From positions 1,809,601-1,873,600 of the forward strand of contig CM073322.1 of assembly GCA_037043015.1 (NCBI GenBank): a DNA stretch of 64,000 nt, written 5' to 3'. This stretch comes from Bryum argenteum (lineage: Eukaryota > Streptophyta > Bryopsida > Bryales > Bryaceae). Every line of letters begins with the position of its first letter. Within the stretch, counting starts at the first letter, position 1. A model generated the notes under the pieces. The model was not told where the DNA came from. It saw only the letters and a list, made by a program, of their open reading frames with translations, and made no database searches. Below are positions 1 to 64,000 of this stretch, one piece after another. The position numbers and the translations under genes are program-made.

Positions 1-1
1 C

Positions 2-253
2 AAGCAAATCCCTGAATGCCAAATAGGAATCGGGACTCCGTTGTCTTCCACTACTAAGCCTCGAAAACGTCCAAAGGACTTGACTTGGATAGATTGGGGA
101 TGGCCCCGAAACCATGTGGCTTGTCCCTTCAACCCCCAGCGCTGGCGTACCCTGGAACCGGATGACAGCTTCATCCGTCCTGAACGAGTAGGTCACAAGG
201 AATTTATTAACCTCCTAACAACACCACAAATACGTAGATTTAGCATAGCCTGA
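2..253 (+). CDS. Partial 3' end of an unrecognised gene
   Basis: A reading frame is open from the left edge of the window to a TGA at 251-253, so this is the C-terminal end, or last exon, of a gene that begins outside. The roughly 83 visible residues are rich in Trp, Pro and Arg (for example WIDWGWPRN and CPFNPQRWRTLEPD), a composition unlike random AT-rich DNA. A GTCACA at about 214 could be a weak splice donor, in which case the last dozen residues would be intron. I do not recognise the family. Confidence that it is coding is moderate. Confidence 0.4.
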   Translation, partial: KQIPECQIGIGTPLSSTTKPRKRPKDLTWIDWGWPRNHVACPFNPQRWRTLEPDDSFIRPERVGHKEFINLLTTPQIRRFSIA

Positions 254-700
254 ACATCTGAAAATGAATCAACAACACTGTTCAATGCCAGAAATCAATT
301 AAGAGTAAGCTTACTTAATTGATGACCATTCACCTGTCGAACCGAGTTGTTAAGGTCATTGTCGCTGTACTGATCTCTCGGTTGGACGCAGATCTGTGGG
401 AAGCCCAACCATTTTGAGGGTGTGGCGAATATCTGCAAACTGCTCGCACGTCAATTGTGCTTTTCTGCATGTGTATGCCACTGACATAAACCCTGGTACT
501 TCACCAATTTCACTATAATTCCCTCTTGCTTAACTTCCAGAAGAACTTAAAGCCTAAGCAACCGTTTCGAGGTTTCTGTTATAATGGACACTACTTGCTA
601 TGTTCCATTTTTCTAGAATACATCTACCTGGAAAGTTGATTGTCATGTTATAACCGAGTCTGATATAGTTAATCGATGCCAGTGTTGTGAGAAACAAGTT
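254..700. other. Intergenic, no gene seen
   Basis: Short spacer between the left-edge gene and the HSP20 gene. It should contain the HSP20 promoter. I see no convincing paired heat shock elements and no RNA gene. Confidence 0.4.
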
Positions 701-1551
701 ATGGCAAGTACCCCTGTGGATGTGATGGAGCTCGCAGCCTCCTACGTCTTCATTGCGGACATGCCTGGTCTGAAGCACACGGACGTCAAGGTATATAAAC
801 ATCAATATATATTATATACAAATGAGCTGGATGTATAATTACTTCTATGTGAACTATAGCTGTACACTACAATCAAATTGAGAAATTTTGGACTTCCATT
901 TTTAAGACTAGCAATGCCACATGACCGAGTTGCCCTCATCTCCTGTGGAAATAATGTAAAGATATTACTGTATGACGTCACAAATGGTCATTCGCTAATT
1001 CATCCAAGCAGTTTGTCAAACTTAGGAGACTTTTTGTATATAATTTTTAACAACTATTTTGAGACAATTCATACAATCTAATGGCTTTTGTAAAAGATTA
1101 TCCTCAAGTCAAAGATAACTTATCCGTTTATGCTTAAAAAATAGAAGGAGCTTTGATAGTTGACTCGATCAAAAATATGACATCTAGCATTAGATTGAGA
1201 CTATATAGTGTCAAACGTATCAAATCAACCAATATGGCCTTACAACGAATAGGGTCATCTTGTGGCATGCAGGTGCAAGTGGAGAATGACAACGTGCTGA
1301 GGATAAGCGGAGAGAGGAGGAGAGAAGATGCAGTGCAAGATGGTGAGGTGAAGTACGTGAGAGTGGAACGAAGCTCAGGCAAGTTCATGCGCAAGTTCAA
1401 CCTGCCAGCCAACGCCAACTTGGACGCCATCACTGCCGCCTGTCAAGATGGCCTGCTCACCATCATTGTGCCCAAGACTCCGCCACCTGATATCTACCGC
1501 CCTCGCACATTCGACGTTGCTGTATCATCAGCGGATTTGGGAAAGGCATAA
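701..1551 (+). CDS. Small heat shock protein (HSP20/alpha-crystallin, cytosolic class II-like), 2 exons
   Basis: ATP-independent chaperone that holds unfolding proteins, expected in the cytosol. Exons 701-790 and 1273-1551 join in phase 0 (GT at 791, AG at 1271-1272) to give about 122 residues. The alpha-crystallin domain follows class II order: [12 protein letters not shown], then [16 protein letters not shown], then [19 protein letters not shown] and [10 protein letters not shown]. The C-terminus lacks a clear I-x-I/V tail; [15 protein letters not shown] stands in its place. The N-terminal arm is short: family members are usually 150-160 residues. The frame stays open upstream of 701 and '[12 protein letters not shown]' resembles the class II linker before the domain, so an upstream exon or start may be missed. 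Most plant class I and II genes lack an intron here. The domain call is firm, the start is not. Confidence 0.85.
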
Positions 1552-2546
1552 TGATGAACATCCCAAATCGTTCCCTGAAACTTTCAATATCACATCGTTA
1601 GAATGGCTGCATCATTTGCCACTTGTATATTCGATAGATGCAATATCCTTATTTGATATCCTCTCTAAGACTTGATGACAAACGATACACAAACCTGATT
1701 ACATTCGACCCAAATGCTAAACTGGAAGAGGACAGACTACCGAGGCTAATCAGTTTTCTCTAGAATTGGATTGAATTGATTCGTAGCTCGACACTTTAAC
1801 ATAAAAATCCTCGATCCCTTGATTTACCTTGGCTACTAGTAATTGTATTGAAAAGCAAAGCATGTCCGGTCCATGTTTGCTATTTGGGCGCTATTGTAAT
1901 TCAAACACAGTCATGCTTCAGAAGCTGCGACTTCCTTAAGCACATTCTGCCATTGATTTCTCCTAAGAATCTGAACAACCCACTAATTAACACAGTTACT
2001 CTTTCAGAAAAAACAAACAATTGTGAGCGGAAGCAACAAAATTTACAAGTGTCACTGAAATCTGATGTAAGATGCTAAGTTTGAAGTTCAATGACCAGAA
2101 GCACTTGCACATCCTAGAGCAACTATCTTACACACCGTGTTTAACCGTGGCAAGTAGCTCCATTAATTATGTTAGATCTGCTTATCTTAATTACATCAAC
2201 TCAAATTACAGAGAGGTGCGTTGGTTCTTGGACATGTTCTCAAGTTTGTTCTACTACTATCATACTACAAATTCAGGTACATCTGTAAGTGTAAAATTAT
2301 TCTACCTCATCTTTTGCATTGAATATAAATGTAAGAGTAAAAGCATGTATGATTAAACAGACCAGTTTCCTCGTAAGTACAGAATTCGTAGTTCGAACTT
2401 TTACAAGAAGTTTCAAAACCTTCCCTGAATTATCTTGGCTACTAGTAATTGCATCGAAAAGTATATCACGTACGCTCCAAGTTTGTAAAAAGTATTATTA
2501 TACTTGAATATAGCCACCTTCAAAGTGCTTCGAGAAATTCGGAACA
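1552..2546. other. Intergenic, no gene seen
   Basis: AT-rich spacer between the convergent HSP20 gene and aspartic-protease-like gene. It should hold both 3' ends. A short phrase ending TTGGCTACTAGTAATTG recurs at about 1830 and 2434, a minor dispersed repeat. No other structure was recognised. Confidence 0.4.
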
Positions 2547-5500
2547 CTATCTCGTGTACACAGCATGCTTCAGTTCTTTAAGTCGGTGGATATTGCAGCC
2601 TTGATCCTCTATCCACCAGAATCGGCCAGTCATGTCGTCTAACAGAATCATATGTTCCTTCATTGCCATACCTATTCAAACAAAGAATTTGTTAATCTTG
2701 CACATGTTTGCAAGCACACACTAAGATACAAACCATCTTATTGAATGAAGGTAAATGGTGAACTCATCATACAAAATGAACGTATACAGAACAAATGAAG
2801 TGAGAAGAACCTGTATGTACAAATTCTCTACGTACTCTACCCTCACAATTAAGACTGGGATTTGACTAAGGACCACGGTTTTGAAAGTAATAGTAGAAAA
2901 GGTAGAGTGTAAGCATGAAGAACCAACCTCCAAGGATGTTCATTCCAGGTTCACTGATGTCGTTAGAACTTCGAACTGCAAGGCACACCAAACCCTCTGC
3001 CTGTACCATGCAGCGAGAGTTCAACCTCCTGAATATGACAAACTATTCGAAGAGAAATAAGCGTGTAGCTAATTGATCTTCTTGGCATTCTTGGATCAAG
3101 AAGCATATACCGGAGAGATGATATAGTTCTCGGGCTTAATGTTCATCCTCAATGGATAAAAGAACTGCCCGCTGCCTTCTCGATTGGCTGGAAAAACCAA
3201 CGTGAGATTGTGGAATTTGCTGATGAGCTCTGCATCTCTTCTGTGCAACGCCAACCAATAAACTATATAATGAAAAGATACCAATAAGATTATTAAGCAG
3301 AGTATTCCTTCTAAATTTGAGTAGATGATCGGCATTTGAAACTAATAGTGAATCGAATAAAAAAAACTGGTAGTTTGAGATAGAATGAGATCATACACAA
3401 TGGCTCTATAATAACTCCAACAAACGCCTTCCTCTCCTTCAATTTGTTGATAGTCAAAGTTGTTCTCCATAGCCCATACCTTCACCTGTTTGGTGTGGAA
3501 TACAAAACCTGTTACAATCCTTGCATGATACTTACGTGACGGTTATGTAAGCACCAAGGAGCTATTAGCACATGCGACATGCCATTGAGAGGTAGAATTT
3601 TCCTAATGAAGCAGCGAGTTTCACGTTCTTCTGATGAAGTCAAAAGGGCCTCCTAGTTGCAGGACGTGACAATGGATAGAGACCGAAGAACTTACCGTGT
3701 TCACTAAAGTTTGAAAGAGCTCGTCGTCCAGGTACGTGAACTGTTTGGTGCCATCCACAATGATGTTGTAGAGATTTTCAGTTTCGCGTTGATCGCCACC
3801 ACGGATTATCGAGTCTCCGCCGTACTTAATGTTCTGCAATGGCACTTGCCAAACTCTGCGGTAGGAAAAGTTTGTCAGTTCATAACTTCATATCATCACA
3901 TAAGTCTGGGTTGGAAGTAATAATATGTGACCTATGATCCGAGATGAGTCTAGAATCTCCACAATCAGAACCACACAAGTTTCCCCGGAAGTTACAAAGT
4001 TAGACCTTTTAAGCCCCTGAAGATATATATGATTTCCTCAACACTAAATTCACAGGCTGACGATAAAGAAAAAGCTTTCACTAAGAACCAATCTAGATCA
4101 CTATAACAGTCATCTACATATCATCAAGAATTTCATAGGTTGATGTAAACTTAAGCTTTTGATTGATCAACATACCTCCTATCCGGAGAGAGTTCTATCC
4201 ACGGATGACCCTTGCCCAAATATCTTAAGGGGAAACCGAAGGCAACATATCCGGCCTTATAACCTTTGGGTGCTGTCAAGCATAGAACGATACTATGCTC
4301 AGCTAGAAACAGCTCTTTCATCTGGCTGGGAAAGGAAAGTGGTTGCCGATTCAATCCCAAAACACCGTCAGTTAGCAACTTGGCACCATATACCATTCTT
4401 TTCCCAGTTTCCCTATTGCGTCGTTTGTACACGCACCTGCTTGTGAGTGACACCATCAAAGTCAGTGCTATACAGAAACCAGTTCCTATCATTATCAAAA
4501 TACAGTAGAATCTGTGTAAACTAAGGAAGGTTATTTATGATGAAGGAAGGGGTATTGCACGAGGTTGAGGCCAGCATTTGACATCACTTTGAAGAGGATA
4601 TTCGTCTAGGCAGTATTAGCTTAAACAGATTCTCCTGTAGCATTTCTGACAATATTTAACTTGTGTGTAGAGGAGGATCCTCCACATACTTAAGATGGAA
4701 CTAAGACGTACCCATAAATCATAGGTAGCACTCTCTGGCGATCTTCAACCGGTACAGTATCAGCGCAAAGAGTAGCATTGCCAAGTACCAGAATCCCTTC
4801 GATATTCTCAAAATGTCCATATGGATTGTTGAAGTGACACACACCGTCTTTACAACGATCTCGTTTCTTTTCTTTGGCATGCAATTCGTTACAAAATCTT
4901 TCATCACACCATTCATTTATGGCTGGGACATGTAACCCATGAGGGCCCTGCGCGAATTCAAGCCCAAACTGTAAAACTTGAAAGAGCACTGAAGTGGACA
5001 TTTATTCTTACTTCTACTGACATCCTATTTAGAAACTACAAAGTTTTACCGAAGTGCGTCTTCTGATGCAGCCCCTCAAATATTAGTGCAGTGAGGACTT
5101 GATTATGGACTAGATCAACTTTGAAAGTGCAAATGAAAGCAATCGGAAAGTTGGCAAGAGCTATTGACTTACAACCAATTGATGAGGTTTAAATTTCTCA
5201 ACAAACTTCGTCCATTTGCCTCTCTTATCCTCGGGTATCCACTTGCAGTTTATCCATGTGAGATGGCCTCTAAAATCGAGTTCCAGATGATAACTCACGT
5301 TCCCTACTTTCATTCTCACAAAAAGAAGCGATTCACGGAGTCTCATTACGTCCCATGTATTTCTTTCGGGTCTCCACTTGGGATATGGTACTCTTGGGAT
5401 AGGCACTTTATCAAATGGATCCAGCAAAAGTCGTCGAGTTGTTGTGTTAACGGTATTTAAGTACTGGCTACTTGGTGCTTCATAGTAGTCCAGTTCATTT

Positions 5501-6325
5501 TGCCTGGTGAACACAGGAAGCACAATATAGGAGTCCTGACGACGAGCTGTCCTCGCTTTTTTTACTTGAAGCAATGGCAGTACACCAACGGAGAGGGCTA
5601 TCACCAGGAGAAAAATAAACCAGTGCCTTGCAATCCGTGTTGACCAGTTCCGGTGCAGAACACCTGGCTGCAAGCACCAACACTTCTTTCATTACCAATT
5701 CAAGCATATAACTACAACCTAATATGTTATTGTGCTCCGACCAACGCAGGAGATTTCAAGATCACACAGGAATGGAATATAGTTCGGCAAACCGAAGCAT
5801 TGACACCCTAACTGGGAGAGTACTGCCTGCACCAGCATTCATGTATAATACCGCATATTGAGCTGATATATGTACCCTCTGGGCTTGTGAAGCACATTCT
5901 GATCCTACCGTCATCGAAGACTGCACTATTACTGAAACGCTGATACTATCACAAAGACGCGTCATGAATTAGAGACTTAAGTTGCACCTAAAATGCTGCT
6001 GATATGCCAAGGGCTTTACTAGCAATCTGAACATGAACTTCAAACTGGGAAATATGTGGTATGTAAACGTCAGTTGAAAGTTTTGCTAGGATCAGAGATT
6101 ATCTCCATTCATGCTCAATATCCTCTACATCACCTAAAGGTATATGACAGACAAAGTTGAAGGTGCTATATGAGGTGAGCTAAGCACCTACACTTACTCA
6201 ATAATTGATGTAGGAAAACAAACGAGAACAGTTGTGCGAAATCGACTTGCCTGTACACGCTGTGGAGATGTTCCCGCAGGCTTCCAAGGGCTTGGATTCA
6301 TTCCCAATCTCGTCTCCCCTTTCAT
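2547..6325 (-). CDS. Nepenthesin-like A1 aspartic protease homologue, type II membrane-anchored, altered active site
   Basis: Ten exons on the minus strand splice cleanly: 6325-6251, 5667-5173, 4968-4712, 4436-4176, 3855-3696, 3652-3536, 3485-3397, 3240-3111, 3000-2928 and 2671-2547, giving about 593 residues. A signal-anchor helix lies near residues 40-60 (HWFIFLLVIALSVGVLPLL), followed by a long luminal or apoplastic part. A1 landmarks occur in order: LDFRGHLTWINC near 156, Cys pairs (CDERFC, CKDGVC), MIYGC, DGVLGLNRQPLSFPSQ, VPLQNIKYGG, IIVDGTKQFTYL near 397, PENYIISP, VCLAV and MNILGG. In active enzymes the two catalytic motifs read DTGS and DSGT. Here the first is DFRG and the second appears as DGT, one residue short, so proteolysis is doubtful. 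Intron 1 uses a GC donor (AG|GCAAGT) at 6250. The start is the first in-frame ATG (6325); 6301 is an alternative. Family sure, activity unlikely. Confidence 0.85.
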
Positions 6326-6454
6326 GTAAACTGCAAACCAAACACACGTTTACTACAAATATAGATCATTGAACAGCAGACACCTCCATCTCCTCCACCG
6401 TACTGTAATGCCACTCAATCTTTAACCAAGAAGAGAATCTCCTTAACGAAAAAT

Positions 6455-7001
6455 CTATACAACGCCTTCTCCGCGGTCAGTATCTCTGGTGTAACTCGCG
6501 GACTGACGTTCATTCCATCTGTACCTATAACAAAAAGTGACTGTTTCCTAATGAGGTACACTGAAATCAGACAACGTGTTCCCCTATACCAACGTTACGA
6601 AATTGTCAAGGATATTAATACACCTTCATATTTAGATAGAAAATGGGAAGATAACCTAACCGCTCATTAGACCTATCTTTTAGAATGATAGCAGGATTGA
6701 ACAAAAGCAGCATTCGTTCTTACTAAATGTGAAAAGATATCCTCTGCCACACTCTTGAGACTACAAACAAAGATTCGGACTTCACCAATCGCAAATCAAG
6801 TAGCAAAACATACTTGTACAAGTTTTGGCACGATACGCCATCAGTAACACGCGACAACAATGTCAATTCCTGATGAGCTGCTCCACGCATAAACTTGAAA
6901 ATGATCTCTCCACCAACTGCAAGAGCTCCAGACGTTATATGTCCTGGGATCTCCGTAACGAACACCGAACGCTTCATTAACCTCCATAAGACGATCGCCA
7001 T
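6455..7001 (-). CDS. Small unrecognised gene with an N-terminal hydrophobic helix
   Basis: Two exons are proposed, 7001-6814 and 6524-6455, joined in phase by a GTATGT donor at 6813 and a TTATAG acceptor at 6525. The product would be about 85 residues and end in YKYRWNERQ...RGEGVV. The frame is also open upstream of ATG 7001 and there encodes a strongly hydrophobic stretch (WIVFVIVYAVGMAIVLW), so an upstream exon or non-ATG start is possible. No family was recognised. The stop at 6455 lies only 130 bases upstream of the aspartic-protease-like start on the same strand, so the two could also be parts of one transcript. Exon calls rest only on frame and splice consensus. Confidence 0.35.
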
Positions 7002-8003
7002 TCCAACCGCATAAACGATCACAAACACGATCCAAAAAGGACACCATGAAAGAAATTAAATCTCGCAACAATCATTCAAGCAATCAAAATTTACTGTCCA
7101 ATCAGAACAAAAGCAACTGAAACGTCATTACAGCTCTCTCCATTGTCTGCAAATCTCAATAGCAAGAGAGGAAGTATCCGTTTCTTAAAGAGTGAAGTCC
7201 TCTGTTCTACTTTTCTCTATAGTCGACATATCCAACTGATCGATGCACCAAAATATGCAAACGCTAAGAATCGAAGTATCTGAAATGAATCGAATTTCGA
7301 ACTTTCCAGAAATATCTATACCTATCTAAAACATCATCGAAACACATGAATTCTATACACAATCGTCTGCAAACTGCAGCATCGTCTCTGATGGCGACCA
7401 GCTCAAGAGAGCCTGATGGATGAATGTACTTTTAAGACGATGAATTCCTTTCACATCTTTCGTCATAAAAGTGAATTATGGCGATGAACATCTCCTTCAT
7501 GAATGAATAAATTCTTGATGATATTCATCCAAAGTGCATAGAGAATGGAGGGCAGCTGTCTCAAAGTACTTGGAGCTTGGCTACGGAGCCAGCCAGCTCC
7601 AAGCAGGCTGCCATTTAGCATTGCAATTTCGTCGCGAGATTAGGCTTTGAATTTGCTGTTCTCTCTCTTGCGGGGGTGATGTCGATACAGTGAGATTCTT
7701 ATGATTATTTTTTGTCCTGTAACAAAGGAGGTCTGTGTTGGTGGCGGGAAAAATCTTCAGCATTTTCTCAAGTTCGAGAGTCTCCAGCTCTTCTCCGGGT
7801 CATACTGCGGCTGCTAGCTGCTATTTTTCTGTAGACAGAGTGGAATTCAAGTCGCTGGTGGTCGGATTTCTGCTTCAGGGTTTATTTAGGGTTTGGATCG
7901 GTCATTGAATCAAAATCTCGTTGCGCCTGATTTTCTTAGGAACTCCTCGCATTGTAGTTTAGGAAATTCGCCTGATGTTGTGACATTCGATAAGGAGAAC
8001 AGA
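7002..8003. promoter_or_regulatory. Intergenic region between divergent genes (likely bidirectional promoter)
   Basis: About 1 kb separates the minus-strand genes ending at 7001 from the plus-strand plastid-protein gene at 8004. Transcription is divergent, so both promoters must lie here. The stretch around 7870-8000 is probably 5' UTR of the right-hand gene. No specific element was recognised. Confidence 0.35.
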
Positions 8004-9834
8004 ATGCTGATGTCAAGGTTCATGCGAGGTCGCTTGTCGTCCTCATTTAGAACTTTACGGCGCGATGTTTCATCTACCAGCTGTTTTATCCGAGGTAAAG
8101 TAATGAAAGTTCCATTCTAATTTCAAGATTCATTCACACTGAGGATATTTGGCAATCGGTTTCGATTACGGAGCTTCGATTCCTGAGTACAGCAGTGGAT
8201 TGCATCATCTATCGTAGTCCTAGGATCACAATCAGTGCAGAATTACTCGTGTAGTAGTGCAGTTGTAGCTGAAAATCAGTCTTAGGGTTTTTCAGTGAAG
8301 AATTTGCTAAATATACTGTAGTACTACCTCTACCTGACCTTTAAGCATGGTTTAATTCGACATTTTCATGTTTTTGGAGTATTGCCGCTCATTTCAAATT
8401 CAAATTGCACTCTGTAGCTTCCGAACCGTGGCTTTGCGGATCCGTAACAATGAACCTGCCGTTGAAACATGTGCAGATCACGAGGGCCCTCTTTTGAAAG
8501 AAGCGCAAAGAGGCTACTGTATATACCGGCTGTTAGGTTCAAGATCGCACGAAAGTACCGCTTTATCGACTTTAAAACATTTGCAACCAATTTTTCAAAT
8601 AAGCAGTAAGTGAAGTGGCACACTTCTTCGTCACATCCTGAAGCTCTCCATATTTCGATCATTGTCTCATGTGGTGAAGGTGGTCATGCAGGTAGAAAGT
8701 ACCAAGTGCAATACATTGTGGGATTGACATTTGCCACAAGTTGTCTGGCAACAAGCAATGGAAATGCAGAGGTTTCTCGTGGTGACCAGGGTAAGAACTA
8801 TTTTCAGTTGTTCTGTTTAGGCTAGTGGAGTTTCGAGTTCAGGTTGCAAATGTTCGGATTATCGTAATTGTTGCTTTGTTAATCTTGTTTCTGTGGACCT
8901 TTTGCAGTTCAAGTAGGAAAAGCGGTTCCGACAGTGCCGCAAACTGTGATTAAAGTTGAGGAGAAGAAGGATTCTAACATTGTAATGATACTGAAGATCC
9001 TGTTTGTACCTGCACTGGTCTCATTGACGGTGGTCACAGGATACCATTTTCCATATTCTCTCGCTATAACGGTGGCTCTCCTCCTATGGGGCACAAAACC
9101 TCAGGCGAATTCCATCTATGATTGGGTCGAAAAGGTAGAACATCCTCATACATGGTTAACAGCTTCTCACATTCGCTTTTTGTAAGAAGTTAGTCAAAAC
9201 CTATGACCAATGAGTGATCGATTGGGAAATGAGTGGCCCATATTAGGCAATATTGCAACTTCATAGTTGTAGCTTCCTTATGTCAATAATGGACAGTCTG
9301 TCGTGGGACAATGGTATCGGTTGGTATGGGGAGTCTTTTGGTGAAGGTTGTGTTTGCCTTAGAAGGTGCTGAATCTGTTACTTTCAGCACATGTTTTAAC
9401 ATTGCATATGACCTTTCTGTTTGCAGAGAAGGTTGCAGGAAGCTGTAGAGAAGCAGAAGATTGAAAAACTTGGATTCAATGTTGGTTCCGCCTCCTCCCC
9501 CTTGATATTTTCATGAAGCCATTGCAGTGTTCTTTCACATGAGGCCAGGTTGATTCATCTGTGTTGTCTGTGGCAGTTTAATCTTAAAGCGACGGTGATG
9601 CACGTGGAAGTTCGTGATTACACGCTATTCTGTCTTGCCCAAGTCACGTCGATGACACAGACGGCGACGTTGGTGGGGTTTTTGGGCGGGTGGTTTGTGA
9701 TCTACTCCTCATCATCAACCATCACTGCGCTTGGCTTGCGGTCCCTTCTCCCTACGCCTCCTCCCGCTTTGAAGAAATTCCTCGACAGATTTGATACGAA
9801 TGTGTTAACAGAGCATTCTACATTGGAAAAGTGA
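8004..9834 (+). CDS. Probable plastid-targeted multi-span membrane protein, function unknown
   Basis: Five exons, 8004-8094, 8692-8790, 8908-9134, 9427-9480 and 9577-9834, join in frame to about 242 residues. The start gives a Ser/Arg-rich, acid-poor leader (MLMSRFMRGRLSSSFRTLRR) typical of an organelle transit peptide. A short variable stretch is followed by two hydrophobic segments (ILFVPALVSLTVVTGY and YSLAITVALLLWG), a charged helix (RRLQEAVEKQKIEKLGF), then VMHVEVRDYTLFCLAQVTSM and a third membrane segment (ATLVGFLGGWFVIY). The C-terminal tail is soluble. The boundary between exons 4 and 5 duplicates Phe-Asn and is the least certain junction (donor GTTGGT). I do not recognise a named family. 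Plastid location is inferred from the leader only. Confidence 0.7.
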
Positions 9835-12162
9835 TATATTGGACTCTACGTGGTAGAGCTTTGTACAGTACATAAGAATTGTTGAAGACAATCAGTTTCA
9901 TGATTTGAAAAGGCTTTTCTACCATTCATTGTGAGTCTCACATGTTTCGTATTGCACATCGCAAAAAGCAGGGTTGATATTTAAGAGTTTGAATAGACCT
10001 ACTCCATGAAGGTTATAAACTTTGGCTGGCAATAGTACCACTCTTATTTTTTACCTATCCTGTAGACGTTGATCAAAACAACCGGATTTCTCACGGAGAT
10101 TGAAGTAAGGTAGGCCAGTATGGCGCAATTTTTAGCACAGAAATTATGCAAGCTTTTTGCTTTCGTGTATGGGGAAAATGGGGAAAATTAGTAGAAAGCT
10201 AGGGCAAGCAGAATCATCATTTTTGAACTCTTCTACTATGAGTTATGAAAATTGAAGCCGAAAATATTGGTGTTTCGACATGGTATCTAAAAGTGACACC
10301 CTATAGTGTTTGCAATGAGTACATGGAATACATGGTATTGTTGTATGTCGAATCTATTATGTACTTGTGAGTGAAGATTACTAGAGCTCCATTTTTGTTA
10401 TTGTGATATTATTGACTTCTCCACTATAAATCATTATAATGTACTTTGAGGTTGACTATCTAGGATGCCTATTCTGCCCTCGTTATTGGGCATGCATTGA
10501 ACTCTAAATCGACCTCGTGAAACTTGAGAGCTGAAGGGAGAGTGTTCGGTAATGGAGCGGTATGGATAATGTAGCGCTAGGTTTCTTCATTCAAAGGTTT
10601 TTAATAGCTTTTTCACCCACCAGTAGAGCACTAGGTTTTTTCACTCAAAGGTACAGTATAGATTCTTCACCTAATTATGGAGTACTAGGTTTTTCACTCA
10701 AAGATACATGATAGCTTCTACACATGTTAGTAGCATGTACTCACACAAAAGATTATAGGTTGCCAAATTGGGCCACTAATTTGGAAACACATGTAAGACG
10801 ACCTTTAGAAATTTATAGCATATTATAGAAGAGTCCAAAAACGATGAATCTACTTTACTATCCTTCTACTTACTTTGCCAATGCACAATACTTCTTCATA
10901 TTGTTGACTTCATTATAGATTTCCCATTTCCAAATTTGAGCCATTATTGAGCACTCTCGCTTAATAGTTTTAAGTAGTAAAACACACCTTACATGCTCAT
11001 CTGAACGTGAATTCTTTTTTAATATTGAAGCAAGTAAAGTATTGTTAAACAAGAGTAGATAAAACACTAGAGAAGTTAGTTACATGTTACATGAGCAAGT
11101 TTGAGCTTACCATAAAGTTCCTTATTTTGACTTTTCTCAATCTATGAGTAATTAAAATTTAGATTATATGAAATTGGAAGTTTTTAAAAATTGTATGGTT
11201 TTTCCACGTCTTTCCAATAAGACTACCTATGCTTCTAAAAATTTCATATTTTGGGAGTAAAATTTCACACTTTCAAAATTCTATTACAGCATGTTGATTC
11301 CGCCCAAATTTGCATAATGTTCTATATTTTGGAAAATTGACCGAATACACTTAAATTTCAACTATTTCAAAGTCACCAAAAATTGAGATTTTACCCATAT
11401 CCAAATTTACTTCTAGTCACACACATCTTTTACTTTTTCATCATACTTCTGACTTCTTTTACTTTTTCATCATACTTTTGACTTATTGTAAGAATAAAGC
11501 TCAATTTTCACTTAATCTTCATTGTGTGAATGCAAAAATAAATAAGATTAAATAAGAAATCAAGTGAAAAAGTATGGAATGAAAAGACCTGAGCAATTCA
11601 AAGGGTGTAAAAGAAAATTGGAAAATACAAGAAGGAAAATGAAGCCCATTTCTCTTCAAACACAGCAAAAAAATGTGTATCCATTGGTTTTGAGTCCCTT
11701 TGTTATACAATTCGTTGTTTTAACAAAATTATGATTTATATAAATTGAAAGTGAATTGTATTTTTAAAAACATAATTTCATCCTTGAATGCTTAGAATAT
11801 CTTTCACAATGACTATAGTCATTGGTTGTAATAACTATAATTGCAATTATAAATTGTCAAAATTAATTAAGATTATATTTACAAACTAGTCTTGTTCATA
11901 TCAATTGTGGAAATTAGACAATTGTGAATATGCCTTGAAGTTTGTTTGAAGTAAAAAGATTATAAACGAAGTAAGAGTATGCCTATCGAATTTGGAGATA
12001 AAATAAGCATTAAAACATTCAGCAAACCAATCTTAAGTATTGATAAAAGGAACAAAAATGAGATAAAAAATCTAATGTTTGTTGAATTCTAAAGCATTTT
12101 CAATTTTACTTTTATTTGTAACCTTAATTGCAAAATTACAGCCGATCTACACTCTCTCCACC
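9835..12162. other. Gene-poor AT-rich intergenic DNA
   Basis: No coding signal. Reading frames here are short and of simple composition. The only structure I see is a degenerate tandem repeat at about 10560-10740. Confidence 0.5.
10560..10740. repeat. Degenerate tandem repeat, about 3 copies
   Basis: The phrase 'AGGTTTTTTCACTCAAAGGTA', slightly varied, recurs three times at roughly 55-65-base spacing. Each copy is followed by 'TAGCTTTTTCACC' or 'TAGATTCTTCACC'-like text. It looks like a decayed local duplication, with no open frame through it. Confidence 0.5.
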
Positions 12163-12395
12163 TGACGCGGATTATTAATGATTACTTTTAGTTAGGCTTA
12201 AGTATAGGTCTAGGTTTACAATTAGTTTTGGAAGTTATATCTTATGGCAGATTAAATGCAAGAAATGTTGACAAGACAATTCGTCTTGTCAACCACTTCT
12301 ATGCACATCATGTTGAAATCTTTATTTAATTTCATGATTATAGTTAATTGATTACATCATTTGTTGTCGTTGATAATTTGACAAAACTAATTTCT
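12163..12395 (+). repeat. 5' LTR of the gypsy relic
   Basis: Direct repeat partner of 14385-14615. It starts with TG. The right border is uncertain by about 15 bases because the two copies have diverged there. Confidence 0.75.
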
Positions 12396-12414
12396 TATCA
12401 GAGGTGAAGATGGA

Positions 12415-13295
12415 AAATAAAGATAATCAATTTGCAACCAACAAGGCATATGTGGAAGGATGGGAAAGAGAGATTGAACAACTTTGTGAAACTATAAAAA
12501 TTACAAGGATTTCAACAAATTTCAATGTCTTACAAGAAAGATGCATTTCAAAGAAGACTTGATCCTACAACATCTCAAGGTACAAATTATAAAGAACCCA
12601 AATTGAGTCTTCCAGCCTGTAATGGTGATCGTACTAAATTTCAAGGATTTCCAAATCAAGGGAGATTGTTTATGTTCATGCAACGACTTTGTTATCAAAC
12701 CTCAGCCTCACAAGTTGTGTTAGTTAGAAGACTACCGACTGGCATAGCTTTAAATTGGTTTTCTCTTATCTTAGAAAAGAATTCTTTATTATTAAACAAT
12801 TTTGACGGATATATGGAAGAATTTATCGCTTGTTTTGGGAAGTAGATAAGAAAAAAAAATTGAAAATCAAAAAATTAGAAGTTGACATCAATGTGAACGA
12901 TCACCCTCAATTTATATCTCTGAATTTAGGCAATTAACGTGTAATGTTGATTAGAGGTCGGAATGGCTCTCATTCATCAATTTCACTAGGGATTACGTGA
13001 AGATATGGAAGCTTTGTTACTTACGTTGAATGGTGCTACTTCCTTGTCTGTGGGCATTACCAAAACTGTTAAATGCCACAATAGTTTATTCAATTATCCA
13101 CTTGTGGTAACATCATTACTATCAAATATTGAATTTAATGATGTGAAAGTAGGTGATCTTATGCAAATTGATACAACTCAAATTAAAGGTCCATTATCAA
13201 ATGAGAAAAGAGAGCGTCAATGAAAAGAAGGGTTGTGTTTTTCTTGTGAAAGTAAAGAACACAAGCTCCCAAATTGCCCTAAAAAGCCAACTCAA
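12415..13295 (+). pseudogene. Gag relic (capsid plus CCHC zinc knuckle)
   Basis: The open part at 12525-12845 encodes capsid-like text (LSLPACNGDRTKFQGFPNQ, LVRRLPTGIALNW, NNFDGYMEEFIACF) typical of plant gypsy Gag. After frame breaks, 13005-13223 carries the capsid tail, and 13225-13290 encodes a CX2CX4HX4C knuckle ([14 protein letters not shown]) in which every zinc ligand is intact. Several stops and shifts separate these pieces, so no full Gag can be made. Confidence 0.8.
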
Positions 13296-13329
13296 TTTCA
13301 TATTAGAGAAAGTACCATGCAGAAAATCC

Positions 13330-14384
13330 GTAGCATGTGAAGAAACTGCCAAATTATTTGTAGACAATATTTATATTATTCATGGTCTTCCCAATGATAT
13401 CATCTCCGATCGGGGCCCACAATTTGTTTCAAAGTTCTGAAAAAAGTTTTTTGAACGTTTAAATGTCAAAATTTATTTTTCTTCAACTTATCATCCCAAA
13501 ACTGATGACAAACTTAACGGTTTAACCAAATCTTAGACCATTACTTTATTGCACTTTGAATTATCATAAAGATAATTGGAAAGATCTTCTGTCATTGACC
13601 AAGTTTGCATAAAATAATATTTTACATTCGTCAACAAAGTAGACTATTTTTCTTCAAATTATGGTCAATATTCTAAAGATGACTTGCTTCAAGTAAAGAT
13701 GGTTGGAAGTCCAGTTGTGGAAGACCTTGTAAATCACATCACTGTTATTCATAATGACCTTGAATTCCAACTTCAACAAACTCAAGATTAATATAAAAAA
13801 TATGCAGATATCCATCGCCAAGTACATCAAAATTTCAAAGTCAGATATCAAGTTTGGCTTTTTTGACGTATTATTCAAACTACAAGACCATCTAAAAAAC
13901 TTGAGCACCAAAGACTTGAACCATTTTCAATTTATTAAACAAATCAACCACGTTTCTTTCTGCTTAAAGCTTCCAACTGATATGAAAAATTATCATGTTT
14001 TTGAAATATTCCAATAAAAAAACATGAAAAATATGAAAAACATGAAAAACATGATAATTTTTTATCTTGGAATATGAAGTCAAAAATCTTGGAACCGAAT
14101 TACAAAAATACGATTGAAGATAGGGTTTTACACTTTTACCGCCGCCTTCACCTATTGAAGTTAACAATAACTTTGAATATGAAGTCAAAAAAATTTAGAT
14201 TCTCAAATAAAAAAAAATCAATTACAATATTTTGTTCATTAGAAAAGTTATAACACAAGCTAACGTACCAAAAAGCCAGCATCGTACCTTCAAAATGCTC
14301 CACTGGAAATTGCTAATTTTATAAGAGATATCCTTAGAAGCTAAAATTTACTTTTTATGAAACTCGTCACTCGAGAGGAAATGA
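13330..14384 (+). pseudogene. Integrase relic with chromodomain-like tail
   Basis: Residues '[19 protein letters not shown]' followed by RGPQFVSKF at 13350-13440 match the integrase core around its central Asp. After many stops, 13795-13990 corresponds to the integrase C-terminal region (ADIHRQVHQNFKV, then RPSKKLEHQRL, then LPTDMKNYHVF). Around 14165-14290 the text is still readable as a chromodomain-like module (FEYEVKKI, QLQYFVH). All of it is broken by stops and short A-run insertions, including a local AACATGAAAAATATGAAA expansion at about 14020-14050. Confidence 0.75.
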
Positions 14385-14615
14385 TGTCACGGATAATTTA
14401 TGATTACTTTTGAGTTAGATTAAAATATAGGATTAAGTTTATAATTAGTTTCTGAAGTTACATTTTATGAAAGATTAAATACAAGAATTGTTGACAAGAC
14501 CATTAGTCTTTTTTATTCTTTCTGTGTTGATCATGTTGAAACCTTGACTTAATTTCATGATTACAGTTAATGAATTAAATCATTTCTTGTCCTTGATATT
14601 ACCTTTCAAACTCTA
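14385..14615 (+). repeat. 3' LTR of the gypsy relic
   Basis: Direct repeat partner of 12163-12395, preceded by a short purine tract. Confidence 0.75.
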
Positions 14616-17600
14616 CAATCTATTTTTAAGTTATTTATTAACCTCCAAATAATAATTCCACATTTCTTATACATGTGAGAAAAATATATAGGACATTTTC
14701 CTTTTTTGATTTTTTATACGATAATCTTTCATATATTTTTTGTACCGTCAAAGTACACTTTTGTATTAAAATTTCAACTCACGTTTATACAACATATCGA
14801 TTTTTGTTTAAATTTTACATATATCTTAAAGAAGAATATTTAGTAAGCATGCAGCTAACTTGTGTAGAAATAATAATTCAAAGAACTCTAAGAAAATTTA
14901 AAATCATTCATAAAATTTATCAATTTACAAAGCAGTTTATTACAAGTTTGAAACTTGTGGTTCTTAATGAAATAATCTTGTTTATTGTGAAAGCTCTCGT
15001 GTGTTTATATTATTTATTTATTTTATATATAAATGTAATATTAAAAAATAATGTTATCTTAAAATAATTTGACGAAATTTAAATTTAATTAAGTTGTGAA
15101 TATAATAATCGCTCGAAAGTCGCTCGAACACACTTTATGTATTAAATCAAAAATCTAAATCCGTTTATAAAGAATACAAGACCAAAACGATTCAAAATGC
15201 CTTTTGGAACTACTTACTCTAAGAACGGGTAAATTGTTAAAATGAAAACGCATAAAATGAGTCAAACACTAGAAATCTAGATTATTACCAGATCAGCAAC
15301 TGCAACGTACAGAAATTTAAAAAAAAATATTGTCCACAAATACGATGATAGGTATGTGGATACAAAATTACAATCCATCATTTTATTTACATGCAAAAAG
15401 AGACGGCATGATGAAGGCAATAAGCATGAAAATGAAAAGAATGAAAATTTACTCTAACGTTCCGCTACCTTGTTGTTGAACGTTGAAATGAATAATTTAA
15501 ACAAGTCCATTTCTAATTTATTTTTTTGCATCTCTCGTCACTTAAACCTTAAATCTTCCGCATTGGATTGAGATCAAACAACGATTCTCATCTTTAATAT
15601 TGTTGATTATTTCTCACCTTGATATTTTACAGTAATTTGAAGGATTGTCGTCTCTTCAAAACGCTAATTCGTCTGACCTCTTCATTATTGAATAGTAATT
15701 CTTCTCAAACTGAGGGCGGCGAAAGAAGTCGTGGAGCATGTATTGCTCGTACTGCTGATTGTAGGGCGACAAGTGCTGCAATTTGTGGCGCGACAAGTGG
15801 TGCTTTTTGTGGGGCAACAAATCGTACTTCTTGTGTTGATAGTTGCGTTGTAGCAATTGGCACAAGAACTGCATCCATGTGCTGTATGTTATGGCGTAGG
15901 TGCTGCATTTAAAATTGCTAATGTCATCATTTTTGTTAACAACATGCATTCGTAACAATAATACTTTTTATCAAAATCGATTTTACGGTCTTAAAGAATA
16001 GTATGAAATGCAATTAAAAAACGAGTTAAATGAAGTTCAAAATAAGTTTCAAACTAAAATTAGAATCATTGAAAGGAAAAAGATGGAAAAACCATTGAAT
16101 AGATGAAACAAAATGTTGACTTGAAACGCTTACTCGAAACAGAAATATTTGTAAGTTAAATTTCTTTAATTTTTAATGATTTACTTTATTTTTATTTGAA
16201 ATTTCTAATATTTAGTGTTAAATGTTTTTAGAAACGTTGTTCAATGATAAATATAATAAAATTTTCTTGAAAGGCCAAAATGATGCAGAGAACAATCTTT
16301 TAACGGCATTCAATGTGTGACCAAACGCAAAAAGAACTTAAATCTTATACTATGTAAAATATTTATTTTTCTTGTTTATTTATTTTTTCTAATGCATTAT
16401 CTTTTTATTTCAACATCTCAGTCAATGCAAGGATTATGAAGAGAATACAAATGCAGCAAAATGTGTGAGTCGTGACGTATGCATTAGCGAGCAAGCAATA
16501 GCAAGCTCCACCTTTTCATTTGAAATTACATGATGCGCTGATCACATGTGAAGTTCTTAAAAGTTTTCACTGTGACAGCTGATGATGTGATCTTAATCAT
16601 ATTATTTAGATTAGAAAGAAATTTATATTTATTCAAGCACGTCATTCAATAAAAATGAAGAAGTATACAAGGAGAAATTTGAAAATCTCATGACTGAGAA
16701 GGCACATGTGATCGATCAACTTACAGAATAGTTCAGCAAATTGAAAAATATAATTTTTAAACATGCCTAAATGATTGACTCTCTAATACCTGAGTTTGTT
16801 GCATTAACTACTTTATTTCATAAAAGTGAATTGAAGATGTTAAATATGGTGTTAGTAAATTCAAAATTAAAGGGTGATCTTGAGGAAAAAAAAGAATAGA
16901 AATGAAAAATAGACTTCGGAAGTTTTCGCGCTTTAAGTTGAGTTTTTTCAGCAAAATAAGATAGGATTTTTTATTTTAATTTTGAAAATTTAAATTTAGA
17001 ATATTGTGTTTCATTTTATATTTAAATTTAAATTTTGTATTATTGAATAATACAATATTATCAAAAGAGAAGAAAAATTAAAATGAAGATAAGTGGAGCA
17101 CACATTCTTGTCGGCAGCAATGCGCCGATGATTGAAAGATACGAAAAAACCAAAAAAAGAGGTATGTGAAATTGTATTTTATGTAGTTATGTTCTTGACT
17201 AATATTAAATAAATATTTTTAAAGATATTTAGATGTATTGAATATTTTAAAACAGGGTACAAGTTCTAGCAAGTTAACAATTTTAAGTGAAAATAAATCA
17301 TCTAAATGACAAAAATATAATTTATTTAAAGTTTTGCAATTTTTTGGGTATTATTCATGAATTGAAAGTTTTGGAGACATTAGGTTTTAGAGTTTTAGGG
17401 TTTTAGAAATAGGATTAAGAAATATAGTTTTTGAAATTTAGCGTTTTAGAGATTTGAGAATTTAGTGTATTAGGGTTAAAGCAGAAACGGGACAACTGAT
17501 GTTTAGCGTGAGATACTGTCAAGTTCTTAAGGCCAGAACAAAGTCATCGTCCGCCGTCATGAAATTAACCTCTCTATTTCGCCCATAATTGAATGACACC

Positions 17601-17885
17601 TTTCCCGAACCTTAATCGAGCTGACTGTTAATTTGTCGATTAATTCTTAATGTGCAGCGAGAGGAGGGCGTACAAATAGTTTCTGACGAAGAAAATTGTC
17701 GCTTTTCTTTATTTATGACATGAGATATTGCAAATTGCTCGGTGTTTTCCTGGATACTGAGTTTAGAGTAAAATGGGGATGGATGATTTAAGCGAGGAGT
17801 TTCTGTTTAGAGTGAGTTTGAGCGTACACGTAGATAGAATTCCAAATGCGACATTAGGGTAAGATCTCTTCTTACCATGTTCGTT
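14616..17885. other. Very AT-rich intergenic DNA
   Basis: No supported gene. A locally GC-richer patch at 15710-15910 encodes only Cys/Ala-rich low-complexity text on one strand and Gln/His-rich text on the other. The tract at 17370-17480 has repeated TTTTAGGGTTTTAG-like words, a degenerate telomere-like or plant 'gggttt' low-complexity patch. The segment at 16000-16900 has scattered coiled-coil-like codons but many stops. Confidence 0.45.
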
Positions 17886-19373
17886 TTATACAAAATATAT
17901 GCATTCAAAATCAAGTCGCCTAAAATATAAAAAGAAGATTTTATGCCACCATTTGTGATCTCTTTTTTGCAATGAATAATAACGTTGCAATTGATCGTGG
18001 ACATCTACACCTCTCATGTGTTCTTGATTATACACTAAAACCGGCGACGCCGGGATTTGAATATAACCCCCTAAATGCCAACGAGTTATACACAAAGATT
18101 TAGAAGTGTCGATTGAGCTACATGCGGTTGAAAGCAATGACACGAGTTTATTATCATACGATGTAACGGCGCACATCCGCACGCTTGCATGCACCTGTTA
18201 CAAAAGTTGACCTTGCGATCCCGCCGGTGAGTTTGTGAGCGCTCGAAGCCACCTAATTCGGTAATCTTACAAGTTCTTGAAGCAAATATGTCACACACCA
18301 ACAAAGATTAAAACAAATGTGATGATGTCAAAAAATTGTAACAAGTGACAATGTGCCCCTTATATCGATCATAAGACTTAACACTTTTCTCTCGCCAACG
18401 TTGCCCTCCTCTATCGAATCGCTTGTTCAACAATATATTTCTATCTTTTGTACACACTTAGATACATAATTAGTTAAACACTACATTTTTGGACCATATT
18501 GCGTAAGTTTTGCTTTCATATATCGGCGAATAAGAACATACTTACTCGTATATTTGATCATTATTTCATTTACATATACATTTTCCTCGAGGTGATAATA
18601 CAAATAACATAAGTTATTATGTTCCTTCACTAACCATTCCGTTTTTACTAACTTACTATAATTAGGACTAGTTTTATCGGTTGTAACAATCTTTGAAGAC
18701 TTTGAAGAAATGATTTGCAAAAAGGGCGCCCTCCACATTGGAACTCTCCTCTCCATTGACGAAACTGTCCTCCGCATCGTCGGAACTGTTGTGCTGAGGA
18801 AACCAAATAGAACTGTCTTCGTGACGAACAGAACTATCGTGGCGCCTTAGCCACTTCTACATACCATCCTGTTAGACCTAAACTTGTTCCGACTAACGTC
18901 GTCGCTGGAATTATAAACTAGGTGCAAACATGTCAAAATGTACTTAAATTTATTTCTATTCATGCACTTAGTAATAGATTTTATTCGAAATAATTCATCT
19001 AAAGACTTTGACCAATATAATCTAACATTCGGTAATTATTTGGTGTCATTAGCATAAGTACCCCGAGGAAAGTTAAAAGCTCTTTTACCGTCAATGGAAT
19101 TCACCGACGTCGTCCGCGCGTCTTGCCTTTCTCGTTGCTTGATGCAGCGTATAAATTAGACATTCTAACAATTGTCATCAAAATAGACTTAAACCAAAAT
19201 AATATAAAGAACTCAAGAGGATTTTGGCATAGAATCAATGGATCAACCAAAACTTCTTTGCTCTCTATCCAACGAACGAGGCCAACGAAGAGAATTTCAA
19301 TACTAGGTGAATTCCACATCCCGGGTGCAAATTTTTTATAAATCGGTAAGAAGAAAAACTCGCTAAAATCCAA
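17886..19373 (-). pseudogene. PiggyBac-type (DDE_Tnp_1_7) transposase relic
   Basis: Read on the minus strand the pieces appear in family order. About 19370-19100 gives an N-terminal region with SILMTIVRMSNLYAA (compare the family's 'eTNrYA'). About 18600-18481 gives ENVYVNEIMIKYTSKYVLIR followed by RYMKAKLTQYG, matching the 'DE.M..fkGR...rqYmp.KP.kwG' block around a catalytic Asp. About 18030-17886 gives MRGVDVHDQLQRYYSLQKRD followed by HKWWHKIFFLYF, the highly conserved C-terminal 'GGVD..DQl..yYs..rk..KWw' block. Stops and shifts separate all three and the catalytic Asp in the middle block reads Asn, so it is dead. A C-terminal Cys-rich finger was not confirmed. Confidence 0.75.
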
Positions 19374-19907
19374 ATCATATCCTAAGTCTTATTCGTGAGT
19401 TGCATTAGAATTGTTTATGAACTATTTTTTGGAATTTGGGGTTAGAATCAAACTCTCTAATTTGTCCATGCCATATGACATAGGAGATTCCGATTGGCCG
19501 GGGTAGTATGTGCAATCTGATGAGTCATGTTGGAAGGACTTGGAGTTCCAAGTCTAGATCCTCAAAGTTAAATCTCTCTTACCTTTCCATATTCACCGTT
19601 CTCATCTACAAACTTCACCACGGCTTTGACTACACAATATCTCTCCCATAAACCATACAATAACACTTTGAGCATATCAATGGCAATCATAGGATTATAA
19701 AATTGTCTACAACCGTGTCCTAAAACACATCAAGGTATTGGACCTCTCTATCTAACGGAATTTGGAGAACAATCAGTTCACACTTTGAGACAAGTACACA
19801 TCTTCTAAGGCATGCATGCTTATATGTGGGCACATGTAAAGAGATTGGATTTATCACTTCATAGTGTAATACTTTTTGTAGACAATGAAAAATTGACCCA
19901 TAATAAC
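19374..19907. other. Intergenic, no gene seen
   Basis: Spacer between the transposase relic and the minus-strand unknown gene. I see no terminal repeats of the piggyBac copy here. Confidence 0.35.
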
Positions 19908-21399
19908 TCAAAATTCTTTTGAGTTTGACAAATAATCTAGATTAAAAACATCTATATCTTCTAAAGCCTCTAATAGCAAATCCACGGGTTCACCACCTCC
20001 ATGCTCAACCTGCAATAACCCATCCAAACGAGCATTAGGATTGTTCAGGACAGAATCCACCGCGGCACTTGTAGTTTCACCAAGGGAGTGGAGACACTTA
20101 CATGAAGCATCTAAGGTTGTCATTGTGCCTATTATCTTCCTCTTCGAAGTGTCTGGCTGGAAGCTGCTAATATCTTCAAAATCTTGTACTGAACTCACCA
20201 CAGTTACTGATTGTTCTAACACAATCTGATCATAACTGCCAACCTCTGGTCGCTGGCGCACAGACCTCCCTAAGCCGGTCGAAATGACCATCATTTGGTC
20301 AAAGGGAGTCGATGAGGTAGTACGCTGCCAATACTCCTCTTGAAATTCACCACGCAACCGACCTCCTCCGTCTATCTGCCACACAAACAACAGAAACAAG
20401 AATCAGTGACTGACAACCGATCCCGACCTCCATGATGGCAGCAGTAGTTGAGTCTGCATGACAACGATTTGATATTGATGCGTGTTGTTGGGATTGGAAC
20501 AACGAGTACAATTGCGCTAATTGTCCTCGCACTTGGAAGTTGGATGCGTCTTGCTCCCACACTTGGTGAATCAAGTCTGAGACGATTAATAGTAAATCAC
20601 AATCAGAAGTCATTATCAATGCAGGGATTCTCAACATGCACACCCCCGAATTCAAATGCGTTCTCAGTTCATATTTATGCTGGATAGTTCACAAGTATAA
20701 CGGTTGATAAATCATGATAAGCTTAATCTGTGCAATGCAGTGAGTGGATCAGAATTCTCTGACCTACACCACTGACAAAAAACCATCAAGCTCCGCTTGT
20801 TTATAGTGACTACAATTGCAAAGAGGAAAATCGAAATCAAACCTTGGGATCGGGTTTTCGAGGGCGGATAATGTTGTTGACGAAAGCAAGGACAGAGAGC
20901 ACAATTGGAGCTTTTTTCCTTTAAATTGCAAGTTTACTGATCCCAACAATTGCTCAAGTTCAACTGACCCAGCAATCGCTCAGGTTCACCGATCGCTCAG
21001 GTTCACCGACGATGCTGCCTCAAAACACGGCAGTTGCTCAATTCACCCGCCATAAACAACGAAATGAGGGATTGAAGAAGGAATCATATCAGCATCGCCT
21101 TCAACATGTCTCTCCTTCCACCGCAGTAACAATGCAACGTTCCTGCGGAAAAGAAAACGGTAATTCCTTAGTCCAGGAGTAGCGGGAAGAACTACACCTC
21201 GTAGCAAAGGTCGCGACAGGAGGTACTCTTCATTCAACAATTTCAAGCACTCTTGCACAATCGGTGGAGGTTGAAATTGCTTCTCTGAAAGCCAAACACG
21301 CAGCTCTTCGCGAAAAGCAGGGCCTTCTCGCTCGCGACGCTCTTGAACAGCCTTGGACGCCATATTGCCGTTGTGCAACGGGACCGCTGCAACTGCCAT
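19908..21399 (-). CDS. Unrecognised multi-exon gene (model uncertain)
   Basis: Three coding blocks on the minus strand. Block 1 (21399-21043) starts at an ATG in a good context and encodes about 118 basic, Arg/Leu-rich residues, including EELRVWLSEKQFQPPPIVQE and RNYRFLFRRNVALLLRWKE. Block 2 (about 20585-20415) encodes LIHQVWEQDASNFQVRGQL followed by AQLYSLFQSQQ. Block 3 (20375-19908) starts after a clear acceptor (GTGTGGCAG) and encodes 155 residues ending with an acidic Leu-rich tail (EPVDLLLEALEDIDVFNLDYL). The phase from block 1 to block 2 does not close with any donor I can see, so block 1 may be a separate gene or a small exon may be missing. I do not recognise the family; the tail would suit an activation or docking region. 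Confidence 0.45.
20940..21030. repeat. Short direct repeats, Leu-Ser-like codons
   Basis: Three similar words occur in a row on the plus strand (GCTCAAGTTCAACTGACCCA, then GCTCAGGTTCACCGATC, then GCTCAGGTTCACCGACG). They form a local tandem duplication in probable intron sequence of the unknown minus-strand gene. Confidence 0.6.
21043..21399 (-). CDS. First coding block of the unknown gene, or a separate small basic protein
   Basis: This block is open from ATG 21399 to a TGA at 21043-21045, about 118 residues. A GTGAAT donor overlaps the stop (GGCGG|GTGAATTGA), so the last codons may instead be spliced. The charge pattern and the tandem Arg runs suggest an organelle-targeted or RNA-associated protein, but that is only inference. 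Confidence 0.4.
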   Translation of the reverse strand: MAVAAVPLHNGNMASKAVQERREREGPAFREELRVWLSEKQFQPPPIVQECLKLLNEEYLLSRPLLRGVVLPATPGLRNYRFLFRRNVALLLRWKERHVEGDADMIPSSIPHFVVYGG

Positions 21400-21613
21400 C
21401 GTGCAAACGGTCGATGTAATTGTCCTCTGGTGAGGAGAAGCTAAATATAACTCCCGCTTATCTGACAGGCGATGTGCATGAAGACCCCGCTTCCACAGCG
21501 CCAGACGGGAGATTGAGTTCAAAACCAGGCTCAGCCAAGGAAGCTCATCCGGATCATGTGGAATCCCAATCTCTCCCTCGCCGTGACAGAATTCTAGATG
21601 CTAGTGATTGGAA

Positions 21614-21751
21614 TTAAATCGCCCAAGAACAGTGACCAGTTCGATCAGGAAACCGCTGCTCGATCAGGAAACCGCTGCAGGACAAGCCAGCTACAGTAGC
21701 CGGAAGTTCTGGAAAGAGCCCGAGGGGCTCTCGTGGGCGTTTAAGGGTTAA
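21614..21751. mobile_element. Small TTAA-bounded MITE-like repeat (tentative)
   Basis: The right end reads GGGCGTTTAAGGG immediately followed by TTAA (21748-21751). Its reverse complement, CCCTTAAACGCCC, resembles the left end of the 55-bp element at 37051. The left end near 21616 (TTAAATCGCCC) is only a partial match. A direct repeat of CGATCAGGAAACCGCTG lies inside at 21642-21680. Confidence 0.35.
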
Positions 21752-22310
21752 TTTGTTACGAATCATTCTTCTTTAGCTTGCAATGAAAGAGGGTAGTGTT
21801 GAGGGTAAATCGTTGAAACCAGACCACATACTTGAATGGTTGATTGACAAAGCGGCAGAATACAAAAATGTAAATTCTCACACCCTAAAAAAGTCAATCA
21901 ATGTTTGGTTTCATTGAGACCTTGCGGCCCCACCGTAGAGTCCATTCACCAATCATGTGTGCTTTTGTCACTTTATTTCAAAAACATATGGCATGATATG
22001 CAAGGAGAAGATGCTTGATAAAAGAATCTCTGTTTTATGACAAAAGAATGATAACACCGCTGCTTGATAACAAAAGAATGGAACTAACGATTCTCAAAGA
22101 GCATATCAAACCTGCACAAATTTCTCAGCTCATAGCTACCTTAGTGCCTGGAGTTTCAATCCGTTTTAATGACAATCTACTCAACACCGAGGCCATCTTA
22201 CGTGAGAGCGTCCCGTACCATTCATGGGCGGCAATCAAAAACTCAAAAATCTCTGCAAGAGGTAGAATACGCAGTTTAGCGCAAATTCTTAACAGAGATA
22301 ATATACTCAT
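21752..22310. other. Intergenic, 3' of the ABC1K gene
   Basis: No supported gene. Open frames on both strands at 22015-22310 overlap each other and show no family signal. Confidence 0.35.
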
Positions 22311-25300
22311 TTAAATGGGTGTTGAACACTTGCCTAAACGTAATCGTAGATGTGCGTAGTCTAATTTTGCTTTTGCAAATGCTAGCAATCCCTGCTCTTG
22401 AAGGCCTGCCACAACACCATACTAAGATTCAGAGCGCTCCCAAACCCAACTTCTCATGGGCAACTTCAAAAAAGAAGCAAGAGAATAGAAACTGTGGAAA
22501 GAAAGCAGAGTATGAATTGAAGTGTATTTAGCTTGACTAGTAAAAAAGATGGAAACAGGTCTGTACTTGGTTCTCCAGGGTGTTGAAGTGCCAGGCCCGT
22601 GACAGCATTCTTAACATACGCCATGAGTCGAGTTTTACGAGTAGCGCCTAACCTGTTCGCCAAAGACCTTACCAGGCCACTGCCAACAATCGAACCTCAT
22701 CAAAAGTTGAACAAAAAGGAATGTAAAAGCCGAACTCATCTTTAGCGTTGGCTCAGTCTCCAGAAACTTGAAAATGTTGTATCACAAGATGTAAGAATTT
22801 AACCAAGAGATGGAATGGGCTTTACTCTGTCCGCAGCACAGTAAGAAATTCGCGATCTAAACCTTGTAACCATTCCGAAACATCCCCCATTGTAAAACGC
22901 CTCACTTCGTTCTTTAGCGCCTTCTGCTCCTCTGGGGTCATCATCTGACCAAATGAGGATTTGCTGCAAACGTAAGTGGTTTCATCTCAGTAAGCAACTT
23001 TGTCGAAGATTATGCTATTAAGAATATCTCAAGGCTCAACGGTTCACTAGAAAGTGACAAACTATAGAACTGAAATTCATAGAAAGAGAGAAACTTGTAC
23101 CTCGATATAGCCCGGCCAGTAAATATAACGGGAAGGAAATGAGCATATTGCCCTGCTCCTAAGTTTCTCCCTGTCTCTAGAATCTCGTCACCATCAAGAA
23201 GAATGAGAGCTCGCCATAAGCGGCAAAAATTTGTGCGAAATTTCTCGTCAAGGTCTCTATACAGCCCGTGATCTAATATAACTGCACAAGCAAACCGCAA
23301 AGATTGGCAAGGGATTCCATCATAAGCGTAAAAAATCCAAATTGTAGTTGAAGTAAATGACAACTTCAGACTCTCGTATATATTGTAGGCGATCAAGTAG
23401 CATGTTGGACCACCAACCTATATCAAAATTGTGCTTCCCTGAGCGAGAGGGATCCCGGTGAACCAAAAGATTCCCGGGGTGAGGATCGCCGTGCACGTAT
23501 CCGTGACAAAATATCATTTCCGCAAAAACATCCACCAACAAGGAAGCGACCTGATTACAATTACGATATTAGTAACAGTTGAGATATAAGATCAGCACAT
23601 CCTTTAACAAATCAAATATAGATTTACACACATTAGCTGCAAAACAAGAACAAAAGTACCTCCTTAGGATCAACTCCTGCTTCCTCTAGACTCTTGATAT
23701 CATCAACCTGCACAAAACAAATGCATGTTGAGCTAATGCTCAAGGATATATACATGCAAGACTGGTGATGATTTTTCTTCACTACATGTCCCAGTCCTGA
23801 AGCCTGTGACACTTGGGACCGTTCCTCATTAGATCACATTCTTGTAACATGGAGCACTACGAAATCTTAAAGCACTCAATATACATATTCAAGACCAGAA
23901 ATGTGAAACCTGGCCGACCTAGTGTTTCTTAGCTTTTGGCACATGAGCATCATAATCTTTAACCACATGGAAGCCGCCACAGAAGATTTGGTCTTTCTGC
24001 TCTGAAGCTCATCAAAGGTTCACAGTACTGTAGCACTCACCTTGCATCCTTCCATGAATTCCATGGTCAAAACCCTGCTTGTTGATACTTCCTGCAAAAA
24101 ACCAATCAAACTTTAGAAAAATGCCCTGACCAGACAATCATAGTTGTTAGGGAGTCTAGATTTACAGCGTACATTCACATGATAGTGATTCGAACTAAGC
24201 TTAGTAATACTGGTCTAAATAGAGGGCTACAGAATGGACATGGTACTTACCCGAAAAATTCGAGGGATACGAACACCCCGTCTATGACTAAAGCTTTTGG
24301 CAGTTCTATCTGCATTATCTGCTTCTTGAATAAAATCTGAACCAATAGTATGAAAAGGATCAATAATGACGTATAACACCCTCGGTCTCAGCTTGCTTAA
24401 ACCGCAGTGAGGAAAAATCTAAAGTGTTAAAAGGTGAGGATGATGAAACACAATAAAATGAAAATAGCGATGACTTACCAAGTTCTCTTACTAAACCCTT
24501 TTCGAATTCTGGTACTAGCCACTCAAATTGGTAATCCGGGAAAATCTGCGATCCGAAATATGATGTCAGCTTCTTCAAGTCAGCCTTTATTAAGCCTGAC
24601 CATAGTATTCACAAAGTTATGCGAGTCAAAAAGGTTCTACAGTAAGCATCAAATGAAGGAACTACCAAAAAAATACAATGAGATAAAAACAATACCCAAG
24701 CGAGAGCCTTTGAAAGGAACGCCATCGTAGCAATGTCCGTTGCAAACTGTCTCTGCAAACCTGGATATTGCACCTGGTACAACAGAGGATGTAAGCATTT
24801 GGAACTTGTTCTCTGAACCTAAAAGAGGACAATTTCGACAGCATAATAGACCCAAAGATGGACATCACGATAACCACAAATTGAGGCTATATGATATAAC
24901 CTCTTATGGAGCTGAAATATACCTTAATCGCAACTTCTTGACCATCTTTCAAACTACCTCGGTGCACCTGAGCAAGCGATGCAGCCGCAATTGGCTGTTC
25001 ATCAAATGTCTCGAACCTGGAACCATTCACAATCAATAGTCTTGAACCCTTCAATTTAGAGACTTAACTAAGGCACCAAACACGATTTTGCATATCTGAT
25101 GAGCAAGTAACACATTACAATATTCTACCTAGTTTATTATAGTACTCATCCCAGACAAGAAGTTGCCAAGGTCACAATATTACACTTACAGCTCTTCGGC
25201 ATCTTTGCCAAACTCCTCTAGCAAAACTACTTCCATGTCCTTGAATGGCCGATAACTAACCTGTCGCAAACAGCGATGCGTAAGAATTCCACACTCCAAA

Positions 25301-26470
25301 TTGTAGATAGTGTCAAATATACGTTGAAGTTAATCACAACCAACTGATCTGGAATTCATTTCTACAATAGAGGTAACAAAAGAAATCACCTCCGATAGTT
25401 CTTGTACACACTAGTATTCAGTTCAGATTTGTACACCAAATTATTCAAGAATGTCACAATAATCGCAAGAAGCCAGCCCACTAGAGTCTAGATATGATGA
25501 GTCGATCAAACATATTCAAAAGAAGATTGTTTACGACGGTGTAAGCAATAAGTTGATGGAGTTATAAACCCTAATCCCTAAAACCTCAAACAGCTATCTT
25601 CCTCGTACCTCGAACAGAAGATGCAACAAAAAATATTCACCTTATCTTGGAGAACAGAGAGTGTCGTAACAAACTGCTTCGGTACTTGTTGCATTGAAGC
25701 AATAAATTGGCCAGCTTTAATGTAGAAACCTCTGTTCGCTTCACAGAGTTTCAGTAGCCTCTTAGCGGCTCGATCATGCACCTACAATCCGAAAGACCAC
25801 CAATATCAATCGACGAACAAGCACGTCTTCCACACTCCTTCCAAAGCAATGAACTCAATGTAGTCCTCGGAACAGTAACGCAATTCGCCTCACTAGCATC
25901 TTACTACTCAACCATGTACTAAGTATCAAGCCAATAATCGAACACTTCACCTTATCACGAGCTTCGTAGTATGAATCTGTTTTCTCGTCAAGTCCGCGCA
26001 AGGACAGCTTATAATCTATACTGTTCGCTGCAAACTGCAGAAAAAGCAGCCCATCCTTAAGAAACAAACATATGTCTGCTTGATTGATACAAACTCTATT
26101 GCAAATAGGGCTGCAAAACCTCAGTAGTCTAAACATTGGTTACATTCGAGGAATCCTGAAATTAAGCGAGAAATTTCTCCGGTTGAGAAAGATCCATGAA
26201 TGGTTGCCTTTGCCATTGCGATCACAATCCTTAAGCCCTAAACCCTACGTCAAAATGGAACGCCTTCTCAAGTGAGCTACTCACTGCATAAACTGCGCGA
26301 GATGACCTCACGAATCCTTGAGCAGCGAAGGGAACTTCTGCTAAAGGACCAGCGTCAGTGAATCTTAAAACCACAGACGTGGATGGCACGATCCCGACAT
26401 ACGTTGACGTCGCCGCCACCGCAGATGCAGCAGCTACAACTCCTAGCAATCGCCTGGCCGCCATCGCCAT
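22311..26470 (-). CDS. ABC1K / ADCK1-like atypical protein kinase (UbiB family), 15 exons
   Basis: Atypical kinase of the ABC1/UbiB family, which supports prenyl-lipid (ubiquinone or plastoquinone) metabolism; this branch is expected in mitochondria or plastids. Fifteen exons join in phase to 534 residues: 26470-26285, 26034-25951, 25781-25641, 25260-25190, 25016-24923, 24773-24696, 24584-24479, 24336-24251, 24091-24041, 23707-23660, 23550-23418, 23281-23101, 22963-22826, 22679-22567 and 22405-22311. The Ala-rich leader (MAMAARRLLGVVAAASAVAA) suits targeting or a membrane helix. Diagnostic motifs: KxGQ (YIKAGQFIAS, near 112), the Ala-rich loop replacing the Gly loop (AAASLAQVHRG), the catalytic loop HGDPHPGN near 335, and DHG replacing DFG near 364. 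Length matches plant ADCK1-like proteins. The acceptor of exon 7 (AATAAAG) and the choice of last exon are the weakest points; using an acceptor at 22495 instead would give an eight-residue hydrophobic tail. Confidence 0.9.
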
Positions 26471-27158
26471 CGCTCTCTGCAGTAACGAATCAAAAGAATA
26501 ACCTCTCAGCTCAAATTGCAATCCACAAAAACAAGAAGATAAAAACCTCTTTCTTCAATCTCAATCTACACCCGGAATTTGAATCTTCGTCATAGCTGTT
26601 ATTCCCGGATTCGCCAACACAACCACGAGAATTTGAAAATAGCGTACTACGTCGCGAATGCAAAAGCTCAAACCCGAATTTAATCCCTAAACTCCAATAG
26701 TATTTGGATTTTTTTTTTTCTTTTTTTCACACAATTGAGCGTAAGCCGCACTTTGAATTTTCATTGAAGCTGTTATTTCTGAATCCGCTACACGAGCACG
26801 AGATAGCATATGAATTGGCTCTAACGAAAGCTGAAGTTAAGCCCTACATTTTGACTCTGACTCTAGCAAGGGGAGATTAGTTGATTTGCTCAAACATAGT
26901 TCTTACCTAGGTTAGTTGATCGATCGATCAACGCGAGGAGAGATTCATGGCAATGCTTGCTTCCAAGGGCGTGCCAATTTGAAAGGAAAAGTGCCGCAAG
27001 TCAGTTTGAATGTGTGCGAGTGTTCGGTAGTCGTGGCTGCATGTCCATAGAACGCGAAGGCAACACCCGCCGTGACGCGCAAGTCCTGGGGAGCGGCCGC
27101 GCGGCACCGAAAAGCAGTTGGAGGTTCCAACCATGCTGGAAACCGCACGCTATCAGAA
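26471..27158. other. Upstream region of the ABC1K gene, no gene seen
   Basis: Contains the ABC1K promoter and 5' UTR. GC rises sharply from about 26930 and includes a NotI-type GCGGCCGCGCGG run near 27097. No frame here shows a family signal. Confidence 0.4.
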
Positions 27159-27680
27159 AGCGACCTCTAGGGTAGGAGAAGAGAAACTACTATAGAGTGT
27201 TCGTTCCACCTATCCTCGGATGTATGCCCGGAGGGCATCACACCAATGGCAGGACTACTAATCCCTCTCGGGGTGAACAGATAGATAGAAACTCCGGTCC
27301 CTTTCGAAGGGGTCGGCGTGAATGAAGTGTCCGTTCGTAATGCTAATATCCCGATGGCCACCGGACAAGGAGGAAATTGGTACTTGGGGTGAACACTATG
27401 CTAGTTCTTACCTAGCCACTAGTGCCTCGGACATACTAGACATGGTATCCCCCCAAAGGGCTTTGAGGTACTCATAAAACAAGGTCCAAGAACCCCAACT
27501 ATAGTTGGGTGGACTATGGTGGTAAGGTAGCAGAATCTATATGCGGACAGCCCTCATAAGCGTGCATGTATGATTCTTGCTCCAATGAATATTTGATCTT
27601 TCTATAATTAACGTCAATATACCCCATGCGTATATGGAGTAGGGTGCCCGATTTTAGGATTATCTATATTTGTCCCACAT
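27159..27680. other. Structured GC-richer island, possibly organelle- or group II intron-derived
   Basis: This block differs in texture from the AT-rich DNA to its right. It contains a perfect 16-bp palindrome (CCCAACTATAGTTGGG, about 27496-27511) and a longer imperfect hairpin at about 27530-27577 with AGAATC and GATTCT at its base. Short hairpins such as GCCCGGAGGGC and GGTCCCTTTCGAAGGGG also occur. It starts GCGACCTCTAGGG, which recalls group II intron 5' ends (GUGYG), and has no long frame. An organellar insertion or group II-like RNA is a guess from structure only. Confidence 0.3.
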
Positions 27681-27689
27681 GATGTACAA

Positions 27690-28085
27690 TATCTCTACTA
27701 CAAGCTTGTACGGTTGAGATCTGAATAGGTTTCCATCTATGACAATTTTTTTGATGATGTGTTGTTTTTGTTACGAATGAGTCAAACCATTTAGTGGTTG
27801 AGATAAAGGTGAACAACCTTCACGTTGGAGGTTTTTATATATAATAAGATTTGTTGGTAAAATTTCCAATTTAGAGTGAAATAATGAAATTTTATAGTCT
27901 ATACTCAATAGTATTGCTACGCTATAATCTTGCAATCTAAGAAACTTCATTACTCAAATCTAGTGCATGTCACATATAATAAGTCACTCTACTATGAGAT
28001 TCTACAACTAAGATCTAAACAACTTATTTTCAGTTTCATTAAAAATTAATTTTTTGGGCTAAAAATAGGTTGAAATGTTTAGGAG
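27690..28085. mobile_element. Diverged second copy of the TTAA-bounded MITE
   Basis: Two stretches match the element at 34537-35507. GTACGGTTGAGATCTGAATAG at about 27710 is near-identical to its counterpart at about 35415. The right end GGCTAAAAATAGG...GTTTAGGAG followed by TTAA (28086-28089) corresponds to the TIR and TTAA there. The left end was not found. Confidence 0.5.
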
Positions 28086-28089
28086 TTAA

Positions 28090-29141
28090 TGTGGAACGGA
28101 AGTCGTCCAACACCTTTACAGTTGTAAGGATGAATGATTCTGTCATACTTGTGCAATTGGTACGCATCTTTCTGTTATGAGATTTTGGCTTTGTAATTTC
28201 AAAAACTTATGTCAAATTATCACTAGTTTTCTTCATGCCATTTACTACAAAGTGGTCAGCCTATTTTTCATATAAATGGGTTCATATACATGGACTTGCA
28301 CTAGATGAATCATTTCAAAATATAAAGAAATAACCTTTTATATACTCCAAATCAAAAAAGTGATTAAATAAATCACATATACAAATTTTGATTTACTTGA
28401 TCATTTTTTTAGATTTGGAATGTTTTTATATTGACCAAAAATGATAAAATAGAATATAGATGTGAATTGAAGAGTGTCTTGAAATTGTGTAGTGTGAATA
28501 ACTGAATATATCATGACATATATGAATCGAAATAAAGTTCCTTAATGAACAAGCATTTCAACTTTAGAAATATTAAGAATCACAAAATATCAAAAAAATA
28601 ATTGGAAAAATTCTATCTGCACTCCATACCAAAAATTCACTAAATGTACCTTATCATAAAGATACCTTAGAATTTATGTTGTAAAAACATTGATTAAATT
28701 CATCAATTTGGAGCATAGATTATTGAACTAAGACTAAATCATAGTCAACGTGAAGAAAAAATTTGCATACATGAATTCCTAATTAATTTTGATATCACTT
28801 ATCAATGTTTTCACTGAGTGGAATTTGTGTTCAATATTCATTACTTTCTTGACTATTTGTTGCAGAAAAATTTGTTGTATCATGTATAATCATCAACCAA
28901 AACAAGCAATAAACCTATACTCAAAAATGGAAAATGAGTACCAAATGGTTATTTGTTATTTCAAAACAATGATATCACATTTTATGATTACCCAAAAACA
29001 TTATTGTTCTACATGTGACCTTCGAACATGTAGAAAATATTTCAAGAGTATGAATTCCAAAGATTTTATAATTGAGATATAATACACAAAACACTAGATC
29101 CTAGATTTGTGTAAAAATTGCCATGAAAGAGTGATTTCAAA
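28090..29141. other. AT-rich region upstream of the orphan gene
   Basis: Should contain the promoter and 5' UTR of the large orphan gene. A 97-codon plus-strand frame at 28789-29082, with a Cys-rich end (CSTCDLRTC) and preceded by a TTGTTGCAG acceptor-like site, might be an upstream exon, but I see no clean donor into the next frame. Confidence 0.35.
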
Positions 29142-32100
29142 ATGACAAAGAAGAATTATGAGCAAAAACTAAAAGCAATCGATCTAACTTTTAATAAAAA
29201 TCTAACATTCAAAAAGATTAGGTTTACACATAAAACATCACACTCTCATTTTGATAAACCAGGAACCTTCTATGTTAAGCATATAAGATTTAAAAACGTT
29301 TCTACGGATCCTACGAGTGTAATATCACTAATAACACCAATAATCAACAACAATCTTTCAACTGGAAATGATTATCACCCTTTTCATTTGCAATCTGAAT
29401 ATGGAAATTTTAATCGCTTGATTCAAAATGAAAATGACTCGGAAACTTTATCTTCAGATAATGATTATTTGGATGAAGGGTATATAAACCAACAACTACC
29501 ATGGATAGAAGATTCTATAAATTATAATGAATATATAGTAAACAATGACATCAATGAAAATTGTATTGATGACAATCCAATCCAAGAAACATACTCTGAA
29601 GATAGTGCACAAGAGAGCGAATACACAAATGAGGAACAATCATCAGCTTACACTATTTCAAGTGAAGACAATTTTATAGAAAGCTACCCAAATCAACAAT
29701 TAGGCATAAGAAACAATTCCCCAAACTATAAAGAGATATCTTCAACAGAAGATCCTATCTACTATGAAAAACACTTGATAGAAGATTGTGCAAATCAAGA
29801 TCAATATTTAGCAGAGAATATTTTTGACCAAGAAGATTATTCATTAGAATCAACCAATGATAGTTTGAATCGAGAACAATATAGGATAGAAGGTGATCAT
29901 GAATATCTAGAACAAGAAAGTCTAGAAAATGAAAACTGTCCAAGTGAACCAATTCTTTTGATAGATAGTGAAGAAAAACATCCCACAAATAATACCATAG
30001 AACAAAGATACTATAGACCAAACCAATTTCAAGATACAAATAACTGTGTAATTGAGGAATTTAATGTTCAATATGAAAATGATAAAGATGAATATAATGA
30101 AAAAAAATATGATCATAATTTAGAAGATCCAAGTTTTTTGGAGTCTTATGTAGTAGGCACTCAATCCAAATTACCTATTCCTAAAAGTATTGGAAGACAA
30201 CGCAATAACAATCGTGAAGTGAAGTCAAGAATATATAATGCAAGTTCAGATGATAAACATTGTAAGACACACTTTGATGAAGCTACGAGAGAATTCGTCC
30301 AACCGCAAGATTTGTCTCGCAAATCATCTAAAAGGTCTAAAATTAAATCAAAAACCTCTACAAGACGTGCATCAAAGTCAAAGCTCACCAATGTTAAGAA
30401 TGCCCATAAAAGTTATGGGCAAAGTTGTACGAGTGATGATGGAAACATCATTCATAAAAAGAAGAAATCAAAGAAACCAAAACTCACTAATAAATTTAAA
30501 AATATCAAAAAGTCTGAGATACCAAATTATTGTGAAGAATCAAAAATTAAAAAATGTATTAAAGATAAAGATCCAACACCACCAAACTCAAGACATTATC
30601 TCAATCCAAAGGCTATTAAGCCACTCAAAGCATATGCTTACAAAACAAACCTTCACCATTCACAACCATGGAATACATTGTCATCAAATCGCATTGGTAA
30701 CATACTAATTGATGAGAATTTCAATTCAACATCTCAAAATAAAACACCATGTACTCAAGTTGCTAGAAGATATTCACGAAAGTTACAAAGTCAACCATCA
30801 AGTCCAAAGTATAAGTCTATCAAGTACAAGAAACAAGTTTCATCACCCAAGCATTGTCATGGAGATAGAAAACGCCCACCAAAATCAAAAAAATCAATAA
30901 CTTCAAAATTATATATTAAGCAATTATCAGATGTACAATGCAATAAACAAACTAATAACTTGCTTCCATCACCAAAACATTGTCATTCTGATAGAATTTC
31001 ACACGCTTTGCCAAAAAGAAAACGTAAACCAAAGCAAGTTGGGCATAATAATAAGAATCGTAATACTATATCTTCATCACCAAAGTCTTCTTGGAGATGT
31101 AGCAATCCAACTAATGTCGATGTAAAACCAAACACTTCACAACTTGAAAATGAAGTAAATAGTAATAATAATTTGGACAATGATTCAGAGAAATTTTCAC
31201 CATCCATTTCACCTCCTAATGAGCTTTCACAATCAATCAATAATTTAGTTGCTGAAAACGATAGAGTTGTTGTGAATAAAAAATATACAATAGGAAAAAG
31301 TTTTTCTTTTATGAAACAATTCAAACTACCCTTTTTATGCCAATCACCTTTAACTTCTATGGTCCCTTTCTCATCAACAAAGATCTTACCAACATTACAT
31401 GATCAACAAATATTTACTTTACCATGTTCTAAGCCTAAAGATACACAAATACAACCAATTAAAAGTCATGAACCCTCTGCAGTTACTTCTTTGCCTCAAC
31501 ATATACTCCAAAAACCTCTAAACTTCGGAAAAAGAATAACAAGAGAATTTAATATCAAATTTCATCGTGTTGGAAAAATAAAGTATAGAAGCTATATTAT
31601 TTTTTTTCTATTTTGTAATTTTCTTATACAAATATTTTGTGAACTTAAATTACTCTTGTTCAAAAGGGCTATACATCTTCCTCTTGTACAGGAACATTCA
31701 TATCATTGACTAGATATAAAATTAGGTGTACTACCAGATAAAGGTTTTTTATGACTTGTTGTTGAATGTTCTAACATACTATACAATCATGTTGTTTACT
31801 CTCTTGTTCATGAATGGTCTATTGACATAAAATTTTCATAGGATTATGAATAAAAAATTAGACACTGCATTAGTAAATCACAACTCACAAACGTTTTGTG
31901 GAGAAAGTTCTAAATATTTAACTTTCTTATGCAATAATCTAAAAAAATGTACGTCTAATGTACTCTTAAAAAAAGAAGATTTCATAAATCAAAATTTTCT
32001 ATCAACACCAATTCTAGAACCAATAGATGATAGTATGTCACAACCCTTACCAACCATAATGATAGAAAATGGTCAAAAATATGATGTAAAGAGGGAAAGA

Positions 32101-33639
32101 AGATTACCAAAGACTAAATTATATGACGTTAATTGTTGTAAAGAAAACTTTAAATCCAAACAAAAATTCTTAGATATTGGAATGAAGGATTCTTGTAATA
32201 TATTTAGAAAACAACCAATCAACATAAATTCAAGAGGAGAAAGTAACATCGATGAAAAAAAAATCACAAAATTAAATAAACCAATAAAAAATAACATGTT
32301 ACAGTTATTACCAATACCATCATTTGAACATTTTAATGTTAATGAAGATAACATGAATCAAAATATAACAAAAGATACACACAAAGTTAGTTGCTATGAG
32401 AAAATTGTCAATACTAAACAAAACTTCTCCGATGTCAATACAAATGCTTTTTTCAAAAAAACAACATGTATACCACATGGGAAAGGAGAAAAGGACAAAA
32501 ATTATAATGATTTATCAAAGTCAAATTCGAAACCAAGAGAAACCAACATGATACGGTTGTTGCCTACCTCGCCATTAGAAAAATGTAACATAAACGGAAA
32601 TAAGATGGAAGAATGCCTACCAAAATTTAAAAATAACTTTGATTGCTCTAAGGAAATTTTGAAATATAAACAGAAACTTAACCATGATGATGGATATACT
32701 TTTTGTAATAAACTAAGAAAGATATCATCTAATTCAAATGTAAAGGATGAAAATAATACTAAAAATAATTGTTTATCAAAACCAAATTCAATGTCCATAA
32801 ATAACGACCAGCTCCAACAACTACAAACATCATCATTAATAGATAATGCTACATATGTTGATACAACTAAACAAATCATACCAAAATTCAAGTACAATTG
32901 TAATTGGTGTAAGCATATTTTACATTCCAAAAAACATACTTATGAAGATAAAAACAACATGAAAAAACAAACATTTAAATTATGCGTAAATGGAAAGAGT
33001 GATACATATGAGTTTTGTTCATCAACACTTGATTCAAATCCAATTAAAGTTAGCATGTCACAATTATCTCCAACATCATCACTAGCAAATGATCATACTA
33101 ATGAAGATAACAAAACAAATAATAAACCCAAGGCTGCATATAGTTATGGTTGTTGCAAAAAAATTAGCATGTTACAATCATCTCCAACATCATATGTAGA
33201 AAACGGTCACACTAATGAACCAAAGATAAAAACTAATCAACCTACATTTATATATAGTTTTGGTTGTTGCAAAAAAGGATCTAATAATAAACAAGAGATT
33301 CATAGAGCTCCTAACGATGACTCTGCAATAAAATCATTTGACGACTCTACTCCATCAACCAAAAAACCACTTCCTTCAATAGTTGGAAGTGAAGGATCCC
33401 AATATAAAATTCCTCATAGATTTAATTGTATGGTTGAAGAAAAAGCAAGGAACTTGTCAATTGTGATAGATAATGATAGTAAATCAAGCAATGATGCTAA
33501 AGTTGTTGACAAAAATCCAAGTTTTATGGCATTGACTACAACATACTATTCCGAAATATCAGAGAAACTCAAAGAATCAATAAAGTATAATAAGAAACTT
33601 TTGTGTAGTAGAAGAATAACAGATTCAGTCAAGGAATGA
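29142..33639 (+). CDS. Large orphan protein, Asn/Lys/Ser-rich, with degenerate internal repeats
   Basis: Two very long open frames in AT-rich DNA, 29142-31582 and 31842-33639, join exactly in frame through a GTATAG...CATAG intron, giving about 1412 residues. Without splicing the first frame stops at 31709 after a hydrophobic tail. The N-terminal third is acidic (repeated short Asp/Glu/Tyr/Asn units such as NEYIVNNDINENCIDDNP). The middle is strongly basic with repeated SPKHCHGD/SPKHCHSD motifs and Lys-Ser-Lys runs, possibly nuclear or nucleic-acid-binding. The C-terminal exon carries five to six copies of a loose 45-60-residue unit: a Met-x-x-Leu-x-Pro-Thr-Ser start, Asn-rich spacer, then Pro-(Lys)-x-Tyr and Cys-Cys-Lys-Lys-like end (YSYGCCKK, YSFGCCKK, NCNWCKH). 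I recognise no family and no transposon domain. The length of open frame at this AT content argues for selection. Confidence 0.65.
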
Positions 33640-34536
33640 AATATTGACCACATGGTATGAAAAAATTGGTTAGCTTGTTCTTTTATTGAGATCTCAGCAA
33701 GTGTGAGGTTGGTAGAAACAAGGATAGTTAATGTGCACACATGTGTAGGCTTTCTTAGCCATGCCAAACTCACTCTTCATTTTTTTTAACCAAATGTTGT
33801 CTACTCTAGCTGCCGATTATCATTTGCTTCCTCTTGGAACCCAAGGCAACTTTAATACTTGTTGCTAGATGCCCGTACATGTCTCCCGCGATGATAAGTG
33901 GGGCAGACAAGTTGTTGGAGAGTTAGTGTCGGGCATTGTTCAGCTCATCTGGTCAACCTTGGCAATTTATCTCTCCGCTCTTTCAAGAAGCGCAAATACT
34001 TGGTTAACAACAGACATATCAGCCTTGTATTAGCCTTGTATGAGTCGGCTAAGTGTTGGTGAAGGAAGGATATTTCAAAGGTTGCACAAAGGGATCATAT
34101 TACAAATCCAACTCATGATTTAAATGATATGGACTTTTGAAGTATATTTGGAAACTAAATTCAAACAACTAGTAAGTATATCATATCAACAAACTTTCTT
34201 ATAAGGAACCAATAAAACTATATCATTTTATAAATGTCGCAACTATTTGGATGGATGCCTCAAAGCCAAATAGCTCAAACTACTTTGAGTACCATCTTCA
34301 ACACAATCCACAATGAATAATTTTTCATCCACAATGAGCCACCCAAGGTATTAGAATATTGAGTATTTCCCAAAAAGATGCATTCATTCCAAACCATGTA
34401 GATCTTGCCAAAGTAACTATCTATTTATTTTGCATATAATGTAATTGTTTTGATATGTGGATTTCTATAGATTTAGTTCATAGTAAAGTCATGGTCTTTC
34501 AATTCATACATTGCACCTTCTACACTTTCTTTTTAA
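33640..34536. other. Intergenic, no gene seen
   Basis: 3' flank of the orphan gene. No coding signal was recognised on either strand. Confidence 0.4.
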
Positions 34537-35507
34537 CCCCTAAACGTCCCTAGTGTCGAAAAACGACATTTTGGATGAAGGGCAGAAAATTTGAAGAGCC
34601 ATAACTTCTTCATCCAAACTCCGTTTTTGACGAAATCACTTGGGTTAGGTCACAAATCAAGTCTAGTTTATGTGGTAAAAATTTCAGACTCGTAAAATAA
34701 AGTATGAATAAATGGCATGGATTTTAGTGAAGGCAGCTTTCGTTTTTGGGTTTTCAAACATTTGGCATGTTTTACCATTGCATGCCAATTATGTGAAATC
34801 TAAAATAGTTTTTCATGATTTTTTTTTTCATAGGTTTGATATTTAGATGCATCCCAACAACTTTGTAGTTGGAAGTTTTTTGATCTAAATAACTTTGGTA
34901 TTGGCTTTGCAATGATGTTTCTACGATGAAAAAAGTGAAAAAATGGATGATTTTGAAGAGCTAGATCTCCTTCATCCACCGTTAGATTTTGACTTTATTT
35001 TTGGGATGGATTCCAATTATAGTCTATTTTTAGTGGTAGAAATCTTGACCCAATCGAGGATATATTGAAGAAAAGGCATGAATTTGAGTGCGAGGGGTCT
35101 AGTTTTGGACTATTTTTCCTTTGTAAAATTTTTGGCAGTTTTCACGACTACAAGGCTACTATTTGAGCCAAGATTTTTTTTTGATGAATTTTTTTGGTAC
35201 AAGAGTGTCTTTGAGATGAAGATGAACAACTTTTTAGTTGCTGATTTTTTGATTGCAAATTTCATGTTGGTAGTATTTTCACTTCAAAGTGGAAATGATG
35301 ATATTTTGTATCCTGTTTTGCGCACTAATATGTTATGATCTCACAATCTATGAGGTCCCATGAGTCAAGTTTTGGTCCACATGATCTATTACAAGTCTAT
35401 TACAAGTTTGTACGGTTGAGATCTGAATAGCTTATCTTTATTTTCATCTATATCACTTTTAAAAAAAATGAGTTTTTGGCTAAAAATACCCCAAGGACGT
35501 TTAGGGG
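34537..35507. mobile_element. 971-bp MITE with 13-bp TIRs and TTAA target duplication (piggyBac-like ends)
   Basis: Perfect terminal inverted repeats, CCCCTAAACGTCC at 34537-34549 and GGACGTTTAGGGG at 35495-35507, are flanked on both sides by TTAA (34533-34536 and 35508-35511). TTAA duplication with C-rich ends is the hallmark of the piggyBac superfamily. There is no transposase frame; the 86-codon frame at 35078-35338 is hydrophobic low-complexity text. Related pieces lie at about 27690-28085 and 45780-45939, and a piggyBac transposase relic lies at 17886-19373, which could have been its source of transposase. The superfamily assignment rests on the ends. Confidence 0.8.
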
Positions 35508-35511
35508 TTAA

Positions 35512-36561
35512 TAACTAAACCCAATGGTAGTGCATAAATTTGTTTTACAAATCTTGCAAAATATTACATTATGTGCCTATCCTTTTTCAAATGAAAACTA
35601 GAAACTAAAAACTAAAATTAAAACACTGATTGTGATATTGACTTTGGCTCAACATTTCTTTGAAAGTCTTATCCAAGTTTTGAAGCTTGCAAACATGAGG
35701 AGCAGGAATTGTTGATATTAGCTACTTTGAAGTATAATGTGTACACAATATATCACTAGTAGAAATATTCCGAAGTATTATGATCCCTAGGCATAAACAT
35801 CCAAGCAATAGTTGACCCTGCACCCTATTTACACTGGCCTTAAAATAGGTGAGAGGTAATCCCTTCTAAGTAGAAATATTGTCCAAAAGTTGTCCTGGAT
35901 AAAGTATTCATGATAATCAATGAACATTTATCAATACCTCTTGACATGATAATTAGTACAAGCGCCATTTTCTCTCAAATTGGTATTGTTTCAAACGGAT
36001 GTCCATACCACTGAAAGGGGGCAATCTCGTATACATAGTTCATGAAAAATAAAAAACTATAGCAATTATATATTAATTTCACTAAAAGCCCCTCAAACTC
36101 AAGAATCACAGTTAGAGTAGGCATCTCTTAGTATTCACCACATGTTACACTTCAAAGAAGTAATATTATAGGTCTAACAATTCAGTATGTCCTCATATAC
36201 ATCTAAGCAAGTCTCTAAGTTTTTGAATCTCTAAAATTGAACTTACTACTTTCAAATAACAAACTCATTTACTTGCATATTTGCATAATACCATTCCCTA
36301 ATCAAAATCTCGTATCAAATCAACAAGAATGAATAAATCGATCCTTCAAGCCTAAAACAATGTTCCATACTACAAAAGCTGTACTTTGACATCTTCAAAA
36401 AAATGCTCGTGTTATCATATGATTCATATGTTTTGTCATGTACAGGGACTCTAAAAATACAAGGACTTCAACATTCAACAACTGGTGAAGCCCACAGTGG
36501 AGAAGCAAGTTGCAGAGAATTCCTAGAGAGGGTTCATGTGTATCCCACCCAGCTCGTCCCT
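35512..36561. other. Intergenic, 3' of TFIIF-alpha
   Basis: AT-rich, no supported gene. Should carry the TFIIF-alpha 3' UTR next to 36561. Confidence 0.4.
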
Positions 36562-39500
36562 CTAACGCAACACAATGTAATTTACACCATCTGTCTTCTG
36601 AATCCGCGATATCTTCTTCAAAATTGCCGCAAATGCTGCCTTGTCCTGCAGACATAGAAACAACAACCAAGTAAGTCCCATATTAACTATTAACTTCCAA
36701 GGAGCATAAATGTGCCACGAGCAAACATCCATAGTCACTACCCTGCTGAGTTCGAAATAGATAGTGTCCAATATACTGTGATGAGTTCGTTGTAAAAACA
36801 AAGATGGTGCCAAGGTTTACTAGATAAAATTCTTCTGAAGCATTTGACAGAGCGTATGAATGTATGCAACTTGGTCAATGAGTGTCACAAATATTGTCCC
36901 ATTTTACACAAGATTCTCAACACACACATAGAGACAACAGTTCATAATTAGATTCATGGTCAACAAACATCAGTTAGATTCAGCAGTACAGTCAACAGTA
37001 TCTTTCGGCAGAAATGATCATCGATATAATATTATGAACCAATCACTTGACCCTTAAATGCCCGACCGATCTCAGTGTAGTTTGACAACCTTGGCCAATT
37101 AAGGGTTAACGGCTGGTACAGTTGAGAACAACCCAAATGGAGACATGGAACCCAATGCTTGAGTCATGGGGGTAGAAAATGGAGCTTACTTCTTGCGTTT
37201 TCAGTCGACTTTTGAACTTGGCAACAAGGTCTTGGCTCTTGATGGGTCCAGACGAACGAAGCAAAGCTTTGGCTTCCTCCTCTGAGACTCCACCAGCGGC
37301 AGGCTTAGCAGCAGCAGGAGTTGCAGCAGGTGCACCTTTAGCAGGCCCACCTTTAGCAGTATCCTTCTTCCCCGGTGCAGCTTTTGCCCCCTGACAGTAC
37401 GATCCCCATAATACTGGTCAGAAGAACACTCTTACTTGCCATTTCAGTAAGACTTTCAGAGTAGGGTGTTAGTATAACCTTTTCTCCTCCTTCTGCTTTA
37501 GCCTTCTTGTTAGCACTAGGCTTGGTCTCCTCTCCAGCAGCAGGAGCCTTCCGCTTTCCCTTCGATGCGGTAGCTGGCGTCGACTTCCCAGCTCCTGCTT
37601 TGGCTGGAGTAGGTTCTGCAGGAGCATCTTTCTCCTTTGCAGGTTCTCCTTTCTTTGTCGGAGCCAAAACTGGGGACATTCCGACTTCATCGTTGTCCAA
37701 ATCAACCTAGATAGCAATCACATGGAATAATAGTAAATAAACTAGTTCACAGATGGAGACGAAGAGTTTCACTGATAAAAGTGTACTTGCTTGCAAGCCG
37801 AACAATTGTATCGCTTACATCTTCGTCCTCGTCATCATCACCACCATCAGATTCGTCGAGGTCTTGTTTACCGAGCAACTTCTTCAGCTCACGACCAGAC
37901 TTGCTCAAACCTCCTTGTCCCTCTTCATTCCGCTGCTCTCCTTCTTGGCTATGCTCCTCATCCTCTTCTTCCTGAAGGATTTACAACAATTTCCAGCAGT
38001 CAGATAAGAATGATGGCAACCCCAATGACGTTTGCAGTTAATGGAACGTAACCGTCTTCAGAACTTGAGTTAAATCATTGACTGAGAGAGATGTGCATGA
38101 AGGACTGGAGCCGAGGTCATGTGAAAGCCCAGCATTAATGAAAACACTAATACCAGATTTATGAGAATCTCACGTTAAGACCACGTTCTCCTATGTAGCT
38201 AGTTATACTTTAGTCAAACGCCGAACCATTTGAAAACAAGGAATACCTGTTTGATTTCGGGTGGAGCTGGTTCTTCGTTCTTTATGTCTTCCCGCTCTTC
38301 TGGATCGTTACCCACTGCCTCGTCGTCATCTGTGAAAGCTTCTTCATGTTCCCAATCCTCACCTGTATTCAATTATTCCACACATCCATTTGATGAACAT
38401 TCAGGTTCTTAAAGATGCTATACGATGCATGAAACTAAACGATGTATCCTATTCGGCTATGTCATGCTTTCCTGAAAGCTTTTGGTGTAAGCATGGAAAG
38501 TCAATGATATTCAAGTTCAAAGAGAGGGAAAATATCATAGAAGCAATAATAGATGGTAGATACCTTTATCAGGCTCCTCTTCATCCAGATCAATGTCAGC
38601 TGCACCGTCGTCATCGCCGTCCTCGTCACCTCCTTTAGCAGCTTTGTTCAGATTCAATCTCTTTTTTCCAAATTCGTCATCTTCATCATCTTCCCCTTTA
38701 TCAGAGCCCATATCATCGTCATCACCAGCTTTCCTTCGACCTCCTCCTGCTCCACCTGCACCTCCAGGCATCTTACCCATATCTCCAGCAGTAGAGGCTT
38801 TCATCATCCACCGCTGGTAGCCATCAGCTGTCTTCCGACGGTTTTTCATCTGCTCTTCTGCTTCCTCTAATGTTAATTGCTTGTAGTGCGCGACTTTGTT
38901 GAAGTTATACCTGACAAATGAACACCGCCCCGTTCAACGCGTCGGCTTCTATAGCACTAAATCAACTGTACAGGTGCTATAAAGCAGACGAGAAATTGCA
39001 GATTTCAAGGTCATACAGCCACCGATTTGAGAAGAAGCATTACCACGCCCCAGCTGGAGAAGTGAGAAACTCAGAACCATGCATCAACAGGATGAAATAA
39101 GTTGCTTGTTGACCTCCTTCAAGCTGTCCTTGAAACTGCTGGCTACCAACATCGTCCTCCAGTATCCAGAGCTTTTGTTTGTACTTTTCCTGTAATATCA
39201 AAACCTCAGAAAATAGTCAAGACGGAACGCACTAGCTACAGAAAGAAAGAAAGAAAAGAGAAAACTACGTACCCTCAGTGCTTCTGTCAACTGACGGCCC
39301 TGAAGTCCTTCCCGCTGCATACTCCACTTGGTCCCATTCTTCTTGGAGAACGTTGGAATCCCCTGTAAGAAACGGCCGATGAAGTTTTGCTTGTTGACAG
39401 TATGCGCACGCACGCTAAACTCCTGAATCATAAACAACGTGAATCAGCACACACACCAACATCATAAACAAACAAACAAAAAAAAAAAAAAAAAAAAGAA

Positions 39501-39993
39501 ATGATTAGCCTAAGAAGCAAAAAAATATGTATGAAGAAACATTTCGATACATCAAAACCTGCTTTCTCACTTGATGTATAAAGGATGCTTGTGCATTCAG
39601 AAAGAGGGTTCGATCCACTATTATGATCTAGGGCACTGAACAATTCCATGACAATTCGAAAACACTAAGCCTTACAGAAGCGAGTTGCTGTAGTAAGTGT
39701 ATGGGACAAGATCAGGTTCTACCCGATGCAAAATCACGAGCAAAAGCTGATGAAAAATAACATGAGGAAAAGCAAACGCAACAATTGCATTTCACAACGA
39801 AAATTCCTCATACCTTGATAAGACGTGTGACAGGAACACCACACTCAGAACAGGGAGCCGCAGTCTCAGCCATCGACTTTCCACACTTGACACAAAGAGT
39901 CAAATGGCCGCAGTTGCTGCCGTAGAGGTCCGTCGTAGCGCGACATCCCGTGCAATGGTCCTTTAGAACCAGGTTGTCCGGCGCAGGAGCCAT
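36562..39993 (-). CDS. RAP74: TFIIF alpha subunit (RAP74), 9 exons
   Basis: Large subunit of general transcription factor IIF, which binds RNA polymerase II with TFIIF-beta for initiation and elongation in the nucleus. Exons 39993-39814, 39422-39273, 39189-39044, 38910-38564, 38362-38247, 37971-37819, 37706-37479, 37390-37190 and 36645-36562 join in phase to 534 residues. The N-terminus has the plant-type zinc-ribbon (C14/C17, C34/C37, C48/C51 in HCTGC, CVKC, CSEC), then the dimerisation region (NFIGRFLQGIPTFSKK, KLWILEDD, GAWYNFNKVA, KNRRKTADGYQRWMMKA). A long acidic charged middle follows (EDWEHEEAFTDDDEAVGNDPEE), then a Lys/Ala/Pro-rich linker, and a C-terminal winged helix (EEEAKALLRSSGPIKSQDLV, AILKKISRIQKTDGVNYIVLR). 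Length and order match plant homologues. Intron 8 holds a tiny MITE at 37051-37105. Confidence 0.95.
37051..37105. mobile_element. 55-bp MITE-like insertion in a TFIIF-alpha intron
   Basis: Ends CCCTTAAATGCCC and (reverse complement) CCCTTAATTGGCC form imperfect inverted repeats. The right side is followed by TTAA (37106-37109); the left flank is TTGA, a one-base variant. The right end of the repeat at 21614-21751 is related. Confidence 0.45.
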
Positions 39994-40039
39994 GTTTCTT
40001 CTTTCTTCTTCCCGTTCCAAGGTCCTGCAATTTCAACCT

Positions 40040-41420
40040 CTGCCACCACAATCACCTCCAGCAAAATCAGCTCCCTTATAATGATTCGCAGTACAACAAA
40101 AGGCTCTGCAATCTCCTAGGGTTCCGAAGGCTTCCCTTCCATCAATTACTCCATTTCAGTGCATCCTAAACCTGAAGTGCAGATCCTCTGACCTTCGAGA
40201 GCAAGTTTCAGCAACGCAAGACTTTTCGGAATTTACAAAAGCTACGATCACGCCGTGCGCTCATCTACACACTTGTCTAAAATCAGCTCCCTCAAACGCA
40301 GAGCGCTGCTAATTCGCATTACAAAGGCTTCGCATCCTTGTAGAGTTTGGAAACGTTGATTACTAAGGCTTCCCTAACATCGATTATTATTCCATTTTTC
40401 ATTCCCGACTAGTGCATCATAACCCTTATCCTCCGAAGCGCAGATCCTCCGAGCTCGAGAAAAAAGCAACGCACCTCTCTTCTCAATTCGGAGCACTACC
40501 GACAGCTTCGATTACGCCGTGCGCTCACCTAAAGTCGGCTCCCTCGCTACTAATTCGACTTTAAGAGCTTCGGACTCTCGTAGGGTTTCGGAAACGTAAG
40601 TTACTATGGCGTTCCTACTGTTACTTACTCCGATTTCTACTCCCGACTAGTGCATCATAATCCTATAATGTAAATCCTCTGAACACGAGAGTACGTTTCA
40701 CCATCGCACCTCGGCACTCACGTTTGCCTTAATTACTCCGTGCGCTCACCTAAAATGAGCTTCAGTGTCACTAATGCTCATTCAAGTGATCTAACAAAGG
40801 CTCCGCACTCTCGTAGAGTTTCGGAAGCGTGGGTCATCAAGGCTTCCCTTCCATCAATTGCACCATTCTCCTCTCGAGGCTAGTGCACCATTAACCTAAA
40901 ATGGCAAATCCTCTGAACTCGAGAGAAAGCTTCACCTCTTTTCCCAATTCGAAGCACTCACAGAAGCATTAATTACCTACAGACTCACCTAAAATCAGCT
41001 CCTTCATACTAATTCGCAATCCAAAAGGCTCTGCACTCTCGTAGGGCTTCGAAAAACTTTAGTTACCAAAGCCTGTCTAACATCAATTACGCCATCCACT
41101 ACTGCATCATAAATTTAAAATGGCAAGTACTCTAAACCCGAGAGAAAGCTTCACCTCTTTTCCCAATTCGAAGCACTTACAAAAGCTACAGACTCACGTC
41201 AAATCAGCTCCCTCAAACTAATTCGCAATCCAAAAGGCTCTGCACTCTCGTAGGGTTTCGAGACCAAGACTTCTCTACCATCGATAATCACAATTTTCGC
41301 TCCACGCTGTTGCATCATGCAATAAAATGAAGCTCGAGAGAAAGAATTAATTACTCACCACTTTCCTCGAGTCGGAGCACTCCCCGAAAAGCTCCAAAAG
41401 CGCCCGTGCGCTCACCGACA
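40040..41420. repeat. Tandem array of about six 210-240-bp units upstream of TFIIF-alpha
   Basis: A diverged unit recurs, recognisable by 'AAAGGCTCTGCACTCTCGTAGGG' (about 40098, 40323, 40565, 40796, 41030 and 41236). Each copy is followed by TTTCGGAAACG, 'aaggcttcccttccatcaattac', 'actagtgcatcataa' and 'gatcctctgaactcgagag'. Intervals of about 206-242 bases give the period. The first unit abuts the 5' UTR of TFIIF-alpha, so the array likely includes its promoter region. Every copy differs, so it is not recent. Confidence 0.8.
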
Positions 41421-43343
41421 GAGCAATTCGAATAAAGAACTGTTCGAAAAAACGGCTTCCGGGTATTTATCGAAGAGAACGACGATCGAGAAAAACGCCA
41501 ACTGCCGACACGGATGTTGCTCTTCGAGACAATTTCTGTGACGACAATCTTTCGTTTGTGTTCTGCTTCGAGGTTTTAGGGCTGCGATGTTTCCACCAGA
41601 ACTCGACTTGACCTCTTTATTATCACCACCTTAATATCACATCTCAAAAGGTACTCTTTATTCCAGTGTGCATCATAAGGCCAGTTTACAGTATGGTGAA
41701 GGATTTAATTGTTCATGAACGATTAATCCTGGAACATCGGAGCCCATGACCGTGGATGATGAGGAAGTTGGGAATATGATATGGATGAAAAAATGTTCTA
41801 TATTGTCTGTCTACCGTATTACACCTTAAATGCATTCATCATACACAAAGTGACCGTTTCGATGTTTTAGGGTTGAGGAAATTCTCAATTATGATAGGTT
41901 GAAAACGTGACTCTTGCCTCATAAATGTTTAAACAATGGTCCAAAACACATTGGTAAAATAGTGGAAATTATAAGAAATTAGATGATTCCTAAAGTAGAG
42001 AAGAAGGTTTGGTTAGCCAACCTCAGATGGATACCAAATATCTTACAGATTTAACAATAAAAACCATTTCTTAGATAACAAATAAAAGATAGAGACTAGC
42101 CATGAATGAGACAAGGAGAGGGATAAGAATGAGAACAAGGACAAGAGCACGGCCAGGTATGAAAATAGGAACAATCACGAAGGCGAAGACATGAACAAGC
42201 ATGTTGATGTGTACGAGGAAGGGGATGATGAGGAGTACAAATATATGGAGGAGGAGACAATGTGTGAGTGTGACAGTGTTTCTAGTGTACTTTTACACAT
42301 TGCAAGCCTCTTACGTGATTTTGTAAACCTCGAATAATTATCAATTGTAGAACTTATTATCAAAAGAGGATGAATTTTCAACCAAGTATGCACTTGAAAT
42401 GCTTGCTTGAAATATGAAGCATTTATATATTTTATTTTTAATCTTTATTATTATCATTATAGCTTATTTTCAATCAAAATCATATATCTCCAAATTTATG
42501 TGGTGAATAAATTACTAAAACTTCTTGTACCAATATTCTACAAGATCCTATGGTTACAAATCATCCTTCAAAAGTTCATAAGAAAATCATTTAATGCCTT
42601 GTACCTATTTTTGTGGAAAGTTGAAGGTTGCGAGACCTTTTGAGGTCAATCACCAAAACTTCTATTTTAAGCATGACAAGCTTTCAAGGTACCCAATTAA
42701 CCACAAAATATTTGTTATTGGATTTCTAGGCATTAAAATGCTTAACTACCCAACCCTAGTTGTGTTTACTTTTACTTTTATTTTACTTTAATACTCATCT
42801 CTCTATAAATGGACCTTCGGTACTTAGGAATAAACATTTATTTTCATTCTCCAAAAGATCCTACTCTTCTAAAGTAAGTCAATACTTCGTCCATGGTTTT
42901 TGGGTCCCAAACTCACGTAGCGCCGTGGTGATAGGCGTAGGCATTAAAGGGTCTGAGTACCGTGTACTGTATTGACATTTAAACTTGAGAGACTGCAAAT
43001 AGGACCACAAGTCGACGGAACAACCGCCACTTGGCGTTGCGTGACGCCGACGGACGGCCAGAGCCGCAGCAGGGCGGCGAAGATTGCATGCCAAGGAGCA
43101 AGCATCGTCTCACATTCGCCTGTGGTGCTTCGGAGATTCCCGCAAGGACTTCTTCCCTGCACTCCCCTGCTTTGCACTCTCTCGTCACGAGCAAGCTTCA
43201 AACTTATTCCATATCAGTCCCTTTCACTTTAAGTCTCGAGAGTAGCCCTTCCTGTTTGCTTATAATCCGAAGAAATTAGATACTCCGACAATTTTCCACA
43301 AATCGACCGGGTCTCGCAACTCGGGATTTACATCACTCTCAGC
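41421..43343. other. Intergenic, no gene seen
   Basis: No supported gene. 42110-42290 is purine-rich with ACAAGGACAAG-type words. From about 42970 the GC content rises into the probable promoter and 5' UTR of the R3H-associated gene. Confidence 0.4.
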
Positions 43344-44893
43344 ATGGCGTACCAGCCGGGAGATTGGCTACAACAAGCTGCTTTTGGTAAGTTCTATTCG
43401 ACTCCATATTAAGATATGAATGTTGGAGCTCGCAAGCTATGTTAGTGGCACAATTCGCAGTAGATATGAATGTTGGAGCTCGCAAGCTACGGTAGTGGCA
43501 CAATTCGCTGAAAATTTTGTGTATTGGCTCAGCTCGAGGCAGAAATGAAAGCGCCCAATCGGAGGTTATAAACCGGAAGAAGTGCCGCGCTCACCGACAA
43601 CGATCTGACTCTGGTAACTTTCTCCTTTTCAGTCTGATTTATTTGCAGTCCAATTTCACTATATGATATAATAATATCAGCTCTCGTAACCCTAACCGGA
43701 GGCTGTCGTCTTTGGCAGGAGCTCACAACGATGGCAGATTCTCTGATATTGACATGCGTCAGATGCGTGATTCGAAGGTTAGTCTCAGGATATTGTTGCA
43801 CAATTCGGATAATTTTAAACTGGTTTCTTGAAGTTATTGTTTTCTTATTCTCGTTAATGGTCAATGCAGTTGGGAAGGCGGCGATATCGTCGCTATGTCA
43901 ATGATAATACACTTCGCGAGCTTGCTCCTACATTGACTGCAGCTGACATCGGAAGTCTCTTTGCTCCACCTCCATGGGGTGATAAGAGCATACAATCGCC
44001 TCTCGAAATCGTCATGGCCTCTTCTCGTGACATGGCTGCTTGGGAGCCATTTAGGAACGTAGACATGGATTTACAGGTATGCTCTGGCTCATGCTTTTAT
44101 ATGTAGACAAGCTTGAAGGTGGCTATGGTAGACACTTATTTTCTGATATGCTTTTGTTGTTGTAGGCTAAGGTTCTGCAGCAAGGGCTTCGAAAATCAGT
44201 GGGCAACGTGGACGTGGGAAGGAAAAGCCCAGCCATGCTAGCATGGTGCGGGGTGGAACGAAATTTGCGTTCTGCTCTTCGTCGAAACTATCTATCTCCC
44301 TTCCTGCAAGAGATTGAGGTTCGTAGATTCTCTGCCGATAAATCTTGTCCTGAATACTTCGAGTGTGATAAGTTCAGTTGTTTAGCTTCTCTGCGGGGCT
44401 TAACATGTAATGATTTGTTACCGCAGGAGAAGCTGGTTTCTTTTATTGAAGGAGATGCGCAAGATCTGGTTCTTGCAGTTGGATCAGCGTATGACAGACT
44501 GCTTGTTCATGGTTCGAGTCAGGTACTGGAAATCACCCGTAGTCAGTTTTTCTGTCCTGCGAATAGGATATTATCATTCAGTGCTCTTAGTTTGCCTCTT
44601 TTGAAGCCTTTGAATTGCGACATTGGTACTGTATGAAGATGGAAGCGGACACTTCGTGCTTAACTGGTTTCTATATTTAGAGGTATCGAGGTATACACTC
44701 TCTTACATATTTTGGTGTGCCATTGCAGTTTCATGGGCTTAAATCGTTCACAGTAGATGTGCCAATTGACGCGAGTGGGATGGAAGTGGAGACGTGCGTA
44801 CTTATCAGGAAGACAGAAAAATCAACAGTGGAATTCGACCTGATTGAGTTTATCAAGAAAATCAAGCAAGTAGAGACTTCAGTGGCAGCTTGA
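43344..44893 (+). CDS. R3H-associated N-terminal / R3H domain protein (R3HDM4-like), 6 exons
   Basis: Exons 43344-43386, 43719-43777, 43870-44076, 44166-44318, 44427-44522 and 44729-44893 join in phase to 240 residues. The R3H-associated block is recognisable from LGRRRYRRYVNDNTLRELA onward, with WNDN-like Asn-Asp-Asn, FAPPPWGD and a basic stretch NLRSALRRNYLSPFLQEIE. The R3H-like part follows (KLVSFIEGDAQDLVLAVGSAYDRLLVH), with FHGLKS in the position where such proteins close the domain. R3H domains bind single-stranded nucleic acid; the cell role of this family is unknown. The start is supported by an ATG in a purine context with the conserved short first exon. Intron 1 contains a 50-bp tandem duplication at 43412-43511. 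Confidence 0.8.
43412..43511. repeat. 50-bp tandem duplication in intron 1 of the R3H gene
   Basis: The text starting AGATATGAATGTTGGAGCTC and ending CACAATTCGC occurs at 43412 and again at 43462, with only two or three differences. Confidence 0.85.
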
Positions 44894-45227
44894 GATTTAT
44901 TGGGAGATGGACGCCTAGGAGGTGGAGAGATGACCAAGTCACCACCTTCATCCTGCCATAGTTTCCTGAAGGGGGCTGTACAGTCTGCAAAGTTCAATCG
45001 TATTCTCTTTCATCGACTTTGCTCGAATTAGGGCATCATTCTTTGTAAAATTACCTACGCGCCGTATCATCTGTAGAACTGTCAATCGTATATTGAGTTT
45101 GATTTAGTTCCAGTGAATCTCCTCGAAGACTTGGGCACGAGTACGTTCACTTTTATTATTTAAAGGTTTAGAATCTCGGTACAACAATCTAGATGTTCTT
45201 CATTTGCATCCAAACAATTTGGAATGA

Positions 45228-45330
45228 CCAAAAGTTGCAATAAATAGTGATACTTTGTATCAGACGATGCGTAACCAAAAGTTGCAATAAATAGTGATAC
45301 TCGTATCAGAAGATGCGTAATACTTTGGAA
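45228..45330. repeat. Tandem duplication (about 55 bp)
   Basis: CCAAAAGTTGCAATAAATAG occurs at about 45228 and 45283, each followed by TGATACT...GTATCAGA.GATGCGTAA. A local duplication in non-coding DNA. Confidence 0.75.
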
Positions 45331-45779
45331 AGAATGAGAATCATGGCATTGTAAGTTCTGTTTTCTGAAAGTTTCAAGAAGAAAAGAAAGATGGTTCTTA
45401 CATGTTCATGTGTAATTTCTTCATTACAAATACCACATTTGAGCAAAGCTCCTTTCGTTGGGTCTATCCTACAAGGGGTATCGATGGTTCAGAAGGATCA
45501 ATGCAATGAGAATTTGGTCTTGTAAAGCCATATTACAAGCCCGTTTGCTATTTCATCCAATTTTTCACTTTTTTGAGTGGAGAAGCACTGTTGCAAATCC
45601 AATACCAAAGTTTTATTTGAATCAAAAATCTTCCAACTAGAAAGTCATTGAGATCACATTAGATCATACTTCCGTAAAAAAACAAATCATGAAGAACTAC
45701 TTTTGATTCCACATAAGTGGCTTGTAATGGTAAAACATGTCTTACATTTGAAATTAATTCATACTTCATTATATGGGTA

Positions 45780-45939
45780 TGTAAGTTTCAATGCACAAAC
45801 TAGACTTGGTTTGGGACCCAACCTAAGTGATTTTGTCAAAATCCAAGTTTGGATGGAGAAGTTATGGTTTTTTAAAGTTTCAGTCCTTCATCCAAGATTT
45901 AGAAAAATAATACTAGGGACTACTAGGGACGTATAGGGG
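45780..45939. mobile_element. Third, truncated copy of the TTAA-bounded MITE (inverted)
   Basis: Read on the minus strand from TTAA (45940-45943), this is CCCCTATACGTCC followed by CTAGTA..., then GATGAAGGAC, CATAACTTCTCCATCCAAAC and AAATCACTTAGGTTGGGTC. It matches, in order, the first 140 bases of the element at 34537. The other end is not present. Confidence 0.7.
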
Positions 45940-46275
45940 TTAAGGTTCACACCTCTATTTGTTTAACAAGGAGTATTCAAGTCAAGGAGTTGAAGTATAA
46001 TGAACAATTTTGAACCAAGTGAATCCAATATTCCACGTATGAGGACAAGGCTTTGGGATTATTAAATAACGGATATTTAACTAATTATGGACAAATTCCG
46101 AACTTATGGATATTTTCACTAAAAACATAAGTATCAAAATGTATGGCAGATTAATAAATAATAGAAAACCAAGCAAGATATATTGAAAATCAAGCATTAT
46201 ATATTAAAAAGTGCATGTAAAACATAAAACTATCTAAATTATATCGGCCGAAGGCCAATACAACTAAAACCGCTA

Positions 46276-46380
46276 AACCCTGAATCCTAAACCCCAAACC
46301 CTAAACCCTAAACCCTAAACCCTAAACCCTAAACCCTAAACCCTAAACCCTAAAGACCCTGAACCCTAGACCCTAAACCC
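46276..46380. repeat. Interstitial telomeric repeat (CCCTAAA)n
   Basis: At least seven uninterrupted CCCTAAA units with degenerate units on both sides. The orientation (C-rich strand reading left to right) is that of a left chromosome end. It lies within 40 bases of the first palindrome-like word of the accessory element. Confidence 0.95.
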
Positions 46381-46612
46381 CGAACCTTAGACCGTAGAAT
46401 ACTGTTCCCGTCCCCAACCCACATTAGCTAAAATTCCGTATCGGACGGCCGCCGATAGAAACCCAAGGAATATGACGAAGTAGTAGTAACAATATCGAAC
46501 TCGAGAACAGAAAAGGAATCCAAAAGGTTGCACACTCATTCATACACGAGATCAATTCAATATGATTGAGAGGGATACATGGATACAAAGCCATGAACAG
46601 AGAAGTCCAACA

Positions 46613-46857
46613 TCGGCCGCCCGGTAGAAAAAGCGGAGTACATTAAAAGTGTACGAAACAATGATCGCTTCATTAAAGAGAGAGTAGGCTATAGTGTATC
46701 GGAAAGCCATAGGTAGCTAAGTCATATATCGGCCGCCAAAAATGGTAGAAAAGCGGAGTACATTAAAAGTGTACGAAACAATGATCGCTTCATTAAAGAG
46801 AGAGTAGGCTATAGTGTATCGAAAAGCCATAGGTAGCTAAGTCACATATCGGCCGCC
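46613..46857. repeat. Two-copy tandem duplication, about 118 bp, containing palindrome halves
   Basis: The unit TCGGCCGCC...GGTAGAAAAGCGGAGTAC...GGTAGCTAAGTCA-ATA occurs at 46613 and 46729, and its first bases recur at 46849. The copies are nearly identical, so the duplication is recent. Confidence 0.85.
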
Positions 46858-47113
46858 AGCCGAGAAACAGTAAACCATAGAGAAGGAGAAAGTACAACAA
46901 AGCAACCGATAGACGCTACAAACGTGAAAACGATGAATATACTCCAATCAACTGCCAAGGATAGGAATGCCGAAAACAAGAGTAAAGGAAAGAGCTGTAG
47001 CATATTCATAATGATGAGAATGCCGAAGCAGAAACACAACGGGTATGCACGGATTATAGACACTAATCGCAGTAGTGAGGTGAGTCGGAAAAGAACCAGC
47101 GGGTAGAGCGTGG

Positions 47114-47266
47114 TGTCGGCCGGCAGCCGATAGGAGGTCGGAGTTGCAGGTGGGAAAGCATATGAGATCAGTATCGGCCGGCAGCCGACAAGTGCAGAGC
47201 AGGTCCGTCATAGAGAGGGAGGATGCGAGGGAGGGTCACATGAAGCGTGTCGGCCGGAAGCCGATA
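47114..47266. repeat. Cluster of three 19-bp palindromes downstream of the transposase-like gene
   Basis: Copies at about 47114-47132 and 47172-47190, and an imperfect one at 47248-47266 (GGAAGCC centre), all immediately 3' of the minus-strand gene end at 47286. Confidence 0.85.
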
Positions 47267-47285
47267 CAAATGTATGATGAACAGC

Positions 47286-50200
47286 TTAGAGAACTGCTCC
47301 AGCGGCCTCAAGGTTAGACATTGCAGCTGCAGCGGCCTGCTCGGGAATGATATGTGTAGCTGGTGGACCCTTCTTTGCATGTGACGGCATCCTATGAGAG
47401 AACAGAACAATGTTGACATTAACAATCTGAGGAAGACAAGGCTCCTTATGCCAGCGGCGAGTCCAGCACTCCCTAGCGATGATCGCTTTTCCTTCCTTCT
47501 TAGCTCGCATAGGGGTCCACCATTCGATCTTGAAATTGCCATAGGTAGGACCAGGCGTTAGATCAACACACTCAAGGACACGCCCCAGCCAGACAGGAAG
47601 GAAATGGTCGTCGCTGGGGCGGCATAAGACGAAGTCGCCAAGAAGAACATCACGGAATGGATTAAAGTTGAGCCTCGGTCGGTCTTTAGCAGGACCACAG
47701 TAAGGATAAGCATCTGCATCATCCTCAGGCGTAATGTCCTGTGAGAAAGAAGAGCTAGATCCAGAATCTTGGGAGGCACGAGAATGATCACGAGTCCAGT
47801 CTGAAATAGGCCAAAATCCTTCTACGAGAACGTCAGGGGTAGACGGTAATGGTGAATTGATCTCTCGATTGATACGCTCCCAGTAACCAACAGGTCCAGC
47901 CATCTCCTCGCAGTATCGTCTGTTACGCGCCATACCGGACTTCCAAAACTCAATGAACTTAGATATGCCGTGCTTGATGAAACCCTGTTTGTCATTGCAC
48001 TCGGAGGCACGAGCTTGCTCCTTCACAGAGTTCAACTTGTTGGGGTTCACCTCCGTGACGCCCCATAACGGCTTAAATGGAATAGGACGTGGGTCGCCAG
48101 ATGGAATTCTAGTTCTTCCATGCTCGTCAGAAGTCCACATCTTGACGGGGGGACCGGGTGGGAGCCATGAAGAATCAGTGGATTTTCGCTTGTACCTCAT
48201 GACAGGCCAGCCGCGATCGTCACCGTCCTCTTCAACCCAGAACTTGAAAAGATGCATATCACCAAGTCCAACAATTTTGTTGACACCGTCGTGATGGAAG
48301 TCCTTGACGTAGGATTTGAAATCCGCAACCTCTTGAACGAATTCAGGAATGAAGGCGACTGTCTTCTGCGAGTCCATAAAGGCCTTCATGAGATCGCCTA
48401 GAACGTACGTGTTCTTCCGCTTGATGAGCTTGGATAGGTAACTGAAATGGGCATCAATATCCTCGTGAGTGTGGCCAACAATGAGGAACCCAACAAAACC
48501 TCCTTAAAAATGCGCCGAGCGGTCGTGAAGAAGCGAGAAGGCCATCACAAATCTGTTCTTATTGTCCTTCGCGGAATTATCAAGTTGCAGGAATAGCTTA
48601 CGAGGAAGCGGAACGAGCGGACGTCCAGGTTGTGAAGGACCAAATTGAGTTCCGGTGGCGGGTGGGATCGATCTGCGAAACACCGGACTTGCCATGTAGC
48701 AAAGCTTGGAAGAAGGCATTACGTGGAGGTGTGGGAAAGAGCTCCCGGGATTCACGTCACCGGTGGCTTCTCAAGCGCTCGCAGATCTGCGACACAAAGA
48801 TGAGATGGTGAAGTTGGAATCCCCGGCCGAGCGCGCGTGGAGTAGTGTGCGTACGCACCATCACCGTGGCCGTGCGTTAACATGCCGGTAACAGAAACCG
48901 GAATCTGCCCAAGGCCAGCAGTGGCTTTAGTAATCCTCTGCATTCTTGGAATGGCCGTCTTCGTGGTATCCATCTTGTCATGGATTATACATAGAAACTC
49001 GTAGGGGTTCTCGCAGATCAAACTCCGGCCACCATATATATGGCGGCGGCACGACGATATAATTGAGATGGCGATTCCGGTCATCGACTAATGACTGCCA
49101 TTCATCACAGCCCCTTGGGTACTTGGATATGCACTCCACAAGGAAGTCACACTCAGTACACTTCGAGAAGCTGCTCCCAACAGCTTTAACCTCGACATTC
49201 TTGAAATGGTTCTTCCGGGCGACGATGGTGGACCGAGAGACCGGCTTATGGTGGCACTTGACATTCACCGGGAAGGAGGAGATAAGGTAGGTCGTTATGA
49301 TCCAGTCGACGCCTCCTATCGGCCGGCAAAATGACAGAGAGTGCCCCGACATAAGCGAGAACTAATCGCTAACGGAGTATCGGGCCGGCAATCGGCGGCA
49401 GTAGCGAGCATTGACTAAATAAGGCATGAAGGAATCGATGAAGAAGCTAAAGTCAGTAAGATGTAATTGAAAACAATCGAAACATAACAACATAGTGTAT
49501 CGGCGGCCCGACATCGAGGACGAAGAGGAAATCGAAATGATTGGGACTTACTTTATTCACTTGCTCGCGCATGGTGTCCCGATTGAGCGCGATGGAACAA
49601 CCTTCGAGGTTGTCAACTCGCTTATTTCCAACAAGCCCGAACTCGTTAGGCATCCGTCCGCATTCTCGTCAATAATCTTCTGCAGGGTGGCTCTGGCCTG
49701 AATCGTATGCGGGCGTGGACGAACAGCTCCAGAATTGCCATGCGATCCGCTCACTGATCCACCCATCACTGCAGCCTTGTAGACGTGGTAAGCTGATCTG
49801 GAGACACCGTGAATGATATACCAAGCGTTCTCGCAGACCTCAAAATTCTCAAGCGTGATGAATTTCCTGCCTCCCGGTTCATGGACATGAAGTTGACTTT
49901 GAACGGCATACGCTGTCTCTCTTCTAATTTCAAAAGAGCAAGCATAGTACTTACGACGAAGGATTCGAGTAGACTCCCACGGAAACGTCTGACAGCACCT
50001 ACTCTTGCAGCACATCTGTGAACTAACCTTACGAATTTCATCATCCGAGGACTTCGACTTAAGCCTAGACCCAGCGGGCTGCTCCTTTGACAATAGTCTC
50101 CGACGAACGGATCTGTAGGGATTCCGAGGCACGCCCTGAAGTCCCGGATGATCGAAGGTGGAATTCTGAGCGGCCTCAGAGCAGAGCATGACAATGTCTG

Positions 50201-50452
50201 ACAGGAGTTGACCGCCTTCAAGTCGAGTCCGCGAAAGAGGCCATCTCATTGTCGTGAGCTGTAGGGTATCGTGCTCTGATATGAACATTACTCCGACATC
50301 TATATCGCCAAGAAGATCCTCATCGCAAGCTTCATCCGGAAGACAGACTTGAATGATCGCCTGCCCAAATAAGGTATGATCCTCGTTCGATGAAGTCGCA
50401 AAGACTTGTTCCTCCGGTCGGGCGATCAAGGACCGCCCGAGGTTCCGGTCTT
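47286..50452 (-). pseudogene. DUF7869-type putative DDE transposase, frameshifted
   Basis: From 5' to 3' on the minus strand, 50452-49557 encodes an N-terminal part with a Cys-pair region (SQMCCKSRCC), ENAWYIIHGVSRSAYHVYKA and TIQARATLQKIIDENADG. 49320-49060 gives FSKCTECDFLVECISKYP then RNRHLNYI. 49050-48752 gives FLCIIHDKMDTTKTAIPRM, VSVTGMLTHGHGDGAYAHY. 48640-48505 gives LFLQLDNSAKDNKNRFVMAF. 48500-47286 gives GFLIVGHTHEDIDAHFSYLS and a long C-terminal part with a BAH/Tudor-like block (LLGDFVLCRPSDDHF, WLGRVLECVD, FKIEWWTPM). HDKMD, QLDN and GHTHEDID are the conserved acidic motifs of DUF7869 proteins, which I believe to be transposase-like. Frame breaks near 49050, 48752, 48545 and 48500 disable it. 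The intron at about 49320-49560 carries palindrome variants. Confidence 0.75.
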
Positions 50453-50858
50453 AAATGTTCGATGCGCGCGTGAGAGACAGAGGGTCGAAAGTTGACAGCG
50501 CTGTCGGCGCCAGAACTATCCGAGGAGGGCTGCGAGAAAATACCGTTGTCAAACGGCGTAGCATGAAGATCACTAGCAGATTCATTCACTTGAGAGGAGA
50601 GGACATCGACGCGGGTTGGCGGATTCGTCCCGGACCCGCGATCGTCAGCCGCCCTCAAAATGAGAGACCGGTTGAATGATGCGGGTTACGAACTACCACA
50701 AAGATCTGTTGAGGGTGAGTCCTTAAGACCGACATCGCTTGGTTGGTTCAACCTTGACACTCCTCGGCGTGGGGTGTATCGGTTTGCCCGGCCGATAGAG
50801 TTGCCATTCACGGCGTAGCGTCAAGGGGACGAAGTTTGTAACCGCTCCAAAGGATTTC

Positions 50859-51488
50859 CTACCCAAGGCACTCACCAAGCAGAGTGAGAGAAGGATTCTC
50901 ACAGTAAGCTACAAGACCAACAAAGTCCTTATACACAGTAGTGAGCTTGACAATTGCAAAGAAGCTATGCGGGACGCGGAAACCCTCCCAGGTGCCCTTA
51001 GGCGAGCACTCAACGATGACGCCCACACCGACACAGTGATGATCGGTCCCATCAACATGCAATAGAGCAACCTCCATGTTAACAGAGAGAGTGAGGAACT
51101 GATTTATGGGCTTCTCATCTAATGCGCCCGGTGTCGGGTGGCAGCCGATATGCTCGGGTGACTCATCGAGGTTATCAACGAAGGGTCTCACGTCATTCAC
51201 GTCCCATGTAATGTTGTTACCAGGACACTGACTAAGAAACTTAACGCTAGGAGTGGGAAACGGAATGATCATCTCAATATTTGGAGCGACGTCAATAACA
51301 TGGACGTCCAAAAGAAATTGGCTTTCGCGAGATAATTCGGTTGATGGAAGCGGTACAGCGTAATAAAATTTTGCGAAAGACAGAGCGACAACTGCGCCCT
51401 TCTCTATACGCCATCTCCCGGATCCGCCGTTCTTGAGAAAGCTATCAATCGGTTCGGTTTCCAGCATGATGGAGCATGATCTCTTCAT
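50859..51488 (-). CDS. Unknown 209-residue protein of the accessory element
   Basis: An open frame from ATG 51488 to 50859 encodes a globular-looking acidic protein (WRIEKGAVVALSFAKFYYAV, FLLDVHVIDVAPNIEMIIPF, NMEVALLHVDGTDHHCVGVG, FFAIVKLTTVYKDFVGLVAY). It lies upstream of, and on the same strand as, the DUF7869-type gene, so it may be a separate gene or the N-terminal exon of the same transcript. A palindrome copy is inside the coding sequence at 51132-51150, translated as HIGCHPTP. The frame also extends upstream of the ATG through a 90-bp direct repeat (51500-51670), which I treat as untranslated. No family was recognised. Confidence 0.5.
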   Translation of the reverse strand: MKRSCSIMLETEPIDSFLKNGGSGRWRIEKGAVVALSFAKFYYAVPLPSTELSRESQFLLDVHVIDVAPNIEMIIPFPTPSVKFLSQCPGNNITWDVNDVRPFVDNLDESPEHIGCHPTPGALDEKPINQFLTLSVNMEVALLHVDGTDHHCVGVGVIVECSPKGTWEGFRVPHSFFAIVKLTTVYKDFVGLVAYCENPSLTLLGECLG

Positions 51489-51499
51489 TGATCTATCGG

Positions 51500-51693
51500 T
51501 CGCCGGCCCGACACACATTGCGAATCTAAAAGGTTGAGGAGACGTAGGAAATAATGAGACAAATTGCAATAGACACAACCACCGAGGTATCGGCCGGCCC
51601 GACACAATTGCGAATCTAAAAGGTTGAGGAGACGTAGGAAATAATGAGACAAACGGAGACACAACCACCGAGGGTATCGGCCGCCGGCCGACA
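51500..51693. repeat. Direct repeat (about 90-95 bp) separated by palindromes
   Basis: TTGCGAATCTAAAAGGTTGA through GAAATAATGAGACAAA occurs at about 51518 and again at 51608. Each copy is flanked by palindrome variants (about 51498, 51590 and 51675-51693). It lies just 5' of the 209-residue gene. Confidence 0.85.
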
Positions 51694-51699
51694 CCTTGA

Positions 51700-52837
51700 T
51701 CTGGCTCGCGGGAGACAGACAATGACGCAGACGAGATAGTTCTATATCGGTGGCGGCAATGATATGAGGAGATCCGACCGAGTCCTACGGAATCGTATCG
51801 GTGGCGACATTCACAATGTCGATCGGCGTCTAATACCAGGGTATTGAGCCTCTAGCTATTAAATCGTGCAAATTGAAGTAATAAAAGGCTGCTATCTACC
51901 GCTCTATATATAGAAAGAAGCGCACTAACACGAGGAACACAATGACGCAATTCTTGACTATTTCTGGCCAGGGAAAACTACAAAAACAGTAGAGCAAATC
52001 GCTCAGAGCGTCAGGAAACACGGGAGAAATAAAATAAAATGTCGAAAACTTGATTGGGAATGGATAGCCATCGAGAGACGACGAGCGTGGATGGCGCTCA
52101 AATCAAGAAGATTTCAAAATCAAATTTCAAATGATTTTGAATTTTTGGAGGGCTAATTGCAAGGCAGGATGAAAAGCATGATGAAATGGATGAAGAAATT
52201 CGAAATGACGTTTTGGCGGCGCGAGCTTCAGAAAGTTTTGGCGGTCGGGCAAGCGGATTCGAGAGCGGGCAAGCCGATTGAAAAGCGGGCAAGGCGCAAA
52301 TCGGCGGGCAAGCCGATTGAAAAGCGGGCAAGGCGCAAATCGGCGGGCAGCCGATAGCCATCATTGCGAAAATTCCGGAGGGGGTAAACCGTTCACCCTC
52401 CCTAATTTGCTCTCATTTGTAATTTGCTCTCCTCTCTCACTTCTGCGCTCTCCTCTCACTTTTGCTCTCTCCACACTTTTGCATTTCCTCTCTTCTGTTT
52501 CTCTCCTCTCATTCGCTACGCGCTCTCTCCTCCTCTCATTCGCTACGCGCTGCCTCATCTCTTCTTCCTTGCTGTTTCTCTCCTCTCTGCTTTCATGCTC
52601 TCACCTTTCCTCTCTGCTTTCTTGCCTTAGCCGTTTTCTGCTGGCAGCTGTTGGTTTAGTTTTAGGGTTTAGGGTTTCAAGCAGCAGCCGACATTTCTTA
52701 CGCTCCAGCCGACAGCCCTGCGCGGGAGCGGAGGCAGCAGCCGACATTCCTTACGCATCAGCCGACAGCTTTGCGCGGGAGGGGAGGCAATCTACGCACC
52801 AGCCGACACCGAGCACTCGCCAGCCGATACAGCTGCG
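51700..52837. promoter_or_regulatory. Divergent intergenic/promoter region of the accessory element
   Basis: This region separates minus-strand genes (left) from plus-strand genes (right). 52225-52360 holds a two-copy repeat with AAGCCGATTGAAAAGCGGGC. 52390-52650 is a 260-base pyrimidine-rich tract (CTCTCCTCTCAC, TTCTCTCC), typical of a plant core promoter or 5' UTR. 52675-52830 holds about six half-palindromes (CAGCCGACA or CAGCCGATA) spaced 20-60 bases just before the ATG at 52838. Open frames in the CT tract are compositional. Confidence 0.5.
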
Positions 52838-55800
52838 ATGGCGTCGTCGAAGAGGTAGGTCGACTCAGCTCTTTTGTGACGTTTCAGTTTGCGCCGTTTC
52901 GACTGGCGTCGTTTCATTTTGAGCTTTTCGTCATCTTCTTGTGCCTTGTGTGTCGGCTGGCAGCCGATAGCCTGTGAGCTGTCGGCTGCCAGCCGATAGC
53001 CTGTAAGCTGTCGGCTGCCAGCCGATAGCTCGTGAGCCTTCGGCTAGCAGCTGATAGCTCACAAGCTATCGGCTGGCAGCCGACAGCTCGAGTGATGTTT
53101 TATCTTAGAATACAGTGCTTAGTGTGTCGGCTGGCAGCCGATAGCTATCAGGCTATAGCCTGTTCTCTTGTAAATCATAGTTTACTCGCAGACCGTTAGT
53201 GGCTCCTCTGCCTTAGCGCTACATTGCTTAGTGTATCGGCTGGCAGCCAATAGCATGCTATTTGCTGAAGGTCATTAGACTATCATCGTAACTATTGCAG
53301 TGTCGCGATGTATATTTTTGCATTGTCGCTATCGGCTGGCAGCCGATATGGTACTCTTTTACTGATATACAATAATGTGCGTGTGCTAATATACCCTCAC
53401 ATGTGTTTATTCTGCAGAAAACCACCAGCCCTAGCTAGACTGCTTGGTGTGGAACTTGCACACACGGATGTCAAGCATGGAGACATAGTCCCGCGTGCAG
53501 TATGGGCAGGTAATCCCATCATCCAGCAGTGGGGACTATGCTGGAGAGTCCTCCCCAGCCAGCGAATCGAGATTGCTTGCTCGTACCTCTACAAGGGTAA
53601 TATGATCCCTGGGTACGGGGATGTGCTCGAAATTTTGGAGAATGTGGAGCACGTCGACATTCTCATCAGCCTACCTACCCTGAGAGATCCCTCTGCCCCG
53701 ACCGAGTACATCGCCGTATCAATGCCGTGGAGACAATGCACTGAGGCGGTTTGCGGTGAGCCGGCGAATAAGCAGGGCATGACCTTCAATGGAGCTGCGC
53801 CTGCTACCATCGAGGAGTTCATGGAGGCCTGGTCTGCTATCGACTACGCTAGGTTGGTCAGAACACCGCCATCGATCTTTGCGGCGGCTGAGGCTCCGTC
53901 GTCGTCGAAGAGGAAGCCCACTCCTTCAAAGAAGAAGCGACCTGCAGCAGACATGATCGATGTAGGCGATGACGCCGATGAAGACGTCACGAAGTCACAA
54001 GATCCAAGCAAGCCCAAGAGACGGGCAAAATCGACTAAGGATGCCATCGAGTATACCTTGGACGAGGCCCTGTCAAAGGGCAACCAAATGACCTCGAAGA
54101 TGAAGGACGTCGAGATCGACGCAATCTACAAGGCTTTGGAGACTGGTCTTGGTCATCTCTTCCCCTACAAGAAGCGGAGGCTGCCGGGGGTTATTCCTAG
54201 CGAGAAGCTTCACATCGCTCCGGACGAGCTCAAGTACAGACGCATCGCGAAAGATCGTCTGGGCCAGGTATTTTGATTCTCTCACCTGATCTTACGAGGT
54301 TCTGCTCTGTGTATCGGCTGCCAGCCGATACATCCTCTGATCATATCTGATTCATGATTATTCATTTGTTATGTTCTTCGCAGGTGAAGGCCATCTACAA
54401 GGGCTACGGGGCGATCCGGAAGAAGCCTGAGATCCATGGTATCCCGCTTAAGCGGGAACCACTTGAAACCGATACCGGGATGATGGCTGTTATGGATTTT
54501 ATGCCAGGGGAGTTGGAAATGTGGAAGCTCAACGACACCGACCCCGACACCGCCCCCAAAGTCCCCTGGTGGCAACACCCTACCGTCCACTGGTATATTA
54601 TCGGTGGTCAGCATACAGTGACAGCCTGCCGCCAGTTGGCGGACGAGTACCCCGAGGGATCGGATGCCAAGAAGGAGCTTCTCGAATTCGAGATCATCCC
54701 TGTGTTCTCAAGGGACCCCATCGATCTTGTGAGGGTGTCAAACGCCCTTAATCTCAATATCGCAGAGAAGGTCGCCAAAGAGAACTTCCGATCGTGCGCG
54801 GAACTCGGGAGGGCGGCATGGAAGCGTCTCGGGAGCCCCGAGCCACACAAGGGAGGCGGGAAGCCGTCGCCGGCCTTCGAGGTATGGTTACCTTCTGCAT
54901 TTTCTATCGGCCGGCAGCCGACACATTTCTTTAATCCAGAGCTATCGGCTGCCAGCCGACAGCTCTTCATTTTGCTTTCATACAACTAATGGTTTATGGA
55001 TGTTCATCAGGCTGCGAAGGCGCAAGTCATGGCGCACTTCGTGAACGAGAAGGTGTCCACGAAGCTCCCTTTAGTATTCGTGGGTGACAAGGCCTGGAAT
55101 ACTTGGATTGAGGTCTTCAATGCCTGGGAAGCAGGTGAACTCATTGGCGACGACGGGAAGGAGCCGGGGCTGATCAAGCGGACGCCAATCTCGAACATCA
55201 CGAAGACTGACCTTGTACCCACACTCGGTCTTCGTGACTGCGACCTTGAAGAGCTTGCAGCGGAGGTGATCGCAAATCGTGTCTGCATCAAGGCCAACAG
55301 CAGGACGAAGGACAGACTCACACTGCCGGATTGGTGCCGCGACAAGAAGCTCGACCGGGTTATTATGAACGAGCTTATGTATCAGATAAAGAAGCATCCG
55401 CTTCCCTGCAAGGATGCGAACTGGACGCCGTACCTTGACTCGGAGTGGGACAAGTTGGCGAAGGAGCATCATTTCACCCCGAGTGTCGTTCGCAACATCT
55501 GGACGGACCTGAAGAAATTCACCGATGGGAATGAATGGCTCAATGGACGCGCCAGCGCAATGAATCCGACGACTGACAAGTCGAAGAACGGTGTTGCGCC
55601 GCCCATTTTCAGCACCATCCTGCAATCGTATGCGCAGGTCGAGGTTAGGACGGAGGAGGTCGATGCCGAGAAGGCGCATTTCGAGTGCAAATTCGCGGAC
55701 ACAGTTGCAGAAGTCTTGCACGTGATTGACGCAGCTGTTGGCCATGAGGGAATTGCTAAGGACCCACTCCTAATCGTTTACTTCGGGTACAGTCATGGCG

Positions 55801-57247
55801 GAGTCTCAGTTCCAACCAGTAGGTCGGAGCTTCGTGCGCTTGCAGAACGGTCGAAGGTTCCATTCACGGATGAGAACCTCACGATGGACGACGACGACGT
55901 CACTCCGACTCGGCCTCTGTATCCTATCCCGATGTTGTTCATCACGAGCGCGAAGCAACGGGATCTTCTCTGTGCTGTCTGGACAACCGAAGATACGGAG
56001 TGGTATGTCCAGACGGTCTATTATAAGCCGTGTCTTCGTGGAGGGTTCAAGAAGTCGGTGACGGAATCTTCCCCGCTCGTTACGCTCAACATGACGTACC
56101 CAAAGGTACGCGGGGATGTTGATCATTGGACTACTTTCAGGAAGTATACTGGAATCGCCAAGCCAGTCGATTGGTTCCAGGCATCTCCTGAAAGTGCTGT
56201 CGATTGGAACGGGGGGTTCTGCGGTGTCGACCATGACACGCTCGAGAAGTTGCTGAAGCCAACTCTCACCGCGAAGAAGGTCACCGTCATCAACGTCTGG
56301 GGTGGCGGAAACGTCACCGAGCTTGGATTGGTAAGGCATCCTCTCCTTTGCTTTGTATCGGCTGCCAGCCGACACCTCCTAATACTTGTCTGTTTCTCCT
56401 TGTTCGGTTCTCTTCTGTCTCTTACTCTTGTTCATGGTCTTGCAAAGAAATGGGAGGTCCGTGATCGAGTTCGTCAGAACTCAGGACCATGTCAAGCTGG
56501 CAGTCCAACGTGCGAAGGGACTCAACTTGGATAGGGTCGAGCTTCCACCGTCGTCTTCCGAGGATATGGAGACCGACGCTGGTCCCTCAGTCTCGTCTCG
56601 CGAGCCTGCCAACCCTGGACGACGTCCCGCCTCTGGTGTTAGGATTCAGGAAGTGCTGGATGAGATTGACCTTACTCCTTTGTCACTCACACCTGCAACC
56701 ACGCCGACGGCTCCACCTGAATCCACTGCTACACTTATCCCTTCTCCTGTATCGGCTGCCGACCGACACATTGTAACAGTGTCAGCTCTGCCTCCTGATA
56801 CTACAGCAGATCTGCCTGTATGTGCTGCGACCACGATGCAGGTTGATTTGCACAACGCCCCGGAGGAAGAGGTTATTGTCGTGGAGCAGGTTCCTCCGTC
56901 CCGTGCCCGTCAGAGTCCTTCCCAATCAGTTCCTGCCCTTATCGGCCGGCAGCCGACATCTCCCGCTCCTTCATGTAGGGAAGGTCAGAGGGCTCACTCG
57001 GCAGTGCAGGCCTTCTATACACGAAGGGATGTTGCTGTTGAATCGGCGGCTCTTTTGGAGGACGACGCTAACGACATCAGCGCAACAAATGAGGACGCTC
57101 TCCAGGAGGACGACGTGTATGACATCAGCGCCCAAAACGAGGCGGCCCTAGTAGACGACAATGAGTTCGCCATCGACGCCCCGAATGAGGCTCTGTCTCC
57201 ACCTGCGGCGGATCATGCTTCCCCGCAGCATCAACAATTACATGAAG
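52838..57247 (+). CDS. ParB/sulfiredoxin-like domain protein with beta-class DNA methyltransferase-like region (putatively damaged)
   Basis: Exons 52838-52854, 53418-54267, 54384-54881, 55011-56330 and about 56446-57247 give roughly 1160 residues. Residues 6-170 are a unique N-terminal region; 175-215 are a Lys/Arg- and Ser-rich, NLS-like linker (SSSKRKPTPSKKKR). The ParB/Srx-like fold spans about 265-420: IPSEKLHIAPDELKYRRIAK, then HWYIIGGQHTVTACRQLA (GGQHT near 363), then VSNALNLNIAEKVAKENF. 456-895 contain a long domain with DPLLIVYFGYSHGGV and, near 881, VINVWGGGNVTELGL followed by NGRSVIEFVRTQDHV, resembling the late-placed motif I of beta-class N4/N6 methyltransferases. The rest is a Pro/Thr/Ser- and Asp-rich tail with direct repeats (DDxxDISAxNE). 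Exons 1-4 splice in phase. Exon 5 lacks an in-phase AG acceptor (CAAAGA at 56443-56448), a probable mutation. Introns carry the palindromes. Confidence 0.65.
52951..53252. repeat. Palindrome cluster in intron 1 of the ParB-like gene
   Basis: Copies at 52951-52969, 52980-52998, 53009-53027, about 53039 (degenerate), 53067-53085, 53125-53143 and 53234-53252. The first four are spaced a regular 29 bases apart. All keep the 9-1-9 inverted structure or a one-base variant. Confidence 0.95.
53330..53348. repeat. Palindrome copy, end of intron 1
   Basis: A perfect TATCGGCTGGCAGCCGATA, 69 bases before exon 2. Confidence 0.95.
54312..54330. repeat. Palindrome copy in intron 2 of the ParB-like gene
   Basis: TATCGGCTGCCAGCCGATA, perfect arms with the centre base changed. 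The only landmark of this 116-base intron. Confidence 0.95.
54905..54961. repeat. Two palindrome copies in intron 3 of the ParB-like gene
   Basis: Copies at 54905-54923 (CGGCCGGCAGCCG centre) and 54943-54961, 38 bases apart, in a 129-base intron. Confidence 0.95.
56356..56374. repeat. Palindrome copy in intron 4 of the ParB-like gene
   Basis: TATCGGCTGCCAGCCGACA, 26 bases after the exon 4 donor. Confidence 0.95.
56750..56958. repeat. Two palindrome copies inside coding exon 5
   Basis: Copies at 56750-56768 (read as VSAADRH) and 56940-56958 (read as IGRQPT), in the low-complexity tail, without breaking the frame. Confidence 0.9.
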
Positions 57248-57384
57248 GTTTGTCCTAGACGACGGCGTTTCTTGTATATAGTCTCTTCTCACCATTGCAT
57301 ACGCATTTTAGGTTCTAGTCTGCATATGGTATTAGAATCTCCTGGTTGCAATGTGCTCGGCCAGGTCCTTCCCCTGTAATACTG

Positions 57385-57403
57385 TATCGGCTGCCAGCCG
57401 ACT
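57385..57403. repeat. Palindrome copy between exon 5 and the HAD region
   Basis: TATCGGCTGCCAGCCGACT, one arm base changed, in the probable intron 57248-57659. Confidence 0.9.
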
Positions 57404-57659
57404 CCCTATTATCGTTTCACGTTTCCGCCTGTATTCCTTGTCTCCGATGTCGATTTCTCTCAACAGTGTTTTTCGGCATATCGGTTTTGCCAAAATGACA
57501 AGTCTTCATGTCTTTTCTTTGCACTATTCTTCTCCCTTCTTCATCATGGTGTTTGATGTTATTGGTTTCCATCACCACCTCTGACGCTCGTGGCTCACTT
57601 TGTTGTTTAATTCTTGCTTGCTCTTTTGCTTATTGTACATATGCCCTAATCTCTTGCAG

Positions 57660-58390
57660 TCGGTGAATCGAGAACGAGGAGTTCGTGGGCTCCGCTTCTC
57701 ATGGATCGCGGCCGGGCACCTCCATATCGACTCCTCTCGTATCCGGAGGCGGGTAGCCAAATAAAATATTTTATTCTTTTCGACGTGAATGGCACTCTCA
57801 TTCACTACGTTCGTCGTAGGATCATTAAAGGTGGTGAACGTCCCGGTGGCGGAAGGAGGAGGCAAGGGCAAGACCTGCCCTTCACTCGGTGCTACGATTT
57901 TGCGTCGATCAGATCGGCAAATTTGTTTCTCGGTCTTGGTCACTCAAGAACCTTACTCCGAGGATCGAATTTATTCGCTCTGTTTTCCAAGGCTCCCTAG
58001 GAACATCTTGGAGTTTGATCGAGATATTGCTTCCGGAGTTGCTACCGGGAGCCTCATAATCCTGACCGCCCTTCTTTATTAAGTCGATTGATCATCTTCT
58101 TGATATGAGTCCTGAACTCAAGGCTCGTGGTGCTAATCCCGAGAACATGCTTCTCATCGACGACTCCCCCTACAAGAACGTTTTGAACAATCCTTACAAT
58201 GCGTTCCACCCTCACACCGTATCTTTGACCTCGGAATGAATGTGAGTGGCGGCCTTACTTTCAGAGGGTTCTGCAGCCTCTGTTATACGCCCTCTATAAT
58301 TCTCAGAAAAATGTTCCTGAGTTTATGCTTCAGCACGCAAGGTTAGGGAAGCGCCGTATGCTCCCGGAAATCCATTGTCTGAGCAATGAC
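57660..58390 (+). pseudogene. FCP1/NIF-type HAD phosphatase region, copy 1 (frameshifted), possibly C-terminal domain of the ParB-like gene
   Basis: A CTCTTGCAG acceptor at about 57659 continues in phase with a donor after 57247 (GAAG|GTTTGT), so this may be the C-terminal part of the ParB-like protein. The first block carries KYFILFDVNGTLIHYV, the HAD motif I D-x-N-G-T. After frame changes, 58084-58240 gives IDHLLDMSPELKARG then NMLLIDDSPYKNVLNNPYNA, the late HAD motif with paired Asp. 58260-58390 gives LQPLLYALYNSQKNVPEFML, the typical C-terminal helix. The middle (RPGV and VxLW blocks) is unreadable. FCP1/NIF HADs dephosphorylate proteins such as the Pol II CTD; activity here is unlikely. 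Confidence 0.65.
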
Positions 58391-58995
58391 AGACGCTTGA
58401 TTTTGGTCAAGTGAGGGAGTGATCATGGATTGATTACTTCTCGACCTTGGCGTTTGAGTTGTTCAAGATGGTGGAGCAAGTTCAAGATGCTCCAGTTGTC
58501 GGCTGCCGGCCGATATACCTCTTGTTACCCTACATAGATTACCATATGAATACATGTCCTTAGCATGGGTGTATAGATTTTTCAGTCATCCAATTCGATG
58601 ATCTAGCGAGCTAGAATTTGTAGATCACTTAGATTTTCTTCTAGTTCTGTAAATTTTCCAGGGTTCCACTCGAGACTTTTTCTTAACTGTATATTTCGAG
58701 GATGTTTAATTTGTGAAGACTCTCTTAATCTTAACGTGGAGAGTTTTCTATCATATTCCCTTTCTTGGTATCGGTTCTTATGTTTGGTATTTTCTTTTGT
58801 TTTCCTTTTTGCTTTAGGATCCATGGCTTCTTCTTGTCATTGTCTCCTTGTCGTCTTTACTCATTGACTCTCTTGTTTGTTTTCTTCTATGTTAATTTTG
58901 GTTTTGTCTCCTTGTCGGCTGCCGGCCGATATGCCTGCCCTTATCAATCTATTGCTGTCTATTGCGTTTCTATTCATCATTCTGACTTATTACAG
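58391..58995. other. Intergenic/intron DNA with two palindromes
   Basis: Palindrome copies at 58497-58515 and 58913-58931 flank a T-rich stretch without a supported gene. The open frames at 58765 and 58877 are hydrophobic compositional frames. Confidence 0.5.
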
Positions 58996-59167
58996 GCTTG
59001 TATTGTTCAGGGTGACTGCCGTTTGGATTATGACATTGCTGGTACTTCTACCTCCAAGAAATGTATCATTCTATCCGTATCTGGATTGCTATGCTACATC
59101 AGCCCTAATATTCCGACGGATCGTTGGAATGCTCACCGTAATGTAATCAAGCGACCAGGTGTAACGA

Positions 59168-59172
59168 AGTTG
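59168..59172. repeat. Left 5-bp target site duplication (GAAGT)
   Basis: GAAGT ends the left HAD part. The identical GAAGT at 62604-62608 begins the right part. Removing the insertion and one copy restores the HAD reading order. Confidence 0.85.
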
Positions 59173-62100
59173 TCGGATGCCATGTATTCACTTTATCTTC
59201 CCTTACACGTTTATTGGTGTAAAACCCGTGTTCAGGTGACTCGTGTATCGTTCCAGGGATTCTGTGAAGTGACCAAGACAAGTAGTGCTAGAACACCCAA
59301 ACCCACAAACGTTTCCTAGTCCCAACTTATGTTTTAGCCTTGCAGGGCAAGGGTATCCCTTTGCAAGAGGGGATGCACAAAGACTCTTTCCCTTATGTTT
59401 ATCGTGGCGGAAACTTCCACACTTAAACTCTACACACACACACACATACTAAGGCACACATTACGTCCTCACAACTAATCCGTCCTATCCGTCCGAACTA
59501 GCGGTCGCGCAGCCGTCCCCCTGGTTACCCTATCACCCTTACTACAATGACAGACTCCAAGAGCTCCGAATCCGGCTAGAAGACGCCTACACGTATTCTG
59601 GTCACGTCATCGCGCTTAATCCGTCCTCTTCCGAGACTACAGAGGAACCCAAGTCTCAGTGGGTACTGGAGGCCGGATTGGAATCCGTCCTCACACACTG
59701 TACTCCCGTAACCTTCCAGGACCGTAAGTCTTTACCACGTAGTTTTCCTCTCTCGACGCCTGCACCAGTTCAAGACACAAGGCACTCGGAATACGCCCAA
59801 CCCGACTTCAACTCCACGAAACGATCTAACAAGGAATCCGGATTCCTAACTCCCAACTTATAACACACATAGTAGATCCGGCTTTCCAAGCACTCAACCG
59901 AAAAGGAGACAGGAAATGATCACACCAAATATGCGCATAAGAAGGTTTGATTAACACTCAAGCAAGGAATGTTTTAGGTGGCCAAACTTCCACCTATAAG
60001 TACTTCTAAGTCAACGACTTAGATCCCTAATCTGGATTGCGGCGCCGCCCTACTGCAGCCTACTCCTCAAAAAAGCGGCACGCATTCCCAAAAAGAAAAC
60101 ACTATATCGCCTAGGTCGGATACCAATCCGGCCTCCTAACCCCTGGCCGTCCCGCGACCGTCCTCTAAGACGTCCTACCTCTTCCTTCGCGAACTAACTC
60201 CGTGCTTGGCCGCTTGATGGCGTCGCCGCGATACGTCCCGCTTCACTCTCTTGCCCGTATCGGTTATCACGTACTCGTCCTCGCTGAGTTAGTCTCGTCC
60301 CCGCGCTCTTCAACTCTTCCTCTTCGGAATGCTCGAGGCCGAGGTCGTGTAGCTTCGCGCTCCGGGACTTCTCGTACTCCTCGGCCGTGAGCTTCTTCTT
60401 TGTCTTTGCGCGTATTCTTGGCCGGGCGAGTCTGCGGCGGGCGGGTGCATCCGACTCGTCTTCACCTTCGCCTTGCCCTTCGGGTCGGTCGGTCGGACCG
60501 ACGCCCCCAAGATCCGTCCTTCTTTGTATCCGCCGCGAGTCTTGGCCGAGTAGAAGTGAAGGCCGGCATCACTACCTCCTTCATCTCGCTCTCGGACGGC
60601 GTCGAGCAAGACCTTGACCTCGGCGTTGCTCTTCTCTACTTTCGTAGCGTACGTCTTCGCCGCCAAGAGGAACTTCTTGAATGTCTCCGCCTTGAAAACC
60701 TCCGACTCCAAAATTCGGCCTCGAACAAGTTCGCCCTCTGCAAAGACCTCGGCCGGAACCTCGCAGATTTCTACGAGCTTCACGACCTGCTCGTTTGCCG
60801 TGATTACGGCCTGCCTTCCGACCAGGAGTTCCTCCTCCCTTCTCCTGACCGTCTCGCGAAGCCGTCTATTCTCCAGGACCAGCTTGGTCACTTGCTTCTC
60901 CATTTGTCGAAATTGCTCCGCGTCCGGCTTGAATCCCACTTCGCCTTGACCTCCAGCAACGTCTTCACTCCAAATTCTTGGCATAGCTTCGCCAGCATTT
61001 CTTCGTAGAGGAAGTACTGGCACCTGGCTTCCGTGAAGTGGTGCCATGCTCGCCTCATGGGATCCGGGTGATTGGCGGACGGACTGAGAAGTGGGGGAAG
61101 TCGGGGGTCGTTCGGATTCATGGGGTTCTCCCAATCGGCCGTAACTTCCCCTTCATCTACCGGCCTCGGTGGCCTCCTCTCGATCGAGTTCGGCCTCGGT
61201 CGGATTCGTGGGAGGGGACGGGGACGGAAGGATGATTACCTCTGGACGCGCTCGTGGTGGGGTTGCCTCCGGAGCCGGCTCTTCTGGTGCGTCGGGTGGA
61301 ACGTCCCCTTCATCTGATCCGACCTCGTCCTCCTCCTCATCCGAGTACACGGCCTTGCTATCCGTACTCTCCTCCGATTCGAATACGCCGTTGTTTTGCG
61401 ACGACAGCGCGATCTCATAGTTCGACTCCTCCTCATCCGTCAGCACCTCCTCCTTCTTGTACAGGTGGTAAAGAAAAGGAGTAATAGGGCTAGGACGGGT
61501 TTTACCTCGTTCTCCATGGCCGGGCGACCAAGTCGCGGATGATCATCCCCAAACCCGTCTCTCGTTCGCCACGCAAGGAACCCGGGACGGTGTTGGCGGC
61601 CGTCACGGTGATGCGGTGCGGCTTCTCCCGTGAATAATCGGCGCCAAGAACTTGATGACGGCGCGCTCCCTCGGTTCTTACAATCTTCTATTGAGTAGCC
61701 GTTGTGCTTGTGCGGATCTCCGTGGAACGCCTTCTTCGCCCACTTGTGTTTCCGGCCGCACAACCCTACTCCGTTGTTTACGGTCGGGCCGTAAACAGCT
61801 CTCCGTTTCGGCCGTCCGGGAAGCCGGCTTTCCTCTAACCGTCCCCTCGAATCGGTTTGGCGCGCCGACCTTGATCTCGCGCACCATCTCCGCGTCGCGC
61901 AAACCCCTGTGGGCGTATCCAAGCAGCCGGCTAATCCCATCCTCTCGAGATCTTCCGTCAAGACTTCTTCTCGTCCTCCTCGATCGGAATGCATGGTGAC
62001 ACGAGCTTGATGGAGATCTTCAGCTCCTCCTGCTCCTGAGCGGAAGTGGAAGCCGTCCCGGCCATCGGAAAGAAGTGCGCAAGGAAATAGAGTGTCGCCG

Positions 62101-62603
62101 GGCTAAGGTCGGCCAATGGGGGCGGATCGCGGCTAAGGACGGAAAATGAAAGACGGAGGGGGGCGCAAGACGACAAGGGGCGCAGAAAACGAGGAGGCAG
62201 GTGACGACAAGGGCGGACGGGTTGCCTTATATCGAGGGGGCCGGAGTTAAGTCCGACCATCATGACATGGTCCGCCGCCATCATTGTACTTCCCCGTACG
62301 GGGCCGCCTTCTAGATTTCTCGCCATTTATTTTATTCTTCGCCACTCCGTCCTTTACCTACCATCATAACTCCTAATCCGTCCTCTGACAGCACGTCCTA
62401 GCCGTACGGGGACAGAGTACGGATTGGTTAATCCGTCCTACTTAACAGAAACTAGATTTTAGCTAAGTCCTTTATTTGTAAAAACGTAATTGCCTTATAG
62501 TATACGGCTTAACAAATACATAGGTCGGATTCTAAACACTATACTTATTCTTAATGCGCATTAGAACATAATGGCCAAAAATCGAAAAAAACGGGGTCCG
62601 ACA
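59173..62603 (-). mobile_element. Nested 3.43-kb TG...CA insertion (LTR-type signature, no LTRs found)
   Basis: It begins TGTCGGATGCC and ends GGGGTCCGACA, so the ends are TG...CA and also form an 8-base imperfect inverted repeat, flanked by GAAGT on both sides. A 5-bp duplication with TG...CA ends is the mark of LTR retroelements, but I see no long direct repeat between the two termini. Coding text is on the minus strand (about 62065-60310), and the segment is rich in 'CCGTCC' words near both ends. Alternatives are a non-autonomous LARD/TRIM-like element with diverged LTRs, or a TIR element with 5-bp duplication. Confidence 0.65.
60310..62065 (-). pseudogene. Gag-like coiled-coil protein of the nested element, frameshifted
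   Basis: On the minus strand it starts with an acid-rich leader (MAGTASTSAQEQEELKISIK, ATG at 62065). After frame breaks come an acidic spacer at 61446-61153 (SDEEEDEVGSDEGDVPP), RRAWHHFTEARCQYFLYEEM at about 61050, and a clean coiled coil (FRQMEKQVTKLVLENRRLRE, TVRRREEELLVGRQ, AETFKKFLLAAKTYATKVEK). It ends in a basic Ser/Arg tail at 60310. The layout resembles Gag-like or 'plant mobile' structural proteins, but I see no zinc knuckle, protease, polymerase or integrase. Shifts between frames near 60950, 61150, 61440 and 61960 suggest it is not intact. The plus-strand frames over the same bases are antisense shadows. Confidence 0.5.
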
Positions 62604-62608
62604 GAAGT
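62604..62608. repeat. Right 5-bp target site duplication (GAAGT)
   Basis: Partner of 59168-59172. Confidence 0.85.
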
Positions 62609-63018
62609 TGTTTGCCATGTTGTTGGAGCGCTTCCATGTTGGTCTTTGGTGTACGATGCCGATGCGTGACTTGAAGCCTCTTCTATCTTACATTCTACCT
62701 TCTGGCGTCATCGACAGGCTATCCTTTGTTTATGGTAGAGAATTTTGTGATCGTCCTATGAATTTTCCGTGGTGTTACAAGCTCTTGAAGACTCTCTATT
62801 GCAAGCGTCGTTCCCGTGAGGTGTGCAGTTCCCGACCAGCCTTCTCTCGTTGATGTTTCTCCCTGGCATTAAGGTTGGCGCCGGATTCTGCCTGCTACAT
62901 GCCTTATCCTTTTCGAGGTGATTTGTCGTCTTCAAGTACTACTATTCCCAATGTAGCTACAGATATTCTTCCGTTCATCTACCCCTTATACCGATTCGAA
63001 TCATTAGTCAATATATGA

Positions 63019-64000
63019 GTCTTTCTAATAGACCCGGTCAACTTCATTATGAAGTTGCTCATTCCCTCAAGTACGGTGTTCCTCTCAGATCGCACTGTTC
63101 CTAGGTTTTACTTAGTCTGCATGCCTGTCGGCTGCGAGCCGACACTTCACGCGATCAGCCGGTGGAGCACAACCTGCGATGAGTCGGTCAGCACTCGCAC
63201 TCGTCGACTTATCGCTGTTGGTCTTCAAATCGAGATTTTCCCGGGATTAATATCCTGGATTGTTGAAGATGGAGCGCCAGAAAGGAGGAAGTTGATGATG
63301 GAGTCGCGTTGCTACTTATCGGCTGCGAGCCGACACCGCTGCAGTTCACCTATGTTAAACTTCTGTCTGCTTCGATACCTAGTGTTGTTGTATATTATAT
63401 AGGGTGTTGTAATATTTATTGATACGAAGTTAGTGCTGTCGGCTGCGCGCCGATACCACATGCTAGTGGGACGAGCTTCGTTTGGAATATTCGCTTATTC
63501 TTTTAATGAAACGGATTTGTTTCCTAACTCCAAGAGTGTTATCATCTATATTTTCTCCGACTTGCTAATAATGTCAATCATTCTCATTCTCTACCTTGCC
63601 TTGTTTTGCTCCTTCGAGGTGTGTCGGATGGGAGCCGATTGATTTCTGGACTGTCAAATTGTCCAGAATTAGTTAAATACCCGTTAAATAGAGTATGTAG
63701 GAGGATGGTAGCCGCTTACAAACCCTCAATTGGGTCAAGGATTTGTGAGTTACACCCATTTGAAGGTAGTCTATCTTTGCCTTGAAGTGACTCAAAATAC
63801 AACATGGTCATGCATTTTTGCCTTGTTTTCAAGTTGAATACAATTTGCAAAAGTCGGATACACTTATATGTAGAATTTTTGTCAAAATAGGGGTAACTCC
63901 AACTCCTTGACTCAAATACTCGTCGTTAACATGAAAGGCACACAAGAAGGAATTCCCTCTAGTGCCTCTACTTTTAAGAATACACTTTCACTTATTAAAT
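63019..64000. other. Right end of the accessory element and flanking AT-rich DNA
   Basis: Open frames at 63049 and 63433 run through palindromes and show no family signal. Palindromes stop at about 63640, after which the DNA returns to AT-rich intergenic sequence with no supported gene. Confidence 0.4.
63126..63455. repeat. Three palindrome copies with a GCGAGC or GCGCGC centre
   Basis: Copies at 63126-63144, 63317-63335 and 63437-63455, plus a degenerate one at about 63621-63639 (TGTCGGATGGGAGCCGATT). Two of the three share a CTGCGAG centre unlike those further left, so local copies are related. Confidence 0.9.

Follow-up and report, generated by a model that had tools for sequence, protein, structure and literature searches.

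We know of few cases in which transposons recognize their own copies in a sequence-specific manner. In CACTA (En/Spm) elements, which have CACTA termini, the element-encoded protein TnpA has clustered binding motifs and is tied to transposition and demethylation. Partition proteins of the ParB type carry the nucleotide motif GERRxRA, sulfiredoxin has its catalytic Cys in GGCHR, and amino-methyltransferases have a DPPY-type catalytic motif. In two reports on Arabidopsis, VANC targets are described as tandem repeats that lie in introns and upstream regions and vary among copies (PMC5735166), with VANC6 motifs differing from VANC21 motifs and with DNA demethylation demonstrated for the VANC/VANDAL system (PMC5735166, PMC10398659). 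A further report mentions a bacterial ParB-methylase, Bce_0392 (PMC5512222).

Here we describe a transposon in a window of 64,000 nucleotides from Bryum argenteum (C2:1809601-1873600 of a 258.8-Mb genome in 25 contigs). VANC with VANDAL21 and VANDAL6 and the system described here share an element-encoded protein, short motifs arranged as tandem repeats, related elements with different motifs, and arrays that vary by copy. They differ in their proteins (DUF1985/DUF287 proteins and the VANA transposase there; ParB/Srx-like, methyltransferase-like and DUF7869 parts here), in the sites, which are palindromic here, and in that demethylation was demonstrated for VANC whereas the role proposed here is drawn by analogy. 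Neither a DUF1985-type VANC nor a Mutator-type transposase was recognized by Pfam in the scanned frames. By this analogy, the system would work like VANC and is not a VANC family member. CACTA/En-Spm elements differ from this one, which has AACGG termini, a 4-bp duplication and sites throughout its length.

The earlier note on this DNA had likened the system to bacterial ParB and parS. Membership of the bacterial partition family is not supported: compared with ParB-parS, Noc and KorB, the protein has GGQHT in place of GERR, sits in a eukaryotic transposon with extra domains including a methyltransferase-like domain that follows the core, and is accompanied by no ParA among the Pfam matches of the scanned, exon-level frames. 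Bce_0392 joins a ParB domain to an adenine-methylase-type domain, much as the element protein would with its methyltransferase-like part, and differs in that the DPPY-type motif is missing from the element protein and that the passages which mention Bce_0392 describe no palindromes (PMC5512222). A protein of this type suggests, by analogy, where the architecture of ParB plus methyltransferase may have come from, and no sequence link between the two was found.

The element and its ends

We identify the block as a DNA transposon with terminal inverted repeats (TIRs), on the basis of these repeats and of a target duplication of constant length. Comparison with the left and right ends of other copies places the whole copy at 46068-63685 (17.6 kb), so that the extent given in the earlier note, 46241-63655, was approximately right and slightly too narrow. 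Among 39 other left ends found in the genome, 31 begin at 46066-46068 in window coordinates, and 38 of 39 other right ends finish at 63685-63690. The left TIR, AACGGATATTTAACTAATTATGGACAAATT, lies at 46068-46097 on the plus strand, and the right TIR, which reads inward as AACGGGTATTTAACTAATTCTGGACAATTT, at 63656-63685 on the minus strand; both ends follow the pattern AACGG[AG]TATTTAACTAATT. The element is flanked by AAAT at 46064-46067 and 63686-63689, which the comparison of ends identifies as a target duplication, other copies having duplicated other sequence. The duplication is exact and 4 bp long in all 12 copies read (the window copy and 11 others); a first reading as a 6-bp duplication (TAAATA) was rejected after comparison of the 11 copies. 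Eight of these 11, all read at both ends, are 13.9-15.8 kb long and three are 28-32 kb. An outer inverted repeat (45963-45996/63896-63929) was rejected as the element ends because other copies start at about 46068 and stop at about 63685; without the element it spans about 345 bp, and is probably a small host repeat struck by the insertion.

An AAACCCT array of about 16 units lies near the left end (46267-46380, plus strand), and AAACCCT also occurs, 5-11 times per locus, in 11 other left-end loci (L055-L065). Repeats of this kind, together with the introns, would by themselves suggest a plant or green alga. The ratio of observed to expected CpG is 1.04 in the element vs. 0.77 and 0.78 for two stretches elsewhere, which fits low methylation, among other explanations. 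Rfam at gathering scores returned no match.

The two genes of the element

The gene for the ParB-like protein is on the plus strand and probably has five exons, as judged from splice sites and open frames: a presumed exon 1 (52838-52854), a presumed exon 2 with the N-terminal part and a basic linker (53418-54267), exon 3 with GGQHT and most of the ParB/Srx-like core (54384-54881), exon 4 with a helical part and the methyltransferase-like domain (55011-56330; the domain at about residues 220-440 of the exon), and a presumed low-complexity last exon (56449-57258), whose start is uncertain, the window copy having no canonical acceptor that would preserve the frame. After splicing, GGQHT falls at residue 363, just where the earlier note had put it. 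In the sequences read, GGQHT, GGQHC, DGQHS or NGQHS takes the place of the GERR motif, and the position of the catalytic Cys of sulfiredoxin is Gln in the window protein and its aligned relatives.

Structure prediction and Foldseek point to a ParB-like fold for P0046, a class-B relative of the window protein, and the model of exon 4 (pLDDT 58.6) to a methyltransferase-like fold; the best Foldseek E was 5.7e-3, with none below 1e-3. We regard the fold evidence, which comes from models, as moderate. Pfam and PHROGs returned no match for either the ParB part or the methyltransferase part, and a profile search of PDB sequences returned nothing with A2 and one chance match with A1. The DPPY-type motif was absent in all 16 sequences, some of them partial, and the methyltransferase-like domain is, from its sequence, probably dead and non-catalytic. 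Searches with short peptide patterns found no relatives in viral contigs or prokaryote genome contigs, nor was a spaced pair of class-A palindromes found in viral contigs. A literature search of CC-licensed full texts listed no paper on ParB domains in DNA transposons of eukaryotes.

The other gene, on the minus strand, comprises the frames 47286-48503, 48504-48770, 48978-49361 and 49557-50450 (together 47286-50450, exon borders approximate), and the minus-strand frame 50859-51851 may hold its first exon. Pfam recognized DUF7869, a domain without assigned function, only in the first two frames (E = 2.2e-14 and 1.1e-7). We infer that the DUF7869 protein is the transposase; no paper found among CC-licensed full texts names the domain. 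The two genes are divergent and head to head in the window. A DUF7869 match lies within 25 kb of 47 of 54 chosen family-A ParB matches (head to head in 46; 2.0 pairs expected by chance) and of 12 of 31 chosen B/D matches (head to head in 11), the pairing having taken 54 of 150 A, 31 of 95 B/D and 96 of 110 DUF7869 matches. Since the DUF7869 gene travels with the ParB gene in family A and part of B/D, co-divergence alone cannot assign the sites to the ParB-like protein.

Palindromes in the window

With up to three mismatches, the palindrome TATCGGCTGGCAGCCGATA gives 48 strand-hits at 27 distinct sites, all between 46439 and 63455, vs. 0.01 sites expected from 100 dinucleotide shuffles; the earlier report of a cluster of >20 palindromes is thus borne out. 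No site at this threshold lies in the window outside the element. The restriction to this block holds only within the window, there being 1360 sites of the degenerate consensus in the genome. That class-A consensus, TRTCGGCYGSCRGCCGAYA, gives 30 sites at up to four mismatches (46242-63640). Six form a left cluster at 46242-47266 (starting at 46242, 46439, 46847, 47114, 47172 and 47248) and four a right cluster at 63126-63640 (63126, 63317, 63437 and 63622). Between them are three sites at 51132-52356 (51132, 51675 and 52338), eight in intron 1 at 52951-53348, part of them in a 29-bp tandem array (52951-53090), one in intron 2 (54312-54330), two in intron 3 at 54905-54961 (54905 and 54943), one in intron 4 (56356-56374), and five at 56750-58931 (56750, 56940, 57385, 58497 and 58913). 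The sites thus occupy introns, the gap between the divergent genes, the 3′ region and the neighborhood of both ends. They had been described as mostly noncoding, which is true of those in introns and gaps; at least two (56750 and 56940) lie within the presumed last ParB exon, with 57385, 58497 and 58913 downstream of it, and 51132 falls in an open frame of the DUF7869-side gene. The stretch 58932-63125 has no palindrome site at all, and probably holds a later insertion. Tandem units that hold sites measure 29 bp in the window, 30 bp in L034 (class B) and 61 bp in L039 (class C).

Five palindrome classes among ParB relatives

Should the protein read the palindrome, a different palindrome would be expected beside its distant relatives. 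We read the classes from inverted repeats of loci L034-L053, L066-L069, L081 and L082 in the same genome without using the sequence of the window, wrote a consensus for each class after this reading, and then counted sites, L081 and L082 standing outside that count. In addition to class A (TRTCGGCYGSCRGCCGAYA), we found class B (ATSGGKCGATCGMCCSAT), class C (TTATCCCCGNNNCGGGGATAA), class D (GATAGGAATATATTCCTATC, one locus) and class F (TATCGTCGNNNCGACGATA). All five palindromes are 17-21 bp long and share a half-site frame with outer AT, with an odd center in A, C and F and an even one in B and D. At up to two mismatches, 44 of 44 loci scored carry a single class, with 3 to 27 sites, and no site of the other four; at four mismatches, the class-C locus L043 also has three A-like sites.

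The classes follow the phylogeny of the protein. On a ParB tree of 26 of the 44 loci (18 near-copies of family A being left out), the five classes require four changes, which is the minimum and as low as in none of 200 shuffles. Class F nests inside class C, which is not one clade, and the F half-site equals the C half-site except at two bases; class D, a single long branch, groups with B. Support for both placements is moderate (79-89), and L053 (decayed), L046 and L067 also have long branches. L081 and L082, of a lineage about 50% identical to F, retain the F palindrome. This class-by-class match between protein and palindrome exceeds what the earlier note could see.

Sites lie near genes of their own class

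Across the genome we counted 1360 sites of class A, 321 of B, 661 of C (with a stricter pattern) and 127 of F, and the reversed-pattern control gave 0 for each class. Proximity was evaluated on C1 with 100 of the 256 exact A sites and with 50 sites each for B (of 321), C (of 661) and F (of 127), against gene lists of best candidates, class D being excluded from B and the F list including the lineage about 50% identical. The earlier note had proposed checking whether clusters coincide with ParB-like genes, a check that its reading passed on C1: 95 of the 100 listed A sites have a family-A ParB exon within 15 kb, where circular shifts give an expectation of 3.0. The corresponding own-class counts are 43/50 for B, 41/50 for C and 38/50 for F, and in all four classes the observed value was reached in 0 of 1000 circular shifts. 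A run with shorter gene lists gave 27/50 for B and 16/50 for F.

Off-class contacts on C1 numbered 0 to 7 among the matches listed. The counts of seven were listed B sites near C genes (7/50; 41 of 1000 shifts as high), F sites near C genes (7/50; 95 of 1000) and A sites near F genes (7/100; 158 of 1000). Clusters without a detected gene of their own class, among the matches listed, were 4 of 32 for A, all four being single sites, 4 of 14 for B, 3 of 8 for C and 8 of 18 for F.

Conservation of sites in introns

In introns 2-4, scored over 20 copies of family A, 23 of 1101 cells vary at the fixed positions of the four palindromes and 16 of 395 at degenerate palindrome positions, vs. 264 of 3514 in the remaining intron. 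The fixed positions are thus 3.6-fold less variable than the rest of the intron (Fisher exact test: P = 1e-12, for copies that share ancestry). Codon positions 1 and 2 of the family-A copies show 4.7 and 4.4% variation, respectively. With all 12 scored palindromes, including the intron-1 array, the contrast is weak (9.9% vs. 12.6% elsewhere, exon 2 having been defined 2 bases too long in this scoring); units of that array have been gained and lost between copies.

What the palindromes may do

The earlier note's picture of a mobile element whose protein has a ParB/Srx-like part and which bears clustered palindromes of its own agrees with these data, the fold having been predicted on the class-B relative. 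The protein and palindrome appear to behave as a cognate pair, because the classes are exclusive and congruent with the tree, palindrome-derived peptides recur in 13 metagenome relatives and the intron sites are conserved; these are sequence patterns, from which we infer binding, and the sites could be those of the transposase. We lean towards a TIR transposon with a self-addressing pair, in which a ParB/Srx-fold protein and its own lineage-specific palindromes serve VANC-like anti-silencing. The ParB-like protein, alone or within a complex, would recognize tens of palindrome copies and, since each old lineage has its own palindrome, would act solely on copies of its own transposon lineage. 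It may bind the scattered sites directly, probably as a dimer because the palindrome is symmetric, and would then cover control regions, introns and both ends. Because the sites are placed like VANC targets, marking or shielding of own copies is by analogy the leading reading of the function: the bound protein would keep element chromatin or transcription permissive, as VANC does for VANDAL, with the methyltransferase-like domain probably a non-catalytic part for binding or scaffolding. That this amounts to a eukaryotic counterpart of ParB-parS addressing, with at least five exclusive protein-palindrome pairs in one genome by which own-lineage copies are marked and kept transcribable and transposable, we propose more tentatively.

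Clusters near both ends (46242-47266 and 63126-63640) would also suit palindromes that are bound by the DUF7869 transposase or by a TnpA-like helper complex and serve synapsis or cutting, the ParB-like protein being that helper or having another task, and the head-to-head arrangement of the two genes (46/54 in A, 11/31 in B/D) means that both could co-evolve with the sites. We consider this unlikely, as some two thirds of the sites lie away from the ends, including dense arrays in introns and in the gap separating the genes; a weaker point is that no DUF7869 match was assigned to class C among the best candidates listed, and class-C elements keep ParB and palindromes. Rather more doubtful is a role as operators for the ParB-like protein or a host factor, mainly regulating the two divergent genes: the 5′ end of the ParB gene does have dense arrays close to it, in the window as well as in class B and C loci, but late introns, the 3′ region and the two ends have sites as well, and a host factor would leave five lineage-specific classes unexplained.

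Partition or nuclear retention, with loading as of ParB at parS holding extrachromosomal or replicating copies together, would account for a ParB-like fold beside clustered palindromes; it is improbable given GGQHT rather than GERR, the lack of a recognized ParA in the scanned frames, and copies that are integrated with 4-bp duplications. The least probable by far is that a small mobile palindrome colonized the element independently, a reading that the earlier note had also offered. Similar sites in many places and the variable copy number in intron 1 speak for it, but exclusivity of classes by lineage, the low variation of fixed positions and the closeness of 95 of the 100 listed exact sites to family-A genes all disfavor it.

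Under the self-addressing reading, transposons appear to recognize themselves here through an unrelated, bacterial-type fold, of which a single genome offers five natural specificities, and the system may represent a second invention of VANC-like anti-silencing. The 127 to 1360 sites per class in the four classes counted offer a test bed for the joint change of protein and site specificity, and the pairs are a potential source of orthogonal protein-operator pairs.

Palindrome-derived peptides

Of the 49 proteins retrieved, 14 contain peptides derived from the palindrome (0 with the reversed pattern and 0.1 in shuffles), the search expression having been composed after part of the proteins had been inspected. 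P0029, in which the match lies in the conserved core, was set aside. The remaining 13 are metagenome relatives 43-70% identical to the window protein, and their peptides occur where translation enters presumed introns, in P0010 also in the last exon. Among the 35 of 49 proteins without such a peptide, many have no intron read-through and five are class-B relatives. Class C has a long frame that follows the ParB exon downstream and includes five peptides such as NYPRAGDN, four of these peptides coinciding with listed inverted-repeat sites; either coding sequence also preserves the DNA site, or the peptide repeat itself matters.

Insertion site and interior of the transposon

The TIR transposon copy (46068-63685) probably landed in a small inverted-repeat element, because a 34-nt inverted repeat (85%) has both arms external to the transposon (45963-45996 and 63896-63929), and these would lie within ~345 bp once the transposon is subtracted. 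Directly inside the left end is a telomere-type AAACCCT array (46267-46380), and AAACCCT occurs 5-11 times per locus at the left ends of all 11 other copies examined in the same genome (L055-L065).

In the right-hand interior, a GC-richer stretch without palindromes (59453-62560) contains long frames, including two on the minus strand (60310-61152 and 61440-62102); the stretch returned zero matches in a Pfam scan and is probably a nested insertion. The frame containing FILFDVNGTLIHYVRR (57700-58480), which likewise had zero Pfam matches, resembles by eye a HAD/FCP1-type phosphatase.

Related loci and flanking sequence

Outside the transposon, the window carries two long plus-strand open frames of 860 and 602 aa (29127-33639), both with zero matches in a Pfam scan, and diverged direct repeats of families D8, D10, and D11 at ~200-250 bp spacing (40063-41294). 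At the class-C locus of a ParB relative (L039:3-2078, minus strand), a long frame includes class-C palindromes, which are read as the repeated peptides NYPRAGDN, DYPLPGDN, DYPRAGDN, DYPRLGDN, and NYARPGDN. Among the matches listed, a large share of these elements falls on one contig of the genome (C1, 44 Mb of 258.8 Mb), which contributes, for instance, most rows in two of the lists; one speculation is that this contig represents a chromosome rich in repeats, or a sex chromosome.
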